A stretch of DNA of 64,000 bases from Halomonas sp. (GTDB taxonomy: Bacteria; Pseudomonadota; Gammaproteobacteria; Pseudomonadales; Halomonadaceae), in assembly GCF_017983445.1 (NCBI RefSeq), contig NZ_JAGOBJ010000004.1, positions 62,001-126,000 on the forward strand. The letters are read 5' to 3'. Every line of letters begins with the position of its first letter. Position 1 is the first letter of the stretch. The notes beneath the pieces are model-generated. The model saw nothing but the letters and a program-made list of their open reading frames with translations. It searched no databases and had not been told where the DNA came from. Shown here in pieces: positions 1 through 64,000 of this stretch. Position numbers and translations under genes: made by a program.

Positions 1-371
1 ATCGTACCTACGAGCCCACCAATCGCTGAGCTTAAAACGCCAATGCCCAGCGCCTTGCCAGCTTCACCCTGCTGGGTCATGGGGTAGCCGTCAAGCGCCG
101 TCATTACCGCTTCTGGCGTGCCGGGGGCGCGGTACAGAATAGCCGTAATCAGGCCTGAAAAGACCGTGGCGCCATAAATGGCGGTCAGCACCATAAAGGC
201 CGTGGTCGGCTCCATGCCATACGTAACCGGCAGCAGGATAACCACCAGAATAACGCCGCTAATGCCGGGCAGTGCGCCGCCGATAAAGCCGATAAATACG
301 GCAGAGGTCAAGAGCAGCAGGTTGAGTGGCTGCATCACCACGGCTAACCCGCCCAAAAAATGTTCTAGCAT
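1..371 (-). CDS. tctA: TctA permease of a TTT importer, N-terminal part
   Basis: Large membrane subunit of a tripartite tricarboxylate transporter, which imports carboxylates using the ion gradient together with TctB and a periplasmic TctC protein. The reading frame starts at the ATG complementary to 369-371 and runs off the left edge, so only about 123 of the usual ~500 residues are visible. They include the family glycine/proline-rich signature (GFIGGALPGISG) and the later YRAPGTPEAVMTALDGYP stretch, which match the intact TctA at 16706-18214. It is the last visible gene of the operon that begins with the SAF oxidoreductase at 3444. The substrate cannot be read from the sequence. Confidence 0.93.
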   Translation of the reverse strand, partial: MLEHFLGGLAVVMQPLNLLLLTSAVFIGFIGGALPGISGVILVVILLPVTYGMEPTTAFMVLTAIYGATVFSGLITAILYRAPGTPEAVMTALDGYPMTQQGEAGKALGIGVLSSAIGGLVGT

Positions 372-411
372 GGTCGACTCCCTAGAAAGTTGGGTCTGTT
401 ATGGGTCAGCC

Positions 412-900
412 TTACGGCATGGGGATACCGAGCAGCGACACGAAAACGCCCTGCATCAGTACGCCAGCAACCACTAACGTAATGGCAATGGTCACCCACG
501 AACGGGCGCCCAGCAGCAACGTGCCGATAAACGTAAAGATCAGGCTGGCGATTAAAAAGCCCACGCTCTGCATCAATAGCGTGTAGGCAACAGCCGCCGC
601 CATGAACCACCAGTGGCGGGTGCGGCCAAGGGAGAAGCGTGATGAAGATGGCGCTGTTTCAACGGAGGTATCCGGGGTCGCCTGAGGCTCGGTGACCAGT
701 GCCTGTTTGCGGTCACGCCACGTGATGGCGATCAGTACAATGCCCAGCGTAAACAGAATGATCAGCAGGGTCAGCGGCCAAACGCGCGGGCCGATAAACG
801 TGGAGACTTGCGCAGAGCTTGGGAATTGCAGCGTGGGATAAAGACTCACCACCGCGAGTGACACGACCCCCAGCGCAAAAAGAGTGATCCTGGCGTGCAT
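412..900 (-). CDS. tctB: TctB small permease subunit of the TTT importer
   Basis: Small membrane subunit of the TTT importer, 162 residues with four predicted hydrophobic segments; residues 1-25 form the first helix and the later helices lie in the C-terminal half (WWFMAAAVAYTLLMQ onward). The open frame extends upstream to 987, but the product from the ATG at 900 begins directly with a typical TctB helix, whereas the extension is polar and not family-like, so 900 is preferred. It lies between tctC and tctA, as is usual, and a hairpin region separates it from tctC. The linker between helices two and three is rich in Thr, Ala and Pro. Confidence 0.85.
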   Translation of the reverse strand: MHARITLFALGVVSLAVVSLYPTLQFPSSAQVSTFIGPRVWPLTLLIILFTLGIVLIAITWRDRKQALVTEPQATPDTSVETAPSSSRFSLGRTRHWWFMAAAVAYTLLMQSVGFLIASLIFTFIGTLLLGARSWVTIAITLVVAGVLMQGVFVSLLGIPMP

Positions 901-963
901 GGTAAACCCTGAAGGGGACAGTGAAAGACCGGCCCCGCAAGACCGATATTTCAAATGGATATA

Positions 964-1001
964 GGAGGGGACATGCCCCTCCCCCAACCAGCAACTGCTG
1001 G
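964..1001 (-). promoter_or_regulatory. Two small hairpins between tctC and tctB
   Basis: Positions 964-970 (GGAGGGG) pair with 976-982 (CCCCTCC) across a 5-nt loop, and 988-993 (CCAGCA) pair with 996-1001 (TGCTGG). They lie just downstream of the tctC stop. There is no U tract, so they are not a classic terminator. Such intercistronic structures often protect the mRNA of the abundant binding protein; that role is inferred here. The second TTT operon has a hairpin at the equivalent place (16168-16199). Confidence 0.45.
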
Positions 1002-1002
1002 T

Positions 1003-1968
1003 TTAGTCGTTTTGCAGCAAGCGTGAGTAAAGCTCGTAGTTGTTCTCAAGACGCTGACGGTACTCGTCGCTACCCATCCAGCCATCACGGTAGGTAAGGT
1101 TCACGCGCTCAGCGTAGCTCTGGTAGTCCTCGGAGTCGTATACGTCCTTGAAGGCATCTTCCAGGCGTTGCACGATCGGCGCAGGAGTATCAGCGTGTAC
1201 GAAAATGGCGCGGTCATTGCCATCGGTAAGATCCCAGTCATGCTCAACAGTGGTGTGAGCGTCTGGATAGTCTTCCAGACGCTCATCGCTGAAGATCAGA
1301 ATCGGGATCATCTGACCGGCTTCAATGTAGCTTAACAGCGGGCTTAGCGAGGTGGTGGTGGCATCGATGTTGCCGCCCAGCACGTTCGCCGTTGCGTTGC
1401 CGGTGCTATCGTAAGGGATAAAGTTCATATCCAGGCCAGACGCATCAAGCAACGAAAGAAAAGCCACGTGGTCAGGGCTTGCGGTATGGGTACCACCAAC
1501 CGTTACCTTACCGGGATTTTCTTGTGCGTATTCCATGAACGCATCGAAATCTTCAAAACGATCAGGGTTAACGAACAGGGCCATTACGTCAGACTGCATG
1601 CGTGCAATAGGTGTCAACTGATCCAGGCCGACCGGGTTTTGGCCCGCTGCCAGCGAAGTAACCAGTGTGGTGGAGGCAAAGTCCAGCGTGTGACCATCAG
1701 CTGCGCTTGTTGCGGTACGCTGGTGGGCTAAAGCGCCGGACGCGGCTGGCAGGTTAACTACCGTAATGCGCGCACCGCCAATGGCTTCTTCAAACATCGG
1801 GCGAACGACCCGAGCAAAGTTATCGGTACCACCGCCAGCACCCGCCGCTACCAGAAACTGGATCGGCTTGCTGGGGAAGTTGTCGGCATCGCTGGCGCTT
1901 GCGCCGGTAGCAGCGCCGAGCATGGCAAGACCTAGAGCGGCGTATTTAACACTATATTTGGTAAGCAT
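1003..1968 (-). CDS. tctC: TctC/Bug-family periplasmic substrate-binding protein
   Basis: Periplasmic solute receptor of the TTT importer (Bug family), 321 residues. From the chosen ATG at 1968, preceded by GGAG 8 nt upstream, it has a standard signal peptide (positive N-terminus, hydrophobic core, cleavage near ASA-SD). The mature part begins with FPSKPIQFLVAAGAGGGTD, the typical Bug start (YPxKPIxxivPxxxGGxxD). An upstream in-frame ATG at 2010 would place 14 extra residues before the signal peptide and is less likely. The ligand is probably an organic acid; the adjacent oxidoreductase suggests a hydroxylated one, but that is inference. Confidence 0.92.
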   Translation of the reverse strand: MLTKYSVKYAALGLAMLGAATGASASDADNFPSKPIQFLVAAGAGGGTDNFARVVRPMFEEAIGGARITVVNLPAASGALAHQRTATSAADGHTLDFASTTLVTSLAAGQNPVGLDQLTPIARMQSDVMALFVNPDRFEDFDAFMEYAQENPGKVTVGGTHTASPDHVAFLSLLDASGLDMNFIPYDSTGNATANVLGGNIDATTTSLSPLLSYIEAGQMIPILIFSDERLEDYPDAHTTVEHDWDLTDGNDRAIFVHADTPAPIVQRLEDAFKDVYDSEDYQSYAERVNLTYRDGWMGSDEYRQRLENNYELYSRLLQND

Positions 1969-2049
1969 AATTTTCTCCACAGTGATTGTTGTTGCTTTTA
2001 GGGCCATCAATACAGGAAGTAGAGCACCTTAACGGCGCTCTACCGTTAG

Positions 2050-3444
2050 TTACTGGCTATCGTCTGCGTAAAACAGGTCGTCCTGTTTAAGGCGAAGCTC
2101 ATGTAAGCGAGAAGATGGTAGCGTGACATCGGCTAAAGTAATGGGTTGATTAGGCGCTATATCGCGAATAACTTCGGCGCCTGGTAACAGATAAAAAGGG
2201 ACGTTGGCCTCAGCTGAAAGCGCGGCGGCGGGATGAATCTCCGGCCGCAGTCCTTCGATATGCCGATGATGGCCTTTCATCTCAAGCCGCTGGCCCGCCT
2301 TGATTGCCTGAGTGGCGCGTGCCGTCAGGTCGAATTTAGGCGTGGTGGCATGGCCGCCACCAGACGTCAAGCCGTTGAGTACCACGTCCAGCAGCGAGAT
2401 GGGCGCTTCCAGACCCAGCAAATGGCGCGGTAGATAAACCATGGCGCTATTGCCGCTGCGGCTTAGTACGTGGCCCTTATCGCGCAGCAGTGTCCAGACA
2501 TGCGGGTCTTCGCAGCGCACCACAACAAACACGCCGCCGGCAAAGCTCAGCTCGTCAGGACGGCGCAGGCAGTTAAAGACTTCAAGACGCTCGTTACCTT
2601 CCAGAACACCGCCTTCTGCCTGGGTATCCAGAAGCGTCGGAACTTCTGTGGTTCGTAGCACCATGGCATGAAATTCGGGCAGGTCTGGCTGCAGGCCGGT
2701 TGCGTTGGCAACGTTGACCATCTCACAAAGGTCAGGCACTGAAATCTGCGGAATAGCGGATAGAACCTCGCCGCGGGATTTGACCGTGGCGCGCGCATCG
2801 CTATCGTCAAGCTTCCAGAGCGCAGCCATTTCGCTGGCATCATATTGAGTGCCGTTACAGGTCACGGTGCCTTGCGCTTCATCCCAGATGAAGTCGTATT
2901 CGCTGCTCTTGCCGGCTGAGATAATCTCAAATCCCAGGGTTCTGGCCCATGTGACAAGACCAATCAGCAGGCTTGGCTGGTCGCCGTCCAGCGGCGTGAA
3001 AAGACGCCCCTGGTCTTCGGCCAGACGAGTCAGGTAAGGCCCGACAACCGACTCCGTTTCCTTGGTGGCAATACCGACATGCTTGCCCGCCAGTAGGGCA
3101 GCTTCTGCATAACGGGCGCCGACGTCAGGGATACCGGTAGATTCAACCAGGATATCGAACGGGAGCGCAGAAACCGTATCAAAAGAAGCCGTGGCAATGA
3201 AAAAGCCTTTCTGCCAAGCATCTTCAGCATCGCTTGCAGAATGGCATACCATTATTTGTGCATCAGGAATACCCGCATGGCGTAAGGCTTCAGCCGCTTT
3301 TTCAGGATTGATATCAATCGCAATACGCGCCGACAATCCTGGCATCTGGCGGGCTTGGCGCAATACGCCACGACCAAAATCACCAGCGCCCGCAATACAG
3401 GCTTCAACTACCTTGGTCGTATCAAAGTGTTGTAAGTAATTCAT
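2050..3444 (-). CDS. Homoserine-dehydrogenase-like oxidoreductase with C-terminal SAF domain
   Basis: Predicted NAD(P)-dependent dehydrogenase of the COG4091 type, 464 residues. The N-terminal Rossmann fold shows GAGDFG near residue 20 and a VESTGIPDVGARYA stretch after the nucleotide-binding core. A conserved TPLDGDQPSLLIGL segment lies mid-protein, and an SAF-type domain follows at the C-terminus (LLPGAEVIRDIAPNQPITLADV). The reaction of this family is not settled; an oxidation of an acid sugar or hydroxy acid is inferred from the downstream tctCBA. A paralogue of similar length with the same neighbours is at 18329-19744. Divergent from a GntR regulator across 274 bp. Confidence 0.8.
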   Translation of the reverse strand: MNYLQHFDTTKVVEACIAGAGDFGRGVLRQARQMPGLSARIAIDINPEKAAEALRHAGIPDAQIMVCHSASDAEDAWQKGFFIATASFDTVSALPFDILVESTGIPDVGARYAEAALLAGKHVGIATKETESVVGPYLTRLAEDQGRLFTPLDGDQPSLLIGLVTWARTLGFEIISAGKSSEYDFIWDEAQGTVTCNGTQYDASEMAALWKLDDSDARATVKSRGEVLSAIPQISVPDLCEMVNVANATGLQPDLPEFHAMVLRTTEVPTLLDTQAEGGVLEGNERLEVFNCLRRPDELSFAGGVFVVVRCEDPHVWTLLRDKGHVLSRSGNSAMVYLPRHLLGLEAPISLLDVVLNGLTSGGGHATTPKFDLTARATQAIKAGQRLEMKGHHRHIEGLRPEIHPAAALSAEANVPFYLLPGAEVIRDIAPNQPITLADVTLPSSRLHELRLKQDDLFYADDSQ

Positions 3445-3550
3445 AGATAAAGGGTATTTCCTGTTTAGGTCAGAACTTGCCGAACGGTGACCATGAACTT
3501 GTTAATGCTTCTTTGCCACGCAAACGTAGTATACAGATGCAGGAATGTAG

Positions 3551-3696
3551 TGGTATACCATTTTGGGGGTCAATATAATCGGTATGATACTTTAGTCTCA
3601 ATAATTGTATTTTAATAATTAAATCATTGGCTTGAGTAATTTAAACAAATTATGTCTGTGCGTTTACTTATTTGAAAGGAGTTTTTTGGTATGCCA
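3551..3696. promoter_or_regulatory. Candidate GntR/FCD operator sites in the divergent promoter region
   Basis: A perfect 10-bp palindrome TGGTATACCA lies at 3551-3560 and a near copy TGGTATGCCA at 3687-3696. GTATGATAC at 3582-3590 is a further inverted pair. FCD-type GntR proteins such as UxuR/ExuR bind TTGGTNNACCAA-like sites, so these fit the regulator encoded at 3719. The first site lies in the promoter zone of the oxidoreductase-tct operon; the second overlaps the short upstream frame of the regulator itself, suggesting autoregulation. The family knowledge is established; the assignment is inference. Confidence 0.6.
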
Positions 3697-3726
3697 TTCT
3701 TGATGATCGCTAATCAAAGTGAATAA
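3691..3726 (+). CDS. Short upstream open frame overlapping the GntR start
   Basis: An 11-codon frame (MPFLMIANQSE) has a good ribosome site AAAGGAG at 3675-3681, 9 nt before its ATG, while the GntR frame has no visible ribosome site of its own. The short frame overlaps the GntR GTG start (3719) in a different phase and stops at 3726. It may be a leader that couples translation to the regulator; it could also be chance. Confidence 0.35.
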   Translation: MPFLMIANQSE

Positions 3727-4405
3727 TCTCATGGAAGATGTCGCTCCAACCCATAACGCCGGGCTTGTTGAAAAAGTCGCGCACTATTTGCGCGAACATA
3801 TCGTCATGGATCATTTTCAACCGGGCCAACGACTGCCCGAGCGTACGCTGGCAGTTGAGTTACAGGTCTCCCGCACTCCGCTACGCGAGGCGCTCAAGAT
3901 TCTCGCGACCGAAGGGTTAGTGGTGATTTCCCCTAACCGCGGGGCGGTGGTTGCAGATGTAAGTGCTGCGGATATGAAAGAGAAGGCCTATGTATTAAGT
4001 GTCCTTGAGCAGTCAGCTGCGGAGCTGACGTGTACCAGGGCCAGCGATGAAGATATTGCCGAGCTACAGGCGCTGCATTACGAAATGAAAGCGGCTTTTT
4101 TGAGAAGGGATCGACAGAACTACTTTCGGCTTAATCAAGATATCCACAACCGGATTGTGGCACTTTCGGGGAACGCTACCTTGATTGATATACACGCCAA
4201 CCTCAGTCGGCAGCTCTATCGGGTGCGCTATCTGTCCAATCAAAAGACCGATAAATGGGCGAAAGCCATGGAAGAACACGAGGCCATCATGGCGGCCCTG
4301 AACGCTCGTGATGCCGCACGCGTCGGCGATGAGCTGCGCAATCATCTGGGTAAAACGTGGATCAAATATGCGAATGGAAAGCCGGTCAGCGGCGAGACGT
4401 CATGA
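3719..4405 (+). CDS. GntR-family (FCD subfamily) transcriptional regulator
   Basis: DNA-binding regulator of 228 residues. The winged helix (about residues 15-80) shows the GntR signature: LREHIVMDHFQPGQRLPERTLA, then VSRTPLREALKILATEGLV, with the arginines typical of recognition. The remainder is an all-helical FCD ligand domain with metal-type residues (D and H in LNQDIHNRIV, and a C-terminal EEHEAIMAAL). The start is a GTG at 3719 or an ATG at 3731; neither has a clear ribosome site. It is divergent from the oxidoreductase-tctCBA operon and probably controls it in response to the imported acid or a catabolite. Confidence 0.9.
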   Translation: MNNLMEDVAPTHNAGLVEKVAHYLREHIVMDHFQPGQRLPERTLAVELQVSRTPLREALKILATEGLVVISPNRGAVVADVSAADMKEKAYVLSVLEQSAAELTCTRASDEDIAELQALHYEMKAAFLRRDRQNYFRLNQDIHNRIVALSGNATLIDIHANLSRQLYRVRYLSNQKTDKWAKAMEEHEAIMAALNARDAARVGDELRNHLGKTWIKYANGKPVSGETS

Positions 4406-4464
4406 ACCGGTTTGTATGAATGACTGGCTGTCTGCCGATCAAGCTTCCCTGGGAACAGAAAACC

Positions 4465-4893
4465 CTACTCCCGCGTGGCGGGTTCTGGCCGAGTGATAAG
4501 CCAAGCCGCCACCCCAACCAATAGGGCGATAATTGCCCAGCGTAGCCAGCCGCTGCCCAGATGCAGCAAGATAAATAAAGCGCTGGCGCTGATCATGCCG
4601 ACCGCAATGAATTTGGCGCGCCGCGGAATGGCGCGCTCCCGCTCCCAGTTGGTGATAAGCGGCCCAACATAGCGGCGCGAGCGAATCCACGCTTCAAAGC
4701 GCGGAGAGCCTTTAGACGCGCAGTAAACGGCGCCCAGCATAAACTCAGTGGTAGGCAGCAAGGGCAAGAAGATACCGATAACCCCAATGCCGAAGCTCAG
4801 TGCAGCAAGGCCTACCCATAAGGCGCGTGCAAGCGTCATGGGTTCTTTTGATGAGGGCTTTTGCGGCGAGCTAATGGGCGGCTTCTCGTTCAT
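4465..4893 (-). CDS. YbaN/DUF454-family inner membrane protein
   Basis: Small membrane protein of 142 residues. It matches the DUF454 pattern: a first helix followed by GIFLPLLPTTEFMLGAVYCAS, a short polar region with WIRSRRYVGPLITNWER, then two C-terminal hydrophobic segments. E. coli YbaN is the reference member and its function is unknown. The first 20 residues are polar and rich in proline and serine. It lies alone on the minus strand, convergent with the GntR gene and 121 bp downstream of hmuV, so it may be read from the haem operon, though I see no evidence for that. Confidence 0.85.
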   Translation of the reverse strand: MNEKPPISSPQKPSSKEPMTLARALWVGLAALSFGIGVIGIFLPLLPTTEFMLGAVYCASKGSPRFEAWIRSRRYVGPLITNWERERAIPRRAKFIAVGMISASALFILLHLGSGWLRWAIIALLVGVAAWLITRPEPATRE

Positions 4894-5014
4894 GCATCCA
4901 GCTTCTCATGGATAACAGTGATTAGCGATGTGCCAAGTCAGTTTTGACCGGCTAATACGCTGATGTGCTAAGCATACTACGCCTTATTTAAAGCTGCTTG
5001 ACTCTCTCGACGCA

Positions 5015-5776
5015 TCAACGTGCAAGGGCAAGAAGCGGATGAGAGCCTGCGTGGCTCGTGGTCGCTTGAAACTCTGCGTCGTACACATCTGCGACGCGGG
5101 CGGAGGTTAGCACGTGATGCGGCTTGCCGTAAGCGATACGCTGGCCCTGCTGAAGTAGCCACACCCTGTCGGCGTAAGTAGTGGCTAGGTTCAGGTCATG
5201 CAGGACACACACGATGGCCATGTTGTGTTGTTCGGCCCAGGTACGCAACTGGCGCATCAGGCGCTGCTGCTGACCAATATCCAGTGCGCTGGTGGGTTCA
5301 TCCAGCAGAAGCAGGCCTCCATCTCTTGCGACTGCCGAGCGCCGCGAGAGTAACTGGCAGGCGCCTCGAGCGATCATCACTCGCTGGCGCTCGCCGCCCG
5401 AAAGCGAAAGTACGCTGCGCTTGGCGAGCTGGACAAGGTCCAGGTCATCGAGCAGTTCGGCGATGAGTGCTTTTTCGGGGTTGCTCCCCAGACACACCAA
5501 TTCTTCTACTCGCCAATCAAACCCGACAGGTTCCTGCTGAGCGACTAGCGCACGTCGATTGGCGAGCGCCGTGATCTCCCATTCATGTAGCAAGTGGCCA
5601 TCCAGCTGTATTGTGCCCTGCTCGCAGCGGCGATAGCCTGACAACATGCGAAGCAGCGTGCTCTTGCCTGCACCATTAGGCCCTACAATAGCGAGTAGTT
5701 CGCCCGTATGGATCTCGTCATCGATAGGCGCTAGTGCGGGAACCGAGATGAACCCCGCTTGACGCAGGATCAGCAT
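5015..5776 (-). CDS. hmuV: Haem ABC importer ATPase HmuV
   Basis: ATP-binding subunit of the haem importer, 253 residues. Walker A GPNGAGKST, the ABC signature LSGGERQRV, Walker B LLLLDEPTSALD and the switch His in CVLHDLNLA are all present. The frame is open upstream to 6022, but that extension lies inside hmuU and is not family-like. The ATG at 5776 gives the standard start and overlaps the hmuU stop by 7 bp, indicating translational coupling. It is the last gene of the haem operon. Confidence 0.95.
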   Translation of the reverse strand: MLILRQAGFISVPALAPIDDEIHTGELLAIVGPNGAGKSTLLRMLSGYRRCEQGTIQLDGHLLHEWEITALANRRALVAQQEPVGFDWRVEELVCLGSNPEKALIAELLDDLDLVQLAKRSVLSLSGGERQRVMIARGACQLLSRRSAVARDGGLLLLDEPTSALDIGQQQRLMRQLRTWAEQHNMAIVCVLHDLNLATTYADRVWLLQQGQRIAYGKPHHVLTSARVADVYDAEFQATTSHAGSHPLLALAR

Positions 5777-6804
5777 GGCGAGCCCCGGCGTATAAGTAGA
5801 TACAGAAAGTAGGGTCCGCCCAAAAGACTCGTCAGCAGACCGACCGGGATCTCGGCAGGTGCACCTAGCGTACGTGCCAGTGTGTCGGCGACCACCAACA
5901 GCAGTGCACCGCCCAGCATTGAGGCGGGCAGGAGTAGCCGGTGTCCAGGCCCTAGCCAAAGCCGTAAACAGTGGGGAACCAGCAGGCCAAGAAAGCCAAT
6001 GACACCCGTGAGTGCCACGCAAAGCCCAACGCCGATTGAGGTGGCCACGACGATGCGGCGTTTCAGACGGTTGGCATCCAGCCCCGCCGCATGGGCCGTG
6101 GTTTCGCCTAGCTGAAGCAGGTCAAGCTCGCTGGCGCTGCGCAGTAGCATCCACAGTGCCAGGCTAATCAGCACTAGAGCGATAGCAGTGGTTCGCCATA
6201 AGGCATTCGTCAGCGCGCCCATGCCCCATAAGCTAAGCTGACGTAGCTGTTCATCGCTGGCAATAAACGCAAGAACACCACCCGCGGCACCGGCCAAGGT
6301 GTTAATTGCCAGACCTGCTAGCAGCAGGGTCATGACAGCGGCACTGCCACCCTGTCGTTTAGCCAAGCCAAACACGATCACACATACGCTCAGTGCACCT
6401 AAAAAGCCAGCAGCAAACTGGCCGTAAAGGCTGTTGGCAGCGCTATCCTGAAAGATCACTATCCACAGGGCCACAAAGAGCCCGGCACCGCTGGCAAGGC
6501 CGAGCAGCGTTGGGTCGGCTAAAGGATTACGAAATAGCCCCTGCATGGCAGCGCCGCTGCCCGCGAGCATGGCGCCTACGGCAACACCCAGCAGCAGGCG
6601 CGGTAAGCGCAGCTGCCACCAAACCTGCATGCTGAGTGTATCTGCATTGCCGCTTAGCAGTGCCCATGGCGAAAGCCCTAACACGCCCGACGCAGCGCCC
6701 CACGCCAAGGCAAGTAACAGTGCCAGCGTTAAACCGATGAGGACTCGCGGAGCGCGCCCCATCGGTCGCACCACACGCTGACGATAAGCCGTTAAGCTGA
6801 CCAT
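5770..6804 (-). CDS. hmuU: Haem ABC importer permease HmuU (FecCD family)
   Basis: Inner membrane permease of 344 residues with many hydrophobic segments. It carries FecCD family marks: the N-terminal LRLPRLLLGVAVGAMLAGSGAAMQG and the mid stretch NPLADPTLLGLASGAG, the ATPase-contacting GETTAHAAGLDANRLKRR, and IGFLGLLVPHCLRLWLG. The start codon overlaps the hmuT stop (TAATG), and the stop overlaps hmuV. It moves haem from HmuT to the cytoplasm. Confidence 0.95.
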   Translation of the reverse strand: MVSLTAYRQRVVRPMGRAPRVLIGLTLALLLALAWGAASGVLGLSPWALLSGNADTLSMQVWWQLRLPRLLLGVAVGAMLAGSGAAMQGLFRNPLADPTLLGLASGAGLFVALWIVIFQDSAANSLYGQFAAGFLGALSVCVIVFGLAKRQGGSAAVMTLLLAGLAINTLAGAAGGVLAFIASDEQLRQLSLWGMGALTNALWRTTAIALVLISLALWMLLRSASELDLLQLGETTAHAAGLDANRLKRRIVVATSIGVGLCVALTGVIGFLGLLVPHCLRLWLGPGHRLLLPASMLGGALLLVVADTLARTLGAPAEIPVGLLTSLLGGPYFLYLLIRRGSPC

Positions 6805-7670
6805 TACGGTGCAGCCAGCGCAGTGGGCGAGGCGTCGAGCAGCGCTTCAACATCCTGGCGTAAGGCTAACAGTAGGTCGGGCGCACGCGGTCCAAAACCC
6901 AACAGTGCTTGATCATCGATAATGATTAACCGCTGCTTCTGGCCTGCCGGAGTAAGTGCCATACCGGGTAATTGCCATAAGGCCGTTGGGCCACCCATGG
7001 CGTCTAAGCCACGCGCCGACATAATGATCAGCTCAGGCGCCTCGCGCACCAATGCCTCGGCACCAACGTTGTGATAGCCCTCCATTGCTGCAAAGGCATT
7101 TTCCAGCCCAACGGCTTCAAGCGCCGTATGCGCCGCGGTTTGGCTTCCGGCGGCGCGCGGCGTTAAGCCGCTATGCTGGAGAATAAACATCGTCCGAGTT
7201 GAAGGTAAGGGGGGCAGATCGGCTAGGTATTCAAGCTTTTCAGTCAAGGTTTGCGCTAAAGCGTTGGCTTGTTCACGCCGGTCAGTGTAGCCACCCACCG
7301 CGCGAACCTTTTCAGCAATGGCCGCTAGCGTGGTGGCGGCGCTGACAACATCCAGCGTAACGCCGACAGCGTCCAACTGCTCAAGCACTTCTTTAGGGCC
7401 TGCATGCTGATTGGCCAGGATCCGATCAGGCTGAACCGACAGTACGCTTTCGGTCGAGAGTTGACGCAAATAACCCACGGAAGGCAGCGCGGTAAGGGAT
7501 TCGGGGTAGATAACCGTATCGTCGCGGGCGACCAGATTAATGTCCGCTTCCAGAGCCGACAGCGTTTCAGCAATATCGCCGCCCAGCACAACCCAGCGTT
7601 CGCTGGCGTTCGCGTCCAGGCTCAAAAGTGTAAGTGCAGATCCCAACAGCCATCGAATACGCTGCTTCAC
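6804..7670 (-). CDS. hmuT: Periplasmic haem-binding protein HmuT
   Basis: Periplasmic haem receptor of 288 residues. The signal peptide spans about residues 1-22 (cleavage near ANA-SE). The mature part starts RWVVLGGDIAETLSALEA, followed by VARDDTVIYPESLTALPSVGYLRQLSTESVLS, the usual pattern of BtuF-like haem binders where a conserved Tyr near this loop ligates iron. A C-terminal stretch GFGPRAPDLLLAL is also family-like. It overlaps hmuS by 4 bp and hmuU by 1 bp. Confidence 0.94.
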   Translation of the reverse strand: MKQRIRWLLGSALTLLSLDANASERWVVLGGDIAETLSALEADINLVARDDTVIYPESLTALPSVGYLRQLSTESVLSVQPDRILANQHAGPKEVLEQLDAVGVTLDVVSAATTLAAIAEKVRAVGGYTDRREQANALAQTLTEKLEYLADLPPLPSTRTMFILQHSGLTPRAAGSQTAAHTALEAVGLENAFAAMEGYHNVGAEALVREAPELIIMSARGLDAMGGPTALWQLPGMALTPAGQKQRLIIIDDQALLGFGPRAPDLLLALRQDVEALLDASPTALAAP

Positions 7671-8719
7671 GCCACGGCCTCCTGACTGTTCAACTCACTC
7701 AAGAGCTGTCGCCATTCAAGGCGTTCGGGGTTGCCCTCACGGCGCTGCGCATAGATCTGCAACACCAGCGAGCCTTCTGCATCAAACGCTTCCACGCTTG
7801 TCACGCCGCCATCGCGGTTGGGTTTGGTGACCTGCCACACCTGGTCAATGGCAGTATCGTCAAGGTGTAGGGTAAAGCGCTCGCCAAACAGATTCAGCCA
7901 GCCCCGTGCGCGCTGGGGCGTGGGCAACGTCCCCGTGCGGATTTGTACGCAGCCGGAGCTGGCGACAAACAGCATCAGCGGCAAGGCGTGTTGGCTTGCC
8001 TGATGAAGCAAGTTTTCCAGTATGTTAGCCGGCAGCGCCTGGGTGTAGTGGCCCTCCATCAGCTGGTTAGCCTCAATACGTTCCAGGCGATGGCGCTGCA
8101 GCAGAGCGAAAAACTGATGCACGTCCTGCATTGCCCCCCATTCGCTCGCAAGGTCGGGAGCATTGGGAAGCGGGCGTTTAAGGCGTGGTGCACTCTGGGT
8201 GAACGCTGGAGTGTCCTGGGTGCCGAGTGCTGCAAGCGCGCCCCAGGATCTGGGAAGCGGTGTTTCCAGCGCAAAACATTTGTGCACGGCGCAGCCATGC
8301 TGATTAAAAATTTGCAGGCTCCAGCGCCACTCCTTCGAGCCATCTTGTGAAGGCATGGTATCGCGAATCAAGCATACCCAGTGCCAGTGGGAATACAGCA
8401 GGCGAAGATCCAAACCGCCGGGGTCGAGCAGCAGACCCGTTTGGGCTCCGCCGCGCAGTTCAGGATAGTCCCCGGTTTGTTCAAGCACGGCCAGGCGCGA
8501 GCGGGTCAGCGATTTTATGCGGCCAAGCGTGGGCAGATAGCTTGCGATCTCGCTGGGTGGCAAGGGCAGTGTCCATACATCACGGCCCAGGCGAGCCGCC
8601 TGTAACTCGCCTTCGCTAATGGTCAGACGCTCGGCAATGTCGATGGCGGGCAGGCGCGGCTGGGCCGCCCGCGCAGCATCAAAGGCTTCCAGAATAGCGA
8701 TCTGTTGGGATTGAGTCAT
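7667..8719 (-). CDS. hmuS: Haem-degrading/haem-handling protein HmuS (ChuS/HemS family)
   Basis: Cytoplasmic haem utilisation protein of 350 residues, the usual length of the two-repeat ChuS/HemS family, which binds haem delivered by HmuTUV and in some members opens the ring. The start (FDAARAAQPRLPAIDIAERLTISEGELQAAR) matches the family N-terminus, and the duplicated half begins around residue 190 (ASEWGAMQDVHQFFALL). It follows the receptor gene by 31 bp and overlaps hmuT by 4 bp. Confidence 0.92.
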   Translation of the reverse strand: MTQSQQIAILEAFDAARAAQPRLPAIDIAERLTISEGELQAARLGRDVWTLPLPPSEIASYLPTLGRIKSLTRSRLAVLEQTGDYPELRGGAQTGLLLDPGGLDLRLLYSHWHWVCLIRDTMPSQDGSKEWRWSLQIFNQHGCAVHKCFALETPLPRSWGALAALGTQDTPAFTQSAPRLKRPLPNAPDLASEWGAMQDVHQFFALLQRHRLERIEANQLMEGHYTQALPANILENLLHQASQHALPLMLFVASSGCVQIRTGTLPTPQRARGWLNLFGERFTLHLDDTAIDQVWQVTKPNRDGGVTSVEAFDAEGSLVLQIYAQRREGNPERLEWRQLLSELNSQEAVA

Positions 8720-8750
8720 GGCGCACCTATATCGGGTTCACTGAATGGAT

Positions 8751-10730
8751 TTACCACTGCCAGTTGAGGGTAGCGAACAGGCTGCGCCCATCGCCTAAGC
8801 TGCCATCGGGGCGGTACCACACTTTATCGCCTAGGTTAGCCAGGCGTAGCGAGGTATCGATGGCGGGGGTAAGGCGCCAGGCCAGGTGCACGTCGTGCAG
8901 CCCATAGCCGGGCAGACGCTCGTCATCGCCCTGTTTGTCAAAATCACGCGCCAAGCGGCTTTGCCAGCCGATACGTACATCATGGTTGTAGAGCGCCACT
9001 TCACTGCCGAGGGTCACTTCCATGGGGGTCTGGCTGCCTAACGCGCCGCCGCTGTCGCGGTCTTTACCGGAAACTTCTGAGAGTCCTATAAAGCTTGTAA
9101 GTAGGGGAAAGGCGCTGGGCTGCCAGGCAACGCGAGCGTCATAGCCCCATAATTGAGCACGCTGTACGTTCACGGCCTGGGTGGTGCCCGCCATAATGTC
9201 GACCTGGGTGTCGATAAAATCATCGGCGCGGGTATCGAAGTAGCTGGCGCGCACCTGCCAATCGCCCTGATGCCAGACCACACCGCTTTCCCAGGTATGG
9301 CTGGATTCAGGAGACAGGTTAGGATTAGGCACCCAGTAATTATCGGGCGTACAGAAGACAGGCCCGGCGCAGAAACCGGCAAAGTGGCGCTCGTTGGCGT
9401 ATAGCTCAGAAAGGCTCGGCGCGCGGAAGGCTTCTGCGTAACCGGAGAACAGCATTAGCGCGTCAGCGGGTCGCCAGGCCAGGCGAAAACGTGGCGAGAC
9501 CTGGTCATGCACGCTATCCGCATCGCCTTGGCCGGTGGCGTCGTAACGGTCATAGCGGGCACCCAGGCCCACATCAAACTGACCGGCACCGCCATCAGTC
9601 AGGTAGCGGCCAGCGGTTAGCGTGGTGTCTACATAAACGGCCTGGGTGTCGATGTCTGCCCGAGGAAAGCCATTGGCCTGCCCATCCGGACGTTGGCGGG
9701 CTTGTTCCAGTTCTGCACCGAACACTACCGTTTGAGATAACCAGCCGTGATTGATGGTGTGGTAGCCATCGCTTTGCAGGCCAACGCGTTCCAGCGTGCG
9801 GCTGGCTTGGGGTTCATCAATATCCTGCTGACTAAACGTCAGTCGCGAGGTGATTTCTGTCGCTTGGCCGGGCTGCCAGCGGTGGCCAAGCTGTAAATTG
9901 TTACTTTCGACATTCCGGTCGCGCAGGGGGTTACTGGCATCGCGTGACAGCTGCTGTGGGTTAGCAGGCTGGGTGGCGCGCTCATCGTAATGCTGCCAGC
10001 TGATAAACACCCGCTGATCACTACTTGGCTCCCAACCGCCTTTGACCAGCAGGCTGTTGAGTGAGGCATCATCTTCGGCCTCCTCGCCACCTGCGCGGCG
10101 AATATCGCCAGACTCGCTACGGCCTATTGAAATCAGGCCATCCACTTGGCCACTGGGTGCAGCGTGACGCCCAAAGGCTGTCAGACTGCCACGTAGCTCA
10201 TCATTCGCTGTTGCGCCGCCAACCGAAAGCCGGGCGCCGCTGTCTTGGCCGGGGGCAAGCAGGTCATCGGCTTCCACGCTTGTGAAACTCACCACGCCGC
10301 CCATGGCGTTGCTGCCATAAAGGCTTGATAGCGCACCCCGCGCGACCTGCACTTCCTGAATCAGCGCTGGATCCAAGAAGAAGTTGCCCACGTGACCCGT
10401 GGAAATATCCTGGCGAACGCCATCCAGACGAACCAGCACGCCCTGACGGCCAAAGCCTCGCATGCTCAACGTTTGACCGTTACGCCGCCCTTGCCCAGCA
10501 ACGTGCAGGCCTGGTTGACGACTCAGCACGTCTTCAATACGCCCTGCAGTAGCCAGGACGGCATCGTCACGGTTGATAATATCGATAATCAGAGGCGCGC
10601 GAGAAAGGTCGGTAGGCGCCCGCGTGCCGGTAACGGTCACTGGATCCGCCGTTGACTGCGCTAACGCAGGGGCGATAAGCAAGGGGCAAAGAGCAAGGTA
10701 AAGCGGGCAAAGCGAGTAAACACGTTTCAT
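8751..10730 (-). CDS. TonB-dependent outer membrane haem receptor
   Basis: Outer membrane receptor of 659 residues. It has a signal peptide (about 1-24), a plug domain (VTVTGTRAPTDLSRAP, the TonB-box region, then LSRQPGLHVAGQGRRNGQTLSMRGFG) and a beta-barrel ending in an aromatic residue (NWQW). The haem-receptor FRAP and NPNL boxes are both present (AFRAPSLSELY, then PNPNLSPES), with a His between them (ANERHFAGF), as in HmuR/HemR. Two cysteines in that same loop (FCAG and FCTP) may form a disulfide. It follows hemP and leads the uptake operon. Confidence 0.94.
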   Translation of the reverse strand: MKRVYSLCPLYLALCPLLIAPALAQSTADPVTVTGTRAPTDLSRAPLIIDIINRDDAVLATAGRIEDVLSRQPGLHVAGQGRRNGQTLSMRGFGRQGVLVRLDGVRQDISTGHVGNFFLDPALIQEVQVARGALSSLYGSNAMGGVVSFTSVEADDLLAPGQDSGARLSVGGATANDELRGSLTAFGRHAAPSGQVDGLISIGRSESGDIRRAGGEEAEDDASLNSLLVKGGWEPSSDQRVFISWQHYDERATQPANPQQLSRDASNPLRDRNVESNNLQLGHRWQPGQATEITSRLTFSQQDIDEPQASRTLERVGLQSDGYHTINHGWLSQTVVFGAELEQARQRPDGQANGFPRADIDTQAVYVDTTLTAGRYLTDGGAGQFDVGLGARYDRYDATGQGDADSVHDQVSPRFRLAWRPADALMLFSGYAEAFRAPSLSELYANERHFAGFCAGPVFCTPDNYWVPNPNLSPESSHTWESGVVWHQGDWQVRASYFDTRADDFIDTQVDIMAGTTQAVNVQRAQLWGYDARVAWQPSAFPLLTSFIGLSEVSGKDRDSGGALGSQTPMEVTLGSEVALYNHDVRIGWQSRLARDFDKQGDDERLPGYGLHDVHLAWRLTPAIDTSLRLANLGDKVWYRPDGSLGDGRSLFATLNWQW

Positions 10731-10825
10731 GAGCCAGACCGTTCCAACAATAAGGAGGAAATAGGCGCTGGCTGGGTGCGTGGGCTACCTGGCTGGCGTG
10801 AAGCGGCGTAAGAACTGATTGAGCG

Positions 10826-10990
10826 TTACGCCGTTAAAATAAGTTTTCCGCTTTTGGTAATGCGCAATACATAGCGGCGATTTTCATGTTGAATCACTAG
10901 TTGGCCTTTCGGCCCAAGCAATTCTCGGCTTTCAATCTCACGAGGTGCAGGCGTAGTGCTTGTGTCTGTACCTCTAGCGGCAAGCTGCAT
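10826..10990 (-). CDS. hemP: Hemin uptake protein HemP
   Basis: Small protein of 54 residues. The second half matches HemP (SRELLGPKGQLVIQH followed by RRYVLRITKSGKLILT), and it sits at the usual place, first in the haem operon and 95 bp before the receptor. HemP is known as a small regulatory or accessory factor for haem uptake in proteobacteria, in some species an activator of the receptor gene. A Fur box lies 18 bp upstream of the start. Confidence 0.9.
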   Translation of the reverse strand: MQLAARGTDTSTTPAPREIESRELLGPKGQLVIQHENRRYVLRITKSGKLILTA

Positions 10991-11007
10991 GAGATATGGT
11001 TCCCTAT

Positions 11008-11026
11008 GTTAATGATAATTATTGAC
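11008..11026. promoter_or_regulatory. Fur box upstream of hemP
   Basis: The 19-bp sequence GTTAATGATAATTATTGAC agrees with the Fur consensus GATAATGATAATCATTATC at 15 of 19 positions by hand count. It lies just upstream of hemP and the whole haem operon, as expected for iron-repressed haem uptake. Confidence 0.85.
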
Positions 11027-11341
11027 GATAAGATAACAGGCTGCATGCGTAGGCTCAAGTGCCTGAATCAGGAACCTGTCGAAGCGTAGGGAAAAAGGGG
11101 AGGAAATGGGCGCTGACAATAAAAGCGCTTTGAATCATTCGTTAAGGTTTAAATATGGATAGTTAAAACTATCCATAAACTTTAGGTGAGCTATTTGCTA
11201 TCAGCCCACCTAAAGTAACAAAACTGACGATTGGTCTTCAATGAAGCAAATCATATAGGTTAACTATCAATAATTGACCGCTTGTTTAATAGAGTACGAC
11301 CAATACGACCAACCGTTGATTGCTTCTTAGCTAAATGGATT
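11027..11341. other. Gene-free stretch with two hairpins
   Basis: This 315-bp stretch between the Fur box and yciE holds no convincing gene. It contains two adjacent inverted repeats: TATGGATAGTT (11154-11164) with AACTATCCATA (11167-11177), and ACTTTAGGTG (11179-11188) with CACCTAAAGT (11207-11216). Neither is followed by a U tract on either strand, so I do not call them terminators. They may be regulator sites or the end of the yciE transcript. Confidence 0.4.
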
Positions 11342-11833
11342 TTACCCCGCTTTTTTATTAACTAGCGTCTCAGCCAACTGAGTTAGCTTATCGTCGGTAT
11401 TCTTTTCTTCTTCAAGCGTTTCAGCCAGAATGTTCTTGGCTTCGGTATAGCCTAGCTGCTCGGCAAGAGCGCACAGAGTACCGTAGGTGGCAATTTCATA
11501 ATGCTCGACTTTCTGAGCTGCGCCAATAAGACCTGCATCGCGCACCGGGCCTTTCTCGGTCGCATCAATCAGCTCTTGGCCTTCTTCGATCAAGCCTTCC
11601 ATTGCATGACATTTCATACGCTTGATTCGGATATCTGGCAGGCTGTCGGCTACTTTTTCAAGCCTTTCCAGCTGGCCTTGGGTTTCTTCCAGGTGGTGCT
11701 TGAATGCCTCAGCCAGTTGGGGGTCATCAGCTGCCCGAGCCAATTTGGGTAGCGCCTTTGTTATCTGTTTTTCAGCACTGTTCGTGTCGGAAAGCAGATG
11801 AATGAAAAGGTCCTTGGCGTTTTTAATAACCAT
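11342..11833 (-). CDS. yciE: YciE/DUF892 ferritin-like protein
   Basis: Protein of 163 residues of the YciE family (ferritin-like four-helix bundle, stress-linked in enterobacteria). It starts with the characteristic NAKDLFIHLLSDTNSAEKQITKALPKL, and carries putative metal-site Glu and His residues in EETQGQ, VEHYEIATYGTL and LEEEKNTDDKL. AGGAG lies 8 nt before the ATG. It stands alone between the haem locus and argO; expression may be stress-linked in Halomonas but nothing here proves that. Confidence 0.9.
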   Translation of the reverse strand: MVIKNAKDLFIHLLSDTNSAEKQITKALPKLARAADDPQLAEAFKHHLEETQGQLERLEKVADSLPDIRIKRMKCHAMEGLIEEGQELIDATEKGPVRDAGLIGAAQKVEHYEIATYGTLCALAEQLGYTEAKNILAETLEEEKNTDDKLTQLAETLVNKKAG

Positions 11834-12044
11834 CGTATTGCTCCTGCTTGATTAATAAAAAGGATCATCCTTAATAAATATTTTCAGCCCTTTTAAAGCT
11901 AGCAGGAAATGTGCGCTGGAGAAATTTACGTAAGTTAAGCTTTGCGTTATAAATTAAGCGCCTTCATGCATTATTTGTTAAAATTTTGTAGAAGGAAGCT
12001 TGATTAAAGTTAAAACAATAATGGCGGCTGAACAATATAGTTCG

Positions 12045-12647
12045 TTACAGCCCTCCGATTAGTAGCTGTGCGGCCACGCTAAACATCATAAGTGCTACGC
12101 CAATATCAATCAGGCGCCAGGTAAGCGGGCGCGCCAGCCACGGCGCAAGACTTGCGCCACCCAAGGCCAGTGCGCTGAACCATATAAATGAACCGCTAGT
12201 GGCCCCCAAAGCGTAGGCGCTGGGCATCGGCTGTTGTGCACCGAGTGAGCCAATCAGCAGTACGGTATCTAGATAGACGTGCGGGTTAAGCAGCGTGACT
12301 GCGAGCGCGGCCAACATTACGGCGCTTAACGAGCGGGATGATGTGTCGGTCGCCCGAAGTACTTGTGGGCGCCAGGCGCGGTATAACGCCTGACTGCCAT
12401 ACCAAAGCAAAAACGCAATGCCGCCCCAGCGTGCGATGGCAAGCAGAAGCGGACTTTGGGTCAATATGCTTGCCAGACCAAATACGCCCGCGGTTATTAG
12501 CGCGGCATCACATAAAATGCACAGTAACGCGACCGCTATATGATGCTCGCGCCGCAAGCTTTGCGATAAAACGAACGCATTCTGTGCGCCAATCGCCATG
12601 ATCAATCCAATCGCCATCAACAAGCCGTTACTGTAACTCTGCCACAT
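12045..12647 (-). CDS. argO: LysE/ArgO-family amino acid exporter
   Basis: Inner membrane exporter of 200 residues with about six hydrophobic segments. The family start GLIMAIGAQNAFVLSQSLRRE and the mid motif VTLLNPHVYLDTVLLIGSLG are both clear. ArgO exports arginine and LysE lysine; the divergent argP-like gene favours the ArgO/LysE regulatory pair. AAGGA precedes the ATG. A strong candidate for control by the neighbouring ArgP. Confidence 0.92.
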   Translation of the reverse strand: MWQSYSNGLLMAIGLIMAIGAQNAFVLSQSLRREHHIAVALLCILCDAALITAGVFGLASILTQSPLLLAIARWGGIAFLLWYGSQALYRAWRPQVLRATDTSSRSLSAVMLAALAVTLLNPHVYLDTVLLIGSLGAQQPMPSAYALGATSGSFIWFSALALGGASLAPWLARPLTWRLIDIGVALMMFSVAAQLLIGGL

Positions 12648-12768
12648 TGTGTGTATTCCTTGTTAATCGCTGTTTAAGGAGCGTTACTCCGCTCAACACC
12701 GGCGCAGTTTGCTAGAATCATTTTTATAAGAAAAACGAATCTTCCTGATGTCCTATAAGGAAAACTGA

Positions 12769-13656
12769 TTGCTCGACTATAAATTGTTGGCAGCCCTGGC
12801 CGCCGTGGTAGAACAGGGCGGGTTTGAGCGCGCGGCGAATTCGCTGGGGCTATCACAGTCGGCGGTATCGCAGCGGGTCAAGCTGCTGGAAGCACGTATT
12901 GGCCAGCCGGTGTTAGTGCGTGCGACGCCGCCTGCTCCGACCGAAATAGGTCGTCGGTTGCTAAACCATGTACAGCAGGTGCGCCTACTCGAGCGTGATC
13001 TTACGCGTCAGGTGCCCGCATTGGATGACGCAGTGCCAGAGCGCCTGCGTCTGGCGATTAATGCAGACAGTCTGGCCACCTGGTGGCCCTCGGCGGTGAG
13101 TGATTTTTGTACCCACCAAAACGTATTGCTGGAGCTGGTCGTCGAGGATCAGGAGGTTGGATTAAAACGTATGCGGGCAGGCGAAGTGGCAGGCTGCGTA
13201 TGTGCGGCCGAACGTCCTGTCGCGGGGGCCAATAGCGTTGCGTTAGGCGCCATGCCGTATCTGGCGGTCGCAAGCCCGGCCTTTATAAAGCAGTACTTTG
13301 CTGATGGCGTGGGTGCAGACGTTCTGCCCCAGGCGCCAGCCATCGTGTTTGGTACGGATGATTTACTGCAGCACCGTTATTTAGCGACGCTGGGTATAAC
13401 CGGCAGCTTTGCCTATCACCTGTGTCCTTCATCGGAAGGCTTTGTACGTTTGCTGGAAAGCGGGCTCGGTTGGGGGATGGTGCCGGAGCTTCAGGTGCGT
13501 GATGAGTTGGCCCAGGGCAAGTTGGTAGAACTGATACCCGGGCGCGCCATCAATGTGCCGCTTTATTGGCATTATTGGCGCAACGGCGGGCGCTTGCTGG
13601 CAGGTTTGACGCAGCACCTTCGCCGTGAGGCGTTAGAGGCATTGGTGCCGCGTTAA
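12769..13656 (+). CDS. argP: LysR-family regulator ArgP (IciA type)
   Basis: LysR regulator of 295 residues starting at a TTG with AAGGA 7 nt upstream. The HTH (about residues 18-45) reads GGFERAANSLGLSQSAVSQRVKLLEARIGQPVLVR, very like ArgP, followed by its TPPAPTEIGRRLL linker. The C-terminal domain has the usual effector fold. ArgP activates argO in response to basic amino acids; the divergent arrangement here supports that role. Its 3' end abuts a decayed madM copy. Confidence 0.9.
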   Translation: MLDYKLLAALAAVVEQGGFERAANSLGLSQSAVSQRVKLLEARIGQPVLVRATPPAPTEIGRRLLNHVQQVRLLERDLTRQVPALDDAVPERLRLAINADSLATWWPSAVSDFCTHQNVLLELVVEDQEVGLKRMRAGEVAGCVCAAERPVAGANSVALGAMPYLAVASPAFIKQYFADGVGADVLPQAPAIVFGTDDLLQHRYLATLGITGSFAYHLCPSSEGFVRLLESGLGWGMVPELQVRDELAQGKLVELIPGRAINVPLYWHYWRNGGRLLAGLTQHLRREALEALVPR

Positions 13657-13665
13657 AGGTCAACT

Positions 13666-13815
13666 TTAGAAGATGGCGCGGACGACAAGATACAGAACTG
13701 AAGGGGCAATCAGCGCGCCGAGGCCAATGTAGAACGTGGCAATAATTGCCAGATCGCGCAGCATGCCGCCGCCCACTAAGGCAAACGCCGCGATCAAGTG
13801 CTGTTTAGTGGTCAC
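13666..13815 (-). pseudogene. Internally deleted remnant of madM
   Basis: Read on the minus strand, this stretch encodes 49 residues that fuse three pieces of the intact MadM at 23832-24593: the N-terminal KQHLIAAFALVGG, the mid GGMLRDLAIIAT, and the C-terminal TFY-GLGAL-APSVLYL-VRA-F. The two joins fall at short sequence repeats (GGGCGG and GCCAC), as expected of deletions between microhomologies, and the frame stays open. Hand alignment shows about 8 differences in 75 nt for the 3' piece and none in 35 nt for the 5' piece. It is too short to work as a transporter. It marks the left side of the acid-sugar gene set. Confidence 0.85.
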
Positions 13816-14028
13816 GAATTATCTAATTATTATAGACCATTAGCAGAAGCATATAGCGGTGGAAAAACTTCGCTGATGTTATTTTTGTCATCGCATACCT
13901 ATCGCGTGACCAGACCTCAATGAAGGCATTTCAAGTATTTCTATAAGCATCCAGGCTTCTTAAGCAGTTTGGGCGCATCCAGTATCGAGGAAGCTTGCTT
14001 GTCTATATATGCGACCCTTTTTCATACT

Positions 14029-14940
14029 CTACGCTGAGTTATTGCTCAGCCCTTGTAATATCCTATCTGCAAAGCGCTTTGCGGCTGGCGACAGCACTTG
14101 ATTCCGCCGCATGATCAAGGCCATCGTTCTCTCAATAGGAGGGTCTACAAGATCTAAGACGGTAATTGGCTCGGCGCCGCTTAGCTTGTTTAACCGTGAA
14201 CCTGGTTGGATCGCGGCACCCAGGCCGGCTTCAACCATGGCAATAATCGTTTCGCCTTGAATGAACTGATACGGCGTTTCAATTGAGACGCCAAGGTCAT
14301 CCATCATCCGATCCAGCAGCCGTCGCATAGCAGTTTCGCGGCTTTGCACCAGTAGCGGCAGCTGCGAGAGCTGGCGCCAGGTGATGGACGTTGTAAACGG
14401 TGTTGCCATCGCCGTTGGCAGCAATGCTTTAACGGGATCTTTAAGAATAGGCGTGAACGTGAATTCTTCATTCTCCAGCATCGGACCTAGCGCAAAGTCG
14501 ACCTCGCGATGGTGCAATGCTTCATAAAGCTGGCTTGAAGTTAGCTCTCGAATGGTGACGTTGATCTGGGGGTAGTCGCGCACAAAGGCGGTTAGTATCG
14601 CGGGAAGATGAATCGATGCAATGTTAGATGAACTGGCGACGGACATGTGCCCCCGCTTGAAATCGGCAGTTTCTCTCAGCAGTCGCAGTCCCTGCTGCAT
14701 TTCATACACCGCGCGGGTGGCGCTCTCGAATAACTGCTTGCCCTCGGGTGTCAAAGTGACGCTGCGCGTAGTGCGTTCGAATAGCATCACGCCCAGCTGT
14801 TGCTCCAGGGTCTTTATTTGGTTGCTGATGGCGGAGTGCGAACGGTGCATACGCTCTGCCGCAACGCGAAAGCTACCTTCCGTCGCAACAAGGATGAAGG
14901 TTTGTAAAAACTTTAAATTAACGCTGCCATCAAATTCCAC
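14029..14940 (-). CDS. LysR-family regulator of the second TTT operon
   Basis: LysR regulator, 303 residues from the chosen GTG at 14940, which has GGAG 8 nt upstream. The HTH reads GSFRVAAERMHRSHSAISNQIKTLEQQLG, followed by LFERTTRSVTLTPEGKQL. The effector domain shows the usual DFALGPMLENEEF and VEAGLGAAIQPGSRL patterns. The open frame reaches 15045, but the extra residues are basic and not LysR-like. It is divergent from tctC and is the obvious local regulator of the catabolic operon. Confidence 0.88.
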   Translation of the reverse strand: MEFDGSVNLKFLQTFILVATEGSFRVAAERMHRSHSAISNQIKTLEQQLGVMLFERTTRSVTLTPEGKQLFESATRAVYEMQQGLRLLRETADFKRGHMSVASSSNIASIHLPAILTAFVRDYPQINVTIRELTSSQLYEALHHREVDFALGPMLENEEFTFTPILKDPVKALLPTAMATPFTTSITWRQLSQLPLLVQSRETAMRRLLDRMMDDLGVSIETPYQFIQGETIIAMVEAGLGAAIQPGSRLNKLSGAEPITVLDLVDPPIERTMALIMRRNQVLSPAAKRFADRILQGLSNNSA

Positions 14941-15168
14941 TCTTGACTCCGTATTGGTTCGTGAAAGTGCATAATCACCAGAAAAAATGCGCTTGTCTAT
15001 CCGATAGCGGCGGCCTAATGTTCGTTGCTTGGAGAACGCTGTCACAACGCTCTGAATTAAGTATCCCTGCGCTGGCTGTCTAGCAGAGCATTAAGTCATA
15101 CGTCATCGCACGCTATTGCTTGAAAAGGAACACTGAGGTTCAGAGCACCTGACGGAAATTTGCGGACA

Positions 15169-16158
15169 ATGAGAGTAAAAATAATGGTCCTGAAAACAAA
15201 GATAAATTGCCGGGCATTTGGCGCAGGCGCGATGGTATTGAGTGTTTTGTCACTGCTGCCGGTATCAGCACACGCTGAAGAATATCCTGGCCATAATATG
15301 ACCTACATTGTTGCTGCTGGCGTTGGTGGCGGTAGTGACATTCTGGCGCGCACGCTGACTCGCGTGATTGAACAAAAAGACCTGCTGCCGGTATCGATGG
15401 TTGTCGAAAACCGCCCCGGTGGGTCAGGCGCGATCGGCTATAACTATATCAATTCACGCCAGGGCGACGGCCACTTCCTTGCGGGCGTAGGTGTCAGCTT
15501 TTTTACCACGCCGCTGATGGGCAAGATGCGTTACAACTACGAAAGCTTTACGCCGGTTGCAGCGCTGGCTCGATCGCCCTACATCCTTGTTGTTTCGACC
15601 GATTCTGATATTGAAACGTTGGAAGACCTGAAGACGGCCTCTGGCGTGCGTGCGGGTTCGGTTGGCGCAGTTGCCGATGGCGCGCTGCTCTCTTACATGC
15701 TGAACCAGGCGCTGGACACGGAAATCCGTGTTGTCCCCTATGACGGCGGTGGTGAGGTTATTGCAGCCGTACTGGGCGGGCATCTTGAGCTGATGTGGGG
15801 CAATCCCAACGAAATGCTTGAGCAGGTTCGCGCTGGCAATATGAGGCCGCTAGCGGTATCTGCACCTGACAGAATTGCGCAGTTGCCTGACGTTCCGACT
15901 TTCGCGGAGCAGGGCTATGACATCACCCATACACAGTTGCGGGCCATCGTGATGCCCGGTGACGTCTCAGACGAGGCCGTCAGCTATTGGGAAGACCTGT
16001 TGCAGACCGTGGCTGAGAGCGACGAATGGCGCGAGGCCTACCTGGACCGCTTTAACGAGATCCCGCTATATCTTGACGGCGCCGATCTTGCCGAAGAAAT
16101 GGCCGCCACCTCTGACCGTTACGAGGCAATGATGAGAGAAGTGGGCGTGATCGACTGA
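15169..16158 (+). CDS. tctC: TctC/Bug-family periplasmic binding protein (second set)
   Basis: Periplasmic receptor for the second TTT importer, about 329 residues. It has a signal peptide with cleavage near AHA-EE, then YPGHNMTYIVAAGVGGGSD, the Bug-family start, and a VVENRPGGSGAIGYNYI stretch typical of the ligand site. Starts at 15169 and 15184 are both possible and neither has a strong ribosome site; 15184 would give a shorter n-region. Only distantly like the binding protein at 1003-1968, so the ligand may differ. Confidence 0.9.
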   Translation: MRVKIMVLKTKINCRAFGAGAMVLSVLSLLPVSAHAEEYPGHNMTYIVAAGVGGGSDILARTLTRVIEQKDLLPVSMVVENRPGGSGAIGYNYINSRQGDGHFLAGVGVSFFTTPLMGKMRYNYESFTPVAALARSPYILVVSTDSDIETLEDLKTASGVRAGSVGAVADGALLSYMLNQALDTEIRVVPYDGGGEVIAAVLGGHLELMWGNPNEMLEQVRAGNMRPLAVSAPDRIAQLPDVPTFAEQGYDITHTQLRAIVMPGDVSDEAVSYWEDLLQTVAESDEWREAYLDRFNEIPLYLDGADLAEEMAATSDRYEAMMREVGVID

Positions 16159-16167
16159 TTGCGTCCC

Positions 16168-16199
16168 GCCTGCCGCTGTGTCAATGCGCACCGGCAGGC
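16168..16199 (+). promoter_or_regulatory. Hairpin between tctC and tctB
   Basis: GCCTGCCG at 16168-16175 pairs with CGGCAGGC at 16192-16199 across a 16-nt loop, 10 nt after the tctC stop. There is no U tract. It is probably an mRNA-stabilising or partial attenuation structure favouring the binding protein over the permeases (inference). Confidence 0.5.
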
Positions 16200-16234
16200 A
16201 TCCCGTCATGGCGTGAATTTCAAGGAAAAATCAT

Positions 16235-16684
16235 ATGCTTCGATTGCACAGACTTGATCTGGCTGTTTCCGTCATCCTGTTCCTGTTGGGCCTCTACGTA
16301 GTGATAACGGGCTTCGACTATGGCTTTTTGGATCGCGGTACGCCGGATGCAGGCTTCTTTCCAGTATTTATCGGTTTCGGCATCAGTGGTTTTGCCACGA
16401 TCAATTTCTATAACGTGTTGCGCCGTGTATATACCGAGTCGGGCAACATCTCTGGCGAAGCGATTTTACGTGTTGCCTTTAGCAGCGCCGCCCTGATCGT
16501 CTTTGTCGTACTGGCATCCTTAATAGGCATGTTGGCTGCGGGTTTCCTGCTGATGATAGCGATTGCCATAATTTTTGGTGCGCGGACGCCAACGATGATC
16601 CTGCGGGCAGCAATCGCAGCGGCGATCATGTCAGGCGTGCTTTACCTGATCTTTTTCAGGTTCCTGGGTATCGTTCTGCCCTGA
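16235..16684 (+). CDS. tctB: TctB small permease subunit (second set)
   Basis: Small membrane subunit of 149 residues. The first helix (LDLAVSVILFLLGLYVVITG) is followed by GTPDAGFFPVFIGFGI, the typical TctB loop and second helix, then two more helices in the C-terminal half. AAGGA lies upstream of the ATG. It is followed after 21 bp by tctA. Confidence 0.9.
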   Translation: MLRLHRLDLAVSVILFLLGLYVVITGFDYGFLDRGTPDAGFFPVFIGFGISGFATINFYNVLRRVYTESGNISGEAILRVAFSSAALIVFVVLASLIGMLAAGFLLMIAIAIIFGARTPTMILRAAIAAAIMSGVLYLIFFRFLGIVLP

Positions 16685-16705
16685 TGCTCTTTCGGAGAAA
16701 TAACT

Positions 16706-18214
16706 ATGTTTGAAACCTGGGGGCTTCTTCTCGATGGGATCGCGATGGCCAGTTCGCCTGCGATTTTATTTGCCATCTTCTTCGGCGCCATTATTGGCCT
16801 ATTCATTGGCGCGCTGCCGGGCCTCGGGCCAACGGCGGGCGTCGCCATTCTTCTACCGCTAGTGGTCGGGTTCGACGGCACTGCCGCCATTGCGGCTTTA
16901 GGCGGCGTGTATTACGGCTCGCAGTATGGCGGTGCGGTGACTGCGATTTTGCTGGGCATCCCCGGCGACTCTGCTGCCACCATGACCGTCATTGATGGCC
17001 ACGCGCTTGCTAAGCGCGGTGAGGCTGGCGCAGCGCTGGGCATTTCGATTGCGGCATCGTTCATTGGCGGCATCGTCGGCCTGATTATGCTGACCTCGTT
17101 TGCGGTCACTATCGCAAAAGCAGCCATTGCGTTTGGTCCAGTCGAGATGACCGCTGTGATGATCTTTTCGCTATCGCTGGTGAGTGTGTTGGGCGGTAAG
17201 GATCCGGTTAAAGGCCTTCTGGCATTGTGTATGGGGCTGTGGCTTGGCACGGTCGGGCTTGATCCCATCGTTGGTATCCCGCGCTTTGATTTTGGGGAAG
17301 TCCATCTGATGGAAGGGTTGGAGTTTTCAATCCTCGCCGTGGGTCTTTTCGGTCTCGCTGAGATGTACAACACTCCGCTGGGCAGTGGCCACGGTCAAAA
17401 CGCGATTCGTTTCCGTATGCTCGATCTGCTGCCTAAACCTCGCAAGATCGTGCGTTGCTGGCGCGAGCTTGGTTTTGGTTCAATTATTGGCTTCTTCGTG
17501 GGTGTCTTACCTGGCGCGGGAGCCACGGCCGCGACGATGATTGCCTATGCAACGTCCAAGCGCCTTTCACGTACGCCAGAAGTGTTTGGTAAAGGCGCCT
17601 ATGAAGGCGTAGCGGCACCTGAATCTGCAAATAACGCCGCGTCCTATGGTTCGATGATTCCCATGTTTGCGCTTGGTATTCCAGGATCGGGCACCACCGC
17701 GGTGCTGCTAGGAGGACTACTGATGATCGGCCTTCAGCCGGGGCCGCTATTGTTTGAGACTCAGCCGGATTTCGTTTGGACAATCTTCGGCAGCTTCTAC
17801 ATCGGTAATCTGGTGCTCGTGGCGATCACTATCGTGCTGACGCCGCTTTTGGCCAGCTGTGCCTTTGTGAAGCCCGGCTATTTGTTCCCCGCGGTCATTG
17901 CCATCGTTGCCTTCGGTATCTATTCAATTAATTACTCAATGTTCGATGTGATCTTGGCAATGATCTTTGGTGTGGTGGGATATGTGATGGTCAAGCTGGA
18001 ATATCCGCCGGTGCCACTCATCCTGGGACTCATCCTTGGGCCCATCTTAGAGCGCGGCATCCGACGCACCTTAGTGGGCACGGATGGTGACGTGCTGGTC
18101 TTCTTTCAAAGCCCCATCGCTCTTGTGTTGCTTCTTGCCAGTGCGTTGATGTTGTTCTGGCCGCTGATCCAGAAGCTACGCCGCGGTCCTCAAAACAGTC
18201 TCGGCACTAGCTAA
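16706..18214 (+). CDS. tctA: TctA large permease subunit (second set)
   Basis: Full-length TctA of 502 residues with about 11-12 hydrophobic segments. The duplicated glycine/proline motifs are both visible: GLFIGALPGLGPTAGVAILLPL near the N-terminus and GFFVGVLPGAGATAATMIAY in the second half, with ESANNAASYGSMIPMFALGIPGS following. It works with TctB and TctC to import a carboxylate. The ligand is not evident; the genes that follow suggest an acid sugar. Confidence 0.95.
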   Translation: MFETWGLLLDGIAMASSPAILFAIFFGAIIGLFIGALPGLGPTAGVAILLPLVVGFDGTAAIAALGGVYYGSQYGGAVTAILLGIPGDSAATMTVIDGHALAKRGEAGAALGISIAASFIGGIVGLIMLTSFAVTIAKAAIAFGPVEMTAVMIFSLSLVSVLGGKDPVKGLLALCMGLWLGTVGLDPIVGIPRFDFGEVHLMEGLEFSILAVGLFGLAEMYNTPLGSGHGQNAIRFRMLDLLPKPRKIVRCWRELGFGSIIGFFVGVLPGAGATAATMIAYATSKRLSRTPEVFGKGAYEGVAAPESANNAASYGSMIPMFALGIPGSGTTAVLLGGLLMIGLQPGPLLFETQPDFVWTIFGSFYIGNLVLVAITIVLTPLLASCAFVKPGYLFPAVIAIVAFGIYSINYSMFDVILAMIFGVVGYVMVKLEYPPVPLILGLILGPILERGIRRTLVGTDGDVLVFFQSPIALVLLLASALMLFWPLIQKLRRGPQNSLGTS

Positions 18215-18257
18215 CTAGAAGGTCGTTCCGGCCTTCGAAAACCACTTGACCCTTCTC

Positions 18258-18279
18258 CGGGCGGCCCAGCCGCCGCCCG
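18258..18279 (+). promoter_or_regulatory. GC-rich hairpin between tctA and the oxidoreductase gene
   Basis: CGGGCGGC at 18258-18265 pairs with GCCGCCCG at 18272-18279 across a 6-nt loop in the 114-bp gap after tctA. It has no following U tract, so it is more likely an mRNA-processing or partial-attenuation element than a full terminator. Confidence 0.45.
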
Positions 18280-18328
18280 ATCACCCCCCTGTGTCTGACG
18301 CGCGGGGCCTTCTAAAGGATTTAACGCT

Positions 18329-19744
18329 ATGGTTTACCATTATCTTTATGACCGCTTTGCCAAGATAGACACAGTTCGCGTTGGTATCATTGGCGCCGGC
18401 AATTACGGTACAGCGATCGTTACTCAGGCGCCGCACACCCCTCGTTTGTCCGTTGTACTGGTCGCTGATCTGTCTCTGGAAAGCGCCCGTGGCGCATATG
18501 AAAAGGCCGGCTACGCTGCCGACACGCTAAGCTATGCGGCCTCGGCCGAAGAAGCACAGTCGCTGATTGACCAAGGCCTGCGGGTCTACACCGATAAGCC
18601 TGAAATCGTGGCGTATGTGCCCGCAGTTGATATTGTCGCTGAAAGCACCGGCGTCCCCGAGGCGAGCGCTCGGTTCTCCTTGGATGCCTTTGCCAACGGT
18701 AAGCACGTTGCGATGATCACCAAGGATTGTGATGTTTCCGTTGGGCCGATCCTGAAACGCAAGGCTAAAGAAGCCGGCGTCGTTTACACCCCTGTGGACG
18801 GCGACCAGCACGGCCTGCTGATTGGGTTCTATGAATGGGCCAAAACGATCGGCCTCACGGTGATATCGGGCGGCAAGGCGACGGATGGCGAGTTCATCTA
18901 CGACCCCGACGCTTCCACCGTGACCATTAAAACCGATAAAAAAATCCACGCACCCTATCAAGAAACCGTCAGCGTCGCGCCAGAAGACCGCAAGTATCTT
19001 GAGCCAATTCCTGTTGGCAAAGTGCAAGAGTATGTTGAGGCCCGCGCCCGCATCCTTGCTGGCCTGCCGCAACCCGGTGCCTACGACTTATGTGAAACCG
19101 CCGTAGCGGCAAACTATACCGGTCTCGCACCGCAAGTGGATACGCTGTACCACGCCCCTCTGCGCATTACCGAAATTCCCGAAGCCTATGCTGAAACAGC
19201 CACAGGAGGGCTGTTTGAAAACCCCGGCGCCATTGATTTGGCTACCTGTCTACGGTTGCCTAATGAATCAGGCCTGGGGGGAGGCGTTTGGCTAGTGGTA
19301 CGCGCCGATAGCGCCTATTCGCAGCACATTTTGGCGACCAAGGGGCAGATCGCGAACCACGACGAATCCACTGTCGTCATTTATCGCCCCTATCATCTGT
19401 GTGGGGTGGAAACGTCGACCTCGTTACTAATGGCAGGCCTTCTGGGGATTGATACCGGTTCGGATGATTACCGCCCACGCTTTGATCTGATCAAGGTAGC
19501 CGCGCGTGATATCCAGGCCGGCGAAGTGTTTGGCAACGACCATGACCCGATGATGACTGCGCGAATTGTTCCCGCTCAGCCTATTGCGGCAGGTAATTTG
19601 GCAACGGCGCATCTGCTGACCGGCAACCGTGCGGCAGTCGATATTCCTGCCGGCACCGCCATCACCTATGACATGGTCACTGAGCCAGCTGATTCCGTTA
19701 TTTGGCCGCTGCGCCGCGAGCAGGACGCCGTGTTTCTGGGCTAA
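18329..19744 (+). CDS. Homoserine-dehydrogenase-like oxidoreductase with SAF domain (second copy)
   Basis: COG4091-type protein of 471 residues, paralogous to that at 2050-3444. The N-terminal nucleotide site is GIIGAGNYGTAIV; AESTGVPEASARFSLDAFANGKHV and YTPVDGDQHGLLIGFYEWAK follow, matching the first copy in order. The C-terminus is the SAF-type region (ATAHLLTGNRAAVDIPAGTAITYDMV). AAAGGA lies 9 nt before the ATG. Family activity is not firmly known; in this operon it is the only candidate NAD(P) dehydrogenase, so it may make the 3-oxo acid that the DUF1537 kinase would phosphorylate (inference). Confidence 0.82.
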   Translation: MVYHYLYDRFAKIDTVRVGIIGAGNYGTAIVTQAPHTPRLSVVLVADLSLESARGAYEKAGYAADTLSYAASAEEAQSLIDQGLRVYTDKPEIVAYVPAVDIVAESTGVPEASARFSLDAFANGKHVAMITKDCDVSVGPILKRKAKEAGVVYTPVDGDQHGLLIGFYEWAKTIGLTVISGGKATDGEFIYDPDASTVTIKTDKKIHAPYQETVSVAPEDRKYLEPIPVGKVQEYVEARARILAGLPQPGAYDLCETAVAANYTGLAPQVDTLYHAPLRITEIPEAYAETATGGLFENPGAIDLATCLRLPNESGLGGGVWLVVRADSAYSQHILATKGQIANHDESTVVIYRPYHLCGVETSTSLLMAGLLGIDTGSDDYRPRFDLIKVAARDIQAGEVFGNDHDPMMTARIVPAQPIAAGNLATAHLLTGNRAAVDIPAGTAITYDMVTEPADSVIWPLRREQDAVFLG

Positions 19745-19795
19745 GGACTAGCCGGGCGGGACATCTCCTGGCCGGCATCAATAAAGGATATCGCC

Positions 19796-20458
19796 ATGAC
19801 TGCGCCACGCATCGTGCTGTTACACGCTACCACCGTTGCTATGGGCCCTATTCACCGCGCTATGCATGACATGTGGCCTGAAGCCGAGTCGGTGAACCTG
19901 CTGGACGATGCACTGAGCATTGATCGTGCACAGGAGGGCGAGACCCTGTCAGATCCGTTGATCGCGCGGTTTGAAGCACTTGGCCGCTATGCCGCTGGGC
20001 CGATGCGTGCAGCGGGCATCCTTGCCACTTGTTCAGCGTTTGGCTCGGCGCTCAATGTATTGGCCGCTAATCTAGCGATTCCCGTCGTTAAGCCGAATGA
20101 GCCGATGTTTGAGGCGGCTATTGCTGCTGGGCCACGTATCGCCATGCTGGCCACTTTTGCCCCCGCTGTCGCCAGCATGGAAGTTGAATTTAAGGCGTTG
20201 GCCCCTGATGGGGATCTAACCTCGATTGTCGTGCCTGGCGCCATTGAGGCGTTACGGCGCGGGGACGCTGCAACGCATAACCGGCTGATCGCTGAAACTG
20301 CTACCCATTTGCGCGGATACGATGCGGTGATGCTGGCGCATTTTTCAACCTCGCGCGCGCTTGCGGATGTTCAGGTGGTTACGGACTTACCGGTATTCTC
20401 GGCGCCCGAGTCGGCCGTTAACCGCATTAGATCGCTTGTCGAGCAACGCTGCGTTTAG
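19796..20458 (+). CDS. Asp/Glu racemase-fold protein with one catalytic Cys
   Basis: Protein of 220 residues in the Asp/Glu/hydantoin racemase superfamily. The first catalytic Cys is present (GILATCSAFG, near residue 80). The second Cys motif, normally GCT, reads MLAHFSTS near residue 183, so the second Cys is replaced by His or lost. One-Cys members such as arylmalonate decarboxylase are known, so a racemase is unlikely; an isomerase or decarboxylase is possible. It occupies the place where otn-type operons carry the hydroxypyruvate-isomerase-like OtnI. AAAGGA precedes the ATG. Confidence 0.75.
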   Translation: MTAPRIVLLHATTVAMGPIHRAMHDMWPEAESVNLLDDALSIDRAQEGETLSDPLIARFEALGRYAAGPMRAAGILATCSAFGSALNVLAANLAIPVVKPNEPMFEAAIAAGPRIAMLATFAPAVASMEVEFKALAPDGDLTSIVVPGAIEALRRGDAATHNRLIAETATHLRGYDAVMLAHFSTSRALADVQVVTDLPVFSAPESAVNRIRSLVEQRCV

Positions 20459-20540
20459 CGACTTTTGACTACTCACCGCTGGCGGTAAATATCTTAAGCG
20501 CGGATGCCGTGCTTTACGCCCTGAATGAAGGAAACATGCC

Positions 20541-21812
20541 ATGACAGTGCTTGGCTGTATCGCTGATGATTTCACCGGAGCCACTGACCTTGCGGGTCTT
20601 CTCGCCCGATCAGGCGTTCGAGTTCGGCTGCATACCGGGCTACCGGAAGCCCTACCACAAGGTGAAACGGTTGCCTTCGAAGTGATCGCTTTAAAGATTC
20701 GCACGGCACCCGTGGACGAGGCCGTGGCTCAGGCTCGCGTGGCGCTGGACTGGCTCCGGAAGGCCGGTGCGGAGCGGTTCTTCTGGAAATATTGTTCGAC
20801 CTTCGATAGTACTTCGGAGGGTAATATCGGCCCCGTGGCAGAGGCGTTGATGGCCGATCTTGGTGCCGGGGCGACAATCCATTGCCCGGCCTTTCCCGAA
20901 AACGGGCGACGAGTGTTCATGGGGAATCTATTCGTTCATCGCCAGCCCATTTCCGAAAGCCCTATGAAAGACCATCCGCTGACCCCGGTGCGTGACAGCG
21001 ACGTTACACGGCTTTTGTCGCGCCAAGTGCGTGGCGCTGTGGCACTTGCAGATCATGGCGAAGTAGCGGCAGGTGCGACGTGGTTGCGTCAACGCATCAA
21101 TACGCTGTCGGCCGCGGGTGCCGCGCATATTGTGGTTGATGCTATTAATGACGATGACCTTAGCAATATAGCCAAAGCCTGCCGTGATATGCCGCTAATC
21201 TGTGGGGGATCTGCGGTGGCCATGACGCTGCCTCAACTTTATGTGAGTGATGGAACGCTTTCGGCGGATGCGCTTCATGCCGCGCATCCTTCGCTAGCGC
21301 CTGGCGCCATTGTGCTGTCGGGAAGCGCTTCAGCTGCAACTAATGCTCAGGTCAGCCGTTACTTAGCGCGCGGTGTGCCTTCTCTACGACTCGATCCACT
21401 GGATTTGGCTGCAAACGGCCATGGTGCAGCGCTGGATTGGATTGATGAGCAGGACCTGTCGTGCGGGCCGCTAATTTATGCAACGGCGCAACCTGAGAGC
21501 GTACGTATTGCACAGGAAAAGCTGGGTGCCGCCCGTGCCGGTGCATTAGTGGAGGCCGCGCTTGCTGCGCTTGCCGTTCGTGCCCGTGATCTTGGTGCCC
21601 AACGTATCGTGGTGGCAGGCGGAGAAACGTCTGGCGCCGTGACGCAGGCCCTTGGTGTGAAGCAAATGGATATCGGCCCTGAAATTGCCCCCGGCGTGCC
21701 GTGGTGCTTCTGCGTTTCGGCGGGGCAGCAGATTGCGCTGACCTTGAAGTCAGGAAACTTTGGCGCTGAGACATTCTTCTCCGACGCGCTTGAACAGCTG
21801 GGTGCATCATGA
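20541..21812 (+). CDS. otnK: Four-carbon acid sugar kinase family protein (DUF1537; OtnK/DtnK/OiaK type)
   Basis: Kinase of 423 residues. The N-terminal substrate domain begins with the hallmark CIADDFTGATDLAGLLARSGV, and CPAFPENGRRVFMGNLFV follows near residue 115. The C-terminal nucleotide domain carries GGETSGAVTQALG. Family members phosphorylate 3-oxo-tetronate, D-threonate, L-erythronate or 3-oxo-isoapionate; which of these applies cannot be decided here. AAGGA precedes the ATG, and the stop overlaps the next start by 4 bp (ATGA), so the kinase and aldolase are coupled. The symbol is the family default, not a proof of substrate. Confidence 0.88.
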   Translation: MTVLGCIADDFTGATDLAGLLARSGVRVRLHTGLPEALPQGETVAFEVIALKIRTAPVDEAVAQARVALDWLRKAGAERFFWKYCSTFDSTSEGNIGPVAEALMADLGAGATIHCPAFPENGRRVFMGNLFVHRQPISESPMKDHPLTPVRDSDVTRLLSRQVRGAVALADHGEVAAGATWLRQRINTLSAAGAAHIVVDAINDDDLSNIAKACRDMPLICGGSAVAMTLPQLYVSDGTLSADALHAAHPSLAPGAIVLSGSASAATNAQVSRYLARGVPSLRLDPLDLAANGHGAALDWIDEQDLSCGPLIYATAQPESVRIAQEKLGAARAGALVEAALAALAVRARDLGAQRIVVAGGETSGAVTQALGVKQMDIGPEIAPGVPWCFCVSAGQQIALTLKSGNFGAETFFSDALEQLGAS

Positions 21813-22456
21813 GTGAAGAAACTAAACTGCGTGAACGCATTTGCTTGCTAGCAAAATCGCTGTTTGACCGCGGCCTGACCGGCGGCTCGACGGGGAATAT
21901 TTCGGCCCGCACGCCGGATGGTGGCTTGCTGGTAAGCCCGACAGGCACCAGTTTTGGCAGGCTTGATCCTGGCCGCTTAAGCCGATTTGACCCCACGGGA
22001 CGTCTGATCGAGGGTGACCCGCCCACAAAGGAAATGCCGCTGCATACGGCCTTTTACGACACGAGGTCGCAAACCGGGGCTGTGGTTCATCTGCATTCGT
22101 GCCATTCAGTCGCGCTCTCTATGTTACCCGAGGCCGATCCTGAGAATTTCCTACCGCCATTAACGCCTTATGGAATCATGCGATTAGGCAAGGTGCAGCT
22201 GTTGCCCTATTTCATGCCCGGTGATCCGGCTATGGGCGAGGCGGTACGAGGCCTTGCCGGACGGCGGTCGGCGGTAATGCTTGCTAACCACGGCCCGGTC
22301 GTGGCCGGCACTAATATTGAAGCGGCATGCAACGCAATTGAAGAGCTGGAAGATACTGCGCGCCTTGCGATTTTGACACGGGGTATGTCCCCTAAAATGC
22401 TGTCGAATGCGCAGGTGCAGGCCATTGTCACCAAGTTTCGCCCAGATTGGGACTGA
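21809..22456 (+). CDS. otnC: Class II aldolase/adducin-type sugar-acid phosphate decarboxylase (OtnC-like)
   Basis: Protein of 215 residues of the class II aldolase family. It has the N-terminal GLTGGSTGNISARTPDGGLLVSPTG, the acid/base Glu in PTKEMPLH, the metal His pair in VVHLHSCHSVAL and the third His in ANHGPV. Directly coupled to the DUF1537 kinase, which in known pathways supplies a 3-oxo-acid 4-phosphate that OtnC decarboxylates to dihydroxyacetone phosphate. That reaction is established for the family; here it is inferred. Confidence 0.88.
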   Translation: MSEETKLRERICLLAKSLFDRGLTGGSTGNISARTPDGGLLVSPTGTSFGRLDPGRLSRFDPTGRLIEGDPPTKEMPLHTAFYDTRSQTGAVVHLHSCHSVALSMLPEADPENFLPPLTPYGIMRLGKVQLLPYFMPGDPAMGEAVRGLAGRRSAVMLANHGPVVAGTNIEAACNAIEELEDTARLAILTRGMSPKMLSNAQVQAIVTKFRPDWD

Positions 22457-22467
22457 CAGGAAAAATA

Positions 22468-23610
22468 ATGAATAACAATATATTAGCAGTCACTGTGCTT
22501 GCTTTAGGGCTTAGCACCACGCCGTTGAATGCCGATGAGAAAACCTTCGTTTATATCTCAAATGCTGGAGATGGCACGATCACAGGGTTTCAGCTAGGTG
22601 ATGACGGTAATCTTGAGTCTGCTGGCACGACTGAGGTCGCGGCGCTAGTGATGCCGATGGCTGCCAGCCCGGACGGCAAGGTCCTTTATGCTGCGACGAG
22701 GGCCGAGCCATTCACACTTTATGCGTGGCATGTTTCGCCTCAGGATGGATCGCTTGACCTGCTGGACACCGCCCCGCTTGGACACAATATGCTTTATGTT
22801 TCCACTGATCGCAGTGGGCAATACCTCCTGGCCGCCTCTAATAGTAGCAATGTGATCACGGTCACCGCTCTGGATGAAGAAGGGCGCCCGGCATCTGAAC
22901 CGCTGTTCACTCAGCCAACACGCCACTACACCCACGCTATTCGCACCAACCATCTGAACACATTGGCCTTTGCGCCAACCTTGGGTGAAAACGCCGTCGA
23001 GCAATTCCGTTTCGACGTTGAGGCAGGGGCATTAAGTCACAACGAGCCTCAGCTGGCTGCGATTGGAGAGGGCGCGGGCCCACGCCATTTTGTTTATTCG
23101 CCCGACGACCGGCATTTGTATGTAGTGAATCAATTCATGGGCAGTGTCGCAGGCTTCGTGATTGATCAGACCAGTGGAACGTTAGCGCCGCTCGGTATAT
23201 TTGATGCATAACCTGGCACCTCGCTGCATCCTGGCAGTGAACGTCCGCCGGTATCCAGCAATGGCCCCGCCAAGCCTGACCCTAATGCAATCTGGGCCGC
23301 TGATATTGAGATAACCCCCGATGGCAGGCTGCTGTATGTGACTGAACGAACGACCAGCCAGATCATTGGGTTTCGCCGCAATGGCGAAAGCGGTGAGCTT
23401 ACCTACTTAGGTGCCACGGCAACCGAAAATCAACCGCGCGATTTTGCCATTGACCCATTGGGACAATTCTTGATCGTGGCGGGTGAAAAGTCGGGCCATG
23501 CCACCGTGTACAGTATTGATGCCGAAAGCGGCGAGCTAATCTCTGTTGACAGGGCCGCGACCGGTACGGATTCGGCGTGGGTTGAAATTTTGACAGTTAT
23601 AGATGATTAA
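22468..23610 (+). pseudogene. Secreted lactonase (6-phosphogluconolactonase-like beta-propeller) with an in-frame stop
   Basis: From the ATG at 22468 (AGGA upstream) the product has a signal peptide ending near NADEK and beta-propeller repeats of the lactonase family (FVYISNAGDGTITGFQL, MAASPDGKVLYAA, GPRHFVYSPDDRHLYVVNQ). A single TAA at 23209-23211 stops it after about 247 residues. The same phase then continues without another stop for 133 codons with clear lactonase sequence (DIEITPDGRLLYVTERTTSQ, DFAIDPLGQFLIVAGEKSG), ending at 23610. Thus one nonsense change, or a sequencing error, breaks a gene of 381 codons. If intact it would open a sugar lactone in the periplasm before uptake by TctCBA. 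Confidence 0.85.
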
Positions 23611-23831
23611 CGTCGATATATTAATAATATAAAAATCCCTAACGACATCAATATAAAGGGAATAAACATCCTAAAAAACAGACAATAATGCACATGTCGC
23701 TATTAGAGATAGATATTATATCTGCTCTTAAGCATGCTATGACGTATGGCTCGTTGGTTGAAAAAGTTACTCAAGACATGCTCTTCGGCTGAAAAGCATG
23801 GCTTGATCTCTGTAACGATATAGCGCAATGA

Positions 23832-24593
23832 TTAGAACACTGCGCGGACAGCAAGATACAGAACTGAAGGGGCAAGCAGCGCACCGAGGCCAGTGTAGAA
23901 CGTGGCCGTCATGGCACCATAAGGCACCAGTTTCGAGTCGGTGGCAGCAAGGCCTGCGGCAACTCCGCTGGTGGTGCCCATCAAACCGCCGAAAATCATT
24001 GCTGAACGTGGGTTATCCAGGCCGATATGGCGGGCGGCGATGGGGGTTAGAATCATCACCAGAATCGATTTGAACAGGCCGGCGGCAATGGAAAGGGCAA
24101 TGATCTCGGAAGAGGCACCAATCGAAGCACCCGCGATGGGGCCGACAATATAGGTTACGGTACCGGCGCCAATCGTGGTCAGTGAAACCGGGTCGCGATA
24201 ACCGAACGCGTAAGCTACCGCAACGCCTGCAACGAACGATACGAGGACACCCAGAAACAGGGCGATAATACCGCTGAGACCCGCCTCGCGAACTTCTTGA
24301 AAACGCACTCCGTAGGCCGTGGCAATAATCGCTAAGTCTCGTAACATGCCGCCGCCCATTAAGCCTAGCCCGGCAAACAGGCTGATATCGGCAAGCCCCC
24401 GCGTACCGCCCGTATGGATACCTCCAAAATAGGCCAAGCCTAGCCCCACTATAATCGCAATGGCCGAGCCGTGAATGCGCCCGTTGGTCAGTTTGTCGCT
24501 GATCAGGTAGGAGAAATACATGGCGCCACCCACTAAGGCAAACGCCGCGATCAAGTGCTGTTTCTCAAGCTGAGTGACTAAAGATTCAATCAT
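23832..24593 (-). CDS. madM: Malonate transporter subunit MadM
   Basis: Large membrane subunit of the MadLM malonate:Na+ symporter, 253 residues (usual length about 254), with many hydrophobic segments and the family stretches KQHLIAAFALVGGAMYFSY, GLGLMGGGMLRDLAIIATAYG and GTVTYIVGPIAGASIGASSE. GGAGG lies 8 nt before the ATG; the gene follows madL by 15 bp. Pieces of the same gene survive at 13666-13815. Confidence 0.92.
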   Translation of the reverse strand: MIESLVTQLEKQHLIAAFALVGGAMYFSYLISDKLTNGRIHGSAIAIIVGLGLAYFGGIHTGGTRGLADISLFAGLGLMGGGMLRDLAIIATAYGVRFQEVREAGLSGIIALFLGVLVSFVAGVAVAYAFGYRDPVSLTTIGAGTVTYIVGPIAGASIGASSEIIALSIAAGLFKSILVMILTPIAARHIGLDNPRSAMIFGGLMGTTSGVAAGLAATDSKLVPYGAMTATFYTGLGALLAPSVLYLAVRAVF

Positions 24594-24608
24594 AATAGTG
24601 ACCTCCAG

Positions 24609-25067
24609 TTAGCGGGCATGACGCGCACGAGCGCGAGCATGAGACGGTGAGGAGGCACTTAACACTTTACGCGGATTGTGTGCCGGAGTGCTTTCCTGGG
24701 TGTCGGAAGTCTTGGGCCGGCCAAGTTTGTTGAGAAAGGGAACTAACGCAAAACTTGCGATAACCGCAACCAGGCTTGCGAGTAGCGCAATCAGGCCGCC
24801 ATCAAACGCGGCGGCGACATTTTGGCTGGCGGCCATTGCGACCACAATCGGAATGTACATGCCGTTCCAGAACTTGATGCCGTCTTCCGTGCTGGCGGGC
24901 ATCTTCTTTTTGTCCATAAGATAGCCGCCCAAGAAGATCAGCATCAGCATGGCAATGCCGACACCCCCTACGTTCGAATTTACGCCGAGCAGCATGCCCA
25001 GCACATCACCAGCCCACAGGCCAACCAACATACACCCTGCCAGAAGGGCAACACCGTAAATCACCAT
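24609..25067 (-). CDS. madL: Malonate transporter subunit MadL
   Basis: Small membrane subunit of MadLM, 152 residues. Four hydrophobic segments (GVALLAGCMLVGLWAG, NVGGVGIAMLMLIFLGGYLMD, FWNGMYIPIVVAMAASQNV and LIALLASLVAVIASFALVPF) are followed by an unusually basic, disordered tail of about 35 residues rich in Ser, Arg and His (ending ARARARHAR). AGGAA precedes the ATG. The tail is longer than I would expect for MadL and may be lineage-specific. Confidence 0.9.
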   Translation of the reverse strand: MVIYGVALLAGCMLVGLWAGDVLGMLLGVNSNVGGVGIAMLMLIFLGGYLMDKKKMPASTEDGIKFWNGMYIPIVVAMAASQNVAAAFDGGLIALLASLVAVIASFALVPFLNKLGRPKTSDTQESTPAHNPRKVLSASSPSHARARARHAR

Positions 25068-25159
25068 GGCACAATTCCTGTTTTATCGTTGTTGTGAAGA
25101 GCACATTTTATGGCCGCAGTCGGGGCTTGGCCCGATCCCCTGCGGCGCGGGAAGTATGA

Positions 25160-26701
25160 TCAAGCGTCAGCAGGCGCATGCTCCGAAGCGAACGTATCCG
25201 TATAGGTGGTGCGCAGCTGATTCTTCTGGATCTTGCCCATCACGTTACGCGGCAACGACTCGGTAAAGAAGACACGCTTAGGCTGTTTGTAACGGGCTAC
25301 CTGATCCTTGAGGGCTGCGAGTATCTGCGCTTCGCTAATCGCGTCTGAAGCGTTGGGCACGACTACCGCCACGACCCCTTCACCAAGATCACCATGCGGC
25401 ACGCCAATGACGGCCGATTCCACCACCCCAGGTAAGTCATCTATCAACTGCTCGACTTCTTTCGGGTAGACGTTGTAGCCACCAGAGATCACCAGGTCTT
25501 TGTCGCGGCCCACAATATTCAGGTAGCCGTGCTCGTCAATAAGCCCCAGGTCGCCGGTGATAAAGAAGCCGTCATCACGAAACTCGGCCTGGGTTTTTTC
25601 CGGCATACGCCAATAACCCTGGAAAATATTCGGGCCGCGTAGCTCAACCATGCCGGTTTCGCCCTGAGAGAGCGCCTTGCCGCTTTCACGGTCAGCGATA
25701 CGCACTTCCACACCGGGAAGCGGCATGCCTACGGTGCCTGGGCGGCGCTTGCCGTCGTAGGGGTTGGAGGTGTTCATATTGGTTTCGGTCATGCCGTAAC
25801 GCTCAAGAATGGCATGGCCGGTGCGCTCTTCAAACGCTTCGTGGGTTTCGGCAAGCAGCGGCGCCGAGCCTGAAATAAACAGGCGCATATTGGTAACCAC
25901 GTCGCGGTTCAAACGCTCGGAGGCGAGCAGGCGGGTGTAGAAGGTCGGCACGCCCATCAGTACGGTGGCATGGGGCATGAGATCCAGCAATTCATCGACA
26001 TCCAGCTTGGGCAGAAACGTCATCGAAGCGCCGTTGATCAGCGTGATGTTGCACGCCACGAACAGGCCGTGGGTATGGAAAATCGGCAGTGCGTGGATCA
26101 GGTGATCCTGCTCGGTATACTGCCACGCTTCGCTAAGCGACTGGCTATTGGAGGCCAGGTTCTTATGGCTGAGCATGGCGCCCTTGGAGCGTCCGGTGGT
26201 GCCGGAGGTATAAAGAATCGCCGCCAGATCGTCACCCGCTACTTCGCATACCTGTTCGGTTTCCGGCGCATTGGCGACTTTTTCCATCAGGCTGCCGTCG
26301 GCCTTGGTGCCCAGGCTTTCTACATGGGCAACGCCACTGGTGCTGGCGCGTTCTTGAGCTTCTTTGAGTACCGCCGGGCGGCACACGTAAAGCTGTGGTT
26401 GCGCATCTTCCAGGAAGTAGGCAATTTCGCTATCGGTATAGGCCGTATTAAGCGGCAGATACACTGCGCCAACCTGTAGGCAGGCAAGATACAGCATGAC
26501 GATTTCAGGACTTTTATCGACCTGGACGGCGACTCGGTCGCCCGGTGAAACGCCCAGTTCCAAAAGGACGCTGGCCATTTTTCGGCTGGTCGTAATGACA
26601 TCGCCATACCGGTAGCGCTTACCGTCCAGCGTATCCATCAGTACCTTGTTGGGCTGACACTCAAAGTGTGGGTAAAACTGCAGGTAGAGGTTGTGGTTCA
26701 T
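25160..26701 (-). CDS. matB: Malonyl-CoA synthetase MatB
   Basis: AMP-forming ligase of 513 residues that activates malonate to malonyl-CoA. ANL motifs are present in order: LYTSGTTGRSKGAMLSH, the ERYGMTETN adenylate motif with the Met-Asn-Thr that follows in MatB proteins, GFFITGDLG, GRDKDLVISGGYNVYP and the C-terminal lysine in PRNVMGKIQKNQ. It lies 34 bp after the malonyl-CoA decarboxylase gene, so the product is decarboxylated to acetyl-CoA. Confidence 0.94.
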   Translation of the reverse strand: MNHNLYLQFYPHFECQPNKVLMDTLDGKRYRYGDVITTSRKMASVLLELGVSPGDRVAVQVDKSPEIVMLYLACLQVGAVYLPLNTAYTDSEIAYFLEDAQPQLYVCRPAVLKEAQERASTSGVAHVESLGTKADGSLMEKVANAPETEQVCEVAGDDLAAILYTSGTTGRSKGAMLSHKNLASNSQSLSEAWQYTEQDHLIHALPIFHTHGLFVACNITLINGASMTFLPKLDVDELLDLMPHATVLMGVPTFYTRLLASERLNRDVVTNMRLFISGSAPLLAETHEAFEERTGHAILERYGMTETNMNTSNPYDGKRRPGTVGMPLPGVEVRIADRESGKALSQGETGMVELRGPNIFQGYWRMPEKTQAEFRDDGFFITGDLGLIDEHGYLNIVGRDKDLVISGGYNVYPKEVEQLIDDLPGVVESAVIGVPHGDLGEGVVAVVVPNASDAISEAQILAALKDQVARYKQPKRVFFTESLPRNVMGKIQKNQLRTTYTDTFASEHAPADA

Positions 26702-26735
26702 GAAAGGTGCCTTGTTATTTTGGTAGCGCTAACCG

Positions 26736-28091
26736 TTAAGCGCTCGCTTCGGTATTGAAATGCTGGCTAGCCTGGCTTGCCAGTCGACGAATATCATTGG
26801 CGCATACCACGCTATGATCGCGGGTATAGGCTTCATGGTTTTGTTCGATGCGGTCCAGCTGATAGAGGTAATTGACCATCAACCCGTGTGCTTGTTGGCG
26901 CCCTTTAGAAGAGGTGTCTCCCAGCCAGTTAAGCCGGTGCAGACTTGCGCCATTGCCCAAATGAAAGCGTGCGACAGGATTCAGCGGTTGGCCGCTTCTG
27001 TGCTTGGCCTCGACCAGATAGTGGGCGGCGAGGCGCATGAATTCCTTGTGCGCGGCCGCGGGCAGTTCGTTTGTTTCAGAGTTGTCCAGAAAGGTTGCCA
27101 GAGGATCGGACGGTGTGATGGCCTGAGAGGTTCGCTGCTCGGCCAGCCAGTCAGCAAAGCCTGGTACCGGTGACAGGGTAACGAAGTTCTTGAGCTGTGG
27201 CAGTTCGCGACTGAGCTCCTGAACCACCTGCTTGATCAGGAAGTTGCCGAACGATACGCCCTTAAGCCCCGCCTGACAGTTGCTGATGCTGTAGAACACA
27301 GCAGTATCTGCTTCATCCAGCGGGACCTCTTCACCGTGTTCCAGTATGCGCTGCACGTTGTCGGGGATACCTTTGCATAGCGCCACTTCCACAAAGATAA
27401 GCGGCTCATCACCGGTTGCCGGGTGAAAAAAGGCGTAACAGCGGCGGTCTTCCGGATCCAGCCGACGGCGCAAATCGCGCCAGTCGCTGATGGCATGCAC
27501 GGCTTCGTATTGAATCAGCTTTTCCAGCACGGCGGCGGGCGTGTTCCAGTCGATGCTTTCCAGCACCAGAAAGCCCCGGTTAAACCAGGAATTAAACAGG
27601 TGTGAAAAGTCGCTGTTCAGCGCGGCAAGCTCGGGCGCATGACGTAGTTGCTTGAGCAGGTCGGCACGCATTTTCACAAGCTCGAAGGTACCGCCCGGGC
27701 AGAGGTTCAAACGGCGGAGTAAATCCTGGCGACGTGGCTCACAGGCGTTAAACAGCTTTTCAAGAGCCGCGTTATCTTCAGTCTCGCAATAAGCCTGATA
27801 CGCGGCATGGATGGCCCCTGGCTCGGCGGCGTAATCACTGGCAAGCAGTGAGAAGAAGGCCAGGCGCTCTTCAGGCTCCAACTGCTGATAGTGGGTCAAG
27901 GCACGCTGTGCGGTCATTATCTGGGAGGCTTCACCGCCGCGCTGCATCAGCGTTTCGCAAGCCGAAGAGAGAGCGTGAAGGTGCGCATCGCTGCTTTGCG
28001 TGGCGTTAGCAGCGTTGCCCAGTAGGCGAGTACGCGTGCTGATATTGGAGAGTAGCCCTTGAAGAAACGTCATGTTCACATTCATGCACAT
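26736..28091 (-). CDS. matA: Malonyl-CoA decarboxylase
   Basis: Malonyl-CoA decarboxylase of 451 residues, converting malonyl-CoA to acetyl-CoA. It has the helical N-terminal domain (about 1-180) and the GNAT-like C-terminal domain with PLDEADTAVFYSISNCQAGLKGVSFGNFLIKQ and NFVTLSPVPGF, where the family Ser/His active site lies. The start could be 28091, or 28085, which is better spaced from AGAGG. First gene of the malonate operon matA-matB-madL-madM. Confidence 0.93.
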   Translation of the reverse strand: MCMNVNMTFLQGLLSNISTRTRLLGNAANATQSSDAHLHALSSACETLMQRGGEASQIMTAQRALTHYQQLEPEERLAFFSLLASDYAAEPGAIHAAYQAYCETEDNAALEKLFNACEPRRQDLLRRLNLCPGGTFELVKMRADLLKQLRHAPELAALNSDFSHLFNSWFNRGFLVLESIDWNTPAAVLEKLIQYEAVHAISDWRDLRRRLDPEDRRCYAFFHPATGDEPLIFVEVALCKGIPDNVQRILEHGEEVPLDEADTAVFYSISNCQAGLKGVSFGNFLIKQVVQELSRELPQLKNFVTLSPVPGFADWLAEQRTSQAITPSDPLATFLDNSETNELPAAAHKEFMRLAAHYLVEAKHRSGQPLNPVARFHLGNGASLHRLNWLGDTSSKGRQQAHGLMVNYLYQLDRIEQNHEAYTRDHSVVCANDIRRLASQASQHFNTEASA

Positions 28092-28426
28092 CGACCTCTG
28101 GATGGACAGTTCGCTAGCGGCGCACGCTCGATGGCGCTAGAGAGATGTATCAGGTGGCTTGTTATATATAACAAATAGAGGTTTAAAATATCTGGGTCAA
28201 GAGGCAGAAGGGTAGACATAGGGCGAAGAGACCACTGAAAACCGCAGCCAGGTGGGCTTTATCTGAAATGGTCAGGTGACAATGAGGTGTGAAAAGCGTA
28301 TCGCAAAGCAGGAAAGTGGCTCAGGTACGTGGACTTGAAGCTGCTGCGCGTTCAGGTCATTCGCACAGCAGTTCAAGTTTTCAGTCAGATGCGTAAAAAT
28401 GCTTTCGCGTTTTACCTGCGCTTGAG
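28092..28426. promoter_or_regulatory. Malonate operon promoter region with a 16-bp perfect palindrome
   Basis: No gene is apparent in this 335-bp gap. A perfect palindrome TTGTTATATATAACAA lies at 28159-28174, 68 bp upstream of the malonyl-CoA decarboxylase start. Malonate operons are commonly controlled by the GntR protein MatR, which binds TTGT-ACAA type sites; no such regulator is encoded nearby, so the factor may be elsewhere. The rest of the gap shows nothing I can name. Confidence 0.5.
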
Positions 28427-29221
<795 letters not shown>

Positions 29222-29279
29222 TCAGTTCTAATGTAGCCTGTTTGGGCTTGCTTAATGAAGGGGTTGATGGCTATTCAGA

Positions 29280-30059
29280 CTAGCCAAGCTGACGCCGCCA
29301 ACGGTTTTCGATGGTTTCAGGCTCCGTCGGGCCGTAGCGAACGCTGCTGGTGTTTGAATTGCTGTTGGCACAATAGTGTCCCCACAGCTGATCGCCCAGG
29401 TCGTAATGCCACCACTCGCTGGGAAGGTTGGTAAAGCCCTGCTCAGCCATGGTGTGGTAGAGCAGGCGGCGGTGGTCGCGGGCCTTACGCTGAATAGCGG
29501 TCAGGCTATCCAGCGTCTCAAAGTGGTCCGTATGCGAGGCGGGCAGCGTTTCATCAAACAGGGTGCCCATGTCCAGCGGGATACCATCTGCATCGCAAAG
29601 CGTGACATCCACCGCGCCGCCGGTCAGGTGAGGGCTTGGGGCGCTGGGATCTTGGCTGGGCACGGAAACAAATTCGCGAGTCCGCGCTAAAAGCTCGCTT
29701 TCCGTCAATTCAGGCTGACGATTTTGAATCGCCGCCTGCAGCGTTTCGAATAGGTATTGCTGGACCCGCCATGGGCGCCAGCCGTCCAGTACAATGAGCC
29801 CGATTCCATCGGGCAGACTGCGCGCCGCTGCTACCAGCGCCCGGTAAACGCCTTCGCGCACGAAGCACTCGTTCACAGCACCAGGGATACCCAGCCGTGC
29901 GTAAGCCGGGAACACTCGAATAGGAGCGGGTGCCAGACTCATGGGAAGCAACCGCTCCCCGTTATCAGTAATGGGCAGGCGGCTGACCTTGTCCCACTGA
30001 GGAGTCTGATGGCTAGGTATAGGCGACAAGGCCTTATCAGAAATCAAAGGTGCAGGCAT
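29280..30059 (-). CDS. ddpX: D-alanyl-D-alanine dipeptidase, VanX/DdpX family (M15D)
   Basis: Zinc dipeptidase of 259 residues. The M15 metal and catalytic residues are clear: SPHLTGGAVDVTL (the SxHxxGxAxD motif) and SEWWHYDLG (Glu and His). VLDGWRPWRVQQYLFE supplies the conserved Arg. The frame is open to a TTG at 30071, but the ATG at 30059 avoids overlap with dctM and is preferred. No signal peptide, so the enzyme is cytosolic. It is the last gene of the TRAP operon, suggesting that the importer delivers D-Ala-containing dipeptides or related compounds. Confidence 0.9.
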   Translation of the reverse strand: MPAPLISDKALSPIPSHQTPQWDKVSRLPITDNGERLLPMSLAPAPIRVFPAYARLGIPGAVNECFVREGVYRALVAAARSLPDGIGLIVLDGWRPWRVQQYLFETLQAAIQNRQPELTESELLARTREFVSVPSQDPSAPSPHLTGGAVDVTLCDADGIPLDMGTLFDETLPASHTDHFETLDSLTAIQRKARDHRRLLYHTMAEQGFTNLPSEWWHYDLGDQLWGHYCANSNSNTSSVRYGPTEPETIENRWRRQLG

Positions 30060-30063
30060 TGTC

Positions 30064-31341
30064 TTATCCAAAGGTAGAGGGCAGCCAGAGCGCGAGCGCA
30101 GGGAAGAAAATAATCAGTAACAGCACCGCAATGGCGGTAAGTACGAAAGGCCAGATCGTTTTAAACAGCGAGACGATCTCTAACCGGCTCACGGCCGCTG
30201 CCACAAATACACAGGCGCCCAAGGGCGGTGTAATTAACGCAATGGTGATATTGAGCGTAATGATGACGCCCAGATGGACGGGGTCAATGCCTGCCATCAT
30301 GGCCACCGGCGCAAAGATAGGCGTAAGCAGCATCAGTGCCGACACTTCTTCCATGAACATGCCGGTCACAAAGGTGATGGCGCTAAGCAGCAGCAAAATA
30401 ATAATTGCGCTGTCGACATAAGGTGACAGTAGCGAGACGAACTGATTCGGCACCTGAGCATAGGAGAGCAGCCAGCTAATGGTCGCCGATGCCGCCATAA
30501 TCAGGAAAATAGCGCAGGTTAGCCGGGCCGTATCGACAATCGCCCGCCAGCAATGGCGCAGGCGCAGGTCACCCAGCACGACACCGCACAGCGCGACATA
30601 AAGAGCCGTCAGGGCGCCAGATTCCGTGGGCGTTACAAATCCCAGCACGATGCCCGCCACGATAATCACCGGCGCTACCAGCGCGGGCATGGCCGCCACG
30701 AACGCGATGGTGAGTTCTTTCAGAGTGGGTAGCCGCCCGCTTTTAGGTAGCCGATGGCGCCAGGCATACCAGGCGTTCATGCCCATAAAGGCAACACCCA
30801 ACAGCAGGCCAGGAATAATGCCGGCAAGAAACAGATCGCCAACAGACGTGTTGGTCAGTGAGGCATACAGGATCATGAAAATACTGGGCGGAATGATCGG
30901 CCCAATAAGCGAGCTACCGGCCGTCAGGCCAGCGGCAAACGCTCGCGAATAGCCCTCTTTCTCCATGGCTGGGACCAATAGCGAACCAAGCGCTGAGGTG
31001 TCGGCCACGGCTGAGCCATTGACCCCGGCAAAAAACACGCTTGAAACTACATTGACGTGGCCCATGCCGCCGCGCATGTGGCCAACCATCAGGCGTGCAA
31101 AGCCCATCAGACGCTCGGTAAGGCCGCTGGCATTCATTAAGTTACCCGCCAGAATAAACAGCGGGATGGCCATCAAGGAGAACACGTTGATGCCGCCAAA
31201 AAACTGCTGCGGCAGCATGCGCGGAATCATTGAGGGGTCGACAAAGATAAACCCGACAATAGCTGTCACCAGCAGCGAAATAAACAACGGCAGCCCAAGC
31301 AGCACATGAACAAGAAAGACCCCCAACATGGTTAAGATCAT
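30064..31341 (-). CDS. dctM: TRAP transporter large permease (DctM family)
   Basis: Large membrane subunit of a TRAP importer, 425 residues with about 12 hydrophobic segments. Family stretches include GGINVFSLMAIPLFILAGNLM, FFAGVNGSAVADTSALGSLLVPAM, AAGLTAGSSLIGPIIPPSI and the C-terminal ITPPLGACVFVAAAVS. It overlaps dctQ by 4 bp (ATGA). Confidence 0.95.
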   Translation of the reverse strand: MILTMLGVFLVHVLLGLPLFISLLVTAIVGFIFVDPSMIPRMLPQQFFGGINVFSLMAIPLFILAGNLMNASGLTERLMGFARLMVGHMRGGMGHVNVVSSVFFAGVNGSAVADTSALGSLLVPAMEKEGYSRAFAAGLTAGSSLIGPIIPPSIFMILYASLTNTSVGDLFLAGIIPGLLLGVAFMGMNAWYAWRHRLPKSGRLPTLKELTIAFVAAMPALVAPVIIVAGIVLGFVTPTESGALTALYVALCGVVLGDLRLRHCWRAIVDTARLTCAIFLIMAASATISWLLSYAQVPNQFVSLLSPYVDSAIIILLLLSAITFVTGMFMEEVSALMLLTPIFAPVAMMAGIDPVHLGVIITLNITIALITPPLGACVFVAAAVSRLEIVSLFKTIWPFVLTAIAVLLLIIFFPALALWLPSTFG

Positions 31342-31829
31342 GCGGTTTCCTCCACGGTTTTAAGTGGCGCTGGCCCGTACAGCAGGGCATGCCAGGCAAG
31401 CAGAGCAAAGCCTAAGGGAAGCGAAAGAAGCGGTATTGAACGGCTGATGCCCAGCCCTGACGAGGTAAACATGCTCACCGAGAGCGCATAGCGGTAGCTG
31501 ATGACGGCACCGCCCAGGGCGATGATTAAGGTAAGCAGCCATTGATAGATATTTAACAGACGGGCCAGGGGCGCTGGCAGCAAGCGCTCCAGTAGCCCAA
31601 CACGCATATGCCCCCCCTCCGACCACACGGCACCGGCCGCCAGCATTACGGTGGCGATAATCAAAAAACGTGATAGCTCGTCGGTCCAGATCGGCGCGCC
31701 GCCAACGGCATAGCGCATCACGACGCCATACAGAATGGCGAGCACATTAACGGACAGTAAAGCGCCCGCGAGGGTAAGCGTAACTGAACGACTAAACGTC
31801 AGAAGCCTGTGTCGAAGCGAGGTCAGCAT
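31338..31829 (-). CDS. dctQ: TRAP transporter small permease (DctQ family)
   Basis: Small membrane subunit of 163 residues with four hydrophobic segments; the family stretch RYAVGGAPIWTDELSRFLIIATVMLAAG is clear. An in-frame ATG exists upstream at 31895, but the product from the ATG at 31829 starts with a normal DctQ N-terminus. It follows dctP by 77 bp. Confidence 0.9.
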   Translation of the reverse strand: MLTSLRHRLLTFSRSVTLTLAGALLSVNVLAILYGVVMRYAVGGAPIWTDELSRFLIIATVMLAAGAVWSEGGHMRVGLLERLLPAPLARLLNIYQWLLTLIIALGGAVISYRYALSVSMFTSSGLGISRSIPLLSLPLGFALLAWHALLYGPAPLKTVEETA

Positions 31830-31906
31830 GAGGGTATTTCCGAAAGCACGAATGGAAAGGGCCGACGTTAATCGGCCCTGATGATTACGCGTCAATCAGT
31901 GACTGG

Positions 31907-32941
31907 TTAGTTATTCAGCTCATCCATACCAGTATCTTTAAGCGCCATGTCGATCCAGCGCTGCTCAACGCCACGTTCAGCCAGCCAATTAAGGTAGGCG
32001 GGCTGACCAATCGTACGGAACGCTTCCAGGTCATCATGCGAAGGACGAATGACTTCCATGCCCTGCGCTTCCAGGTAGTCGATGCGCGACTCGACCTGAG
32101 ATTCGTTGGCTTCACGGGCGTTATGGTTAGCCTCGGCAACCGCATCCATAAACGTAGTGCGAAGCTCGTCATCCCAGTTGGCGATCATGTCGCTATTGCC
32201 CACCAGGAACTGGTCGGAATACTGAATGTTGGCAAGCGTCAGGTACTTTTGCACTTCGTAAAGGCTTGCAAGAGCAATGTACATCGGCGGGTTCATCTGA
32301 CCGTTGGCAACGCCGGTACGCAGGGCCATGTAGGTTTCGGTCCACGGGATGGGCGTGCCGGACGCGCCGAAAGACTCATAAAGCGCTACTTGGCTTGGGT
32401 CCATCGCACGAAAGCGCAGGCCTTCGAAGTCATCGGGATGGCTGATCGGACGCTCGTTGTTGGTAAACGCCAAAAAGCCGCCTTCTTCAACCACCGCCAG
32501 CATATCGATACCGGCACGCTCGGCAAGTGTGTCGGTCAGCTCCTGCCAGTAATCACCTTCATCAAAGAAGGTGCGGGCAGCATCGAAATCGTCAAACAGA
32601 AACGGAATGGCGCTGACGAACAGCTCATCAACCAACGGGGAGACACCCGCGAACGACGCGATATTGAGCATCGGCGTATTCATGGTTTGCTCCATGCGGT
32701 CTTCTTCACTGCCCAGCATGCTGTTGGGGAAAAGACGCAGTTCGATTTCGTTATCGGTCTTCTCGGCAACCAGTTCTTTCAAGTTGGTCGCGAAGACGTG
32801 AACCGCGTTTTTTTCGGCATCGGGCTGGCCGTTGTAGCTTAAGTTGATGGTGGTAGCCGCAAAAGTATTGCCAGCCATCAGTGCAGAACCCACCAGGCAG
32901 GCGCCAGTCAGTAGTTTAGGCATGAAACGGGACGGTAACAT
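31907..32941 (-). CDS. dctP: TRAP transporter periplasmic binding protein (DctP family)
   Basis: Periplasmic receptor of 344 residues. AAGGAG lies 8 nt before the ATG at 32941; the signal peptide ends near TFA-AT. The mature protein begins TTINLSYNGQPDAEKNAVHVFATNLKELV and has the ligand-anchoring Arg region GLRFRAMDPSQVALYESFGASGTPIPWTETYMAL, typical of DctP proteins. The ligand is unknown; the dipeptidase gene at the end of the operon is the only hint. Confidence 0.93.
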   Translation of the reverse strand: MLPSRFMPKLLTGACLVGSALMAGNTFAATTINLSYNGQPDAEKNAVHVFATNLKELVAEKTDNEIELRLFPNSMLGSEEDRMEQTMNTPMLNIASFAGVSPLVDELFVSAIPFLFDDFDAARTFFDEGDYWQELTDTLAERAGIDMLAVVEEGGFLAFTNNERPISHPDDFEGLRFRAMDPSQVALYESFGASGTPIPWTETYMALRTGVANGQMNPPMYIALASLYEVQKYLTLANIQYSDQFLVGNSDMIANWDDELRTTFMDAVAEANHNAREANESQVESRIDYLEAQGMEVIRPSHDDLEAFRTIGQPAYLNWLAERGVEQRWIDMALKDTGMDELNN

Positions 32942-33064
32942 GAAGATCTCCTTGCTTATTATCATAAATGGCAGGTTTATAGGTTTCCTGCTCAGGTTTT
33001 TTTATCATTACATTAGAAGCCTAGGCATTGATGTGTTGACTATGCAATACCTAAAGCGTTGCTT

Positions 33065-33991
33065 TTAAGACAACAGGCGTGGCGCGTCGGCAGAAAAGAA
33101 ACGCATCCCCTGGCGTAAGTGTTCAACGCAGGCGTGGGCGGCCACGGTAAGCTCCTGGCCCTGCAGGCTGACAATTTGTGCCCGTGCGCTATGCATTAAT
33201 GGATACTTCATGGGCAGCGCGATTATTTCTTGGCGTTCAATTTCATCAATGATAGTGATCTCCGGCATAAAGGTGACGCCAATGCCTGAGCGCACAAAAT
33301 TTTTAAGCACCGCGACGGAATTGGTATAAAGGCGCGCCTCAAGATGAATGCGCTCGTGCTGAGCTACCATATTGACCATTTGGCGCATGCCAAAAGGGTT
33401 ATCCATCAACCCCAACGGCCAGGGGCGTAAATCGTTCAAGTTGATCGGCCGACGCAGTGCGCATAAGGGATGGCCAGGAGGCACAATTAAATCCAACGGC
33501 TGGAACGTCTCGACATGACAATCAAGCGTAGGGTCCACGGGCGGTGCATAGAGTAGCGCAAGCTCCACCTCGCGGTCTTTGAGCAGCGAGATAGCCTCAT
33601 TAACGCCAGCCATGCGAATTTCGACATTAATCCCACTAAACATCGACATGAAATCGCCCAGCGGTTTGGCAATTAAATCGGCAATAAAGCCTTCACCCAC
33701 GGCGATCCGGACATGCCCTCGTGCCAGCCCCTGAAGCGCCATCAGCTGCGATAACACCGATTCTTCCTGGGCGCGCTGGGTGTGGAAGTGCTGAACCAGT
33801 AACTGCCCTGCCTGGGTAGCGCGCATACCGCTGCCATGGCGCTCGCAAAGCTTGGTACCCAGCGTTTCTTCAAGCGCTTTGATCTGGCGGCTAAGCGCCG
33901 AGGGGTCAACGTCCAGATGCGCCGCGGCACGACGCAAGGATCCACGCCGGATCACTTCGTTCAGATACGTCAGGGCACGCTGGTTTAGCAT
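33065..33991 (-). CDS. LysR-family regulator upstream of the TRAP operon
   Basis: LysR regulator of 308 residues (start at the ATG at 33991; the frame is open to 34012). The HTH reads GSLRRAAAHLDVDPSALSRQIKALEETLG, followed by LCERHGSGMRATQAG. The effector domain carries VGEGFIADLIAKPL and SGIGVTFMPEITII. It lies in the same orientation as dctPQM, 123 bp upstream of dctP, and is the likely local regulator. Confidence 0.9.
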   Translation of the reverse strand: MLNQRALTYLNEVIRRGSLRRAAAHLDVDPSALSRQIKALEETLGTKLCERHGSGMRATQAGQLLVQHFHTQRAQEESVLSQLMALQGLARGHVRIAVGEGFIADLIAKPLGDFMSMFSGINVEIRMAGVNEAISLLKDREVELALLYAPPVDPTLDCHVETFQPLDLIVPPGHPLCALRRPINLNDLRPWPLGLMDNPFGMRQMVNMVAQHERIHLEARLYTNSVAVLKNFVRSGIGVTFMPEITIIDEIERQEIIALPMKYPLMHSARAQIVSLQGQELTVAAHACVEHLRQGMRFFSADAPRLLS

Positions 33992-34188
33992 AGGGTGATG
34001 ACCATAAGGCAAATGTTTAACAAGATGGCCGGCAGCTTAACAGAGGCAAGGTTAGTCAAAAGCGTAAACAGCGCAGAAAAATGCGAAGCCAACCGGTGAA
34101 AGCGCGTGTACAGAGTGTTTGCTTTGCCCCCCGCAAGGTTTTAGCCGACAATGCAAAACATCGCGATGGCTGAGCTTGAGGGTTTTAC

Positions 34189-34482
34189 ATGCAGGAAAAA
34201 GGATTTTTTGACCGGGTAGGCGAGACCATTGGTGATGTTATTCGCACAGTGGTGGAGTTTCTTCTGGGCATATTTACCAATTTTTTTGGTGCCTTCGGTG
34301 ATTTTATTGACGGCCTGACCCGGTCATTAGGGATCAACGACTCCTTTTTAAGCATCGCGGTGCTAGTCATCGGGTTACTGATTCTATGGGGGGGGATAAA
34401 GTCGTTTTTACGTGGCTCGATTGTCGGCGGTATTGTAAAAACGATCATTGCACTGTTTATTCTTTCCTGGTTAATGATGTAA
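34189..34482 (+). CDS. Small membrane protein of unknown function
   Basis: Protein of 97 residues that I do not recognise. The first half is amphipathic and Phe/Gly-rich (FFDRVGETIGDVIRTVVEFL, then FTNFFGAFGDFIDGL), the second half holds two hydrophobic segments (FLSIAVLVIGLLILWGGI and IVGGIVKTIIALFILSWLM) separated by a short basic loop. GAGG lies 9 nt before the ATG. It stands alone, divergent from the LysR gene. A small inner membrane protein is likely; the amphipathic part could lie on the membrane surface. Confidence 0.65.
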   Translation: MQEKGFFDRVGETIGDVIRTVVEFLLGIFTNFFGAFGDFIDGLTRSLGINDSFLSIAVLVIGLLILWGGIKSFLRGSIVGGIVKTIIALFILSWLMM

Positions 34483-34654
34483 CGCTGTGGCGCACTATTC
34501 TATAAGTAAGCAGGCTAAGTGTTTGTATTTTTAGAAGTAGCTCGTGCGATCTGCCAATGACTGAATTCAGCTCATAAGAGTATGACGATTTATCATTTGC
34601 CTATTTGGTGCAACTTGCCATCATTTCGCACTTCTTTAGTGCAAAGTGAGCGAG

Positions 34655-35182
34655 ATGAAAACTTATCTTGGCAAAATGCGTGGCGAGCCGATCCAGCGTA
34701 ATCGGGTAGGTTGGCAAGATGCCGTGTGGTCCTGGCTGGGTGCGTTTACCGGTATGGTGGTCATCTGCTGGTTAAGCGCCTCCTGGCTTTCCCAGCAGCT
34801 GCTGATTGTGGGTTCGTTTGGAGCAACGTCAGTACTCATTTATGCCGCCCCTGAAAGCCCCTTTGCCCAACCAAGCCACGTGTTGTTTGGCAGCGTACTG
34901 TCGGCCTGCATTGGGGTAGGCTGCTATCAGCTGCTTGGGGCGACGCCGATTTCCATGGCGCTTTCGGTATCGCTTTCCATTCTGGTAATGCAGCTAACCC
35001 ATACCGTGCACCCACCTGGTGCTGCGGCAGCATTGATTGCCGTGGGCGGTGGCGCTAGCGTGCATCAACTGGGCTGGTGGTATCCGCTGTTGCCTATCGG
35101 TATGGGCTGCGTGGTAATGCTGGTGATTGCCATTCTGGTCAATAATCTGGCTCGCCATCGTCGCTACCCGCGCTACTGGTAA
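34655..35182 (+). CDS. HPP-family integral membrane protein
   Basis: Membrane protein of 175 residues with four hydrophobic segments. The family-naming His-Pro-Pro motif is present in HTVHPPGAAAALIAVGG, and GSFGATSVLIYAAPESPFAQPSHVLFG precedes it. Some members are linked to nitrite transport in plastids; the bacterial role is uncertain. The start is the ATG at 34655 or a GTG at 34646. Convergent with chaC. Confidence 0.88.
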   Translation: MKTYLGKMRGEPIQRNRVGWQDAVWSWLGAFTGMVVICWLSASWLSQQLLIVGSFGATSVLIYAAPESPFAQPSHVLFGSVLSACIGVGCYQLLGATPISMALSVSLSILVMQLTHTVHPPGAAAALIAVGGGASVHQLGWWYPLLPIGMGCVVMLVIAILVNNLARHRRYPRYW

Positions 35183-35186
35183 GCAT

Positions 35187-35753
35187 TTAGAAGCGCTGAA
35201 GCTGTTCCTCAAGCGCAAAGATATGCGCATCCTCAACCTCTAGATCGCGCAGGGCGCTTGCCAGATTCAACAGGTAGTCGCGGTTAGGACCGCTGGGGCC
35301 TTCGGCGCGGGCAATCTGACTTGCCATGGCTTCAAGCGAGGCCGGCCCTAAAAATGCAGGGTTATCTTCGGTGGCCAGATACACCAATCCTTTTGCTTGC
35401 TCCTGAGAGCCGTCGGTAAAGTGTAGCGGCGTCAACTCACGCAAATAGCCATTTTTTTCGCGATGATCCAGCGGGGTCAAGGTTTCTGGTGTAATGCGGT
35501 AGGCCATGCCATGGCAAATGGCACCGGAGACCGGCGTTAATGTAACGACGCGCCCAGGAGCTTCCAAAGTACCGCGATGGTCGTGGGAGCCCTGCCAGAA
35601 GCGGCGCTCCCAGCCGGTAGTGTAAGCGCTGCGTCTTTCCAGATACGCAAAATCCGCTTTCCAGATCAACGACCCGTAGCCAAATAGCCAGATGTCGGCG
35701 TTATCCTCGAAGTGGTTGCGCTGCTGGTTAATGGCTGTGGTATCGATCAACAT
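35187..35753 (-). CDS. chaC: Gamma-glutamylcyclotransferase, ChaC family
   Basis: Enzyme of 188 residues that degrades glutathione to 5-oxoproline and Cys-Gly. The substrate-binding start LFGYGSLIWKADF and the catalytic Glu in DHREKNGYLRE fit the ChaC family; WQGSHDHRGTLEAPGRVVTL follows the usual order. Convergent with the HPP gene, 4 bp apart. Confidence 0.92.
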   Translation of the reverse strand: MLIDTTAINQQRNHFEDNADIWLFGYGSLIWKADFAYLERRSAYTTGWERRFWQGSHDHRGTLEAPGRVVTLTPVSGAICHGMAYRITPETLTPLDHREKNGYLRELTPLHFTDGSQEQAKGLVYLATEDNPAFLGPASLEAMASQIARAEGPSGPNRDYLLNLASALRDLEVEDAHIFALEEQLQRF

Positions 35754-35818
35754 GGGTAATCTGAATGTGGCTTAAAACGCCATGGTACCATGCCCTGGCA
35801 CCTTCTTCTGGAGCGATC

Positions 35819-36682
35819 ATGCGCGCTATTTTTCTCGTCGATAATGGCTCATTACGGCCTCAGGCAACGCTAAATTTACGCCACGTGGCGGCCGCCCTCA
35901 GCCAGCAAATGGGTGAAACGGTACAGGCCGCTTCGCTACTTCATTCCCATAAAGTACCCGCTGAACAATTGGATGGTACGCCCGCGCTAACGCTTGGGTC
36001 CGCCGCTGAGCGTAGTGCTGAGCAAGGCGCGAGCGAGATCATTGTGGTGCCGTTCTTTTTTGGCCCGAGCAAAGCCCTGACCGGCTATCTACCCGAGCGC
36101 ATGGCTGCTTTGCAGGCGAAATTTCCCGGCGTTAGCGTACGTGTCGCCCAGCCCTTGGTAGACGAGCTGGGTGGCAACGACCTGCGTTTGGCGAAGCTGT
36201 TGGCTGATAATGTGCGTGAGCAGCTTAACGGCAAGCCGGCTCGCGTTGCTCTGGTCGACCACGGCAGCCCCATTCCTGAGGTGACCGCTGTTCGCAACCG
36301 ATTGGCCGGGCAGTTAAGCGCTCTGCTGGCAGATGACGCCTTGTGCGTGGCGGCGGCGTCCATGGAGCGTCGCAAAGGGGATGAGTATCGCTTTAATGAA
36401 CCGCTTCTGGAAAACCTGCTGGACTCCCCTGAGTTTCAGGCAGGGCCGGTGATTCTGGCCATGCTGTTTTTGTCACCTGGCCGCCACGCAGGTGAGGGCG
36501 GTGATATCGATGAGATTTGTCGTGCGGCCCAAAAGCGTCATTCAGCGCTTAACGTAGTGACCACGAAGCTTGTGGGCGAGCATCAGGAAATTGTGAGTAT
36601 TCTTGCTTCCCGGTTGTGCCAAGCGATTGATGGTGAACGCTTTCTACTTGAGCTGCCTGCGCTGACTCGTACTCCGCGTTAG
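35819..36682 (+). CDS. CbiX-like sirohydrochlorin chelatase-family protein
   Basis: Two-domain protein of 287 residues related to CbiX/SirB metal chelatases. The first domain starts [17 protein letters not shown], where the usual DHGS catalytic His is Asn; the second domain has the normal [14 protein letters not shown] near residue 140. Thus only the second half keeps the key His. [20 protein letters not shown] matches the metal-site pattern only in part. GGAG lies 6 nt before the ATG at 35819; the frame is open upstream to 35765. Whether it makes sirohaem or another metallated compound is open. Confidence 0.8.
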
Positions 36683-36765
36683 TCGATAGGTGTAACCACG
36701 CCCAAGAGCGCGTAGAATCGCGGGCCTTTGTACGCGCAATTATTACGCCAACCAGGGTCCACATC

Positions 36766-38355
36766 TTGATCGCTACCGCCAATATCACCATGCAGTTTGG
36801 GGCCAAGCCCCTGTTTGAAAACGTTTCCGTCAAATTCAATAACGGCAATCGCTACGGTCTGATTGGCGCCAACGGTTGCGGTAAATCGACCTTTATGAAG
36901 ATCCTGGGCGGTGAGCTTGAGCCCTCTTCGGGTCAGGTCATGCTGGACCGAAGCACACGGCTGGGTAAGCTGCGTCAGGACCAGTTTGCCTATGAAAACG
37001 AGCGTGTCATCGACACCGTGATCATGGGCAATACCGAGCTTTGGAAAGTGGCTGCCGAGCGCGAACGTATCTATAGCCTGCCGGAAATGAGCGAAGAAGA
37101 CGGTATGGCCGTGGCCGACCTTGAAGTGCGCTTTGCCGAGCTTGACGGTTACACCGCCGAGTCCCGCGCGGGCGAACTGCTTCTGGGGCTGGGAATTCCC
37201 ATTGAGCAGCACACAGGACCAATGTCTGAGGTTGCCCCTGGCTGGAAGCTGCGCGTGCTGCTGGCCCAGGCGCTGTTTTCAGACCCTGATGTGCTACTGC
37301 TCGACGAGCCCACTAACCACCTGGATATCAATACGATCCGCTGGTTGGAAGATATTCTGACGGCGCGTAACAGCACCATGATCATCATTTCTCACGACCG
37401 CCACTTCCTGAACAGCGTATGTACGCATATGGCGGACCTGGATTACGGTGAGATTACCCTGTTCCCGGGTAACTATGACGACTACATGACCGCAGCCACC
37501 GCTGCGCGTGAGCGTCAGCACTCGGATAATGCCAAGAAAAAAGCCCAGATTGCCGAGCTACAGCAGTTTGTCAGCCGCTTCTCGGCGAACGCCTCAAAAG
37601 CCAAGCAGGCGACCTCGCGGGCGCGTCAGATCGATAAAATCAAGCTCGAAGACATCAAACCTTCCAGCCGGGTAAGCCCGTTTATCCGTTTTGATCAGAA
37701 CAAGAAGATTCACCGTAATGCGGTCAACGTTGACGCAATTACCAAAGGCTACGATGACGGCGCACCGCTGTTTGACCGGTTCTCAATGACCGTCGAAGCC
37801 GGTGAGCGTATCGCGATCATTGGCCCTAACGGTATCGGCAAGACGACTTTGCTGAAAACCCTGGCAGGCGATCTGCGCCCCGATAAAGGCGAAGTGAAGT
37901 GGACTGATGCAGCCGACGTTGGCGTATTTGCCCAAGATCATGCCGATGATTTTGCCGTCGATATGACGCTCTTCGAGTGGATGGGGCAGTGGACACAGGG
38001 CGGCGAGCAGGTAGTGCGCGGTGCGCTGGGGCGTATGTTGTTCTCAAGCGACGATATCGGAAAGTCCATCAAGGTGATTTCCGGTGGTGAGCAGGGGCGG
38101 ATGCTGTTTGGCAAGCTGACCCTGACCAACCCCAACGTGCTGCTGATGGATGAGCCGACCAACCACCTGGATATGGAGTCCATTGAAGCGCTTAACCTGG
38201 CGTTGGAAAACTATCCGGGCACACTTTTGTTCGTAAGCCACGACCGTGAGTTCGTCTCAAGCCTCGCCACACGCATTATCGATATGCAGCCCGAAGGCAT
38301 TGTCGATTTCAGCGGCAGCTATGACGACTACCTGCGCAGCCAAGGGGTTGTGTAA
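36766..38355 (+). CDS. ybiT: ABC-F ATPase YbiT
   Basis: Soluble ABC-F protein of 529 residues with two ATPase domains, acting on ribosomes. Walker A motifs GANGCGKST and GPNGIGKTT, Walker [12 protein letters not shown] and [11 protein letters not shown], and signature stretches are present; the linker between domains (about residues 240-300) is charged. The N-terminus [21 protein letters not shown] matches E. coli YbiT closely. Start codon TTG at 36766. It ends 2 bp from the convergent ZipA-like gene. Confidence 0.94.
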
Positions 38356-38357
38356 GC

Positions 38358-38969
38358 CTAGCCAATAATCTGCTGGTAAGTCTCTTCGGTAGCGCTTTGA
38401 TGCTGGGTATCCAATACATCGGCGTTAAACAGCGCTGCCGCTTCTTTCGCAATCGCCACAAAGGCAATCATTTGCTGATTGCGGCGCTTGTGCAGGGCTG
38501 GCCTAACGATCAGGCTGATGCCTTTGATGGCATCGTCAGCGCTTTCGTCTCTGAATAGATCCGGCAGCTCGCCTGGCAGGAAGGCGTTGGCAATCGTAAT
38601 GGGGTTGGCGGGTTGTTGTCCCGCGACCAGAAACACTTTCTTTAACGGGTCGTAGTCGGCATTAGTCTGCTTAAGCCACTGGGTGAGCGTCTGCTCGGTG
38701 GCTTGCCCGGGTTCCGCAAAAATAATAAATAAAGAGTGCTGAGAAACCTTGGCGACAGGCTTGGTATGGGAAGGAACAGTGGCAAGGGCGAGCGCTGGTT
38801 CGGGCACATTACTTACGGCCGCTTTTTCTTGGAACTGTTTTTTCAAGGCGGCTTGCGCCGTTTTACGCTGCCGTATGGGACGAACGATAAACACGAAAAG
38901 AGCCAGCGCTATACAGCCCAATAGCATGGAACCCAGTGCCAGTATTGTCGCCAGCGATGTATTTTCCAA
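38358..38969 (-). CDS. ZipA-like membrane protein with a short linker
   Basis: Protein of 203 residues. Residues 7-30 form one membrane helix with its N-terminus outside, as in ZipA. A linker of only about 45 residues follows, then a C-terminal domain (about 78-203) whose pattern resembles the ZipA FtsZ-binding domain in order: SLFIIFAEPG, ITIANAFLPGELPDLF, KGISLIVRPAL, MIAFVAIAKEAAALFNADVLD, and a final ATEETYQQI. The family link is by eye, without a search. A true ZipA has a much longer linker, so this may be a paralogue or a divergent form with another role. Confidence 0.55.
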   Translation of the reverse strand: MENTSLATILALGSMLLGCIALALFVFIVRPIRQRKTAQAALKKQFQEKAAVSNVPEPALALATVPSHTKPVAKVSQHSLFIIFAEPGQATEQTLTQWLKQTNADYDPLKKVFLVAGQQPANPITIANAFLPGELPDLFRDESADDAIKGISLIVRPALHKRRNQQMIAFVAIAKEAAALFNADVLDTQHQSATEETYQQIIG

Positions 38970-39136
38970 AACCTTCCTCTCCTTGTCGTTTGATCATCAA
39001 TACCACCGTTTCCAGGGCGACCATGATCGGTTGAGCCGCAAAATAACGCTAGCAAAACAAACGCCTGTCTTGGGCGTCATACCAATTCGGTGTTGTCTAA
39101 CCTCCTAGACTACCAGCCTTTACCAACGTTTAAGCA

Positions 39137-39163
39137 TAAAAAAGCACTACCGAAGTAGTGCTT
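39137..39163 (-). terminator. Rho-independent terminator downstream of the Old Yellow Enzyme gene
   Basis: On the minus strand AAGCACTAC (39155-39163) pairs with GTAGTGCTT (39142-39150) around a TTCG tetraloop and is followed by a T run. The C(UUCG)G loop and poly-U make a strong terminator for the minus-strand gene ending at 39257. A 12-bp tandem repeat lies between them. Confidence 0.85.
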
Positions 39164-39215
39164 GAACAGTACTTGAAACAGTACTTGAAACAGTACTTGG
39201 AACAGCGCTTGAAAA
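39158..39215. repeat. Imperfect 12-bp tandem repeat
   Basis: About five copies of a unit close to CAGTACTTGAAA run through this stretch; three copies are nearly exact and the ends degenerate. It lies between the stop of the Old Yellow Enzyme gene and its terminator, so it would be in the 3' untranslated part of that transcript. It may have grown by slippage from the arm of the terminator stem, which shares the AGTGCTTGAA sequence. Confidence 0.8.
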
Positions 39216-39256
39216 AGTCTTTTTCAGTCAGCTAATACTTAGGGCCTAAGCCATGG

Positions 39257-40375
39257 CTAGCCAATACGGTCATAACCGTTATCCATGAACGGATAGTCGG
39301 TGTAGCCTTTCTCATCACCACCGTAGAACGTGTCGTGATTGGGTTCGTTAAGCGTAGCCCCTACACGAAAGCGCTCAGCCAGGTCAGGGTTGGCAATATA
39401 GGGCCGCCCGAAGGCCACCACATCGGTGGTTTTGTCATTGATACGCGCTTCGGCGTGCTCGGCATCGTAGTTACCGCAGTAGATCAGGCTGCCGTTAAAG
39501 CGCTCACGCATCTGCTCACGAAAGCCATCCGGGAACTGAATATCGCCACCTGCCCAGTTGGGTTCGTTCAAGTGCAGGTAGGCTAGGCCACGCTTGGCAA
39601 GCTGCTCTGCCATGTAGAAGGCCATCTCTTTTGGCTCATCATCGGTCAGACCGAACAGTTCGATGAACGGCGTCATACGAATGCCCACCCGATCTGCTCC
39701 GTACACCTCAATGACTGCATCGATAACGTCTAGCGGGAAGCGGGCGCGGTTTTCGATCGAACCACCGTATTGATCGGTACGCTGGTTGGTGCCCGTCGCC
39801 AAGAACTGGTTAAGCAGGTAAGCGTTGGCCGCGTGTACTTCCACCATGTCAAAACCGGCACGCTTGGCGCGAATGGCGGCTTGGCGATAGTCGTCCACGA
39901 TGCCGGGGATCTCATCGGTTTCCAGCGCACGGGGTGTGCTGGTGGGGTGCTGCCCGGCGGTGCCATCTTCAAACTCGACAAAGCACTGGGCGCCTTCGCC
40001 TTTCAAGGCGCTAGGTGCCACCGGCTGCTCACCGTTGGGTTGAACCATTTCATGGGAAACGCGCCCAACGTGCCATAGCTGCAGCGCGATACGTCCGCCT
40101 TTGGCATGCACGGCATTGACGACGCCTTGCCAGCCAGCTTCCTGTTCGTCGGTCCAGATGCCCGGTGTGTAAACATAGCCGCGTGCGGTCGGAGAAATAT
40201 TGGTCGCTTCGCTGATGATCAAACCCGCGCCAGCGCGCTGACCGTAATAGGCTTCCTGCATCTTGCCAGGAACGCTATCGGGAGTGCGAGAGCGGGTAAG
40301 CGGTGCCATGATCACGCGGTTGGGAATGGATAGGTTACCTAGTTTGGCCGGGGTAAAAAGCGTTTCATACGCCAT
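39257..40375 (-). CDS. nemA: Old Yellow Enzyme family FMN reductase (NemA-like)
   Basis: FMN-dependent alkene/maleimide reductase of 372 residues. Motifs match the NemA group: MAPLTRSRTPD at the start, QLWHVGRVSH, the substrate His/Asn pair in VEVHAANAYLLNQFL, TNQRTDQYGGSIENRARF, and the phosphate-binding VAFGRPYIANPDL. It reduces electrophiles such as enones or nitro compounds. No regulator gene lies alongside; the upstream region has palindromes that a TetR-type repressor could use. Confidence 0.92.
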   Translation of the reverse strand: MAYETLFTPAKLGNLSIPNRVIMAPLTRSRTPDSVPGKMQEAYYGQRAGAGLIISEATNISPTARGYVYTPGIWTDEQEAGWQGVVNAVHAKGGRIALQLWHVGRVSHEMVQPNGEQPVAPSALKGEGAQCFVEFEDGTAGQHPTSTPRALETDEIPGIVDDYRQAAIRAKRAGFDMVEVHAANAYLLNQFLATGTNQRTDQYGGSIENRARFPLDVIDAVIEVYGADRVGIRMTPFIELFGLTDDEPKEMAFYMAEQLAKRGLAYLHLNEPNWAGGDIQFPDGFREQMRERFNGSLIYCGNYDAEHAEARINDKTTDVVAFGRPYIANPDLAERFRVGATLNEPNHDTFYGGDEKGYTDYPFMDNGYDRIG

Positions 40376-40402
40376 GCAGCGAACTCCTTTTGCGTGCTTG
40401 GT

Positions 40403-40475
40403 TTAAAAGTGATGAGCTTAAAAGTGATAGCTAGAATAGACCAGTTTACTAGTAAGCGCCAAATTGTTGGCGCTT
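40403..40475. promoter_or_regulatory. Direct repeat and inverted repeats upstream of the Old Yellow Enzyme gene
   Basis: TTAAAAGTGAT occurs at 40403-40413 and 40418-40428. TACTAGTA at 40447-40454 is a palindrome, and TAAGCGCCAA (40453-40462) pairs with TTGGCGCTTA (40467-40476 region) around ATTG. All lie within 100 bp upstream of the gene start, so they are candidate operator elements. No specific regulator can be named. Confidence 0.4.
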
Positions 40476-40558
40476 AAATTCGACCAGTTCCTCTGATCAG
40501 CTCCAGCGATACACAAAGTAGCTTAGGCGATTGAGAGCAGGTTTGCGGAAAAGAAGAC

Positions 40559-40593
40559 GCCTATAAAGCGGTGCAGAATGCCGCTTTATAGGC
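40559..40593 (-). terminator. Hairpin terminator after the YfcC-type carrier gene
   Basis: GCCTATAAAGCGG (40559-40571) pairs with CCGCTTTATAGGC (40581-40593), a perfect 13-bp stem with a 9-nt loop, 42 bp after the stop of the minus-strand carrier gene. On that strand it is followed by a moderately T-rich GTCTTCTTTTCC, so it is probably a terminator, though the tract is weak. Confidence 0.6.
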
Positions 40594-40634
40594 TTACACA
40601 GAAAGTCATTACCTGATGGAAAGCGCTTAACGGC

Positions 40635-42029
40635 TCAATAACCGACTAAATGGCCGATGATCAGTCCTACCCAGGCCAACATATAGACCAGTACCATAAA
40701 AGGGAGGATGGCTTTTAACCATTGTGCGTAAGACACACGACCCAACGCGAGCATGGCAAGCGTGCCACCCGAGGTGGGGATAATCAGATTCGTTAAGCCA
40801 TCGCCTACCTGAAAGGCAGTAATCATTAGCTGTCGACTCATGCCGACAAGGTCAGCAACGGGGATGAGAATAGGCATGGTCACCAGCGCCTGGCCGGAGC
40901 CTGAGGGTATAAATAGGTTGATCACCCCTTGCACCACGCTTGCCATAATCGCGGAAAGCACCGAAGGCATGCCGTCGATCAGCGAGCTAAGCGAGTTAAC
41001 GATAGTATCGATAATGACTGCCTGCTCCAGGATAACCTGGATGGAAGCCGCCAGCCCGATCACTAACGCACCTGCCGTTACGCTGGCCGCGCCTTCGATC
41101 ATTTGCTTGGCAATACCGTTGGCTGACAAGCCATTGATAGCCCCAATCAAGATAGCCAGCAGCAAGAAGATGCCTGCAATTTCATTAATGTACCAACCGC
41201 GGGTAAAAACACCGGCCAGCATGGCAATCAAACCACCTACAAAAACGATCAGGGTAAAAACATTGCGCCTGGAAAGACGGTACTCACTTAAATGTTTGCT
41301 GAGTGACTCCGCGTTATCAGGTTCTTGAAATTCCATTTTCACGACGCGCCTGCAGATATACGCTGACAACAGACCAAGCGATGACAGCACTAGCAGCGTT
41401 CTAAGCCAGGCACCTGAAAAGGTAGGTAATTCAGCAATGCCCTGCGCCACTCCTACGGTATAAGGGTTAATCGGCGAAAGGGCAAAACCAATCCCGATGC
41501 CCCCGACGGCCATCGTAGTGCCTACCAAACTTGAACAGCCAATGGCACTGGCAATCAGGACCGCGATAGGTACCAGAGCGATATTGTTTTCAAAACCGAC
41601 GGCAACGCCGAAAAAGCCATAGATAAAGGTGCCTACCGTAATAATGATATTGCGCCGCTCGACGCCAACACGATTAACGGCCACGCCAATCACGTTTTCC
41701 AGCGCGCCTGTCTTTTGCAGAATATGAAAAAGGCCACCGGCGATAAACACGATAAACAGATAGCGAGAGGCGTTGATTAAGCCTTCAGGAATAGCCACGA
41801 AGATATTAAATAAGGGAATGTTGGCAACATTATCAAGATAGGTAAATGACCCGGGGACAACAACGGTGCGGCCATCTTGCGTAATACGTTCAAACTCACC
41901 GGCAGGAATAATAAAGGTCAGCAGATATGTCGCGACCAGTATCATGAAAATGAGCACCATGGGGTCCGGGACTACGCGGTACCACTTTCTCGGTTGTTCG
42001 TGATCGTGCAGGGGAGGTTGTTCAGTCAT
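40635..42029 (-). CDS. YfcC/DcuC-family carboxylate or amino acid carrier
   Basis: Membrane carrier of 464 residues with about 12 hydrophobic segments. It begins PDPMVLIFMILVATYLLTFIIPAGEFER, the usual start of YfcC proteins, and ends with the signature LFIPSGSGQALVTMPILIPVADLVG and GLTNLIIPTSGGTLAMLALGRV. Members are annotated as C4-dicarboxylate, or arginine/ornithine, or short-chain fatty acid carriers; the substrate here is unknown. Stands alone. Confidence 0.88.
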   Translation of the reverse strand: MTEQPPLHDHEQPRKWYRVVPDPMVLIFMILVATYLLTFIIPAGEFERITQDGRTVVVPGSFTYLDNVANIPLFNIFVAIPEGLINASRYLFIVFIAGGLFHILQKTGALENVIGVAVNRVGVERRNIIITVGTFIYGFFGVAVGFENNIALVPIAVLIASAIGCSSLVGTTMAVGGIGIGFALSPINPYTVGVAQGIAELPTFSGAWLRTLLVLSSLGLLSAYICRRVVKMEFQEPDNAESLSKHLSEYRLSRRNVFTLIVFVGGLIAMLAGVFTRGWYINEIAGIFLLLAILIGAINGLSANGIAKQMIEGAASVTAGALVIGLAASIQVILEQAVIIDTIVNSLSSLIDGMPSVLSAIMASVVQGVINLFIPSGSGQALVTMPILIPVADLVGMSRQLMITAFQVGDGLTNLIIPTSGGTLAMLALGRVSYAQWLKAILPFMVLVYMLAWVGLIIGHLVGY

Positions 42030-42110
42030 GAGAGACCTTTTTAGTATTGAGTGCTCATTTTAAAGCAACATTATAAAAGAATGCGTCAAGAAGAGCTGCC
42101 AATAAGCCCA

Positions 42111-42140
42111 CGCGGGTGCGGAGTCCTGTCCGTACCCGCG
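42111..42140 (-). terminator. Hairpin downstream of the 42190 gene
   Basis: CGCGGGTGCGGA (42111-42122) pairs with TCCGTACCCGCG (42129-42140) with one G-U pair and a 6-nt loop. It lies between the stop of the small minus-strand gene at 42190 and the start of the YfcC gene. No strong T run follows on either strand, so I call it only a possible terminator. Confidence 0.4.
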
Positions 42141-42189
42141 AGAGGGCCTATCTATCAGAAAACAGATTAGAGCTATAAACGAGCGATAG

Positions 42190-42561
42190 TTATCGGCGTA
42201 GCCAGGGCCAGCGGCGTTTGGAAGGCACGGCCATCATTTGAAGCGCACTATTGAGCGGCAGCATGATGGCCGCTAACTGGCGGTAGCACAAGGCACTACT
42301 TAGCACGCCCGGGCACTGCTTTAACAAGAGATCACATTGCTGTGAGGCCAGAAATATCTGCTCTACCGCAGGCGCGGTAAACAGTGGTTTGGCTTGTTGG
42401 CTACAGCGCATCAGCTCGCGCGATAACATCGAAAGCATTCCCGTATCCAGCCAGCAGGGGAGCGGGTCGTCCAGGCGACCTGCAATCGAATGTTGAATCG
42501 CTTCAAACGAGGTTCGTAAAAACACGATGGTTTGGCGAAGCTGTCGCTGTTCACTGGTCAT
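42190..42561 (-). CDS. Hypothetical protein with a Fur-box-like site upstream
   Basis: Protein of 123 residues, not recognised. It is mainly helical by composition, with five cysteines spread through the chain (PCWLD, MRCSQQ, QQCDLL, KQCPG, LCYRQ) and a basic C-terminus (SKRRWPWLRR). No signal peptide or membrane helix is obvious. A Fur-like sequence 45 bp upstream suggests iron control. Cys residues plus iron control could mean metal or haem handling, but that is speculation. Confidence 0.6.
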   Translation of the reverse strand: MTSEQRQLRQTIVFLRTSFEAIQHSIAGRLDDPLPCWLDTGMLSMLSRELMRCSQQAKPLFTAPAVEQIFLASQQCDLLLKQCPGVLSSALCYRQLAAIMLPLNSALQMMAVPSKRRWPWLRR

Positions 42562-42605
42562 GTCACTTACCTGCGCATCGTCACTGGCTAAATGATTTTA
42601 AAAAA

Positions 42606-42624
42606 GAGATTGTTTCTCATTTTC
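42606..42624. promoter_or_regulatory. Possible Fur box
   Basis: Read on the minus strand, GAAAATGAGAAACAATCTC agrees with GATAATGAGAATCATTATC at 15 of 19 positions by hand count. It is 45 bp upstream of the small gene starting at 42561. AT-rich background makes chance agreement easier than at 11008, so confidence is moderate. Confidence 0.5.
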
Positions 42625-42705
42625 ATCTATCGAGACGATAGCGCCAGACAATTGCCCTGTCAATCAAAGGTGTAAGCTTTCCGTATTGTCCAGCACCTTT
42701 AGTTT

Positions 42706-43446
42706 TTAATGGCTAAGTAAGTACACCCCTTGGGCGAAGTAGAACACGCCAATACCGGTCACAATCCAGCGCGTCCAGGTGCGGAAGTTGGCGTCGGTCA
42801 GGCGATGCAAAATACGCGTGCCCGTTTGCGTGCCCAGAATGGCAAAGGGCGCTGCCAGTAACACCATGCCCCACTCCCCGGTGCTAAGCGAAAGTGCGGC
42901 ACCCAGGTAAAAAAGAATTTTAATACTATGCGCAACCACTTGGATCATCGCCTTGGTGGCCACGACCTGGCGTCGATCCATATGGGAGCGGACGAAAAAG
43001 ATATCAATCAGCGGCCCCGAAACCCCGGCGGCAATAGTCAGCCCGCCAGAGGCCAGGCCGCAGAGCAGCGCATGGCTTTTGCGATTGGCATTCAAATGAA
43101 ACCAGCGCTTGGGCATCCATACTAAGATCGGCATCAGGCCTATCAAAATCGAGACGGTCGCCGCATTGGGGCTGTAGCTGAATAACAGCAGTAGCCCCGC
43201 CGCGCTCAGCACGCCCAGCGTCATGAACGCAACGATCCGCCAGACGATAAACCGCCGTGACAGCCACGCCCTTGACCCGTTAGCGGTCAACTGGATAACG
43301 CCATGCACCGCCATGGCGGTGCTCGCGGGGAAAATAAGCAGCAGAAACCACAGCAGCACCAGGCCGCCAGCCATGCCGAAGATACCCGAAAGCATCGAGG
43401 TCAAAAAAACAACAAAGACAAACGCTGAACCGATGAGTAATGACAT
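42706..43446 (-). CDS. TauE/SafE-family sulfite exporter-like permease
   Basis: Membrane protein of 246 residues with about eight hydrophobic segments. The first repeat (FLTSMLSGIFGMAGGLVLLWFLL) and second repeat (LCGLASGGLTIAAGVSGPLIDIFFV) show the family SGxxGxGGG-like signature in a divergent form. Members move sulfite, taurine-derived or other small anions; the substrate here is unknown. Stands alone. Confidence 0.85.
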   Translation of the reverse strand: MSLLIGSAFVFVVFLTSMLSGIFGMAGGLVLLWFLLLIFPASTAMAVHGVIQLTANGSRAWLSRRFIVWRIVAFMTLGVLSAAGLLLLFSYSPNAATVSILIGLMPILVWMPKRWFHLNANRKSHALLCGLASGGLTIAAGVSGPLIDIFFVRSHMDRRQVVATKAMIQVVAHSIKILFYLGAALSLSTGEWGMVLLAAPFAILGTQTGTRILHRLTDANFRTWTRWIVTGIGVFYFAQGVYLLSH

Positions 43447-43483
43447 GTTGGGGCTTCTTAGCTAAGGCAATTAACGACGACAA

Positions 43484-44164
43484 TTAACTACGGCAAAAGG
43501 GCCAGACCTGGTAAAAACGGCGGCATTGAAACTCGGCTTCACAGGCGTTTAGCTGGGCCTGATAGCGGTTTGTGCGTGCGGTTATTTGCCTTGCTGCATT
43601 GACTACATGGGGCTTATTTCGGTACGTGCCACGCCGATATCCGCCAGCGCCTTCGTGATAGGCGTAGTAGAGATGCTCTGGGTTGGTCAGCGCAATGCCC
43701 GCCTGCTGCTGAGAGCGGCGGTTATACCAGCCGATAAAATCGGTGGCGTGCTTCATGCTGGTACGCCGGGCGAAAAAGCTGCCTGCCTGATCGCGATATT
43801 CGCCCCATACCGGATCCTGCGCCTGGGCATAGCCTTTGGCTGAAGAAGGTCGAGGGCCGGGGATAAAGCCCAGATAGTACTTACGATCCGGGCGAATGTG
43901 GCTTTTAAAGGAAGACTCCTGCTGAATAAACGCCATTTGCATGGCAATCGGTGTGCCCCATTTTTCCTGGGAGTCCCGCGCGTAGTCGTACCAGGTGGGC
44001 TGTTCGCGGAATATCTCGCAGATATTGCTCTGATCCTGCGGTGGGCTGGGGGCAAACGTTGCACAGCCTGAAATCAGCAGAACGATGCTTATCAATCCCC
44101 AAGTGCGTAATGTTATATACCAAGACCAATACGCAGTGGGAAAACTATCAACAGGGCGAAGCAT
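43484..44164 (-). CDS. Lytic transglycosylase-like lipoprotein (SLT domain)
   Basis: Lipoprotein of 226 residues from the ATG at 44164 (AAGGAA upstream). The lipobox is LLISGCATF near residue 35, giving an outer membrane lipoprotein. The SLT-type core shows MAFIQQESSF, where the Glu is the catalytic acid of lytic transglycosylases, then AKGYAQAQDPVWGEY and YYAYHEGAGGYRRGTY. Two cysteine-containing motifs near the C-terminus (LNACEAEFQCRRF and WPFCRS) may form a disulfide. The frame is open to 44224. Confidence 0.85.
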   Translation of the reverse strand: MLRPVDSFPTAYWSWYITLRTWGLISIVLLISGCATFAPSPPQDQSNICEIFREQPTWYDYARDSQEKWGTPIAMQMAFIQQESSFKSHIRPDRKYYLGFIPGPRPSSAKGYAQAQDPVWGEYRDQAGSFFARRTSMKHATDFIGWYNRRSQQQAGIALTNPEHLYYAYHEGAGGYRRGTYRNKPHVVNAARQITARTNRYQAQLNACEAEFQCRRFYQVWPFCRS

Positions 44165-44266
44165 GGTAAGTTCCTTGTGGATAATCTCTTGTAAATAATC
44201 CCTTGTGGATAATATTGTCGTCACTGACTTTTTTTATGATTGTTGATATCAGATTTTTATGGGCGA

Positions 44267-45685
44267 CTAGCGTAACAGGTTTTCCAGACAGCGGCGCAGC
44301 CGCTGTGCCTCGCGGGCCAGCGTTTCACCTGAAAGCATACCCACTCCCATTACCAAGCCCGCGCGAGGATCATGCGCGGCGCACACCGGGCTTAAAGGAC
44401 GCACGATCAAATGCTCCTTAAGCAACGCCTGGGCAAGCTGTACATCATCAATAGGCGGTTCAAATTCCACACATAGGCTAATGGCACTACTGGGCGGTGA
44501 AATACGTTTCACCCATGGCAAGGTATGCAGTTGATCATGCATCACCTGTTGACGGCCCAGGTAGTCGCGCTGAATACGGCGACACCAAGCGTCAAGATCA
44601 CCATCGAAGATAAACTGGGCAAGCACCGCCTGATCCAGCATGCGCCCCTCACGAAACAGCTCGCTACGCAGGCGATTCATGGGTTCGGATAGCTGGTGCG
44701 GCACCACCAAATAGCCAAGTCGCAGCCCGGGAAACATCATCTTGGAGAAAGAGCCCACCAGAAAGTGGCGCTCAGACTGCGGGTCAAACAGCAGATTGGT
44801 ATGGTCGTCACGACTGAACTCGTAATCATCTTCAATGATATAAGCAGGCGCTAACGCATCGCACAGCCGCTGCTTGTCCTGGGCGCTGGTAGGCACGCTG
44901 AGGGGGTAATGGTGAGAGCCAGTGAGATAAGCAAGCTGCACAGGGTCAGACGTTGCGGGCAAGCTATGGCCAAGGCCGGGCTGCCACGGCAACATTTCAA
45001 CGTTTAACCCCGCGGCGGTAAATACGTTGCGCGCTCCCCAGTAGCAGGGCGATTCCATTACCACGGTATCCCCTACATCCGCCAAGGCCATGGCGCACAG
45101 TTCAATACCGTTGTGCGTACCGTCGGTAATAATAATCTGATCAATGTCGCAGCGGATATTGCGCCAGCGCTCCAGAAAATCGCGTATCGCGCGCTTTAAC
45201 GGCCCATAGCCGCCGGTGGAGTAGGAGAGCAGTAAGGCGTTTTGGGGCACGGTCACGCTGGCATAAAGCTGGCGCCATTTACGCATGGGGAACTGGGCGA
45301 TATCAGGAATACCGGGCACAAAGGCGCCGTTTTGAATCAGACTGGCGCCTGGGCCCTGGAGCACTTTTTGCGCCCGTTGGGAAAGCGGACGCTCCTTAAG
45401 AAAGGCAGCAGGTTTCGTCGCTGGTTTGCGAGTCCAGGTACCCTGGCCATGGGCCGTTTTAAGCAAGGCTTCGTTCAGTAGCGTATTGATCGCCATGGCC
45501 AGCGTTTGGCGAGCGACTCCCAGGCCTTCCGCCAGCACGCGGTGAGCCGGCAAACGCATCCCCGAAGGCCACTCCTGGGTAATGGCATAGCGCAGTGCCT
45601 GCTCGATACGCACTTGCTTGCTCAGCCGTTCAGGCTGGAGTGCATAAAGATGTACAAGTTGGTGCACGACCTGCTCACGCTCCAT
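44267..45685 (-). CDS. gabR: MocR-type regulator, probable GabR
   Basis: GntR-aminotransferase fusion of 472 residues. The winged helix occupies about residues 1-75 (RIEQALRYAITQEWPSGMRLPAHRVLAEGLGVARQTLAMAINTL), the aminotransferase fold the rest. The PLP lysine is in VGSFSKMMFPGLRLGY and the phosphate Tyr/Asp region in YIIEDDYEFSRD. AAAGGAG lies 8 nt before the ATG at 45685. Divergent from a permease-gabD-gabT operon, so activation by GABA and PLP is the likely mode, as in Bacillus GabR. Confidence 0.88.
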   Translation of the reverse strand: MEREQVVHQLVHLYALQPERLSKQVRIEQALRYAITQEWPSGMRLPAHRVLAEGLGVARQTLAMAINTLLNEALLKTAHGQGTWTRKPATKPAAFLKERPLSQRAQKVLQGPGASLIQNGAFVPGIPDIAQFPMRKWRQLYASVTVPQNALLLSYSTGGYGPLKRAIRDFLERWRNIRCDIDQIIITDGTHNGIELCAMALADVGDTVVMESPCYWGARNVFTAAGLNVEMLPWQPGLGHSLPATSDPVQLAYLTGSHHYPLSVPTSAQDKQRLCDALAPAYIIEDDYEFSRDDHTNLLFDPQSERHFLVGSFSKMMFPGLRLGYLVVPHQLSEPMNRLRSELFREGRMLDQAVLAQFIFDGDLDAWCRRIQRDYLGRQQVMHDQLHTLPWVKRISPPSSAISLCVEFEPPIDDVQLAQALLKEHLIVRPLSPVCAAHDPRAGLVMGVGMLSGETLAREAQRLRRCLENLLR

Positions 45686-45775
45686 GAAACGCTCCTTTAT
45701 CTTCTCCAAAAGCCCTAATAGTGCGGGCTTTCAAACGATTAACGCTGACCGGATATGCACCATGGTAGTGCAAAT

Positions 45776-45806
45776 CAAAAGTGGTCTAGTCAAACACAAA
45801 AGTGGT
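45776..45806. promoter_or_regulatory. Candidate GabR operator: two direct repeats 21 bp apart
   Basis: CAAAAGTGGT occurs at 45776-45785 and again at 45797-45806, start to start 21 bp, two helical turns. MocR/GabR proteins bind direct repeats through their two winged helices, so the arrangement fits. It sits between the divergent gabR and permease genes. Confidence 0.7.
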
Positions 45807-45921
45807 GTATACGCGTTCTTCTTTCAGCCTGCTAGCGTGTTTAGATTCCGTTTAACCGGGATCAGGATACTGCGCCATAGAGCGCCAACGACAACATCCA
45901 ATAACCTGCAGGACTCTTGCC

Positions 45922-47334
45922 ATGAACACTCCTTCTGAACAGGATAAGCTCGTCCGGGTACTCGCCCGCGGCGATGTATTGGCCCTCGCGTTTGGGGCCA
46001 TGATTGGCTGGGGCTGGATTGTTCTTACCGGCACGGCGATCCAGTCTGCTGGCAGCCTGGGCGCTATTCTAGCCTTTATCGTCGGGGGGTTAGCCATTGT
46101 GCTGGTGGGCCTGACCTACGCCGAGCTCGCCTCTGCCATGCCCAAGGTGGGCGGCGAACACGTTTACAGCTATCGCGCGCTGGGCCATTTGCCCTCCTTT
46201 CTATGCACCTGGGCGATCATACTCGGCTACTTGAGCGTGGTGGCGTTTGAAGCCGTGGCGCTGCCTACGGTTATCGAACACCTGGCCCCCAACTACGCGG
46301 TCGGCCATCTGTGGACGATTGCCGGCTGGGAAGTAAAAGCCACCTGGGTGGCCGTAGGTGTGGGCGGTTCGCTCGCCATGATGCTGATCAACTACTTCGG
46401 CGTTACTACCGCCTCGCTGGTACAGAAGGTTGTTACCGGCATGATTCTCCTGGCGGGCGTGATGTTTGTGACCGGCGCCTTGTTTGAAGGCGAAACCATC
46501 AACATGCTGCCGCTTTTTGCCCATGGAGATAACGGCACCGTAGCCGGAATCATTGCGGTACTGGTCATGGTGCCCTTCCTGTTTGTGGGTTTTGACGTGA
46601 TTCCCCAGGCCGCAGAAGAGATCAATCTGCCTTATAAGGCCATCGGCAAGGTGCTGATGCTTTCGGTCATTCTGGCGGTCGTGTGGTACGCGCTGATTAT
46701 TCTAGCGACCAGCCTTGCGCTTGACAGCACCGAGCTTGCCGCAAGCTCCTTGAGCGTGCCGGACGCCATGGGCGCACTGTTTAACGCTCCCTGGGCCAGC
46801 AACCTGATGGTCATGGCCGGTATCGCAGGCATCATTACCAGCTGGAACGCGTTCTACATTGGTGGTTCGCGAGCCATTTATGCCCTGGCTAAAGCTGGCA
46901 TGCTGCCCGCGCCGTTTGGCAAGCTGCATCCGCGCTATAAAACGCCGACCAACGCCATCTTTCTGATGGGCTTTCTTTCCTGCATCGCACCATTCTTTGG
47001 CCGCCCGGCACTGGTGTGGATCGTCAACGCCGGTGGCCTGGGTATCGTGATCGCCTACCTGTTTGTGGCGATCTCCTTCGTGGTGCTGCGCGTGCGTGAG
47101 CCGGATATGCCGCGCCCGTTCCGCATTCGTCACGGCAAGCTGTGCGGCATCTTGGCCATTGTTCTTTCCTTTGGCATGGCCTGCCTTTACCTGCCGGGTA
47201 GTCCGGCGGCATTGAGTGCTGCGGAGTGGAGCATTTTTGCCGGTTGGGCGGTGCTGGGTATCGCGCTGTATATCCACGCGCTCTTCACCTACGGCCGCGC
47301 TTATAGCGACCAACACATGATGGCGGATCTGTAA
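45922..47334 (+). CDS. APC-family amino acid permease, probable GABA/amino acid importer
   Basis: Membrane permease of 470 residues with about 12 hydrophobic segments. The family start AFGAMIGWGWIVLTGTAIQSAGSLGAILAF and later PFLFVGFDVIPQAAEEI and GGSRAIYALAKAGMLP are present. Cotranscribed with gabD and gabT (29 bp before gabD), so GABA or a related omega-amino acid is the likely cargo, though the substrate is not visible in sequence. Confidence 0.9.
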   Translation: MNTPSEQDKLVRVLARGDVLALAFGAMIGWGWIVLTGTAIQSAGSLGAILAFIVGGLAIVLVGLTYAELASAMPKVGGEHVYSYRALGHLPSFLCTWAIILGYLSVVAFEAVALPTVIEHLAPNYAVGHLWTIAGWEVKATWVAVGVGGSLAMMLINYFGVTTASLVQKVVTGMILLAGVMFVTGALFEGETINMLPLFAHGDNGTVAGIIAVLVMVPFLFVGFDVIPQAAEEINLPYKAIGKVLMLSVILAVVWYALIILATSLALDSTELAASSLSVPDAMGALFNAPWASNLMVMAGIAGIITSWNAFYIGGSRAIYALAKAGMLPAPFGKLHPRYKTPTNAIFLMGFLSCIAPFFGRPALVWIVNAGGLGIVIAYLFVAISFVVLRVREPDMPRPFRIRHGKLCGILAIVLSFGMACLYLPGSPAALSAAEWSIFAGWAVLGIALYIHALFTYGRAYSDQHMMADL

Positions 47335-47363
47335 GCCGGCTACGACATTCACAGGAGCATTGC

Positions 47364-48815
47364 ATGAGCTTTATCGAACAGTGGTTGCACGACGCCGTTC
47401 CCGCCCTGGTAGGCAGTGAGTGGCGCACCGGCCAGCAAACCTTCGCCGTGGATAATCCTGCCACCGGCGAGACCATTGCCCGTGTAGCGGAGCTTGGCGC
47501 TGGCGACGCCCGCGACGCCGTGGCCGCCGCGTATGAAGCAGGTAGCGCCTGGCGAGCCACGCCGGTCAAACAGCGCTCAGCCTTGCTGCGCCGCTGGTTT
47601 GAGCTGATCATCGAACACGCCGACGACCTGGCCCGCCTGATGACCCTCGAGCAGGGCAAACCGCTGGCGGAGGCCAAGGGCGAAGTAATTTACGGCGCCT
47701 CGTTTATCGAGTTTTTCGCTGAAGAAGCCAAACGAATGGCTGGGGAAACCCTGCCCAGCCACGGCGCTGACAAGCGCCTGCTGGTGCTGCGTGAGCCAGT
47801 CGGCGTGGTGGCCGCCATCACGCCTTGGAACTTCCCGCTGGCGATGATTACCCGCAAGTGCGCCCCGGCACTCGCCGCCGGCTGCACCGTGGTGATCAAA
47901 CCCGCTGAGGCGACGCCCTTAACTGCATTGGCGGCGGCTTATCTTGCGCTCGAAGCGGGCCTGCCTACAGGCACCATCAACGTGATCACCGCCTCCAAAC
48001 CGGCGGAAGTAGGTGAAGTGCTGACGACTGATCCACGCGTTCGCAAGGTGTCGTTCACCGGCTCCACGCCGGTCGGCAAGCGTCTGCTCGCCCAGTGCGC
48101 CAGCACCGTCAAGAAAACCGCCATGGAACTGGGCGGCAACGCACCGTTTATCGTATTTGACGATGCCGATGTAGACGCCGCCGTGGACGGTGCCATCGCC
48201 TCCAAATTCCGCAACGCGGGCCAGACCTGCGTATGCACCAACCGCTTTCTGGTCCAGGACGGCGTGTACGACGCCTTCGTTACCAAGCTGGCCGAGCGCG
48301 TAAAAGCCCTCAAGGTCGGTGATGGGTTGGCCGAAGGCAGTGTGATCGGCCCGCTGATCAATCAGGCCGCCGTCGACAAGGTGCAGCGCCATGTGGATGA
48401 CGCCATGAGCCAAGGCGCCCGCCTTATGTGCGGCGGCAAGCCTCATGACGCCGGCGAGCGCTTCTTCACACCCACAGTGCTGGCAGACGTGACGACCGCC
48501 ATGGCCGTGGCCGATGAAGAAACGTTTGGCCCCGTTGCACCGGTGTTCCGGTTTACGCGCGATGAAGAGGCCATCCAGATGGCCAACGACACGCCGTTTG
48601 GCCTGGCCGCTTATTTCTACGCCACGGATTACCGGCGCATCTGGCGCACCATGGAAGCGCTGGAATACGGCATGGTCGGCGTCAACGAAGGGCTGATCTC
48701 GACTGAGCTTGCCCCGTTTGGTGGTGTAAAAGAGTCCGGCTTGGGCCGCGAAGGCTCTCACCACGGCCTCGATGAATTTACCGAACTCAAATACGTCTGC
48801 GTTGGCGGCTTATAA
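47364..48815 (+). CDS. gabD: Succinate-semialdehyde dehydrogenase GabD
   Basis: NAD(P)-dependent aldehyde dehydrogenase of 483 residues. Catalytic Glu in MELGGNAPFIVFDDAD and catalytic Cys in FRNAGQTCVCTNR (about residue 290) are present, and ITPWNFPLAMITRKCAPALAAGCTVVIKPAE is typical of GabD. It oxidises succinic semialdehyde to succinate after GabT. The doublet CVC is the redox pair common in GabD. Coupled to gabT by a 5-bp gap. Confidence 0.94.
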   Translation: MSFIEQWLHDAVPALVGSEWRTGQQTFAVDNPATGETIARVAELGAGDARDAVAAAYEAGSAWRATPVKQRSALLRRWFELIIEHADDLARLMTLEQGKPLAEAKGEVIYGASFIEFFAEEAKRMAGETLPSHGADKRLLVLREPVGVVAAITPWNFPLAMITRKCAPALAAGCTVVIKPAEATPLTALAAAYLALEAGLPTGTINVITASKPAEVGEVLTTDPRVRKVSFTGSTPVGKRLLAQCASTVKKTAMELGGNAPFIVFDDADVDAAVDGAIASKFRNAGQTCVCTNRFLVQDGVYDAFVTKLAERVKALKVGDGLAEGSVIGPLINQAAVDKVQRHVDDAMSQGARLMCGGKPHDAGERFFTPTVLADVTTAMAVADEETFGPVAPVFRFTRDEEAIQMANDTPFGLAAYFYATDYRRIWRTMEALEYGMVGVNEGLISTELAPFGGVKESGLGREGSHHGLDEFTELKYVCVGGL

Positions 48816-48820
48816 GGGGA

Positions 48821-50098
48821 ATGAACATGACTAATCACGAACTGAACGAACTGAAAAACCGCTATGTAGCCAACGGCGCCGCCACTCCGACCACCCAGTT
48901 TGCCGAGCGTGCGGAAAACGCGGAAATCTGGGACGCTGACGGCAACCGTTGGATCGACTTCGCGGGCGGCATCGGCGTGCTGAACCTGGGCCATCGCCAC
49001 CCGAAAATCGTCGCCGCCGTTGAAGCGCAGCTCAAGAAGGTCATGCACACCAGCGCTGCGGTCATCTCCTACGCGCCCTACGTGCAGCTGTGCCAGAAAC
49101 TCTGCGAGCTGACCCCAGTACGCGGCCCCGAGCGTAAGGCCATGTTGGTCAATACCGGCGCCGAAGCGCTTGAAAATGCCGTGAAGATAGCCCGTGCCGC
49201 CACCGGCCGCACCGGCATCATCACCTTCGACGGCGCCTTCCACGGCCGTACCATGATGACGCTGGCCATGACCGGCAAGGTGCTGCCCTACAAGAACGAT
49301 TTTGGCCCCATGCCGGGCGATGTCTTCCGCGCGCCGTTCCCGAACCCGCTGCACGGTATCAGTGAAGAGGCGTCGCTCGATGCCATTCGCACGCTGTTCA
49401 AGACCGATATCGCACCGCACCGCACCGCGGCCATCGTCATCGAGCCGGTACAGGGTGAGGGCGGTTTTTATATCGCCTCACCCGAGTACCTGCAGGCACT
49501 GCGCGCGCTGTGCGACGAGCACGGCATTCTGTTGATTGCCGACGAAGTGCAGTCCGGCTTTGCGCGCACCGGCAAGCTGTTTGCACTGGAACATAGCGGT
49601 ATCGAAGCGGACATTCTGACCACCGCCAAGAGCCTGGCCAACGGCATGCCGCTGTCGGCCGTGGTGGGCAGTGCCAAGGTCATGGATGCGTCAGGCCCCA
49701 ATTCGCTGGGCGGCACCTACAGCGGTAACCCGCTATCCTGTGCGGCGGCGCTGGCGGTCATTGAAGTGATTGAGGAAGAAAACATCCTTGAGCGCAGCGC
49801 GCAGATGGGCCGGATGCTGACTGAGCGTTTTGGCGTCTGGGAAGAGCGCTTCCCCGCCGTGGCCCACGGCCGCCAGCTGGGTGCCATGGCCGCCTTCGAG
49901 CTATTGGATAGTAACGGCAAGCCCGATCCCGCGATGACCCATCAGGTTTGTGCCAAAGCGCGTGAGAAAGGACTGATCCTGCTTTCCTGCGGTTTCTATG
50001 GCAACAGCATCCGTATTCTGGTGCCATTGACCGTGTCTTCCGAGGTGCTGGAAGAAGGCTTAAGCATTATTGAGCAGTCGCTGGAAGCGCTTAGCTAA
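48821..50098 (+). CDS. gabT: 4-aminobutyrate aminotransferase GabT
   Basis: PLP aminotransferase of 425 residues that converts GABA and 2-oxoglutarate to succinic semialdehyde and glutamate. IWDADGNRWIDFAGGIGVLNLGHRHP, the phosphate-binding NTGAEALENAVKIAR, IADEVQSGFARTGKLFALEHSG and the PLP lysine in LTTAKSLANGMPLSAVVG are all present. AAGGGGA precedes the ATG. Last gene of the gab operon. Confidence 0.95.
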   Translation: MNMTNHELNELKNRYVANGAATPTTQFAERAENAEIWDADGNRWIDFAGGIGVLNLGHRHPKIVAAVEAQLKKVMHTSAAVISYAPYVQLCQKLCELTPVRGPERKAMLVNTGAEALENAVKIARAATGRTGIITFDGAFHGRTMMTLAMTGKVLPYKNDFGPMPGDVFRAPFPNPLHGISEEASLDAIRTLFKTDIAPHRTAAIVIEPVQGEGGFYIASPEYLQALRALCDEHGILLIADEVQSGFARTGKLFALEHSGIEADILTTAKSLANGMPLSAVVGSAKVMDASGPNSLGGTYSGNPLSCAAALAVIEVIEEENILERSAQMGRMLTERFGVWEERFPAVAHGRQLGAMAAFELLDSNGKPDPAMTHQVCAKAREKGLILLSCGFYGNSIRILVPLTVSSEVLEEGLSIIEQSLEALS

Positions 50099-50119
50099 TA
50101 CAGCGCGCTAGGCAACTAG

Positions 50120-50172
50120 ATCCCGTCACCGCCAACAGTATGCGCTGTTGGCGGTGACGGGATTTTGGTTTT
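50120..50172 (+). terminator. Strong rho-independent terminator after gabT
   Basis: ATCCCGTCACCGCCAACAG (50120-50138) pairs perfectly with the 19 nt at 50145-50163 across a 6-nt loop, followed by TTTTGGTTTTT. It ends the gab operon, 22 bp after gabT. A T run is lacking on the other side, so it is mainly one-way. Confidence 0.92.
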
Positions 50173-50234
50173 TAAGGCGCTGGTAAGCGACAGGCAGTTA
50201 GCTGACAATCGCCTGCCGATCAAAAGCGAGTGGC

Positions 50235-53200
50235 TTAATCCAGTATCTCGGGCTCGTTGGCATTGGCTGGAGTGAGTAGGTAATAAAGCGCGGGCACTAC
50301 TAGCAGAGCGAGCAGCGTGGCCGAGATCAATCCGAAGATGATCACTAGCGTTAATGGCCGATAAGTGGCGCTGCTGATCGCCAGCGGGACGAGCCCGACG
50401 ATGGTGGTGATTGCGGTGGTTAGCAACGGCCTTAGCCGGCGGGCGGCGCCTGCGGAAGCGGCCTCTGCCACGCTCATACCCTCTGTAAGAAAGCCGTTCA
50501 TGGTATCGACCATGATGATGCCGTTGTTGATCGCGATGCCGATCAGCGAGACCAGCCCGATCATGGCGAAAAACGAGAACGAGATGCCGAAGGCCCAGAA
50601 ACCCAGCGCGGTACCAATGATCGCCAGCGGCATGGTGGCAAAGATGATCAGCGCCTGACGGAAGCTGCTGAACACAATCACCAGTACGCCCACCACCAGC
50701 ACGATGGCCACCAGCATGGCGATACCGATCGAGCCAACGGTGTCGGCGGTCTCGGCGGATTCACCGCCCACCGCGATGCGATATCCTGCGGGCCAGTCGC
50801 GCTGTAACTCCTCAAGGCGCGGCGACACGTCGTTCATGATCTCGGTCACGGTACGGCCCTGGTTCTTGGCAAGCACCGTCAGCGCGCGCTCGCCGTCGAC
50901 GTGGGAAATGGCAATCGCGCCTTCCGATTGGACGGGGTTCAGCAGCTGGAACATGGCGATGGAACCGCCGTCCGGCAGGTAGGCGCGCACCCGCGAGAAC
51001 TCCTCGACATTGCTCGGCCCGCCCGCTTCGCCCGGCTGGCTTGGCCACTCCATGCCCAAGCGGATGTCGAGATCGTCGGTTTCACCAGAGGTGGCGAAGG
51101 TGCCGATGATATCGGAGCTGTAGGCGATGCGTACCTGGGCGGCGAGCTCTTCATGGCTGATGCCGAAAAAGCTCAGGGCGTCGCGATCCGGGCGCAGCGC
51201 CAGTTGGGGCTGCGGTGCGCCCAGGTTGTCGCGCACGTCCACCACGTTCGGGGTCGAGGTGAGCACCTGCTGCACCTGCATCGAAAGCTCCTTCAGCGTA
51301 TCCATGCTGCCGCCAAGCAGCTGGATTTCGATAGGATCCCCCGGTGAGGGCCCGCTGCTTTCCGGCACGACCAGAAGCTCGGCGCCCGCGACGTTGCGGG
51401 TGAGAAAGTCGGAAAGCTCCTCGCGCAGCAACTCTGCCAGCACGTAGGAGTCTTCATCGCGTGCATCGCGTGCCTTGAACATCGCCGAGAAGCCAATGAA
51501 GTTTTCGGCGTCGCTGGGCTGTAGCGAGGCGGCGCCGCCTCCGCCGGCAAACGGGCTCTTGAGCCCCACCAGCTTGATGATGCTCTCAAAGTAAGGCTTT
51601 TCACGCAGTATCTCACCGATCTGGTCGGCCACGACCTGGGAGGTCTCCAGCGGCGCAGTGGGCGGAAGCTCGATATTGATGCCGAGACGCTCGCCGTCCG
51701 CCGGTGGGAAGAGTTCGAGGCGCGTCTGGGTAAAGGCGAACAGGGCGACCACGAACAGTACGACAGCGCCCAGCACCCACAGCCAAGCGCGGCCGCGGCT
51801 GGCCACGATATAGCGGCCATTAAAGCGTTCCACCCCGTCAACGGCGCGCTGGGTCACCCGATCTGCCAGCCCTGGTTTTTCCTCACCTTCCGCGCGGCAC
51901 TGTTTGCCCAGAAGCACCCGCGACAGCGGTACCGCGCAAAGCATCGCCACGACAAACGAGAGCACCAGGCAGATGATGATCGTGGTGGGCAGCACGCGGA
52001 TAAAGGCGCCCATGGTGCCGCCAATCGACATCAGCGGCGCCATGGCCAGAATCGTGGTCACTTGCGCTGCAAAAATGGGCACCGCGTAGCGTTTGACGGT
52101 GATCAGCACGGCCTGGCCGAAAGTACGCCCGTTGCGGTAGATCTCGTCGTGCAGGCCCTCCATCAGGATGATGAAGACATCAATGATCATCACCAGCGCA
52201 ATGACCATCCCGATGATCACCAGCTCGTTAAGCGAGTAGCCAAACGCCCAGATGACCAGCAGCACGCCGGCAAAGGTAATCGGGACGGCCAGGCCGGAAA
52301 CGATTGCCTCGCGCCAGGAAATTGTGATGAACAGGATGACAAAGACCACCAGCATGGTCTGCAGGGCGCTGACGAACACTTCCGTTAGCGAATCCCAGAT
52401 CTGCACGGCGTCGTCCTGCAACACGGAGTAGTGCACCTGATTAGGCCAGGTGTTGGCCGCTTCCAGATCGGCGAGCGTTGTACGAATGCGCTCGACCACC
52501 TGCACGGTATCGGCCCCCGGCGTTTTGGTGATCGATATCTCGAGTGATGCGTCAAAATCGCCGCCGCGTTCGCTGAAAAATGCCCGCGACTGTTCGGTTT
52601 CCTGCATGCGCTTGACGGTAGCGACTTCGCCCAGGGTCAGCGCGCGGGAACTTTGGTTGTTCTCAAGCCTTGATACGGGCAGCGCGCGCAGGTCGTCGAT
52701 ATCCGCAAAGCGTCCTTCCAGGCGGACCACTGCGCCCATATTCTGGCTGCGCACTTCACCAAAAGGCTGCTCGATATTGGCCTGCTGCACGGCATCGCGG
52801 ATAGCGGTCGGCGAGAGCCCCAGCGCCAGCAGCCGCTCGGGGTTGATCAGGATCTGCACGATATCCTCGCGCTCGCCGCCGATGTTGACCTCGTTGATGC
52901 CCTGCACACGCTCGAGCGCATCGCGAATTTGGCGAGCGGTCTGGTTAAGCGTGGCGGAACCGGCGTCTCCGTGCAGCGCCAGGGTCAGGATCGGGCGGTC
53001 GTCCACCGAACTCTGGCTGATACTGGGGCTTTCAACCTCGGAAGGAAAACCGGACTCCGCATCGGCCACGGCGGCGCGCAGCCGTGTCATGGCGTCCACG
53101 GTGTCGATTGATGCATCGAACTCGACGGAAATCACCGACAGCGAATCAAATGAAGCGCTGTTGACCGTGTTCACGCCGCTGAGCGTGGTGATTTCGTCCT

Positions 53201-53468
53201 CGATCAGATCGGTGACCTGCTCTTCCATGGAGCGCGGATCCGCCCCGGACCACACCGTGGTGATGCTGGCCTGGGGAATATTCAGCGCGGGCAGTGCCTC
53301 CTTGACCAGCGCTGAGTAGGCGAATAGTCCGCCCAACACCATCGTGACCGTCAGCAAAATACCGAAGATCGGTTTGAGAAAGAAAAAGCGCATCAGCCGA
53401 TGAGCGTTGCGCACTTCATCGCTTTCGCGGGGCGTCTGCGGTGACGTTTGGGTAGACTCCGAACTCAT
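50235..53468 (-). CDS. RND efflux pump inner membrane subunit
   Basis: Permease of 1077 residues, usual RND length, with two repeats each having a membrane set and large periplasmic loops. TM4 carries VIALVMIIDVFIILMEGL: aligning its Glu with AcrB E414 puts one Asp (residue 430) at D407 and Val at D408, so the usual Asp pair is single. TM10 has the GIAINNGIIMVDT form, without the Lys of AcrB. It is the pump of the TetR-controlled operon and overlaps the adaptor gene by 4 bp. The export substrate is unknown. Confidence 0.94.
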   Translation of the reverse strand: MSSESTQTSPQTPRESDEVRNAHRLMRFFFLKPIFGILLTVTMVLGGLFAYSALVKEALPALNIPQASITTVWSGADPRSMEEQVTDLIEDEITTLSGVNTVNSASFDSLSVISVEFDASIDTVDAMTRLRAAVADAESGFPSEVESPSISQSSVDDRPILTLALHGDAGSATLNQTARQIRDALERVQGINEVNIGGEREDIVQILINPERLLALGLSPTAIRDAVQQANIEQPFGEVRSQNMGAVVRLEGRFADIDDLRALPVSRLENNQSSRALTLGEVATVKRMQETEQSRAFFSERGGDFDASLEISITKTPGADTVQVVERIRTTLADLEAANTWPNQVHYSVLQDDAVQIWDSLTEVFVSALQTMLVVFVILFITISWREAIVSGLAVPITFAGVLLVIWAFGYSLNELVIIGMVIALVMIIDVFIILMEGLHDEIYRNGRTFGQAVLITVKRYAVPIFAAQVTTILAMAPLMSIGGTMGAFIRVLPTTIIICLVLSFVVAMLCAVPLSRVLLGKQCRAEGEEKPGLADRVTQRAVDGVERFNGRYIVASRGRAWLWVLGAVVLFVVALFAFTQTRLELFPPADGERLGINIELPPTAPLETSQVVADQIGEILREKPYFESIIKLVGLKSPFAGGGGAASLQPSDAENFIGFSAMFKARDARDEDSYVLAELLREELSDFLTRNVAGAELLVVPESSGPSPGDPIEIQLLGGSMDTLKELSMQVQQVLTSTPNVVDVRDNLGAPQPQLALRPDRDALSFFGISHEELAAQVRIAYSSDIIGTFATSGETDDLDIRLGMEWPSQPGEAGGPSNVEEFSRVRAYLPDGGSIAMFQLLNPVQSEGAIAISHVDGERALTVLAKNQGRTVTEIMNDVSPRLEELQRDWPAGYRIAVGGESAETADTVGSIGIAMLVAIVLVVGVLVIVFSSFRQALIIFATMPLAIIGTALGFWAFGISFSFFAMIGLVSLIGIAINNGIIMVDTMNGFLTEGMSVAEAASAGAARRLRPLLTTAITTIVGLVPLAISSATYRPLTLVIIFGLISATLLALLVVPALYYLLTPANANEPEILD

Positions 53469-54655
53469 GGTTGACCCTCGATCAGCGTCACGCGATCACC
53501 GTCACTGAGTCGGGTGCGCCCTTCGGTCACCACCTGCTCACCTGGCGACAGCCCCTCCAGCACTTCGCGGCGCTCGCCGGCCTGTTGGCCAAGCTGTACG
53601 CTGCGCTCTTCCACCCGGCCATTCGCTTCGTCGTAAACGAACACGAAGGCCTGATCATTCAAAAACCGCAGGGCGTTGAACGGAACGCTCAGCGCCTGCT
53701 TTTTTTCAGGCTCGGCCATCCAGACGGCCACGAAGGCGCCATCCTGCAAGCGCGGGTTGTCGCTAGTGGTGCGAATAATGATCTCGAAAGTGCGCGACTG
53801 CGGATCGACCGACGGGCTGATCGCGTGTATTTCACCTATTTCGCTCTCACCGAGCATCTCGGGGTCGAGGCTGTCCGCGTGCTGTGGCGGGCGCCCACCG
53901 ATAATGGCGTGCGCACCCACTTCGACGCGGTCGAAATTATACGCCGGCAGATCAAGACGCACCTCGAAGTGGGAGGGGTCGATTACCAGTGCCGGTACCG
54001 TCTGAAGCGCCCCCTGCTCGGAGGCGGTATCTACCGTGCTGGGCATGAAGTAGCGGCCCTGCTCGATGTTGAGCCGCGCCAGTACACCGTCGATGGGCGA
54101 TACCAGTCGTGACTCCTCAAGCATGACCTCGGCCTGAGCGATCTGGGCGCGGGCGTTGTCGCGCGTGGCCAGCGCCTGCTCGACCCCCACGCGCGCTTCG
54201 TCCAGCTCCTGGGCAGACGCCGAGCGCTGGTTGACCAGCGTCTCGTAGCGATTTTGGGTGACTCGCGCCAGCGACAGGCTGGCCTCGGCTTCGTTTAATG
54301 ACGCACGGGCAGAGGCCAGCTCCGCTTCCAAACGCCCAGGGGCCTGGTGCGCAATCAGTTGGCCCTCTTCCACTGACATGCCTACACGCAAATCCTGGTC
54401 CACAAAGGTGACCTTGCCCTGTTCGGTAAAAGTCAGGTATTCCCGGCGCAGCGAGCGGGCAGTGCCCTGGCTGTATTGCCATCCCTGCAAGGCGGTCACC
54501 GCGGCAGGTACAACGCTGACGCTGACCGCGGGTTCTTCTGGAACCTGCGTCTCAGCGCTATCGTCTCCACCGTTTTCTCCACCACTTTCTCCACCACTAC
54601 AGGCGCTCAGCAGCAGTAAAAGCGTAAGGCTAAAGGCGATGTGTTTGATGTTCAT
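53465..54655 (-). CDS. RND efflux periplasmic adaptor lipoprotein
   Basis: Membrane-fusion adaptor of 396 residues. The lipobox LLLLSACSGG near residue 20 makes it an inner membrane lipoprotein, and a Gly/Glu/Asp-rich stretch follows. The barrel-sandwich domain shows VRV-type GMSVEEGQLIAHQAPGRLEAELASARASLNEAEAS, a helical hairpin follows, then SPIDGVLARLNIEQGRYF. It overlaps the OMF and pump genes by 4 bp each. Confidence 0.93.
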   Translation of the reverse strand: MNIKHIAFSLTLLLLLSACSGGESGGENGGDDSAETQVPEEPAVSVSVVPAAVTALQGWQYSQGTARSLRREYLTFTEQGKVTFVDQDLRVGMSVEEGQLIAHQAPGRLEAELASARASLNEAEASLSLARVTQNRYETLVNQRSASAQELDEARVGVEQALATRDNARAQIAQAEVMLEESRLVSPIDGVLARLNIEQGRYFMPSTVDTASEQGALQTVPALVIDPSHFEVRLDLPAYNFDRVEVGAHAIIGGRPPQHADSLDPEMLGESEIGEIHAISPSVDPQSRTFEIIIRTTSDNPRLQDGAFVAVWMAEPEKKQALSVPFNALRFLNDQAFVFVYDEANGRVEERSVQLGQQAGERREVLEGLSPGEQVVTEGRTRLSDGDRVTLIEGQP

Positions 54656-56106
54656 AACGCAGAGGTTCCTGTTGAGGACGGATCAAACGCAGAGACGGCG
54701 TCAAAGCCGCCTCCCAGGGCAAGATGCAAGTCGATGCGATTTTCCAACCGATCGTACTGGGCTGTAATAGTGGCGCTGCGGCTATCCAGCGCGCGCTGGT
54801 AACTTTCCAGCACATTCAGGAAGGGTTCGATGCCCTGCATGTAGCGATTGAACGAGACGCGTACCGCTTCTTCGGCGTAGTCGGCCGCCTCATTGCTTTC
54901 CACCACGCGCCGGGCCAGCAGGTCGTCGACTGAAAGCGCCGTCTCGACTTCCGACAGTGCCGTTAGCGCGACCTCTACGTAGCCGTAAAACGCCTCATCG
55001 CGCTGTCCTTCAGCGGCATCGGCCTGGGCACGTAGCCGCCCGCCCTGAAAAATGGGCTGTACGATATTGCCCGCAATCGTCCAGATAAAAGAGCCGTTGC
55101 TGAACAGATCTGCCATTTCGCTGCCTGTCGAGCCGGCGCTTCCGGTCAATGAAATGGAAGGAAGAAAGGAGCGCTCCGCAGCGGTCAGTCGATAATCCGC
55201 GGCCTGCAGCGCCCACTCGGCGCTGCGCACGTCTGGCCGGCGGGCCAAAAGCTCGGCGGGAACCCCGGCCGAGGGGAGGGGAGGCAAGGCAGGAAGTTCG
55301 CTGGTCGTGATCAACCGCCCGGCGGGGTACTCACCCATCAGCGTTTCCAGCTGGCGCGTCACGCGGGCCAGGTTTTCACGGCGCTGCTCAAGCCCTGCCT
55401 TGGCGGAGCCCAGGTTGGCATAGGCTAAAGTGACATCGGTGGGCGAGACAATTCCTGCATCGGCGCGATTCTCGACCTGGCGGGCAAACTCCTCGAGCGC
55501 CTCAACGGTGCTTTCGGACAAATCCACTTGGGCTCTTGCCTGCACGATCCCGAGATAGAGTGACACTACGTCGGCGGCCAGGGATTGGTGCATACCTCTG
55601 AGCTGCTCGCTGGCAGCGAGGAAATCCGCCTGCCCTGCATTGGATAAAGAGGCAAGCCGCCCCCATAAATCGATTTCCCAACTGACATCCAGCGAGGCGC
55701 TGTGGCTATTGGAAATGCTTTGCCCGCCGCCTTCAGGCCCCGGTGCCGTGGCGCCCTGGCGCTGCTGCCGCGAGCTGTTCAACCCGGCATTGACCTGAGG
55801 AAAGAGATCCGCGCGATCACTGCGTGACTGCGCCTCGGCGATGCGCGCCTGGGCAATGGCCTGGGCAAGCCCCGGGTTATAGTCCAGGGCATTTCTAACG
55901 AAGATGTTGAGCTCTTCGTCCTGGAAATCCTGCCACCAGGTATCGCCAGCCAACACCTGCTGCCCGGCCGCCGCCAAAAAAGCGTTTGGGAGTTCCACCG
56001 GTAGCGCCGTGGGCTTAGGGGAAGGGGTGGCCGCACAGGCGGTCAACAATACCCCCAGGCTTGAAAGATAAATGAATCTGCTAAATCCATGGAAGGGCAT
56101 CGGCAT
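54652..56106 (-). CDS. Outer membrane efflux channel, NodT family lipoprotein
   Basis: TolC-like channel of 484 residues with a lipobox (GVLLTACAATP near residue 24), so NodT/OprM type. Family stretches include ALDYNPGLAQAIAQARIAEAQSRS, LDVSWEIDLWGRL, LLARRPDVRSAEWALQAADYRLTAAERSFLPSISLTGSAG and EAVRVSFNRYMQGIEPFLNVLESYQRAL. First gene of the operon OMF-adaptor-pump on the minus strand. Confidence 0.93.
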   Translation of the reverse strand: MPMPFHGFSRFIYLSSLGVLLTACAATPSPKPTALPVELPNAFLAAAGQQVLAGDTWWQDFQDEELNIFVRNALDYNPGLAQAIAQARIAEAQSRSDRADLFPQVNAGLNSSRQQRQGATAPGPEGGGQSISNSHSASLDVSWEIDLWGRLASLSNAGQADFLAASEQLRGMHQSLAADVVSLYLGIVQARAQVDLSESTVEALEEFARQVENRADAGIVSPTDVTLAYANLGSAKAGLEQRRENLARVTRQLETLMGEYPAGRLITTSELPALPPLPSAGVPAELLARRPDVRSAEWALQAADYRLTAAERSFLPSISLTGSAGSTGSEMADLFSNGSFIWTIAGNIVQPIFQGGRLRAQADAAEGQRDEAFYGYVEVALTALSEVETALSVDDLLARRVVESNEAADYAEEAVRVSFNRYMQGIEPFLNVLESYQRALDSRSATITAQYDRLENRIDLHLALGGGFDAVSAFDPSSTGTSAL

Positions 56107-56110
56107 AGGG

Positions 56111-56755
56111 TCAGTCCGTTGAAAGGAGTCGTAGCATTACTTCGCGGTGGCTGGCCTTGATGGCGGCGATCTCGGAGGCAGCACTTTCGCCTCCAATAAT
56201 CATCTGCCAGAACATGGCCAGTACTGCCGGTGAAAACGCCAGGGCAATTTGCCCAGGTGTCAGAGCGGTATGTGACGTATGCTGGCGCAGGTAGCTCTCC
56301 AGTACGCGTTGACGCTTTTCGATATAAGGTCGATAGGTCTGCTGATACCACTGCTGAACCCGCTGGGGGTTTCGGCCGCTCTCGACGATCAATAGCCGCA
56401 TGATGGTGAGTCGGCGCGTCGATTTGTCATCGCCATAGAGCGTGTCCAAAAAGCTGTCGATAGCGGCTTCCAGTGTGGAAGCGCTGCTCAGCGACCAGAC
56501 GTTGTCGGCTGCAATCGGCAGCATGATCGTATCGAGTAGCGCCTCGAACAGCGCTTCCTTGCTCGTGAAATGTGCATAGAGCCCGGCTTTGGTGATGCCT
56601 GCCTGACGTGCAATGCGCTCTACCGTTGCGCCTTCAAAGCCTGACATACTGAATTCGTCGAGCGCGGCATCCAGAATGTATTGTCGGCGGACTTCAGGGG
56701 GCAGGCGCGTGCGTTTTCTCAGGGAAGCGTTGTCTGTTTTGGATGTCTGCGTCAT
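56111..56755 (-). CDS. TetR-family repressor of the RND operon
   Basis: Regulator of 214 residues. The HTH lies at about 35-65 (ATVERIARQAGITKAGLYAHFTSKEALFEALLD). The C-terminal ligand domain is poorly conserved, as usual. It is read in the same direction as the RND genes and ends 4 bp before the channel gene, so it may be the first gene of the operon. A near palindrome lies upstream (56802-56821). Confidence 0.9.
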   Translation of the reverse strand: MTQTSKTDNASLRKRTRLPPEVRRQYILDAALDEFSMSGFEGATVERIARQAGITKAGLYAHFTSKEALFEALLDTIMLPIAADNVWSLSSASTLEAAIDSFLDTLYGDDKSTRRLTIMRLLIVESGRNPQRVQQWYQQTYRPYIEKRQRVLESYLRQHTSHTALTPGQIALAFSPAVLAMFWQMIIGGESAASEIAAIKASHREVMLRLLSTD

Positions 56756-56801
56756 GTGGGTACTAACCGCTTAGAGACCGCTGGAAAATGCTACTATACA
56801 C

Positions 56802-56821
56802 TAACGACCATTTGGTAGTTA
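56802..56821. promoter_or_regulatory. Candidate TetR operator
   Basis: TAACGACCATTTGGTAGTTA at 56802-56821 is a 20-bp inverted repeat with one mismatched pair and a 2-bp centre. It lies between the divergent tetR and mipA genes, so it may control both. Confidence 0.6.
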
Positions 56822-56858
56822 AACGTTTGCTCGCCCATCCAATCACGGAACTGATGAC

Positions 56859-57632
56859 ATGACTAATGCATACACACATCGCCGATCATTAACGTTAGCG
56901 CTCGCCCTGGGCAGCTTTGCGCTCAGCGCGACGGCGTTAGGGGCGCAGTGGGAAGGGACCCTGGGGGCCGGGGCGATTTATGCGCCTGACTATCTGGGCA
57001 GTGACGATTACGAATGGACGCCTTTTCCGGCCTTTGAAGCAACTTACGACGACACGCTGTTCGTCAGCATGAGAAACGGCATTGGCTGGAATGTCATTAA
57101 TCGGGATGGCTTGAAAGTAGCGCCCTTTATCGGCTACACCTTCGGCCGCGACGATACCGGCGATATCAGCCGTTTGGATGAAGTCGACGGTGGCGCAACG
57201 GCGGGGCTGCGTATCGGTTACCAGGGTAACAACTGGCGCTATAGCGGATCCATCGAAACGCCCTTTACCGGCGATATCGACGGCTATCGGCTTACCGCGG
57301 GGGCCACCTATGTTTCCCGATTTAGCGAACGTACCGTCATGACGTTTGGGCCCGAACTTGCTTACATCAGTGACAAGTGGACAGACGCGCTGTTTAGCGT
57401 CTCACCATACGAGAGCGCAAGGTCAGGCATTGCGGCTTACGCGGCCGACGATGGCGCTTTCTCGGTCGGCGCCAATGCCTCACTCAGCTACTACCTGGCG
57501 CCGCAATGGTCGGTCACCGGTGTCGTTGGCGTATCGAAACTTACTGGTGATGCCAGCGATAGCCCGATCGTTGATGATTTGGGTAGCGATGTGCAGTGGC
57601 GCACGGGCGCGTTTATCAACTACCACTTCTAA
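56859..57632 (+). CDS. MipA/OmpV-family outer membrane protein
   Basis: Protein of 257 residues with a signal peptide (cleavage near LGA-QW) and a beta-barrel pattern: GAGAIYAPDYLGSDDYEWTPFPAFEATY is the family signature, and the end INYHF has a terminal Phe typical of outer membrane proteins. Members include MltA-interacting MipA and OmpV. It is divergent from the TetR gene and may share its control. It overlaps the convergent photolyase gene by 4 bp. Confidence 0.9.
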   Translation: MTNAYTHRRSLTLALALGSFALSATALGAQWEGTLGAGAIYAPDYLGSDDYEWTPFPAFEATYDDTLFVSMRNGIGWNVINRDGLKVAPFIGYTFGRDDTGDISRLDEVDGGATAGLRIGYQGNNWRYSGSIETPFTGDIDGYRLTAGATYVSRFSERTVMTFGPELAYISDKWTDALFSVSPYESARSGIAAYAADDGAFSVGANASLSYYLAPQWSVTGVVGVSKLTGDASDSPIVDDLGSDVQWRTGAFINYHF

Positions 57633-59221
57633 CGTTGGTCGCTATCACTGCTTGACCCGCCCTCGTCAAACAGCGAAAGCTGTTGGCGGCTGACGGGTTT
57701 TTTCGGTTTGGGGCGCCGTCCAGGCGGGCGGCGCTGGCTGGCAAGTTTATCCAGAATGACCTTACTTGCCTCACGTGCCTCCGGCGTTTTTCGCAGCTCG
57801 TATAGAATCTTTTTCCAGCGGCGAGCTTCAGCCTCGAAATCAAGCGGCCGCGGGTAGTGCTCGCCGGGTAGAAAGCCGAAGCGCGTTTGCAGACTTTCCG
57901 GCAGCGCCCAAGGCGTAGCGCGCCACTCGACGGGCAGCACGGTGAGCTCCGGCACCCAGCGGGCGACAAACTCGCCGCTCGGGTCGTTGTCCTCGGCCTG
58001 CTTGATGGGGTTATAGACTCGCAGTGCGTTGGTGCCGGTCGCCCCCGCCTGCATCTGTATCTGGGGGTAGTGAATACCGGGCTCGAAATCGGTGAACAGG
58101 CGGGCCAAGTGCAGCGCGGGCTCATACCAATGCAGCCCGAGGCCAAAAGTGGCATGCGAGATCAGCATGGCGCGCATGCGAAAGTTGATCCAGCCGGTGT
58201 GAATCAGGCAGCGCATGCAGGCATCCACCAGCGGAACGCCGGTCTGGCCGTGCTTCCAGGCGATCAAGTTGGGATGCTCGGGGTCACGCTCGCGCAGCCC
58301 GCGCAGCGCCGGGTGCAGGGTGTGCGCCTCCATATCCGGCTCGCTTTCGAGCTTTTGAATGAAGTGGCAGTGCCAGTGAAGCCGCGAAGCAAAGGCGCGC
58401 AGCGAGCGCTCCCAGGCAGTGTTCTCGGCGTGCTTTTTGCGCTGGCGGCGCAGCGACTGCACCACTTCGCGCATGGAGAGCGTGCCCCAGGCCAAGTGCG
58501 GCGACAGCCGCGAGCCAAACTCCTCTGCAAGCAACGGCTTTGAGATCGATCCCCGATAGCGCCGTCCGCGCCGGGTGATAAAGCTGTGCCACAGCGCCCG
58601 GCCCGCCTGACGTCCGCCGGGCTGGCGCTCGGGGCAGGGCGTGGTATCAAACCCGAGCGTCAGCCCATGAAGCTCGTCGGCTTCAACATGATGAAAAGCC
58701 TCCCATCCCTGAGCGACTCGAGCGTTTGGCGGCGCCGGGCAGGTCGGCGCAGTCATCAGCGCCTCCCATTGGGCCTCCCAGGCGCCGCGATCCGCCACAC
58801 GGGATTTCAAACCGCGCACCACGCCGTGCTGGCGCGCCTCGTGCCAGGGGATATCGTGCGTCTGGCACCACGCCTTGACCTCAAGGTCGCGGGCAAAGCT
58901 CCAGGCATTGCCGGTCTCTTCGTGGGAGTGAAGGGCGATATCGCCGTAACGCGCCTTGAGCGCAGCCAGCAGATCTAGTATTTCGCCCTGCCAAAGGCAT
59001 AGCGCCAGCCCGCGGGAGGTAAGCGCTTGAGCAAGCTCCACAAGCGAGTCGGCGGCGAACTGCCAGTGGCGCAGGGCGCTGTCCGGCGCCTGCCACTGGC
59101 CGGGCTCGATGGCAAAGACCGGTAGCACCGGGCCGGCCGCCGCGGCGTCGTAAAGCGGCGCGTGATCGTGAATGCGCAGATCGCGCTTGAACCACACTAC
59201 CTGGATGGCGGTCTTTGCCAT
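57629..59221 (-). CDS. Photolyase/cryptochrome-family flavoprotein
   Basis: Protein of 530 residues with an N-terminal photolyase domain (VVWFKRDLRIHDHAPL) and the FAD-binding domain (LSPHLAWGTLSMREVVQSL, then ACMRCLIHTGWINFRMRAMLISHATFGL, FEPGIHYPQIQMQAGATGTNALRVYNPIKQ). This matches CPD photolyases and cryptochromes; which one is not certain. A C-terminal tail of about 30 residues is basic then acidic and contains QLSLF at about 514-518, a consensus-like beta-clamp-binding motif. It overlaps the mipA end by 4 bp. Confidence 0.92.
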   Translation of the reverse strand: MAKTAIQVVWFKRDLRIHDHAPLYDAAAAGPVLPVFAIEPGQWQAPDSALRHWQFAADSLVELAQALTSRGLALCLWQGEILDLLAALKARYGDIALHSHEETGNAWSFARDLEVKAWCQTHDIPWHEARQHGVVRGLKSRVADRGAWEAQWEALMTAPTCPAPPNARVAQGWEAFHHVEADELHGLTLGFDTTPCPERQPGGRQAGRALWHSFITRRGRRYRGSISKPLLAEEFGSRLSPHLAWGTLSMREVVQSLRRQRKKHAENTAWERSLRAFASRLHWHCHFIQKLESEPDMEAHTLHPALRGLRERDPEHPNLIAWKHGQTGVPLVDACMRCLIHTGWINFRMRAMLISHATFGLGLHWYEPALHLARLFTDFEPGIHYPQIQMQAGATGTNALRVYNPIKQAEDNDPSGEFVARWVPELTVLPVEWRATPWALPESLQTRFGFLPGEHYPRPLDFEAEARRWKKILYELRKTPEAREASKVILDKLASQRRPPGRRPKPKKPVSRQQLSLFDEGGSSSDSDQR

Positions 59222-59312
59222 ATCGCCCCCTTAGGCTTCCCTGGGCTATCCGTGCCCGAACCATGACGTTACCATCAAGCGTTGTAACGCCACCATCCCC
59301 AAGGAGTTTGCC

Positions 59313-59615
59313 ATGTATATTGCCATGAACCGTTTTCGCATTGCCCCAGGCCGGGAAGAAGACTTTCTGGACGTGTGGCGCAACCGCGACTCGCATCTAG
59401 ATGAAGTGCCGGGGTTCAAGCAATTCAAGATGCTGCAGGGTGACAAGCAGGACGATCACACTGTGTTTATTTCTCATAGTGTGTGGGAGTCGGAAGAGGC
59501 TTTTCGCGGCTGGACGCAGTCCGAAGCGTTTCGTAAGGCGCATGCCAATGCCAAGTCGCCGGAAGGGATCTACTTGGGGCCGCCGAAGTTTGAAGGGTAT
59601 GAGGTGGTGCTTTAA
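59313..59615 (+). CDS. Antibiotic biosynthesis monooxygenase domain protein (haem oxygenase-like)
   Basis: Small protein of 100 residues with one ABM-type ferredoxin-like fold: MYIAMNRFRIAPGREEDFLDVWRNRDSHLDEVPGF, then HTVFISHSVWESEEAFRGWTQSEAFRKAH. This pattern is seen in HmoA/IsdG-type haem-degrading oxygenases and in ABM quinone oxygenases. A His in the second half (KAH) could ligate haem. AAGGAG lies 8 nt before the ATG. Function not proven. Confidence 0.85.
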   Translation: MYIAMNRFRIAPGREEDFLDVWRNRDSHLDEVPGFKQFKMLQGDKQDDHTVFISHSVWESEEAFRGWTQSEAFRKAHANAKSPEGIYLGPPKFEGYEVVL

Positions 59616-59712
59616 AACATGATAGTAACGAAATGAGTTGAAAGGCCGGGCAGCGGATGGCTTTCGTATTTTTAAAAAGGCATCTGCTGGCGGCAGGCAA
59701 TAAAAGCTATTA

Positions 59713-60570
59713 TCAATCCTGTAAATAAAGCTCACCCTTACCCACCAGTACAGCACAACCACCTACCTGAACAAGGCCTTTATCTATGGCGGTCTCGATA
59801 ACGCTGGCGCGGCCCATCTCTACACCTTGGTGAATCGTCCAATGTGACGTTTCGGTATGCGCTGCCAAATAACCGGTCAACGCCGCAGCGGCACTGCCGG
59901 TCGCGGGGTCTTCGCAAAGGCCATGCTCCCTGCTGAACATTCGGCTGCGAAGCCGTGCTTCTGAGTCGCCTGATGTTTCAGTGACATAGAGATAGATCTG
60001 CTCAATGCCGCTCGGGGAAACCGCGTCTGTCCATACGGCTTCAGATATCTGGATGCTCTTCAGTGCCGTTAAATCACTCAGCTCAATAAGGTGAAAGGCC
60101 AGCCCACAGGAGGCGATGACCGGTGTGCCGATGACCTGGTGGCTTTGCAGGCCAAGCAGTGAGGCGGCCGTTTGCTGATTCAGCGTGCTTGGCGTAACGC
60201 TGGCGGGCCTGGCGGTGGTAAATATGGCTTGCTTGCCTGAGTAGCGAATGGGCAGTTCACCTACTGGTGGCTGGAGCACCAGTGTTTGCTCACGGTTTAC
60301 CAGACCAAGCTCAGCGAGAAGCTGCGCGGTGCCGACCGTAGGGTGCCCGGCAAACGGCAGCTCTGCGGCGGGCGTGAATATCCGCATTGAGTAGTGGTTT
60401 TGCCCAATGGGCGCGCTCAAGAATACCGTTTCGGCAAGGTTCAGCTCATTAGCAATCGCCTGCATGGTGGCTGTCTCAAGCCCGTCGGCCATTAAAAATA
60501 CGGCTAGCGGATTGCCTGAAAACGGCGTGTCGGTAAAGACATCCAGCAGGTAGTATTCGGCACTGTTCAT
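59713..60570 (-). CDS. PhzF-family isomerase/epimerase
   Basis: Protein of 285 residues of the PhzF/DapF-like fold. The active Glu is in NLAETVFL (about residue 45). FAGHPTVGTAQLL and the C-terminal CEDPATGSAAAALTGYL are family hallmarks. The substrate is unknown for most members. It overlaps the DUF1127 gene by 4 bp and is divergent from a MocR regulator, so it is probably controlled by it. Confidence 0.92.
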   Translation of the reverse strand: MNSAEYYLLDVFTDTPFSGNPLAVFLMADGLETATMQAIANELNLAETVFLSAPIGQNHYSMRIFTPAAELPFAGHPTVGTAQLLAELGLVNREQTLVLQPPVGELPIRYSGKQAIFTTARPASVTPSTLNQQTAASLLGLQSHQVIGTPVIASCGLAFHLIELSDLTALKSIQISEAVWTDAVSPSGIEQIYLYVTETSGDSEARLRSRMFSREHGLCEDPATGSAAAALTGYLAAHTETSHWTIHQGVEMGRASVIETAIDKGLVQVGGCAVLVGKGELYLQD

Positions 60571-60758
60571 GGGGCCTCCTTGTTAAACGTTGTGTGTTGC
60601 CAGAAGGTTTTTCGGCTCTCCTGGCGAGCCTGGGCGCGGCTGATACCGATATCCTTGAGCAGCCGGTCATCGAGTGTGAGTAACTGGCGGCGGCTACGGC
60701 GGCATTCACGGTAGCAGCGCAGCCGATAGCGAAGCTGAGCAAGGCTGAAACGGGGCAT
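60567..60758 (-). CDS. DUF1127 small arginine-rich protein
   Basis: Protein of 63 residues from the ATG at 60758 (GGAG 8 nt upstream; the frame is open to 60809). The YjiS/DUF1127 core is clear: RRQLLTLDDRLLKDIGISRAQA. The chain is strongly basic. Short DUF1127 proteins in alphaproteobacteria are linked to RNA turnover and stress. Here it is coupled to phzF by a 4-bp overlap. Confidence 0.9.
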   Translation of the reverse strand: MPRFSLAQLRYRLRCYRECRRSRRQLLTLDDRLLKDIGISRAQARQESRKTFWQHTTFNKEAP

Positions 60759-60809
60759 GGTGATTTCTCCGGTGGTTGGCCATTTCAGGTTACTCAGTAC
60801 GCGATTCAT

Positions 60810-60848
60810 GATACAGATATAGAATTGTCTGTTTTATGGATACAGATA
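60810..60848. promoter_or_regulatory. Candidate MocR operator: direct repeats plus an inverted half-site
   Basis: GATACAGATA occurs at 60810-60819 and 60839-60848, start to start 29 bp. A TCTGT at 60828-60832 between them is the inverted half. It lies between the divergent DUF1127-phzF operon and the MocR gene at 60915, so it is a plausible binding site for that regulator. Confidence 0.6.
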
Positions 60849-60914
60849 AGCCATATTGCGTCGCTGTATGCGCGTTTTAGCCATTAACTGTATGGCACTA
60901 AAAGGGGAGGCGCT

Positions 60915-62348
60915 ATGACGCGCTATGAACAGGTCGCCGCTGTATTGCGCGAGCGTATCGAGCACGGCATTTACCGCCCAGGTGATCGTCTGCCCTCCAT
61001 TCGCGCCGTCTGCCAGGAGATGGAAGTGAGCATCTCGACCGCACAGGAGGCGTATCGTCAGCTGATGGATGCCACACTGATCGAGTCGCGGCCCAAGTCG
61101 GGCTACTTCGTGCTGCCTGGCCGGGCGCCGTCGGTACTGCCCTCAATATCACGCCCCGCCCAGCGGCCACTGGATATTTCCCAGTGGGACCAGGTGCTGG
61201 AGCTTGTGGCCACCCAGCGCGACGACAACCGGCTTTTGCTGGGGCGCGGCGTGCCCAATCTCGAGTATGCGTCGCTCAAGCCGCTGTCGAAGATTCTTGG
61301 CGGGCTACATCGAAGTGCCGATCTGCATGGCTTCAACTATGACAAGCTGAGCGGCAGCCCGGAGCTTCGCCAGCAGGTGGCCAAGCTTGCCGTGGCATCA
61401 GGCTGCCTGCTTCACCCGGACGACATTCTGATCACCACGGGCTGCCAGGAGGCGCTTTCCATTGCGCTGCGTACTCTGACCCAGCCCGGCGATGTGGTTG
61501 CGGTCGATTCACCCAGCTTCTACGGCACCATGCAGATATTGAAGGCCAGCGGCTTGAAGGCCCTGGAAATCCCCACCGACCCGCAAACCGGCATCAGCCT
61601 GGAAGCGCTGGAACTTGCGCTGGAACAGTGGCCGATTCGCGCCATTCAGGTAACGCCGACCTTTAACAATCCGCTGGGCTACACCATGCCACCCGCGCGC
61701 AAGCGTGCCCTGGTGCAGCTTGCCCAGCGCTTTGACGTAGCGATTATCGAAGACGATATCTATGGCGACCTATCGTTCGCTCAGCCCCGGCCGCCCACCA
61801 TTAAATCCTTCGATGACGATGGGCGCGTACTATTGTGCAGCGGTTTTTCCAAGACGTTGGGGCCGGGGCTGCGGGTTGGGTGGATGGCCCCGGGGCGCTA
61901 TCGGGATCAAGCGCTGCACATGAAGTACGTTTCCACCGGGGCATCGGCTACGCTTCCGCAACTGGCGGTCGCCGAGTTCGTTGCCAAAGGGCACTACGAG
62001 CGTCATCTGCGCGTGGCCATTCGTCAGTATCAGCGCCAGCGCGATGTGATGATTGGCTGGGTGCAGCGCTACTTTCCCGAAGGCACAGGCATCAGCTACC
62101 CGCAAGGCAGCTTTCTGCTATGGGTGGAGCTGCCCGCCGCTGTAGACTGCGTGCGGCTCAACGAGCGCCTGGCGCAAAAGAAACTTCATGTGGCCCCTGG
62201 CTCGCTGTTTTCCGCCTCGGGCAAGTTTCGCCAGTGTTTGCGGCTTAACTATGCGTTCACCCTCACGCCAGCAATCGAAACCGCAGTACGCACGGTGGGG
62301 GAGTTAGTCGACGAGATGGTGGGAGAGTTGCGGGCATCGCTGGTCTGA
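60915..62348 (+). CDS. MocR-type GntR-aminotransferase regulator
   Basis: Regulator of 477 residues. The winged helix is at about 1-70 (LRERIEHGIYRPGDRLPSIRAVCQEMEVSISTAQEAYRQL). The aminotransferase part has the PLP lysine in CSGFSKTLGPGLRVGW and the cofactor residues in IEDDIYGDLSF. It differs from the GabR-like protein at 44267 and resembles the YdcR/YjiR group. GGGAGG precedes the ATG. Divergent from DUF1127-phzF, which is the likely target. Confidence 0.9.
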   Translation: MTRYEQVAAVLRERIEHGIYRPGDRLPSIRAVCQEMEVSISTAQEAYRQLMDATLIESRPKSGYFVLPGRAPSVLPSISRPAQRPLDISQWDQVLELVATQRDDNRLLLGRGVPNLEYASLKPLSKILGGLHRSADLHGFNYDKLSGSPELRQQVAKLAVASGCLLHPDDILITTGCQEALSIALRTLTQPGDVVAVDSPSFYGTMQILKASGLKALEIPTDPQTGISLEALELALEQWPIRAIQVTPTFNNPLGYTMPPARKRALVQLAQRFDVAIIEDDIYGDLSFAQPRPPTIKSFDDDGRVLLCSGFSKTLGPGLRVGWMAPGRYRDQALHMKYVSTGASATLPQLAVAEFVAKGHYERHLRVAIRQYQRQRDVMIGWVQRYFPEGTGISYPQGSFLLWVELPAAVDCVRLNERLAQKKLHVAPGSLFSASGKFRQCLRLNYAFTLTPAIETAVRTVGELVDEMVGELRASLV

Positions 62349-62526
62349 AAACGATGGAATCAACCAATACGCACATCTAACGAGCGCCTTGGGAAAAAGT
62401 TTTAGCTTTGTTAGGGTCAGAGTGGGGCCAAAGCAGGGTCTTCAATTGATAGACATTAGAGGCGTTTGGTTTGGATTGAGAGAGCGCTGAGCTAAACCAA
62501 AAGTTCCGCTCCCTCTGCCATCATCC

Positions 62527-62817
62527 TCAATTGAGATCGTGAACACTATGCTCTTTCAGATATTGGCGTAGTGCTTGATTCATGCGGGTTTGCCAGCCCT
62601 TGCCCGTTTGCTTAAAGGCTTCCACTACCTCCTGGTCATAGCGAATTTTTACAGGCACTTTCCGTTCACTTGCAGGAATAGGGGGGCGGCCACGACCGCG
62701 TTTCACCAAAGTATTTCCCTGGTATTGATGTGCGGCCTCAAACCACGCCTCTGTAAGTTCGGGGGCATCGTCTGGATCAAGCCAGGTGCTGTTCGTATCG
62801 TTGTCTTTCGCGTTCAT
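62527..62817 (-). CDS. brnA: BrnA-family antitoxin
   Basis: Antitoxin of 96 residues. The C-terminal ribbon-helix-helix shows KVPVKIRYDQEVVEAFKQTGKGWQTRMNQALRQYLKEH, typical of BrnA, which binds the toxin and represses the operon. GRGRPPIPASERK precedes the DNA-binding part, as in the family. It overlaps the toxin gene by 41 bp. Confidence 0.93.
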   Translation of the reverse strand: MNAKDNDTNSTWLDPDDAPELTEAWFEAAHQYQGNTLVKRGRGRPPIPASERKVPVKIRYDQEVVEAFKQTGKGWQTRMNQALRQYLKEHSVHDLN

Positions 62818-63061
62818 TGCCGTACCTCATGGAAATAATGCGGCGCTTCTTTCCGCGTTGTGTCCAGACAATCACGGTGATTTTGCCGGTGAGCTTACCC
62901 ACGGTGATAATGCGCTCTTCACCGTAGTCTTGGCGATCATCCACCATTGATAGCGTTTTCCCGGCAAAAACAGTAGGCGCATCGTTAAAGTCCAGGCCGC
63001 GATGTTGCAGGGTGTCTTGCTGTTTGCGCAGGTCGTATTCAATCTTACTGCCTGGGGCCAT
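62777..63061 (-). CDS. brnT: BrnT-family ribonuclease toxin
   Basis: Toxin of 94 residues. The pattern matches BrnT: IEYDLRKQQDTLQHRGLDFNDAPTVFAGKT, then DYGEERIITVGKLTGKITVIVWTQRGKKRRIISMRYGNERERQRYEQ, with the C-terminal Arg/Glu-rich helix. BrnT is an mRNA-cleaving toxin of the RelE-like fold. GAGGAGG lies 6 nt before the ATG. First gene of the pair. Confidence 0.92.
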   Translation of the reverse strand: MAPGSKIEYDLRKQQDTLQHRGLDFNDAPTVFAGKTLSMVDDRQDYGEERIITVGKLTGKITVIVWTQRGKKRRIISMRYGNERERQRYEQHLA

Positions 63062-63081
63062 CGAAGCCTCCTCATCCTATT

Positions 63082-63103
63082 AATTATTGTACCCCCAATA
63101 ATT
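63082..63103. promoter_or_regulatory. Candidate BrnA operator
   Basis: AATTATTG (63082-63089) and CAATAATT (63096-63103) form an 8-bp perfect inverted repeat with a 6-bp spacer, 20 bp upstream of the brnT start. BrnA represses its own promoter, so this is a natural operator candidate. Confidence 0.65.
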
Positions 63104-63537
63104 TGTTAAGCAAGCGGCGCTCCAGCTTCTATCGAGTCAAAATCACTATCCTCACAAAATATAAGCCAAGGCGAATATTTGTTATCTAACTGCGGATTTC
63201 TCCCCATATCTCCTCTTCTGTTATAGCGTCTTTCTTGAAACTCAAGATAATAACCGTTCCCCGCTGGCGCGGGGATGAACCGGTCTGGCGGCATCGGATC
63301 AAACGTGGGCATCGCCATTCCCCGCAAGCGCGCTGGCCACCGAGAAAGTCGCGCAGGTGTACGAACACGCGGTTACCTTAACGGGTATGAAATGAGAAAC
63401 GACGGTGCAACAGGCGGCTTGGGGATGGCGGCCTGGGCGAAATCGGAGTATCTAGTAGCGATGTTTTCAAGCGCGCATTTTCAGGTCGTGGCGAGTGGAA
63501 AACATGCCGCGCGAACCGCACGAAGGAGGTGGTCATG
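63104..63537. other. Gene-free stretch holding the CRISPR relic
   Basis: Apart from the CRISPR relic, this 434-bp stretch between the brnT operator and the DUF1176 gene shows no convincing gene. The part before the repeat is AT-rich (63140-63250) and may be a leader remnant. The part after it is GC-rich and carries the ribosome site of the next gene (AAGGAGG at 63523-63529). Confidence 0.4.
63254..63343 (+). CRISPR. Relic two-repeat type I-E CRISPR array
   Basis: A 29-nt unit at 63254-63282 contains GTTCCCCGCTGGCGC followed by GGGGATGAACCG, the palindromic form of type I-E repeats (E. coli GTTCCCCGCGCCAGCGGGG then ATAAACCG). A 32-nt spacer (63283-63314) follows, then a degenerate second repeat at 63315-63343 that keeps TTCCCCGC and GCGC and then diverges. 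The period is exactly 61 nt, as in type I-E. No cas gene or further repeat is visible. The degenerate copy looks like the trailing terminal repeat of an array. Confidence 0.75.
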
Positions 63538-64000
63538 ATGTTACGTTCACTGGGTTGGATAACGGCTGTGGCCATGGGCCTGTCGATCGGTTTTGCCAGC
63601 GGCCATGCCGGCGCGGAGCAGGCGGATAACGAGCAGCCGACAGTGCCAGACGCGGTCGCCTCGCATATTAGCGATACCTGCGCTCCCATTGATGAATCGT
63701 TGGGTATTGCGCCCCAGCACTATGCGATCAAAGATGAGAAGGGCGGCGATATGTGGCTCGTGCCGTGTAATGCTGGCGCCTACCAGATTTCTTATGAGGC
63801 GATTTACCAGGCGGAAGACGCCGCGCCACGCAAGCTGCTTTTTGCCCTATGGCGTAACAGTAGCTGGACCGGCACCGAGTCGCTTTTTGATCCTGAGTTT
63901 GACCCAGAGACGGGCATTTTAAGCGATCAATACAAGGACCGAGGCGCCGGTAACTGTGGTGGCGAACGCACCTGGCAGTGGCAGGAGGGTACTTTCCGAC
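63538..64000 (+). CDS. DUF1176 domain protein, N-terminal part
   Basis: Gene cut by the right edge; about 154 residues are visible. The product has a signal peptide (about residues 1-25, cleavage near HAGA) and then the DUF1176 pattern: YAIKDEKGGDMWLVPCNAGAYQISYEAIY, LFDPEFDPETGILSDQYKDRGAGNCGGERTWQW. It is probably periplasmic; the family function is unknown. AAGGAGG lies 8 nt before the ATG at 63538; the ATG at 63535 is also possible. Confidence 0.85.
   Translation, partial: MLRSLGWITAVAMGLSIGFASGHAGAEQADNEQPTVPDAVASHISDTCAPIDESLGIAPQHYAIKDEKGGDMWLVPCNAGAYQISYEAIYQAEDAAPRKLLFALWRNSSWTGTESLFDPEFDPETGILSDQYKDRGAGNCGGERTWQWQEGTFR

Follow-up and report, generated by a model that had tools for sequence, protein, structure and literature searches.

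A DRL-family oxidoreductase and a racemase-fold protein in a putative tetronate operon of Halomonas

The operon and its otn-type enzymes

The window, a stretch of 64,000 nucleotides from a Halomonas sp. contig, contains an operon (cluster A) that runs on one strand from TctC to a lactonase gene with intergenic gaps of -4 to 114 bases, the lowest value being the 4-base overlap of OtnC and OtnK (Table 1). All of the genes named in the initial annotation (LysR, TctCBA, a SAF protein, a racemase-fold protein, a DUF1537 kinase, an aldolase-type protein and a lactonase) are present. The tripartite tricarboxylate transporter (TTT) is complete, with Pfam matches for TctA, TctB and TctC. A homologue of the LysR regulator (50-74% identity) adjoins DRL1 in loci L005, L010, L012, L014, L015 and L016.

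Table 1. Genes of clusters A and B, with positions in the window
Feature	Position	Strand	Match or remark
LysR-type regulator	14029..14952	-	divergent from operon; PF00126, PF03466
TctC, periplasmic solute-binding protein of TTT	15169..16158	+	PF03401, E 2.7e-32
TctB, small membrane subunit of TTT	16235..16684	+	PF07331, E 3.3e-11
TctA, large membrane subunit of TTT	16706..18214	+	PF01970, E 3.8e-142
DRL1, putative tetronate dehydrogenase; SAF-domain oxidoreductase of the DRL/DXR-II family	18329..19744	+	
Rac, putative isomerase or epimerase of an oxo-tetronate; Asp/Glu-racemase fold, Cys79 the one conserved Cys	19796..20458	+	
OtnK, 3-oxo-tetronate 4-kinase (DUF1537)	20541..21812	+	NF043035, 523 bits, cut-off 350
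OtnC, class II aldolase-type decarboxylase	21809..22456	+	NF043034, 292 bits, cut-off 250; PF00596
Beta-propeller lactonase gene, interrupted	22468..23610	+	halves match PF10282 separately
TctC2 (1003-1974) and TctB2 (412-987), cluster B	412..1974	-	identified by eye, by sequence and gene order
DRL2, second DRL-family protein, cluster B	2050..3444	-	PF21135; DRL2 clade; 33-35% to DRL1
GntR-type regulator, divergent from DRL2	3719..4405	+	named by eye
TctA2, OtnK2 and OtnC2, cluster B	beyond window, after TctB2 (L004:6928-10371)		

The L-threonate/D-erythronate pathway comprises LtnD or DenD, OtnI, OtnK and OtnC (Zhang 2016, as outlined in the available text of PMC12540250 and PMC10580937). The operon likewise has an OtnK and an OtnC, both above the curated 3-oxo-tetronate cut-offs, and dihydroxyacetone phosphate is the expected product, but it is without LtnD, DenD and OtnI and has DRL1 and Rac in their place. 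An otn-type pathway with other proteins in the dehydrogenase and isomerase slots had been proposed; its recurrence in other genomes and these scores support it. LtnD and DenD are absent around the operon, both are found in the operon neighbouring cluster B, and the only OtnI match in the genome (G000:C14:51554-52324) lies outside the operon. A three-step bypass uses 2-OtnK with a 2-OtnC of the F_bP_aldolase type (Guo 2024, as cited in the available text of PMC12540250). OtnI is absent from both the bypass and the operon, but the OtnC of the operon is of the Aldolase_II type and its OtnK exceeds the 3-oxo-tetronate cut-off. The D-apionate oia and apn pathways also pair a DUF1537 kinase with an aldolase-type decarboxylase, as the operon does, but its kinase scores only 97.7 bits on the OiaK model (cut-off 700); we therefore rejected membership of the apionate pathways, and the oia side of the earlier proposal is not supported. 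In a quick tree with long-branch warnings the OtnK of the window nests among OtnI-associated OtnKs, it therefore probably shares its kinase substrate with them.

The reading frame of the lactonase is split by an in-frame TAA (23209-23211), and its halves separately match positions 11-231 and 243-342 of the PF10282 profile, so that the gene described as a periplasmic lactonase keeps its family but is not one open gene. It is a probable pseudogene or sequencing error. By eye, the N-terminus resembles a signal peptide. Lactonases of this type occur in three of 21 DRL1 loci, counting that of the window. This scarcity, together with the interruption of the gene here, weakens import by way of a lactone opened outside the cell.

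Cluster B (412-3444 in the window, followed by OtnK2 and OtnC2) is a second DRL set with its own TTT genes, and was absent from the initial annotation. It adjoins a canonical LtnD-OtnI-DenD set; the full canonical otn set is found on the same contig, some 15-25 kb upstream of the operon. TctA2, OtnK2 and OtnC2 are 41, 47 and 59% identical to their counterparts in cluster A. DRL2 has no Pfam match to the SAF domain. A GntR gene is annotated next to DRL2 in L061 and L066.

Family relationships of DRL1 and Rac

The DRL/DXR-II family is known mainly for making isoprenoid precursors. The protein in the dehydrogenase slot, previously described as a COG4091/SAF protein, does contain a SAF domain, but its Pfam match outside that domain is DRL_cat (PF21135), and no homoserine dehydrogenase model matches it in Pfam or NCBIfam at E 0.001, we therefore rejected that identity. 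By sequence and fold it is a relative of the DRL/DXR-II proteins, a point that the initial annotation did not make. Public names of relatives are 'homoserine dehydrogenase', SAF protein and 'FlgA'.

DRL1 has the DRL domain and shares its whole fold, together with E256, H356 and E361, with the Brucella DRL/DXR-II reductoisomerase (3upl, 3upy), but K193 and T229 are replaced, DRL1 falls in a separate clade and its gene context is that of sugar acids. The ligand anchors of Brucella DXR-II are K191, K193 and T229 (available text of PMC3847144). The equivalent residues are K183, T185 and D253 in DRL1, mostly K, S and D in DRL2, and K, K and T in a Priestia protein (L065) taken as a likely true DXR-II member. 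The changed anchors in DRL1 and DRL2 would fit an unphosphorylated substrate. Polar residues conserved in both groups are K183, R239, D253, E256, R309, K338, H356 and E361. The NAD-type residue Asp47 is present in all 21 DRL1 and all 22 DRL2 proteins; of 21 other DRLs, 14 have it as well, one with DXR-II anchors among them.

In a quick tree search with long-branch warnings the Brucella chain groups with 21 other DRL rows (branch value 99), the 21 DRL1 rows make up one side of a split (branch value 100), and both DRL1 and DRL2 are placed outside the branch holding the Brucella chain. True DXR-II identity was rejected for DRL1 on this separation and on the replaced anchors. A 2013 family study assigned no function to the DXR-II-like oxidoreductases DLO1 and DLO2, in which position 229 is reported as Leu/Ile/Val and Pro/Ser/Ala, and four tested DLO representatives failed in DXR complementation (available text of PMC3847144). 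With Asp at this position DRL1 could be placed in neither group, it may therefore be a branch outside the published DLO1/DLO2 sample.

Rac has the fold of the Asp/Glu racemase superfamily, which includes glutamate, aspartate and hydantoin racemases, arylmalonate decarboxylase and maleate isomerase. Its nearest folds are racemases, with maleate isomerase and arylmalonate decarboxylase at lower Z, a ranking that leaves room for either of these two activities. Rac shares the first Cys position of the superfamily, but it is without the second catalytic Cys and stands in an OtnK context. Cys79 is present in 37 of 37 Rac proteins of at least 45% identity and the other cysteine (219) lies outside the conserved columns, so that the earlier 'one-Cys' description is right in substance. 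The arylmalonate decarboxylase residues named in PDB titles are Cys188 and Gly74, and we take the Rac cysteine to be in the opposite half-site from the decarboxylase cysteine. A limited literature survey, with most subscription papers outside its reach, found no link of a SAF/DRL or racemase-fold protein to a tetronate kinase pathway.

Gene neighbourhoods across genomes

The gene neighbourhood recurs in other genomes, and 21 DRL1 loci were collected by similarity to DRL1. Loci extend 8.5-9.5 kb in each direction, or as far as the contig allows, and one of the scans scored the best few candidates per genome. Gene calls were the longest stop-terminated open frames, which misses genes cut by the locus end, and families were assigned with HMMs from our own seeds at score limits of our choosing. 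A Rac-type gene adjoins DRL1 in 20 of the 21 loci, which is not chance; in three of these Rac is weak (30-35%; L009, L012, L022), and the remaining locus, L014, ends at a contig end. Of the 21 loci, 16 have OtnK, 14 have OtnC and none has OtnI; Rac reaches at least 150 bits in 17, besides the three weak cases. Five DRL1 loci (L009, L014, L016, L019, L022) have no adjoining OtnK, which is found elsewhere in those genomes. The 22 DRL2 loci include 15 with OtnK (10 from the genus of the window) and none with OtnI or Rac, and no isomerase lies near DRL2 in the DRL2 sets. OtnK is absent from 13 other DRL loci.

Among 96 OtnK loci, OtnI accompanies LtnD/DenD in 61 of 65 and IPMDH/DRL sets in none of 10 (Fisher p 1.2e-9, the test taking related loci as independent and the 10 including the window itself). 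In 26 loci with OtnK and Rac (at least 45%), 15 of them from the set found through DRL1, DRL1 is replaced by an alpha-hydroxyacid oxidase in six and by an IPMDH-type enzyme in three. OtnI is absent from 24 of the 26, a count that misses a hydroxypyruvate-isomerase-type protein at the end of L047, which is cut short and scores 203 bits (189 on the OtnI model), both under cut-off. OtnI occurs together with a close Rac (57%) in L149 and L053, and with weaker racemase-fold genes in L074 and L152. The idea that Rac simply and exclusively takes the place of OtnI is weakened, because L149 and L053 hold both and L047 has its OtnI/Hyi-like protein.

OtnI over cut-off was found elsewhere in the genome of the window, in 8 of 10 DRL2-bearing congeners and in 12 of the 18 genomes with DRL1; another four DRL1 genomes gave OtnI-like matches of 231-302 bits (cut-off 325). 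Where OtnI lies elsewhere it could therefore act in trans. Two congeners (G024, G036) have DRL2-OtnK-OtnC and just one OtnK that passes its cut-off, and nowhere in their genomes does an OtnI, LtnD or DenD reach cut-off. DRL1-Rac-OtnK-OtnC is found in G808 (L013) and G812 (L021), the latter with two OtnKs, again with no OtnI, LtnD or DenD over cut-off; an LtnD-like protein in G808 reaches 310 bits (cut-off 350).

A proposed route to dihydroxyacetone phosphate

The family memberships, conserved gene sets, kinase swapping and absence of OtnI, LtnD and DenD over cut-off in some genomes were computed, the reactions, substrate and cofactor that follow are proposed from these. On balance we lean towards an operon for tetronate import and a DRL1/Rac/OtnK/OtnC route to dihydroxyacetone phosphate, with DRL2 catalysing a related oxidation that needs no isomerase. 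The TTT would bring in a small hydroxy acid, for which a tetronate is the likeliest candidate, and DRL1 would oxidise it to an oxo-tetronate, probably with NAD+. Rac, through Cys79 and a 2,3-enediolate, would turn this product into the isomer accepted by the kinase, either by shifting a 2-oxo to a 3-oxo acid (the OtnI reaction, slightly favoured) or by inverting a wrongly configured C2 of the 3-oxo acid. OtnK would phosphorylate 3-oxo-tetronate at C4 and OtnC would decarboxylate the product, giving dihydroxyacetone phosphate and CO2 from the imported acid. DRL2 in cluster B would perform a related oxidation, perhaps on another stereoisomer, that yields the kinase substrate directly. The order of oxidation followed by isomerisation is possible. 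The DRL2 and IPMDH sets do without an isomerase, and Rac may therefore do something else.

Somewhat unlikely, in our estimate, is that DRL1 and DRL2 both oxidise C3 to give 3-oxo-tetronate directly and that Rac is strictly an epimerase, acting at C2 of the 3-oxo acid or on the substrate, which opens to DRL1 sets a stereoisomer that OtnK and OtnC refuse. The absence of an isomerase near DRL2 sets, and over cut-off anywhere in G024 and G036, is consistent with this, as are the conserved polar residues common to DRL1 and DRL2 and the racemases as nearest folds to Rac. However, an alpha-hydroxyacid oxidase accompanies Rac in six OtnK loci, by the chemistry of its family the product should be a 2-oxo acid and a keto shift is then needed, and Rac keeps only one of the two racemase cysteines.

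An oxidoisomerase reading, DXR run in reverse, would have a branched C4 acid such as 2-(hydroxymethyl)glycerate oxidised and its carbon shifted to give 3-oxo-tetronate in one step. An oxidoisomerase that feeds a DUF1537 kinase is known from apionate catabolism, and DRL2 sets do without an isomerase. The characterised DRL-family branch is a reductoisomerase, but the four tested DLO representatives gave no DXR complementation (available text of PMC3847144). The change of two of the three anchors, the placement of DRL1 and DRL2 outside the Brucella branch and the presence of Rac beside DRL1 also make this improbable. We give little credence to a C5 aldarate (pentarate) substrate, oxidised at C3 by DRL1 and decarboxylated by Rac in the manner of arylmalonate decarboxylase to give 3-oxo-tetronate for OtnK and OtnC, as the Rac cysteine presumably occupies the opposite half-site, other front enzymes also accompany Rac, and TTT carriers are not restricted to polycarboxylates. 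That homoserine-like amino acids are the substrates of the SAF protein, and that it adjoins the kinase by chance, is hardly credible in spite of the public names of its relatives, given the missing family match and the OtnK genes beside 16 of 21 DRL1 and 15 of 22 DRL2.

We tentatively suggest, as a combined proposal that is more doubtful than not, that DRL1 and DRL2 are sugar-acid oxidoreductases, with at least DRL2 a one-step equivalent of LtnD plus OtnI, possibly by carbon-skeleton oxidoisomerisation, and that a one-Cys racemase-fold branch has become a keto-isomerase, inserted into OtnK/OtnC modules next to oxidising enzymes of three unrelated kinds. From the gene sets a concrete activity can be suggested for two branches of the DXR-II family whose members currently go by the names homoserine dehydrogenase, SAF protein or FlgA, and likewise for racemase-fold proteins at present labelled racemase or arylsulfatase. 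The same sets suggest 3-oxo-tetronate as a hub, with front enzymes of no fewer than five kinds leading into it (LtnD, DenD, DRL, IPMDH-type and alpha-hydroxyacid oxidase).

Gene content of the two DRL-led sets

Features of the window and of compared loci
Feature	Position	Strand	Content
Cluster A	14029-23610	+ (operon)	Divergent LysR gene and operon of TctC, TctB, TctA, SAF-domain oxidoreductase (DRL1), racemase-fold protein (Rac), DUF1537 kinase (OtnK), class II aldolase-type protein (OtnC), lactonase
DRL2	2050-3444	-	Second DRL-family protein of the genome
Cluster B and the genes head to head with it	412-4405; L004:411-10371; L023:578-2295		DRL2 set and the adjoining LtnD-OtnI-DenD-TRAP-aldehyde dehydrogenase genes with the extra 3-hydroxyisobutyrate-dehydrogenase-type gene
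Haem-uptake-like cluster	5015-10730		Between both DRL sets; ABC transporter, haem-degrading-like protein, TonB receptor (named by eye)
Malonate-utilisation-like genes	23832-26701	opposite to operon	Directly after operon; MadM/MadL-like membrane proteins, acyl-CoA ligase (named by eye)

The initial annotation described cluster A as an otn/oia-like acid sugar gene set. By gene content and profile matches all of the named genes are present, with intergenic gaps in the operon of -4 to 114 bases. The kinase scores 523 bits against the NCBIfam 3-oxo-tetronate kinase model (cut-off 350) but only 97.7 bits against the 3-oxo-isoapionate kinase model (cut-off 700), which speaks against the oia side of that description. 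Because of these scores the end of the pathway appears well placed, and would lead from 3-oxo-tetronate through its 4-phosphate to dihydroxyacetone phosphate and CO2. An in-frame TAA at 23209-23211 interrupts the lactonase gene, and the frame is then open again to 23607. Both halves fit the lactonase profile separately, the gene is therefore either a pseudogene or the product of a sequencing error.

Cluster B, read from the window and the stretch upstream of it, has the order DRL2-TctC2-TctB2-TctA2-OtnK2-OtnC2. Head to head with it lie the canonical tetronate dehydrogenases LtnD (433.6 bits, cut-off 350) and DenD (433.4 bits, cut-off 325), and the canonical isomerase OtnI (400 bits, cut-off 325). 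They are accompanied by genes for a TRAP importer and an aldehyde dehydrogenase, and by a further protein of the 3-hydroxyisobutyrate-dehydrogenase type that falls below every cut-off. Within about 35 kb, this genome combines the canonical tetronate pathway with two sets led by DRL proteins.

DRL1 and its neighbours in other genomes

The DRL1 sample comprises 21 loci: 18 from a scan of named genomes (66-86% identity; Paracoccus, Ancylobacter, Roseomonas, Devosia, Rhizobium and others), two from plasmids and the window, a third plasmid match (H1) being excluded. The neighbourhood, which the initial annotation had proposed to look for elsewhere, recurs. Within 9 kb of DRL1, OtnK is present at 16 of the 21 loci, OtnC at 14, Rac (at least 150 bits) at 17 and OtnI at none. 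At L009, L012 and L022 the Rac position is taken by a weaker racemase-fold gene (30-35%), and L014 stops at a contig end. All five loci without an adjoining OtnK have one elsewhere in the genome (seven of seven genomes tested were positive, these five included). The transporter type differs, with TctA at eight loci (at L019 apart from the set), CitMHS at ten and, by eye, ABC-type genes at L011, L016 and L017.

DRL1 is rare: among 58 relatives the window's own genome is the sole carrier, and the best match in 385 genomes of another class is 37%. The nearest kin is from Paracoccus (86%), which indicates that cluster A was probably acquired.

Most kinases at other DRL1 loci are just 41-50% identical to the window OtnK. 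In a quick tree of 132 OtnKs, which gave long-branch warnings, the Rac-associated kinases require nine changes, and the window and Paracoccus OtnKs fall in a starred set of nine rows, seven of them OtnI-associated. OtnI and Rac sets have thus apparently exchanged kinases, an argument for a single intermediate shared by the two.

Front enzymes and the isomerase

Of 398 genomes sampled from the phylum, 81 have an OtnK over cut-off. The 94 loci listed over cut-off and the two of this genome give 96, of which 68 contain OtnI alone, three Rac alone, three both and 22 neither (weak Rac relatives in L074 and L152 included). OtnI is present in 61 of the 65 loci with LtnD or DenD, and in none of the ten with IPMDH-type or DRL enzymes and without LtnD/DenD (seven IPMDH loci, L095, L102 and the window; Fisher p 1.2e-9, the loci being related). 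The other 21 loci have neither kind of front enzyme.

OtnI is over cut-off somewhere in 12 of 18 DRL1 genomes, and four have matches of 231-302 bits. In G808 (locus L013) and G812 (L021) the best OtnI match is at most 96 bits and neither LtnD nor DenD is over cut-off, G808 holding an LtnD-like protein of 310 bits (cut-off 350). The single OtnK over cut-off in G808 is that of the DRL1 set; G812 has two. In both genomes DRL1 and Rac stand out as the enzymes that would feed the kinase.

At the DRL2 loci OtnK and OtnC are present in 15 of 22, and ten of these 15 belong to the window's genus. No DRL2 locus has OtnI or Rac inside 9 kb, and one (L193) has LtnD. OtnK is found at none of 13 loci of other DRLs. 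Two congeners, G024 (L226) and G036 (L220), have a DRL2 set with no OtnI, Rac or LtnD in the locus. Genome-wide, OtnI has no match in G024 and none over 98 bits in G036 (cut-off 325), the best LtnD matches are 180 and 194 bits (cut-off 350) and the best DenD matches 47 and 61 bits (cut-off 325). Each has one OtnK over cut-off, adjoining DRL2. The remaining eight of ten congeners tested have OtnI elsewhere, so the argument for an isomerase-free DRL2 set is carried by these two. The described isomerase-free bypass relies on an F_bP_aldolase-type enzyme (PMC12540250), whereas the OtnC of these clusters is of the Aldolase_II type; the product of DRL2 would therefore most simply be 3-oxo-tetronate itself.

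Some DRL2 loci have other neighbours. L061 (Rhizobium bangladeshense plasmid) combines DRL2 with TTT genes and PdxA, and L193 with TRAP importer genes and PdxA, both without OtnK; these may be further variants. The Klebsiella pneumoniae plasmid pRHB39-C10_3 (L063), a conjugative IncF plasmid from cattle faeces, carries an OtnK-aldolase-DeoR-GntP symporter-DRL2 (38%) set.

A candidate route and the role of Rac

The pathway probably proceeds by oxidation of an imported tetronate by DRL1, after which Rac would give, by an enediolate route, the isomer taken by OtnK, and OtnK and then OtnC would perform the final steps. Two roles are candidates for Rac. A shift of the keto group is favoured by the alpha-hydroxyacid oxidase context, the one Cys and the absence of OtnI from 24 of the 26 loci with Rac and OtnK. 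Epimerisation at C2 is favoured by the DRL2 and IPMDH sets that have no isomerase and by the two loci that hold both Rac and OtnI. It is less likely that Rac is a decarboxylase acting on a C5 aldarate, or that DRL is an oxidoisomerase.

Distant Rac relatives at L190 and L198-L201 have Gly in place of Cys79 (six of 62 rows), this branch may have another chemistry. In L054 a further relative (39%) has malonyl-CoA decarboxylase and synthase genes in its vicinity. A Pantoea agglomerans plasmid (L057) has IPMDH-Rac-amidohydrolase beside aconitase AcnA, an SBP-like protein and a lactonase, which may hint at polycarboxylates.

The terminal steps, OtnK and OtnC, are known. The literature searched gave no account of the proposed front half, in which DRL1 and Rac would supply the tetronate kinase pathway. 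Two enzyme branches without an assigned function now carry a sharp hypothesis.
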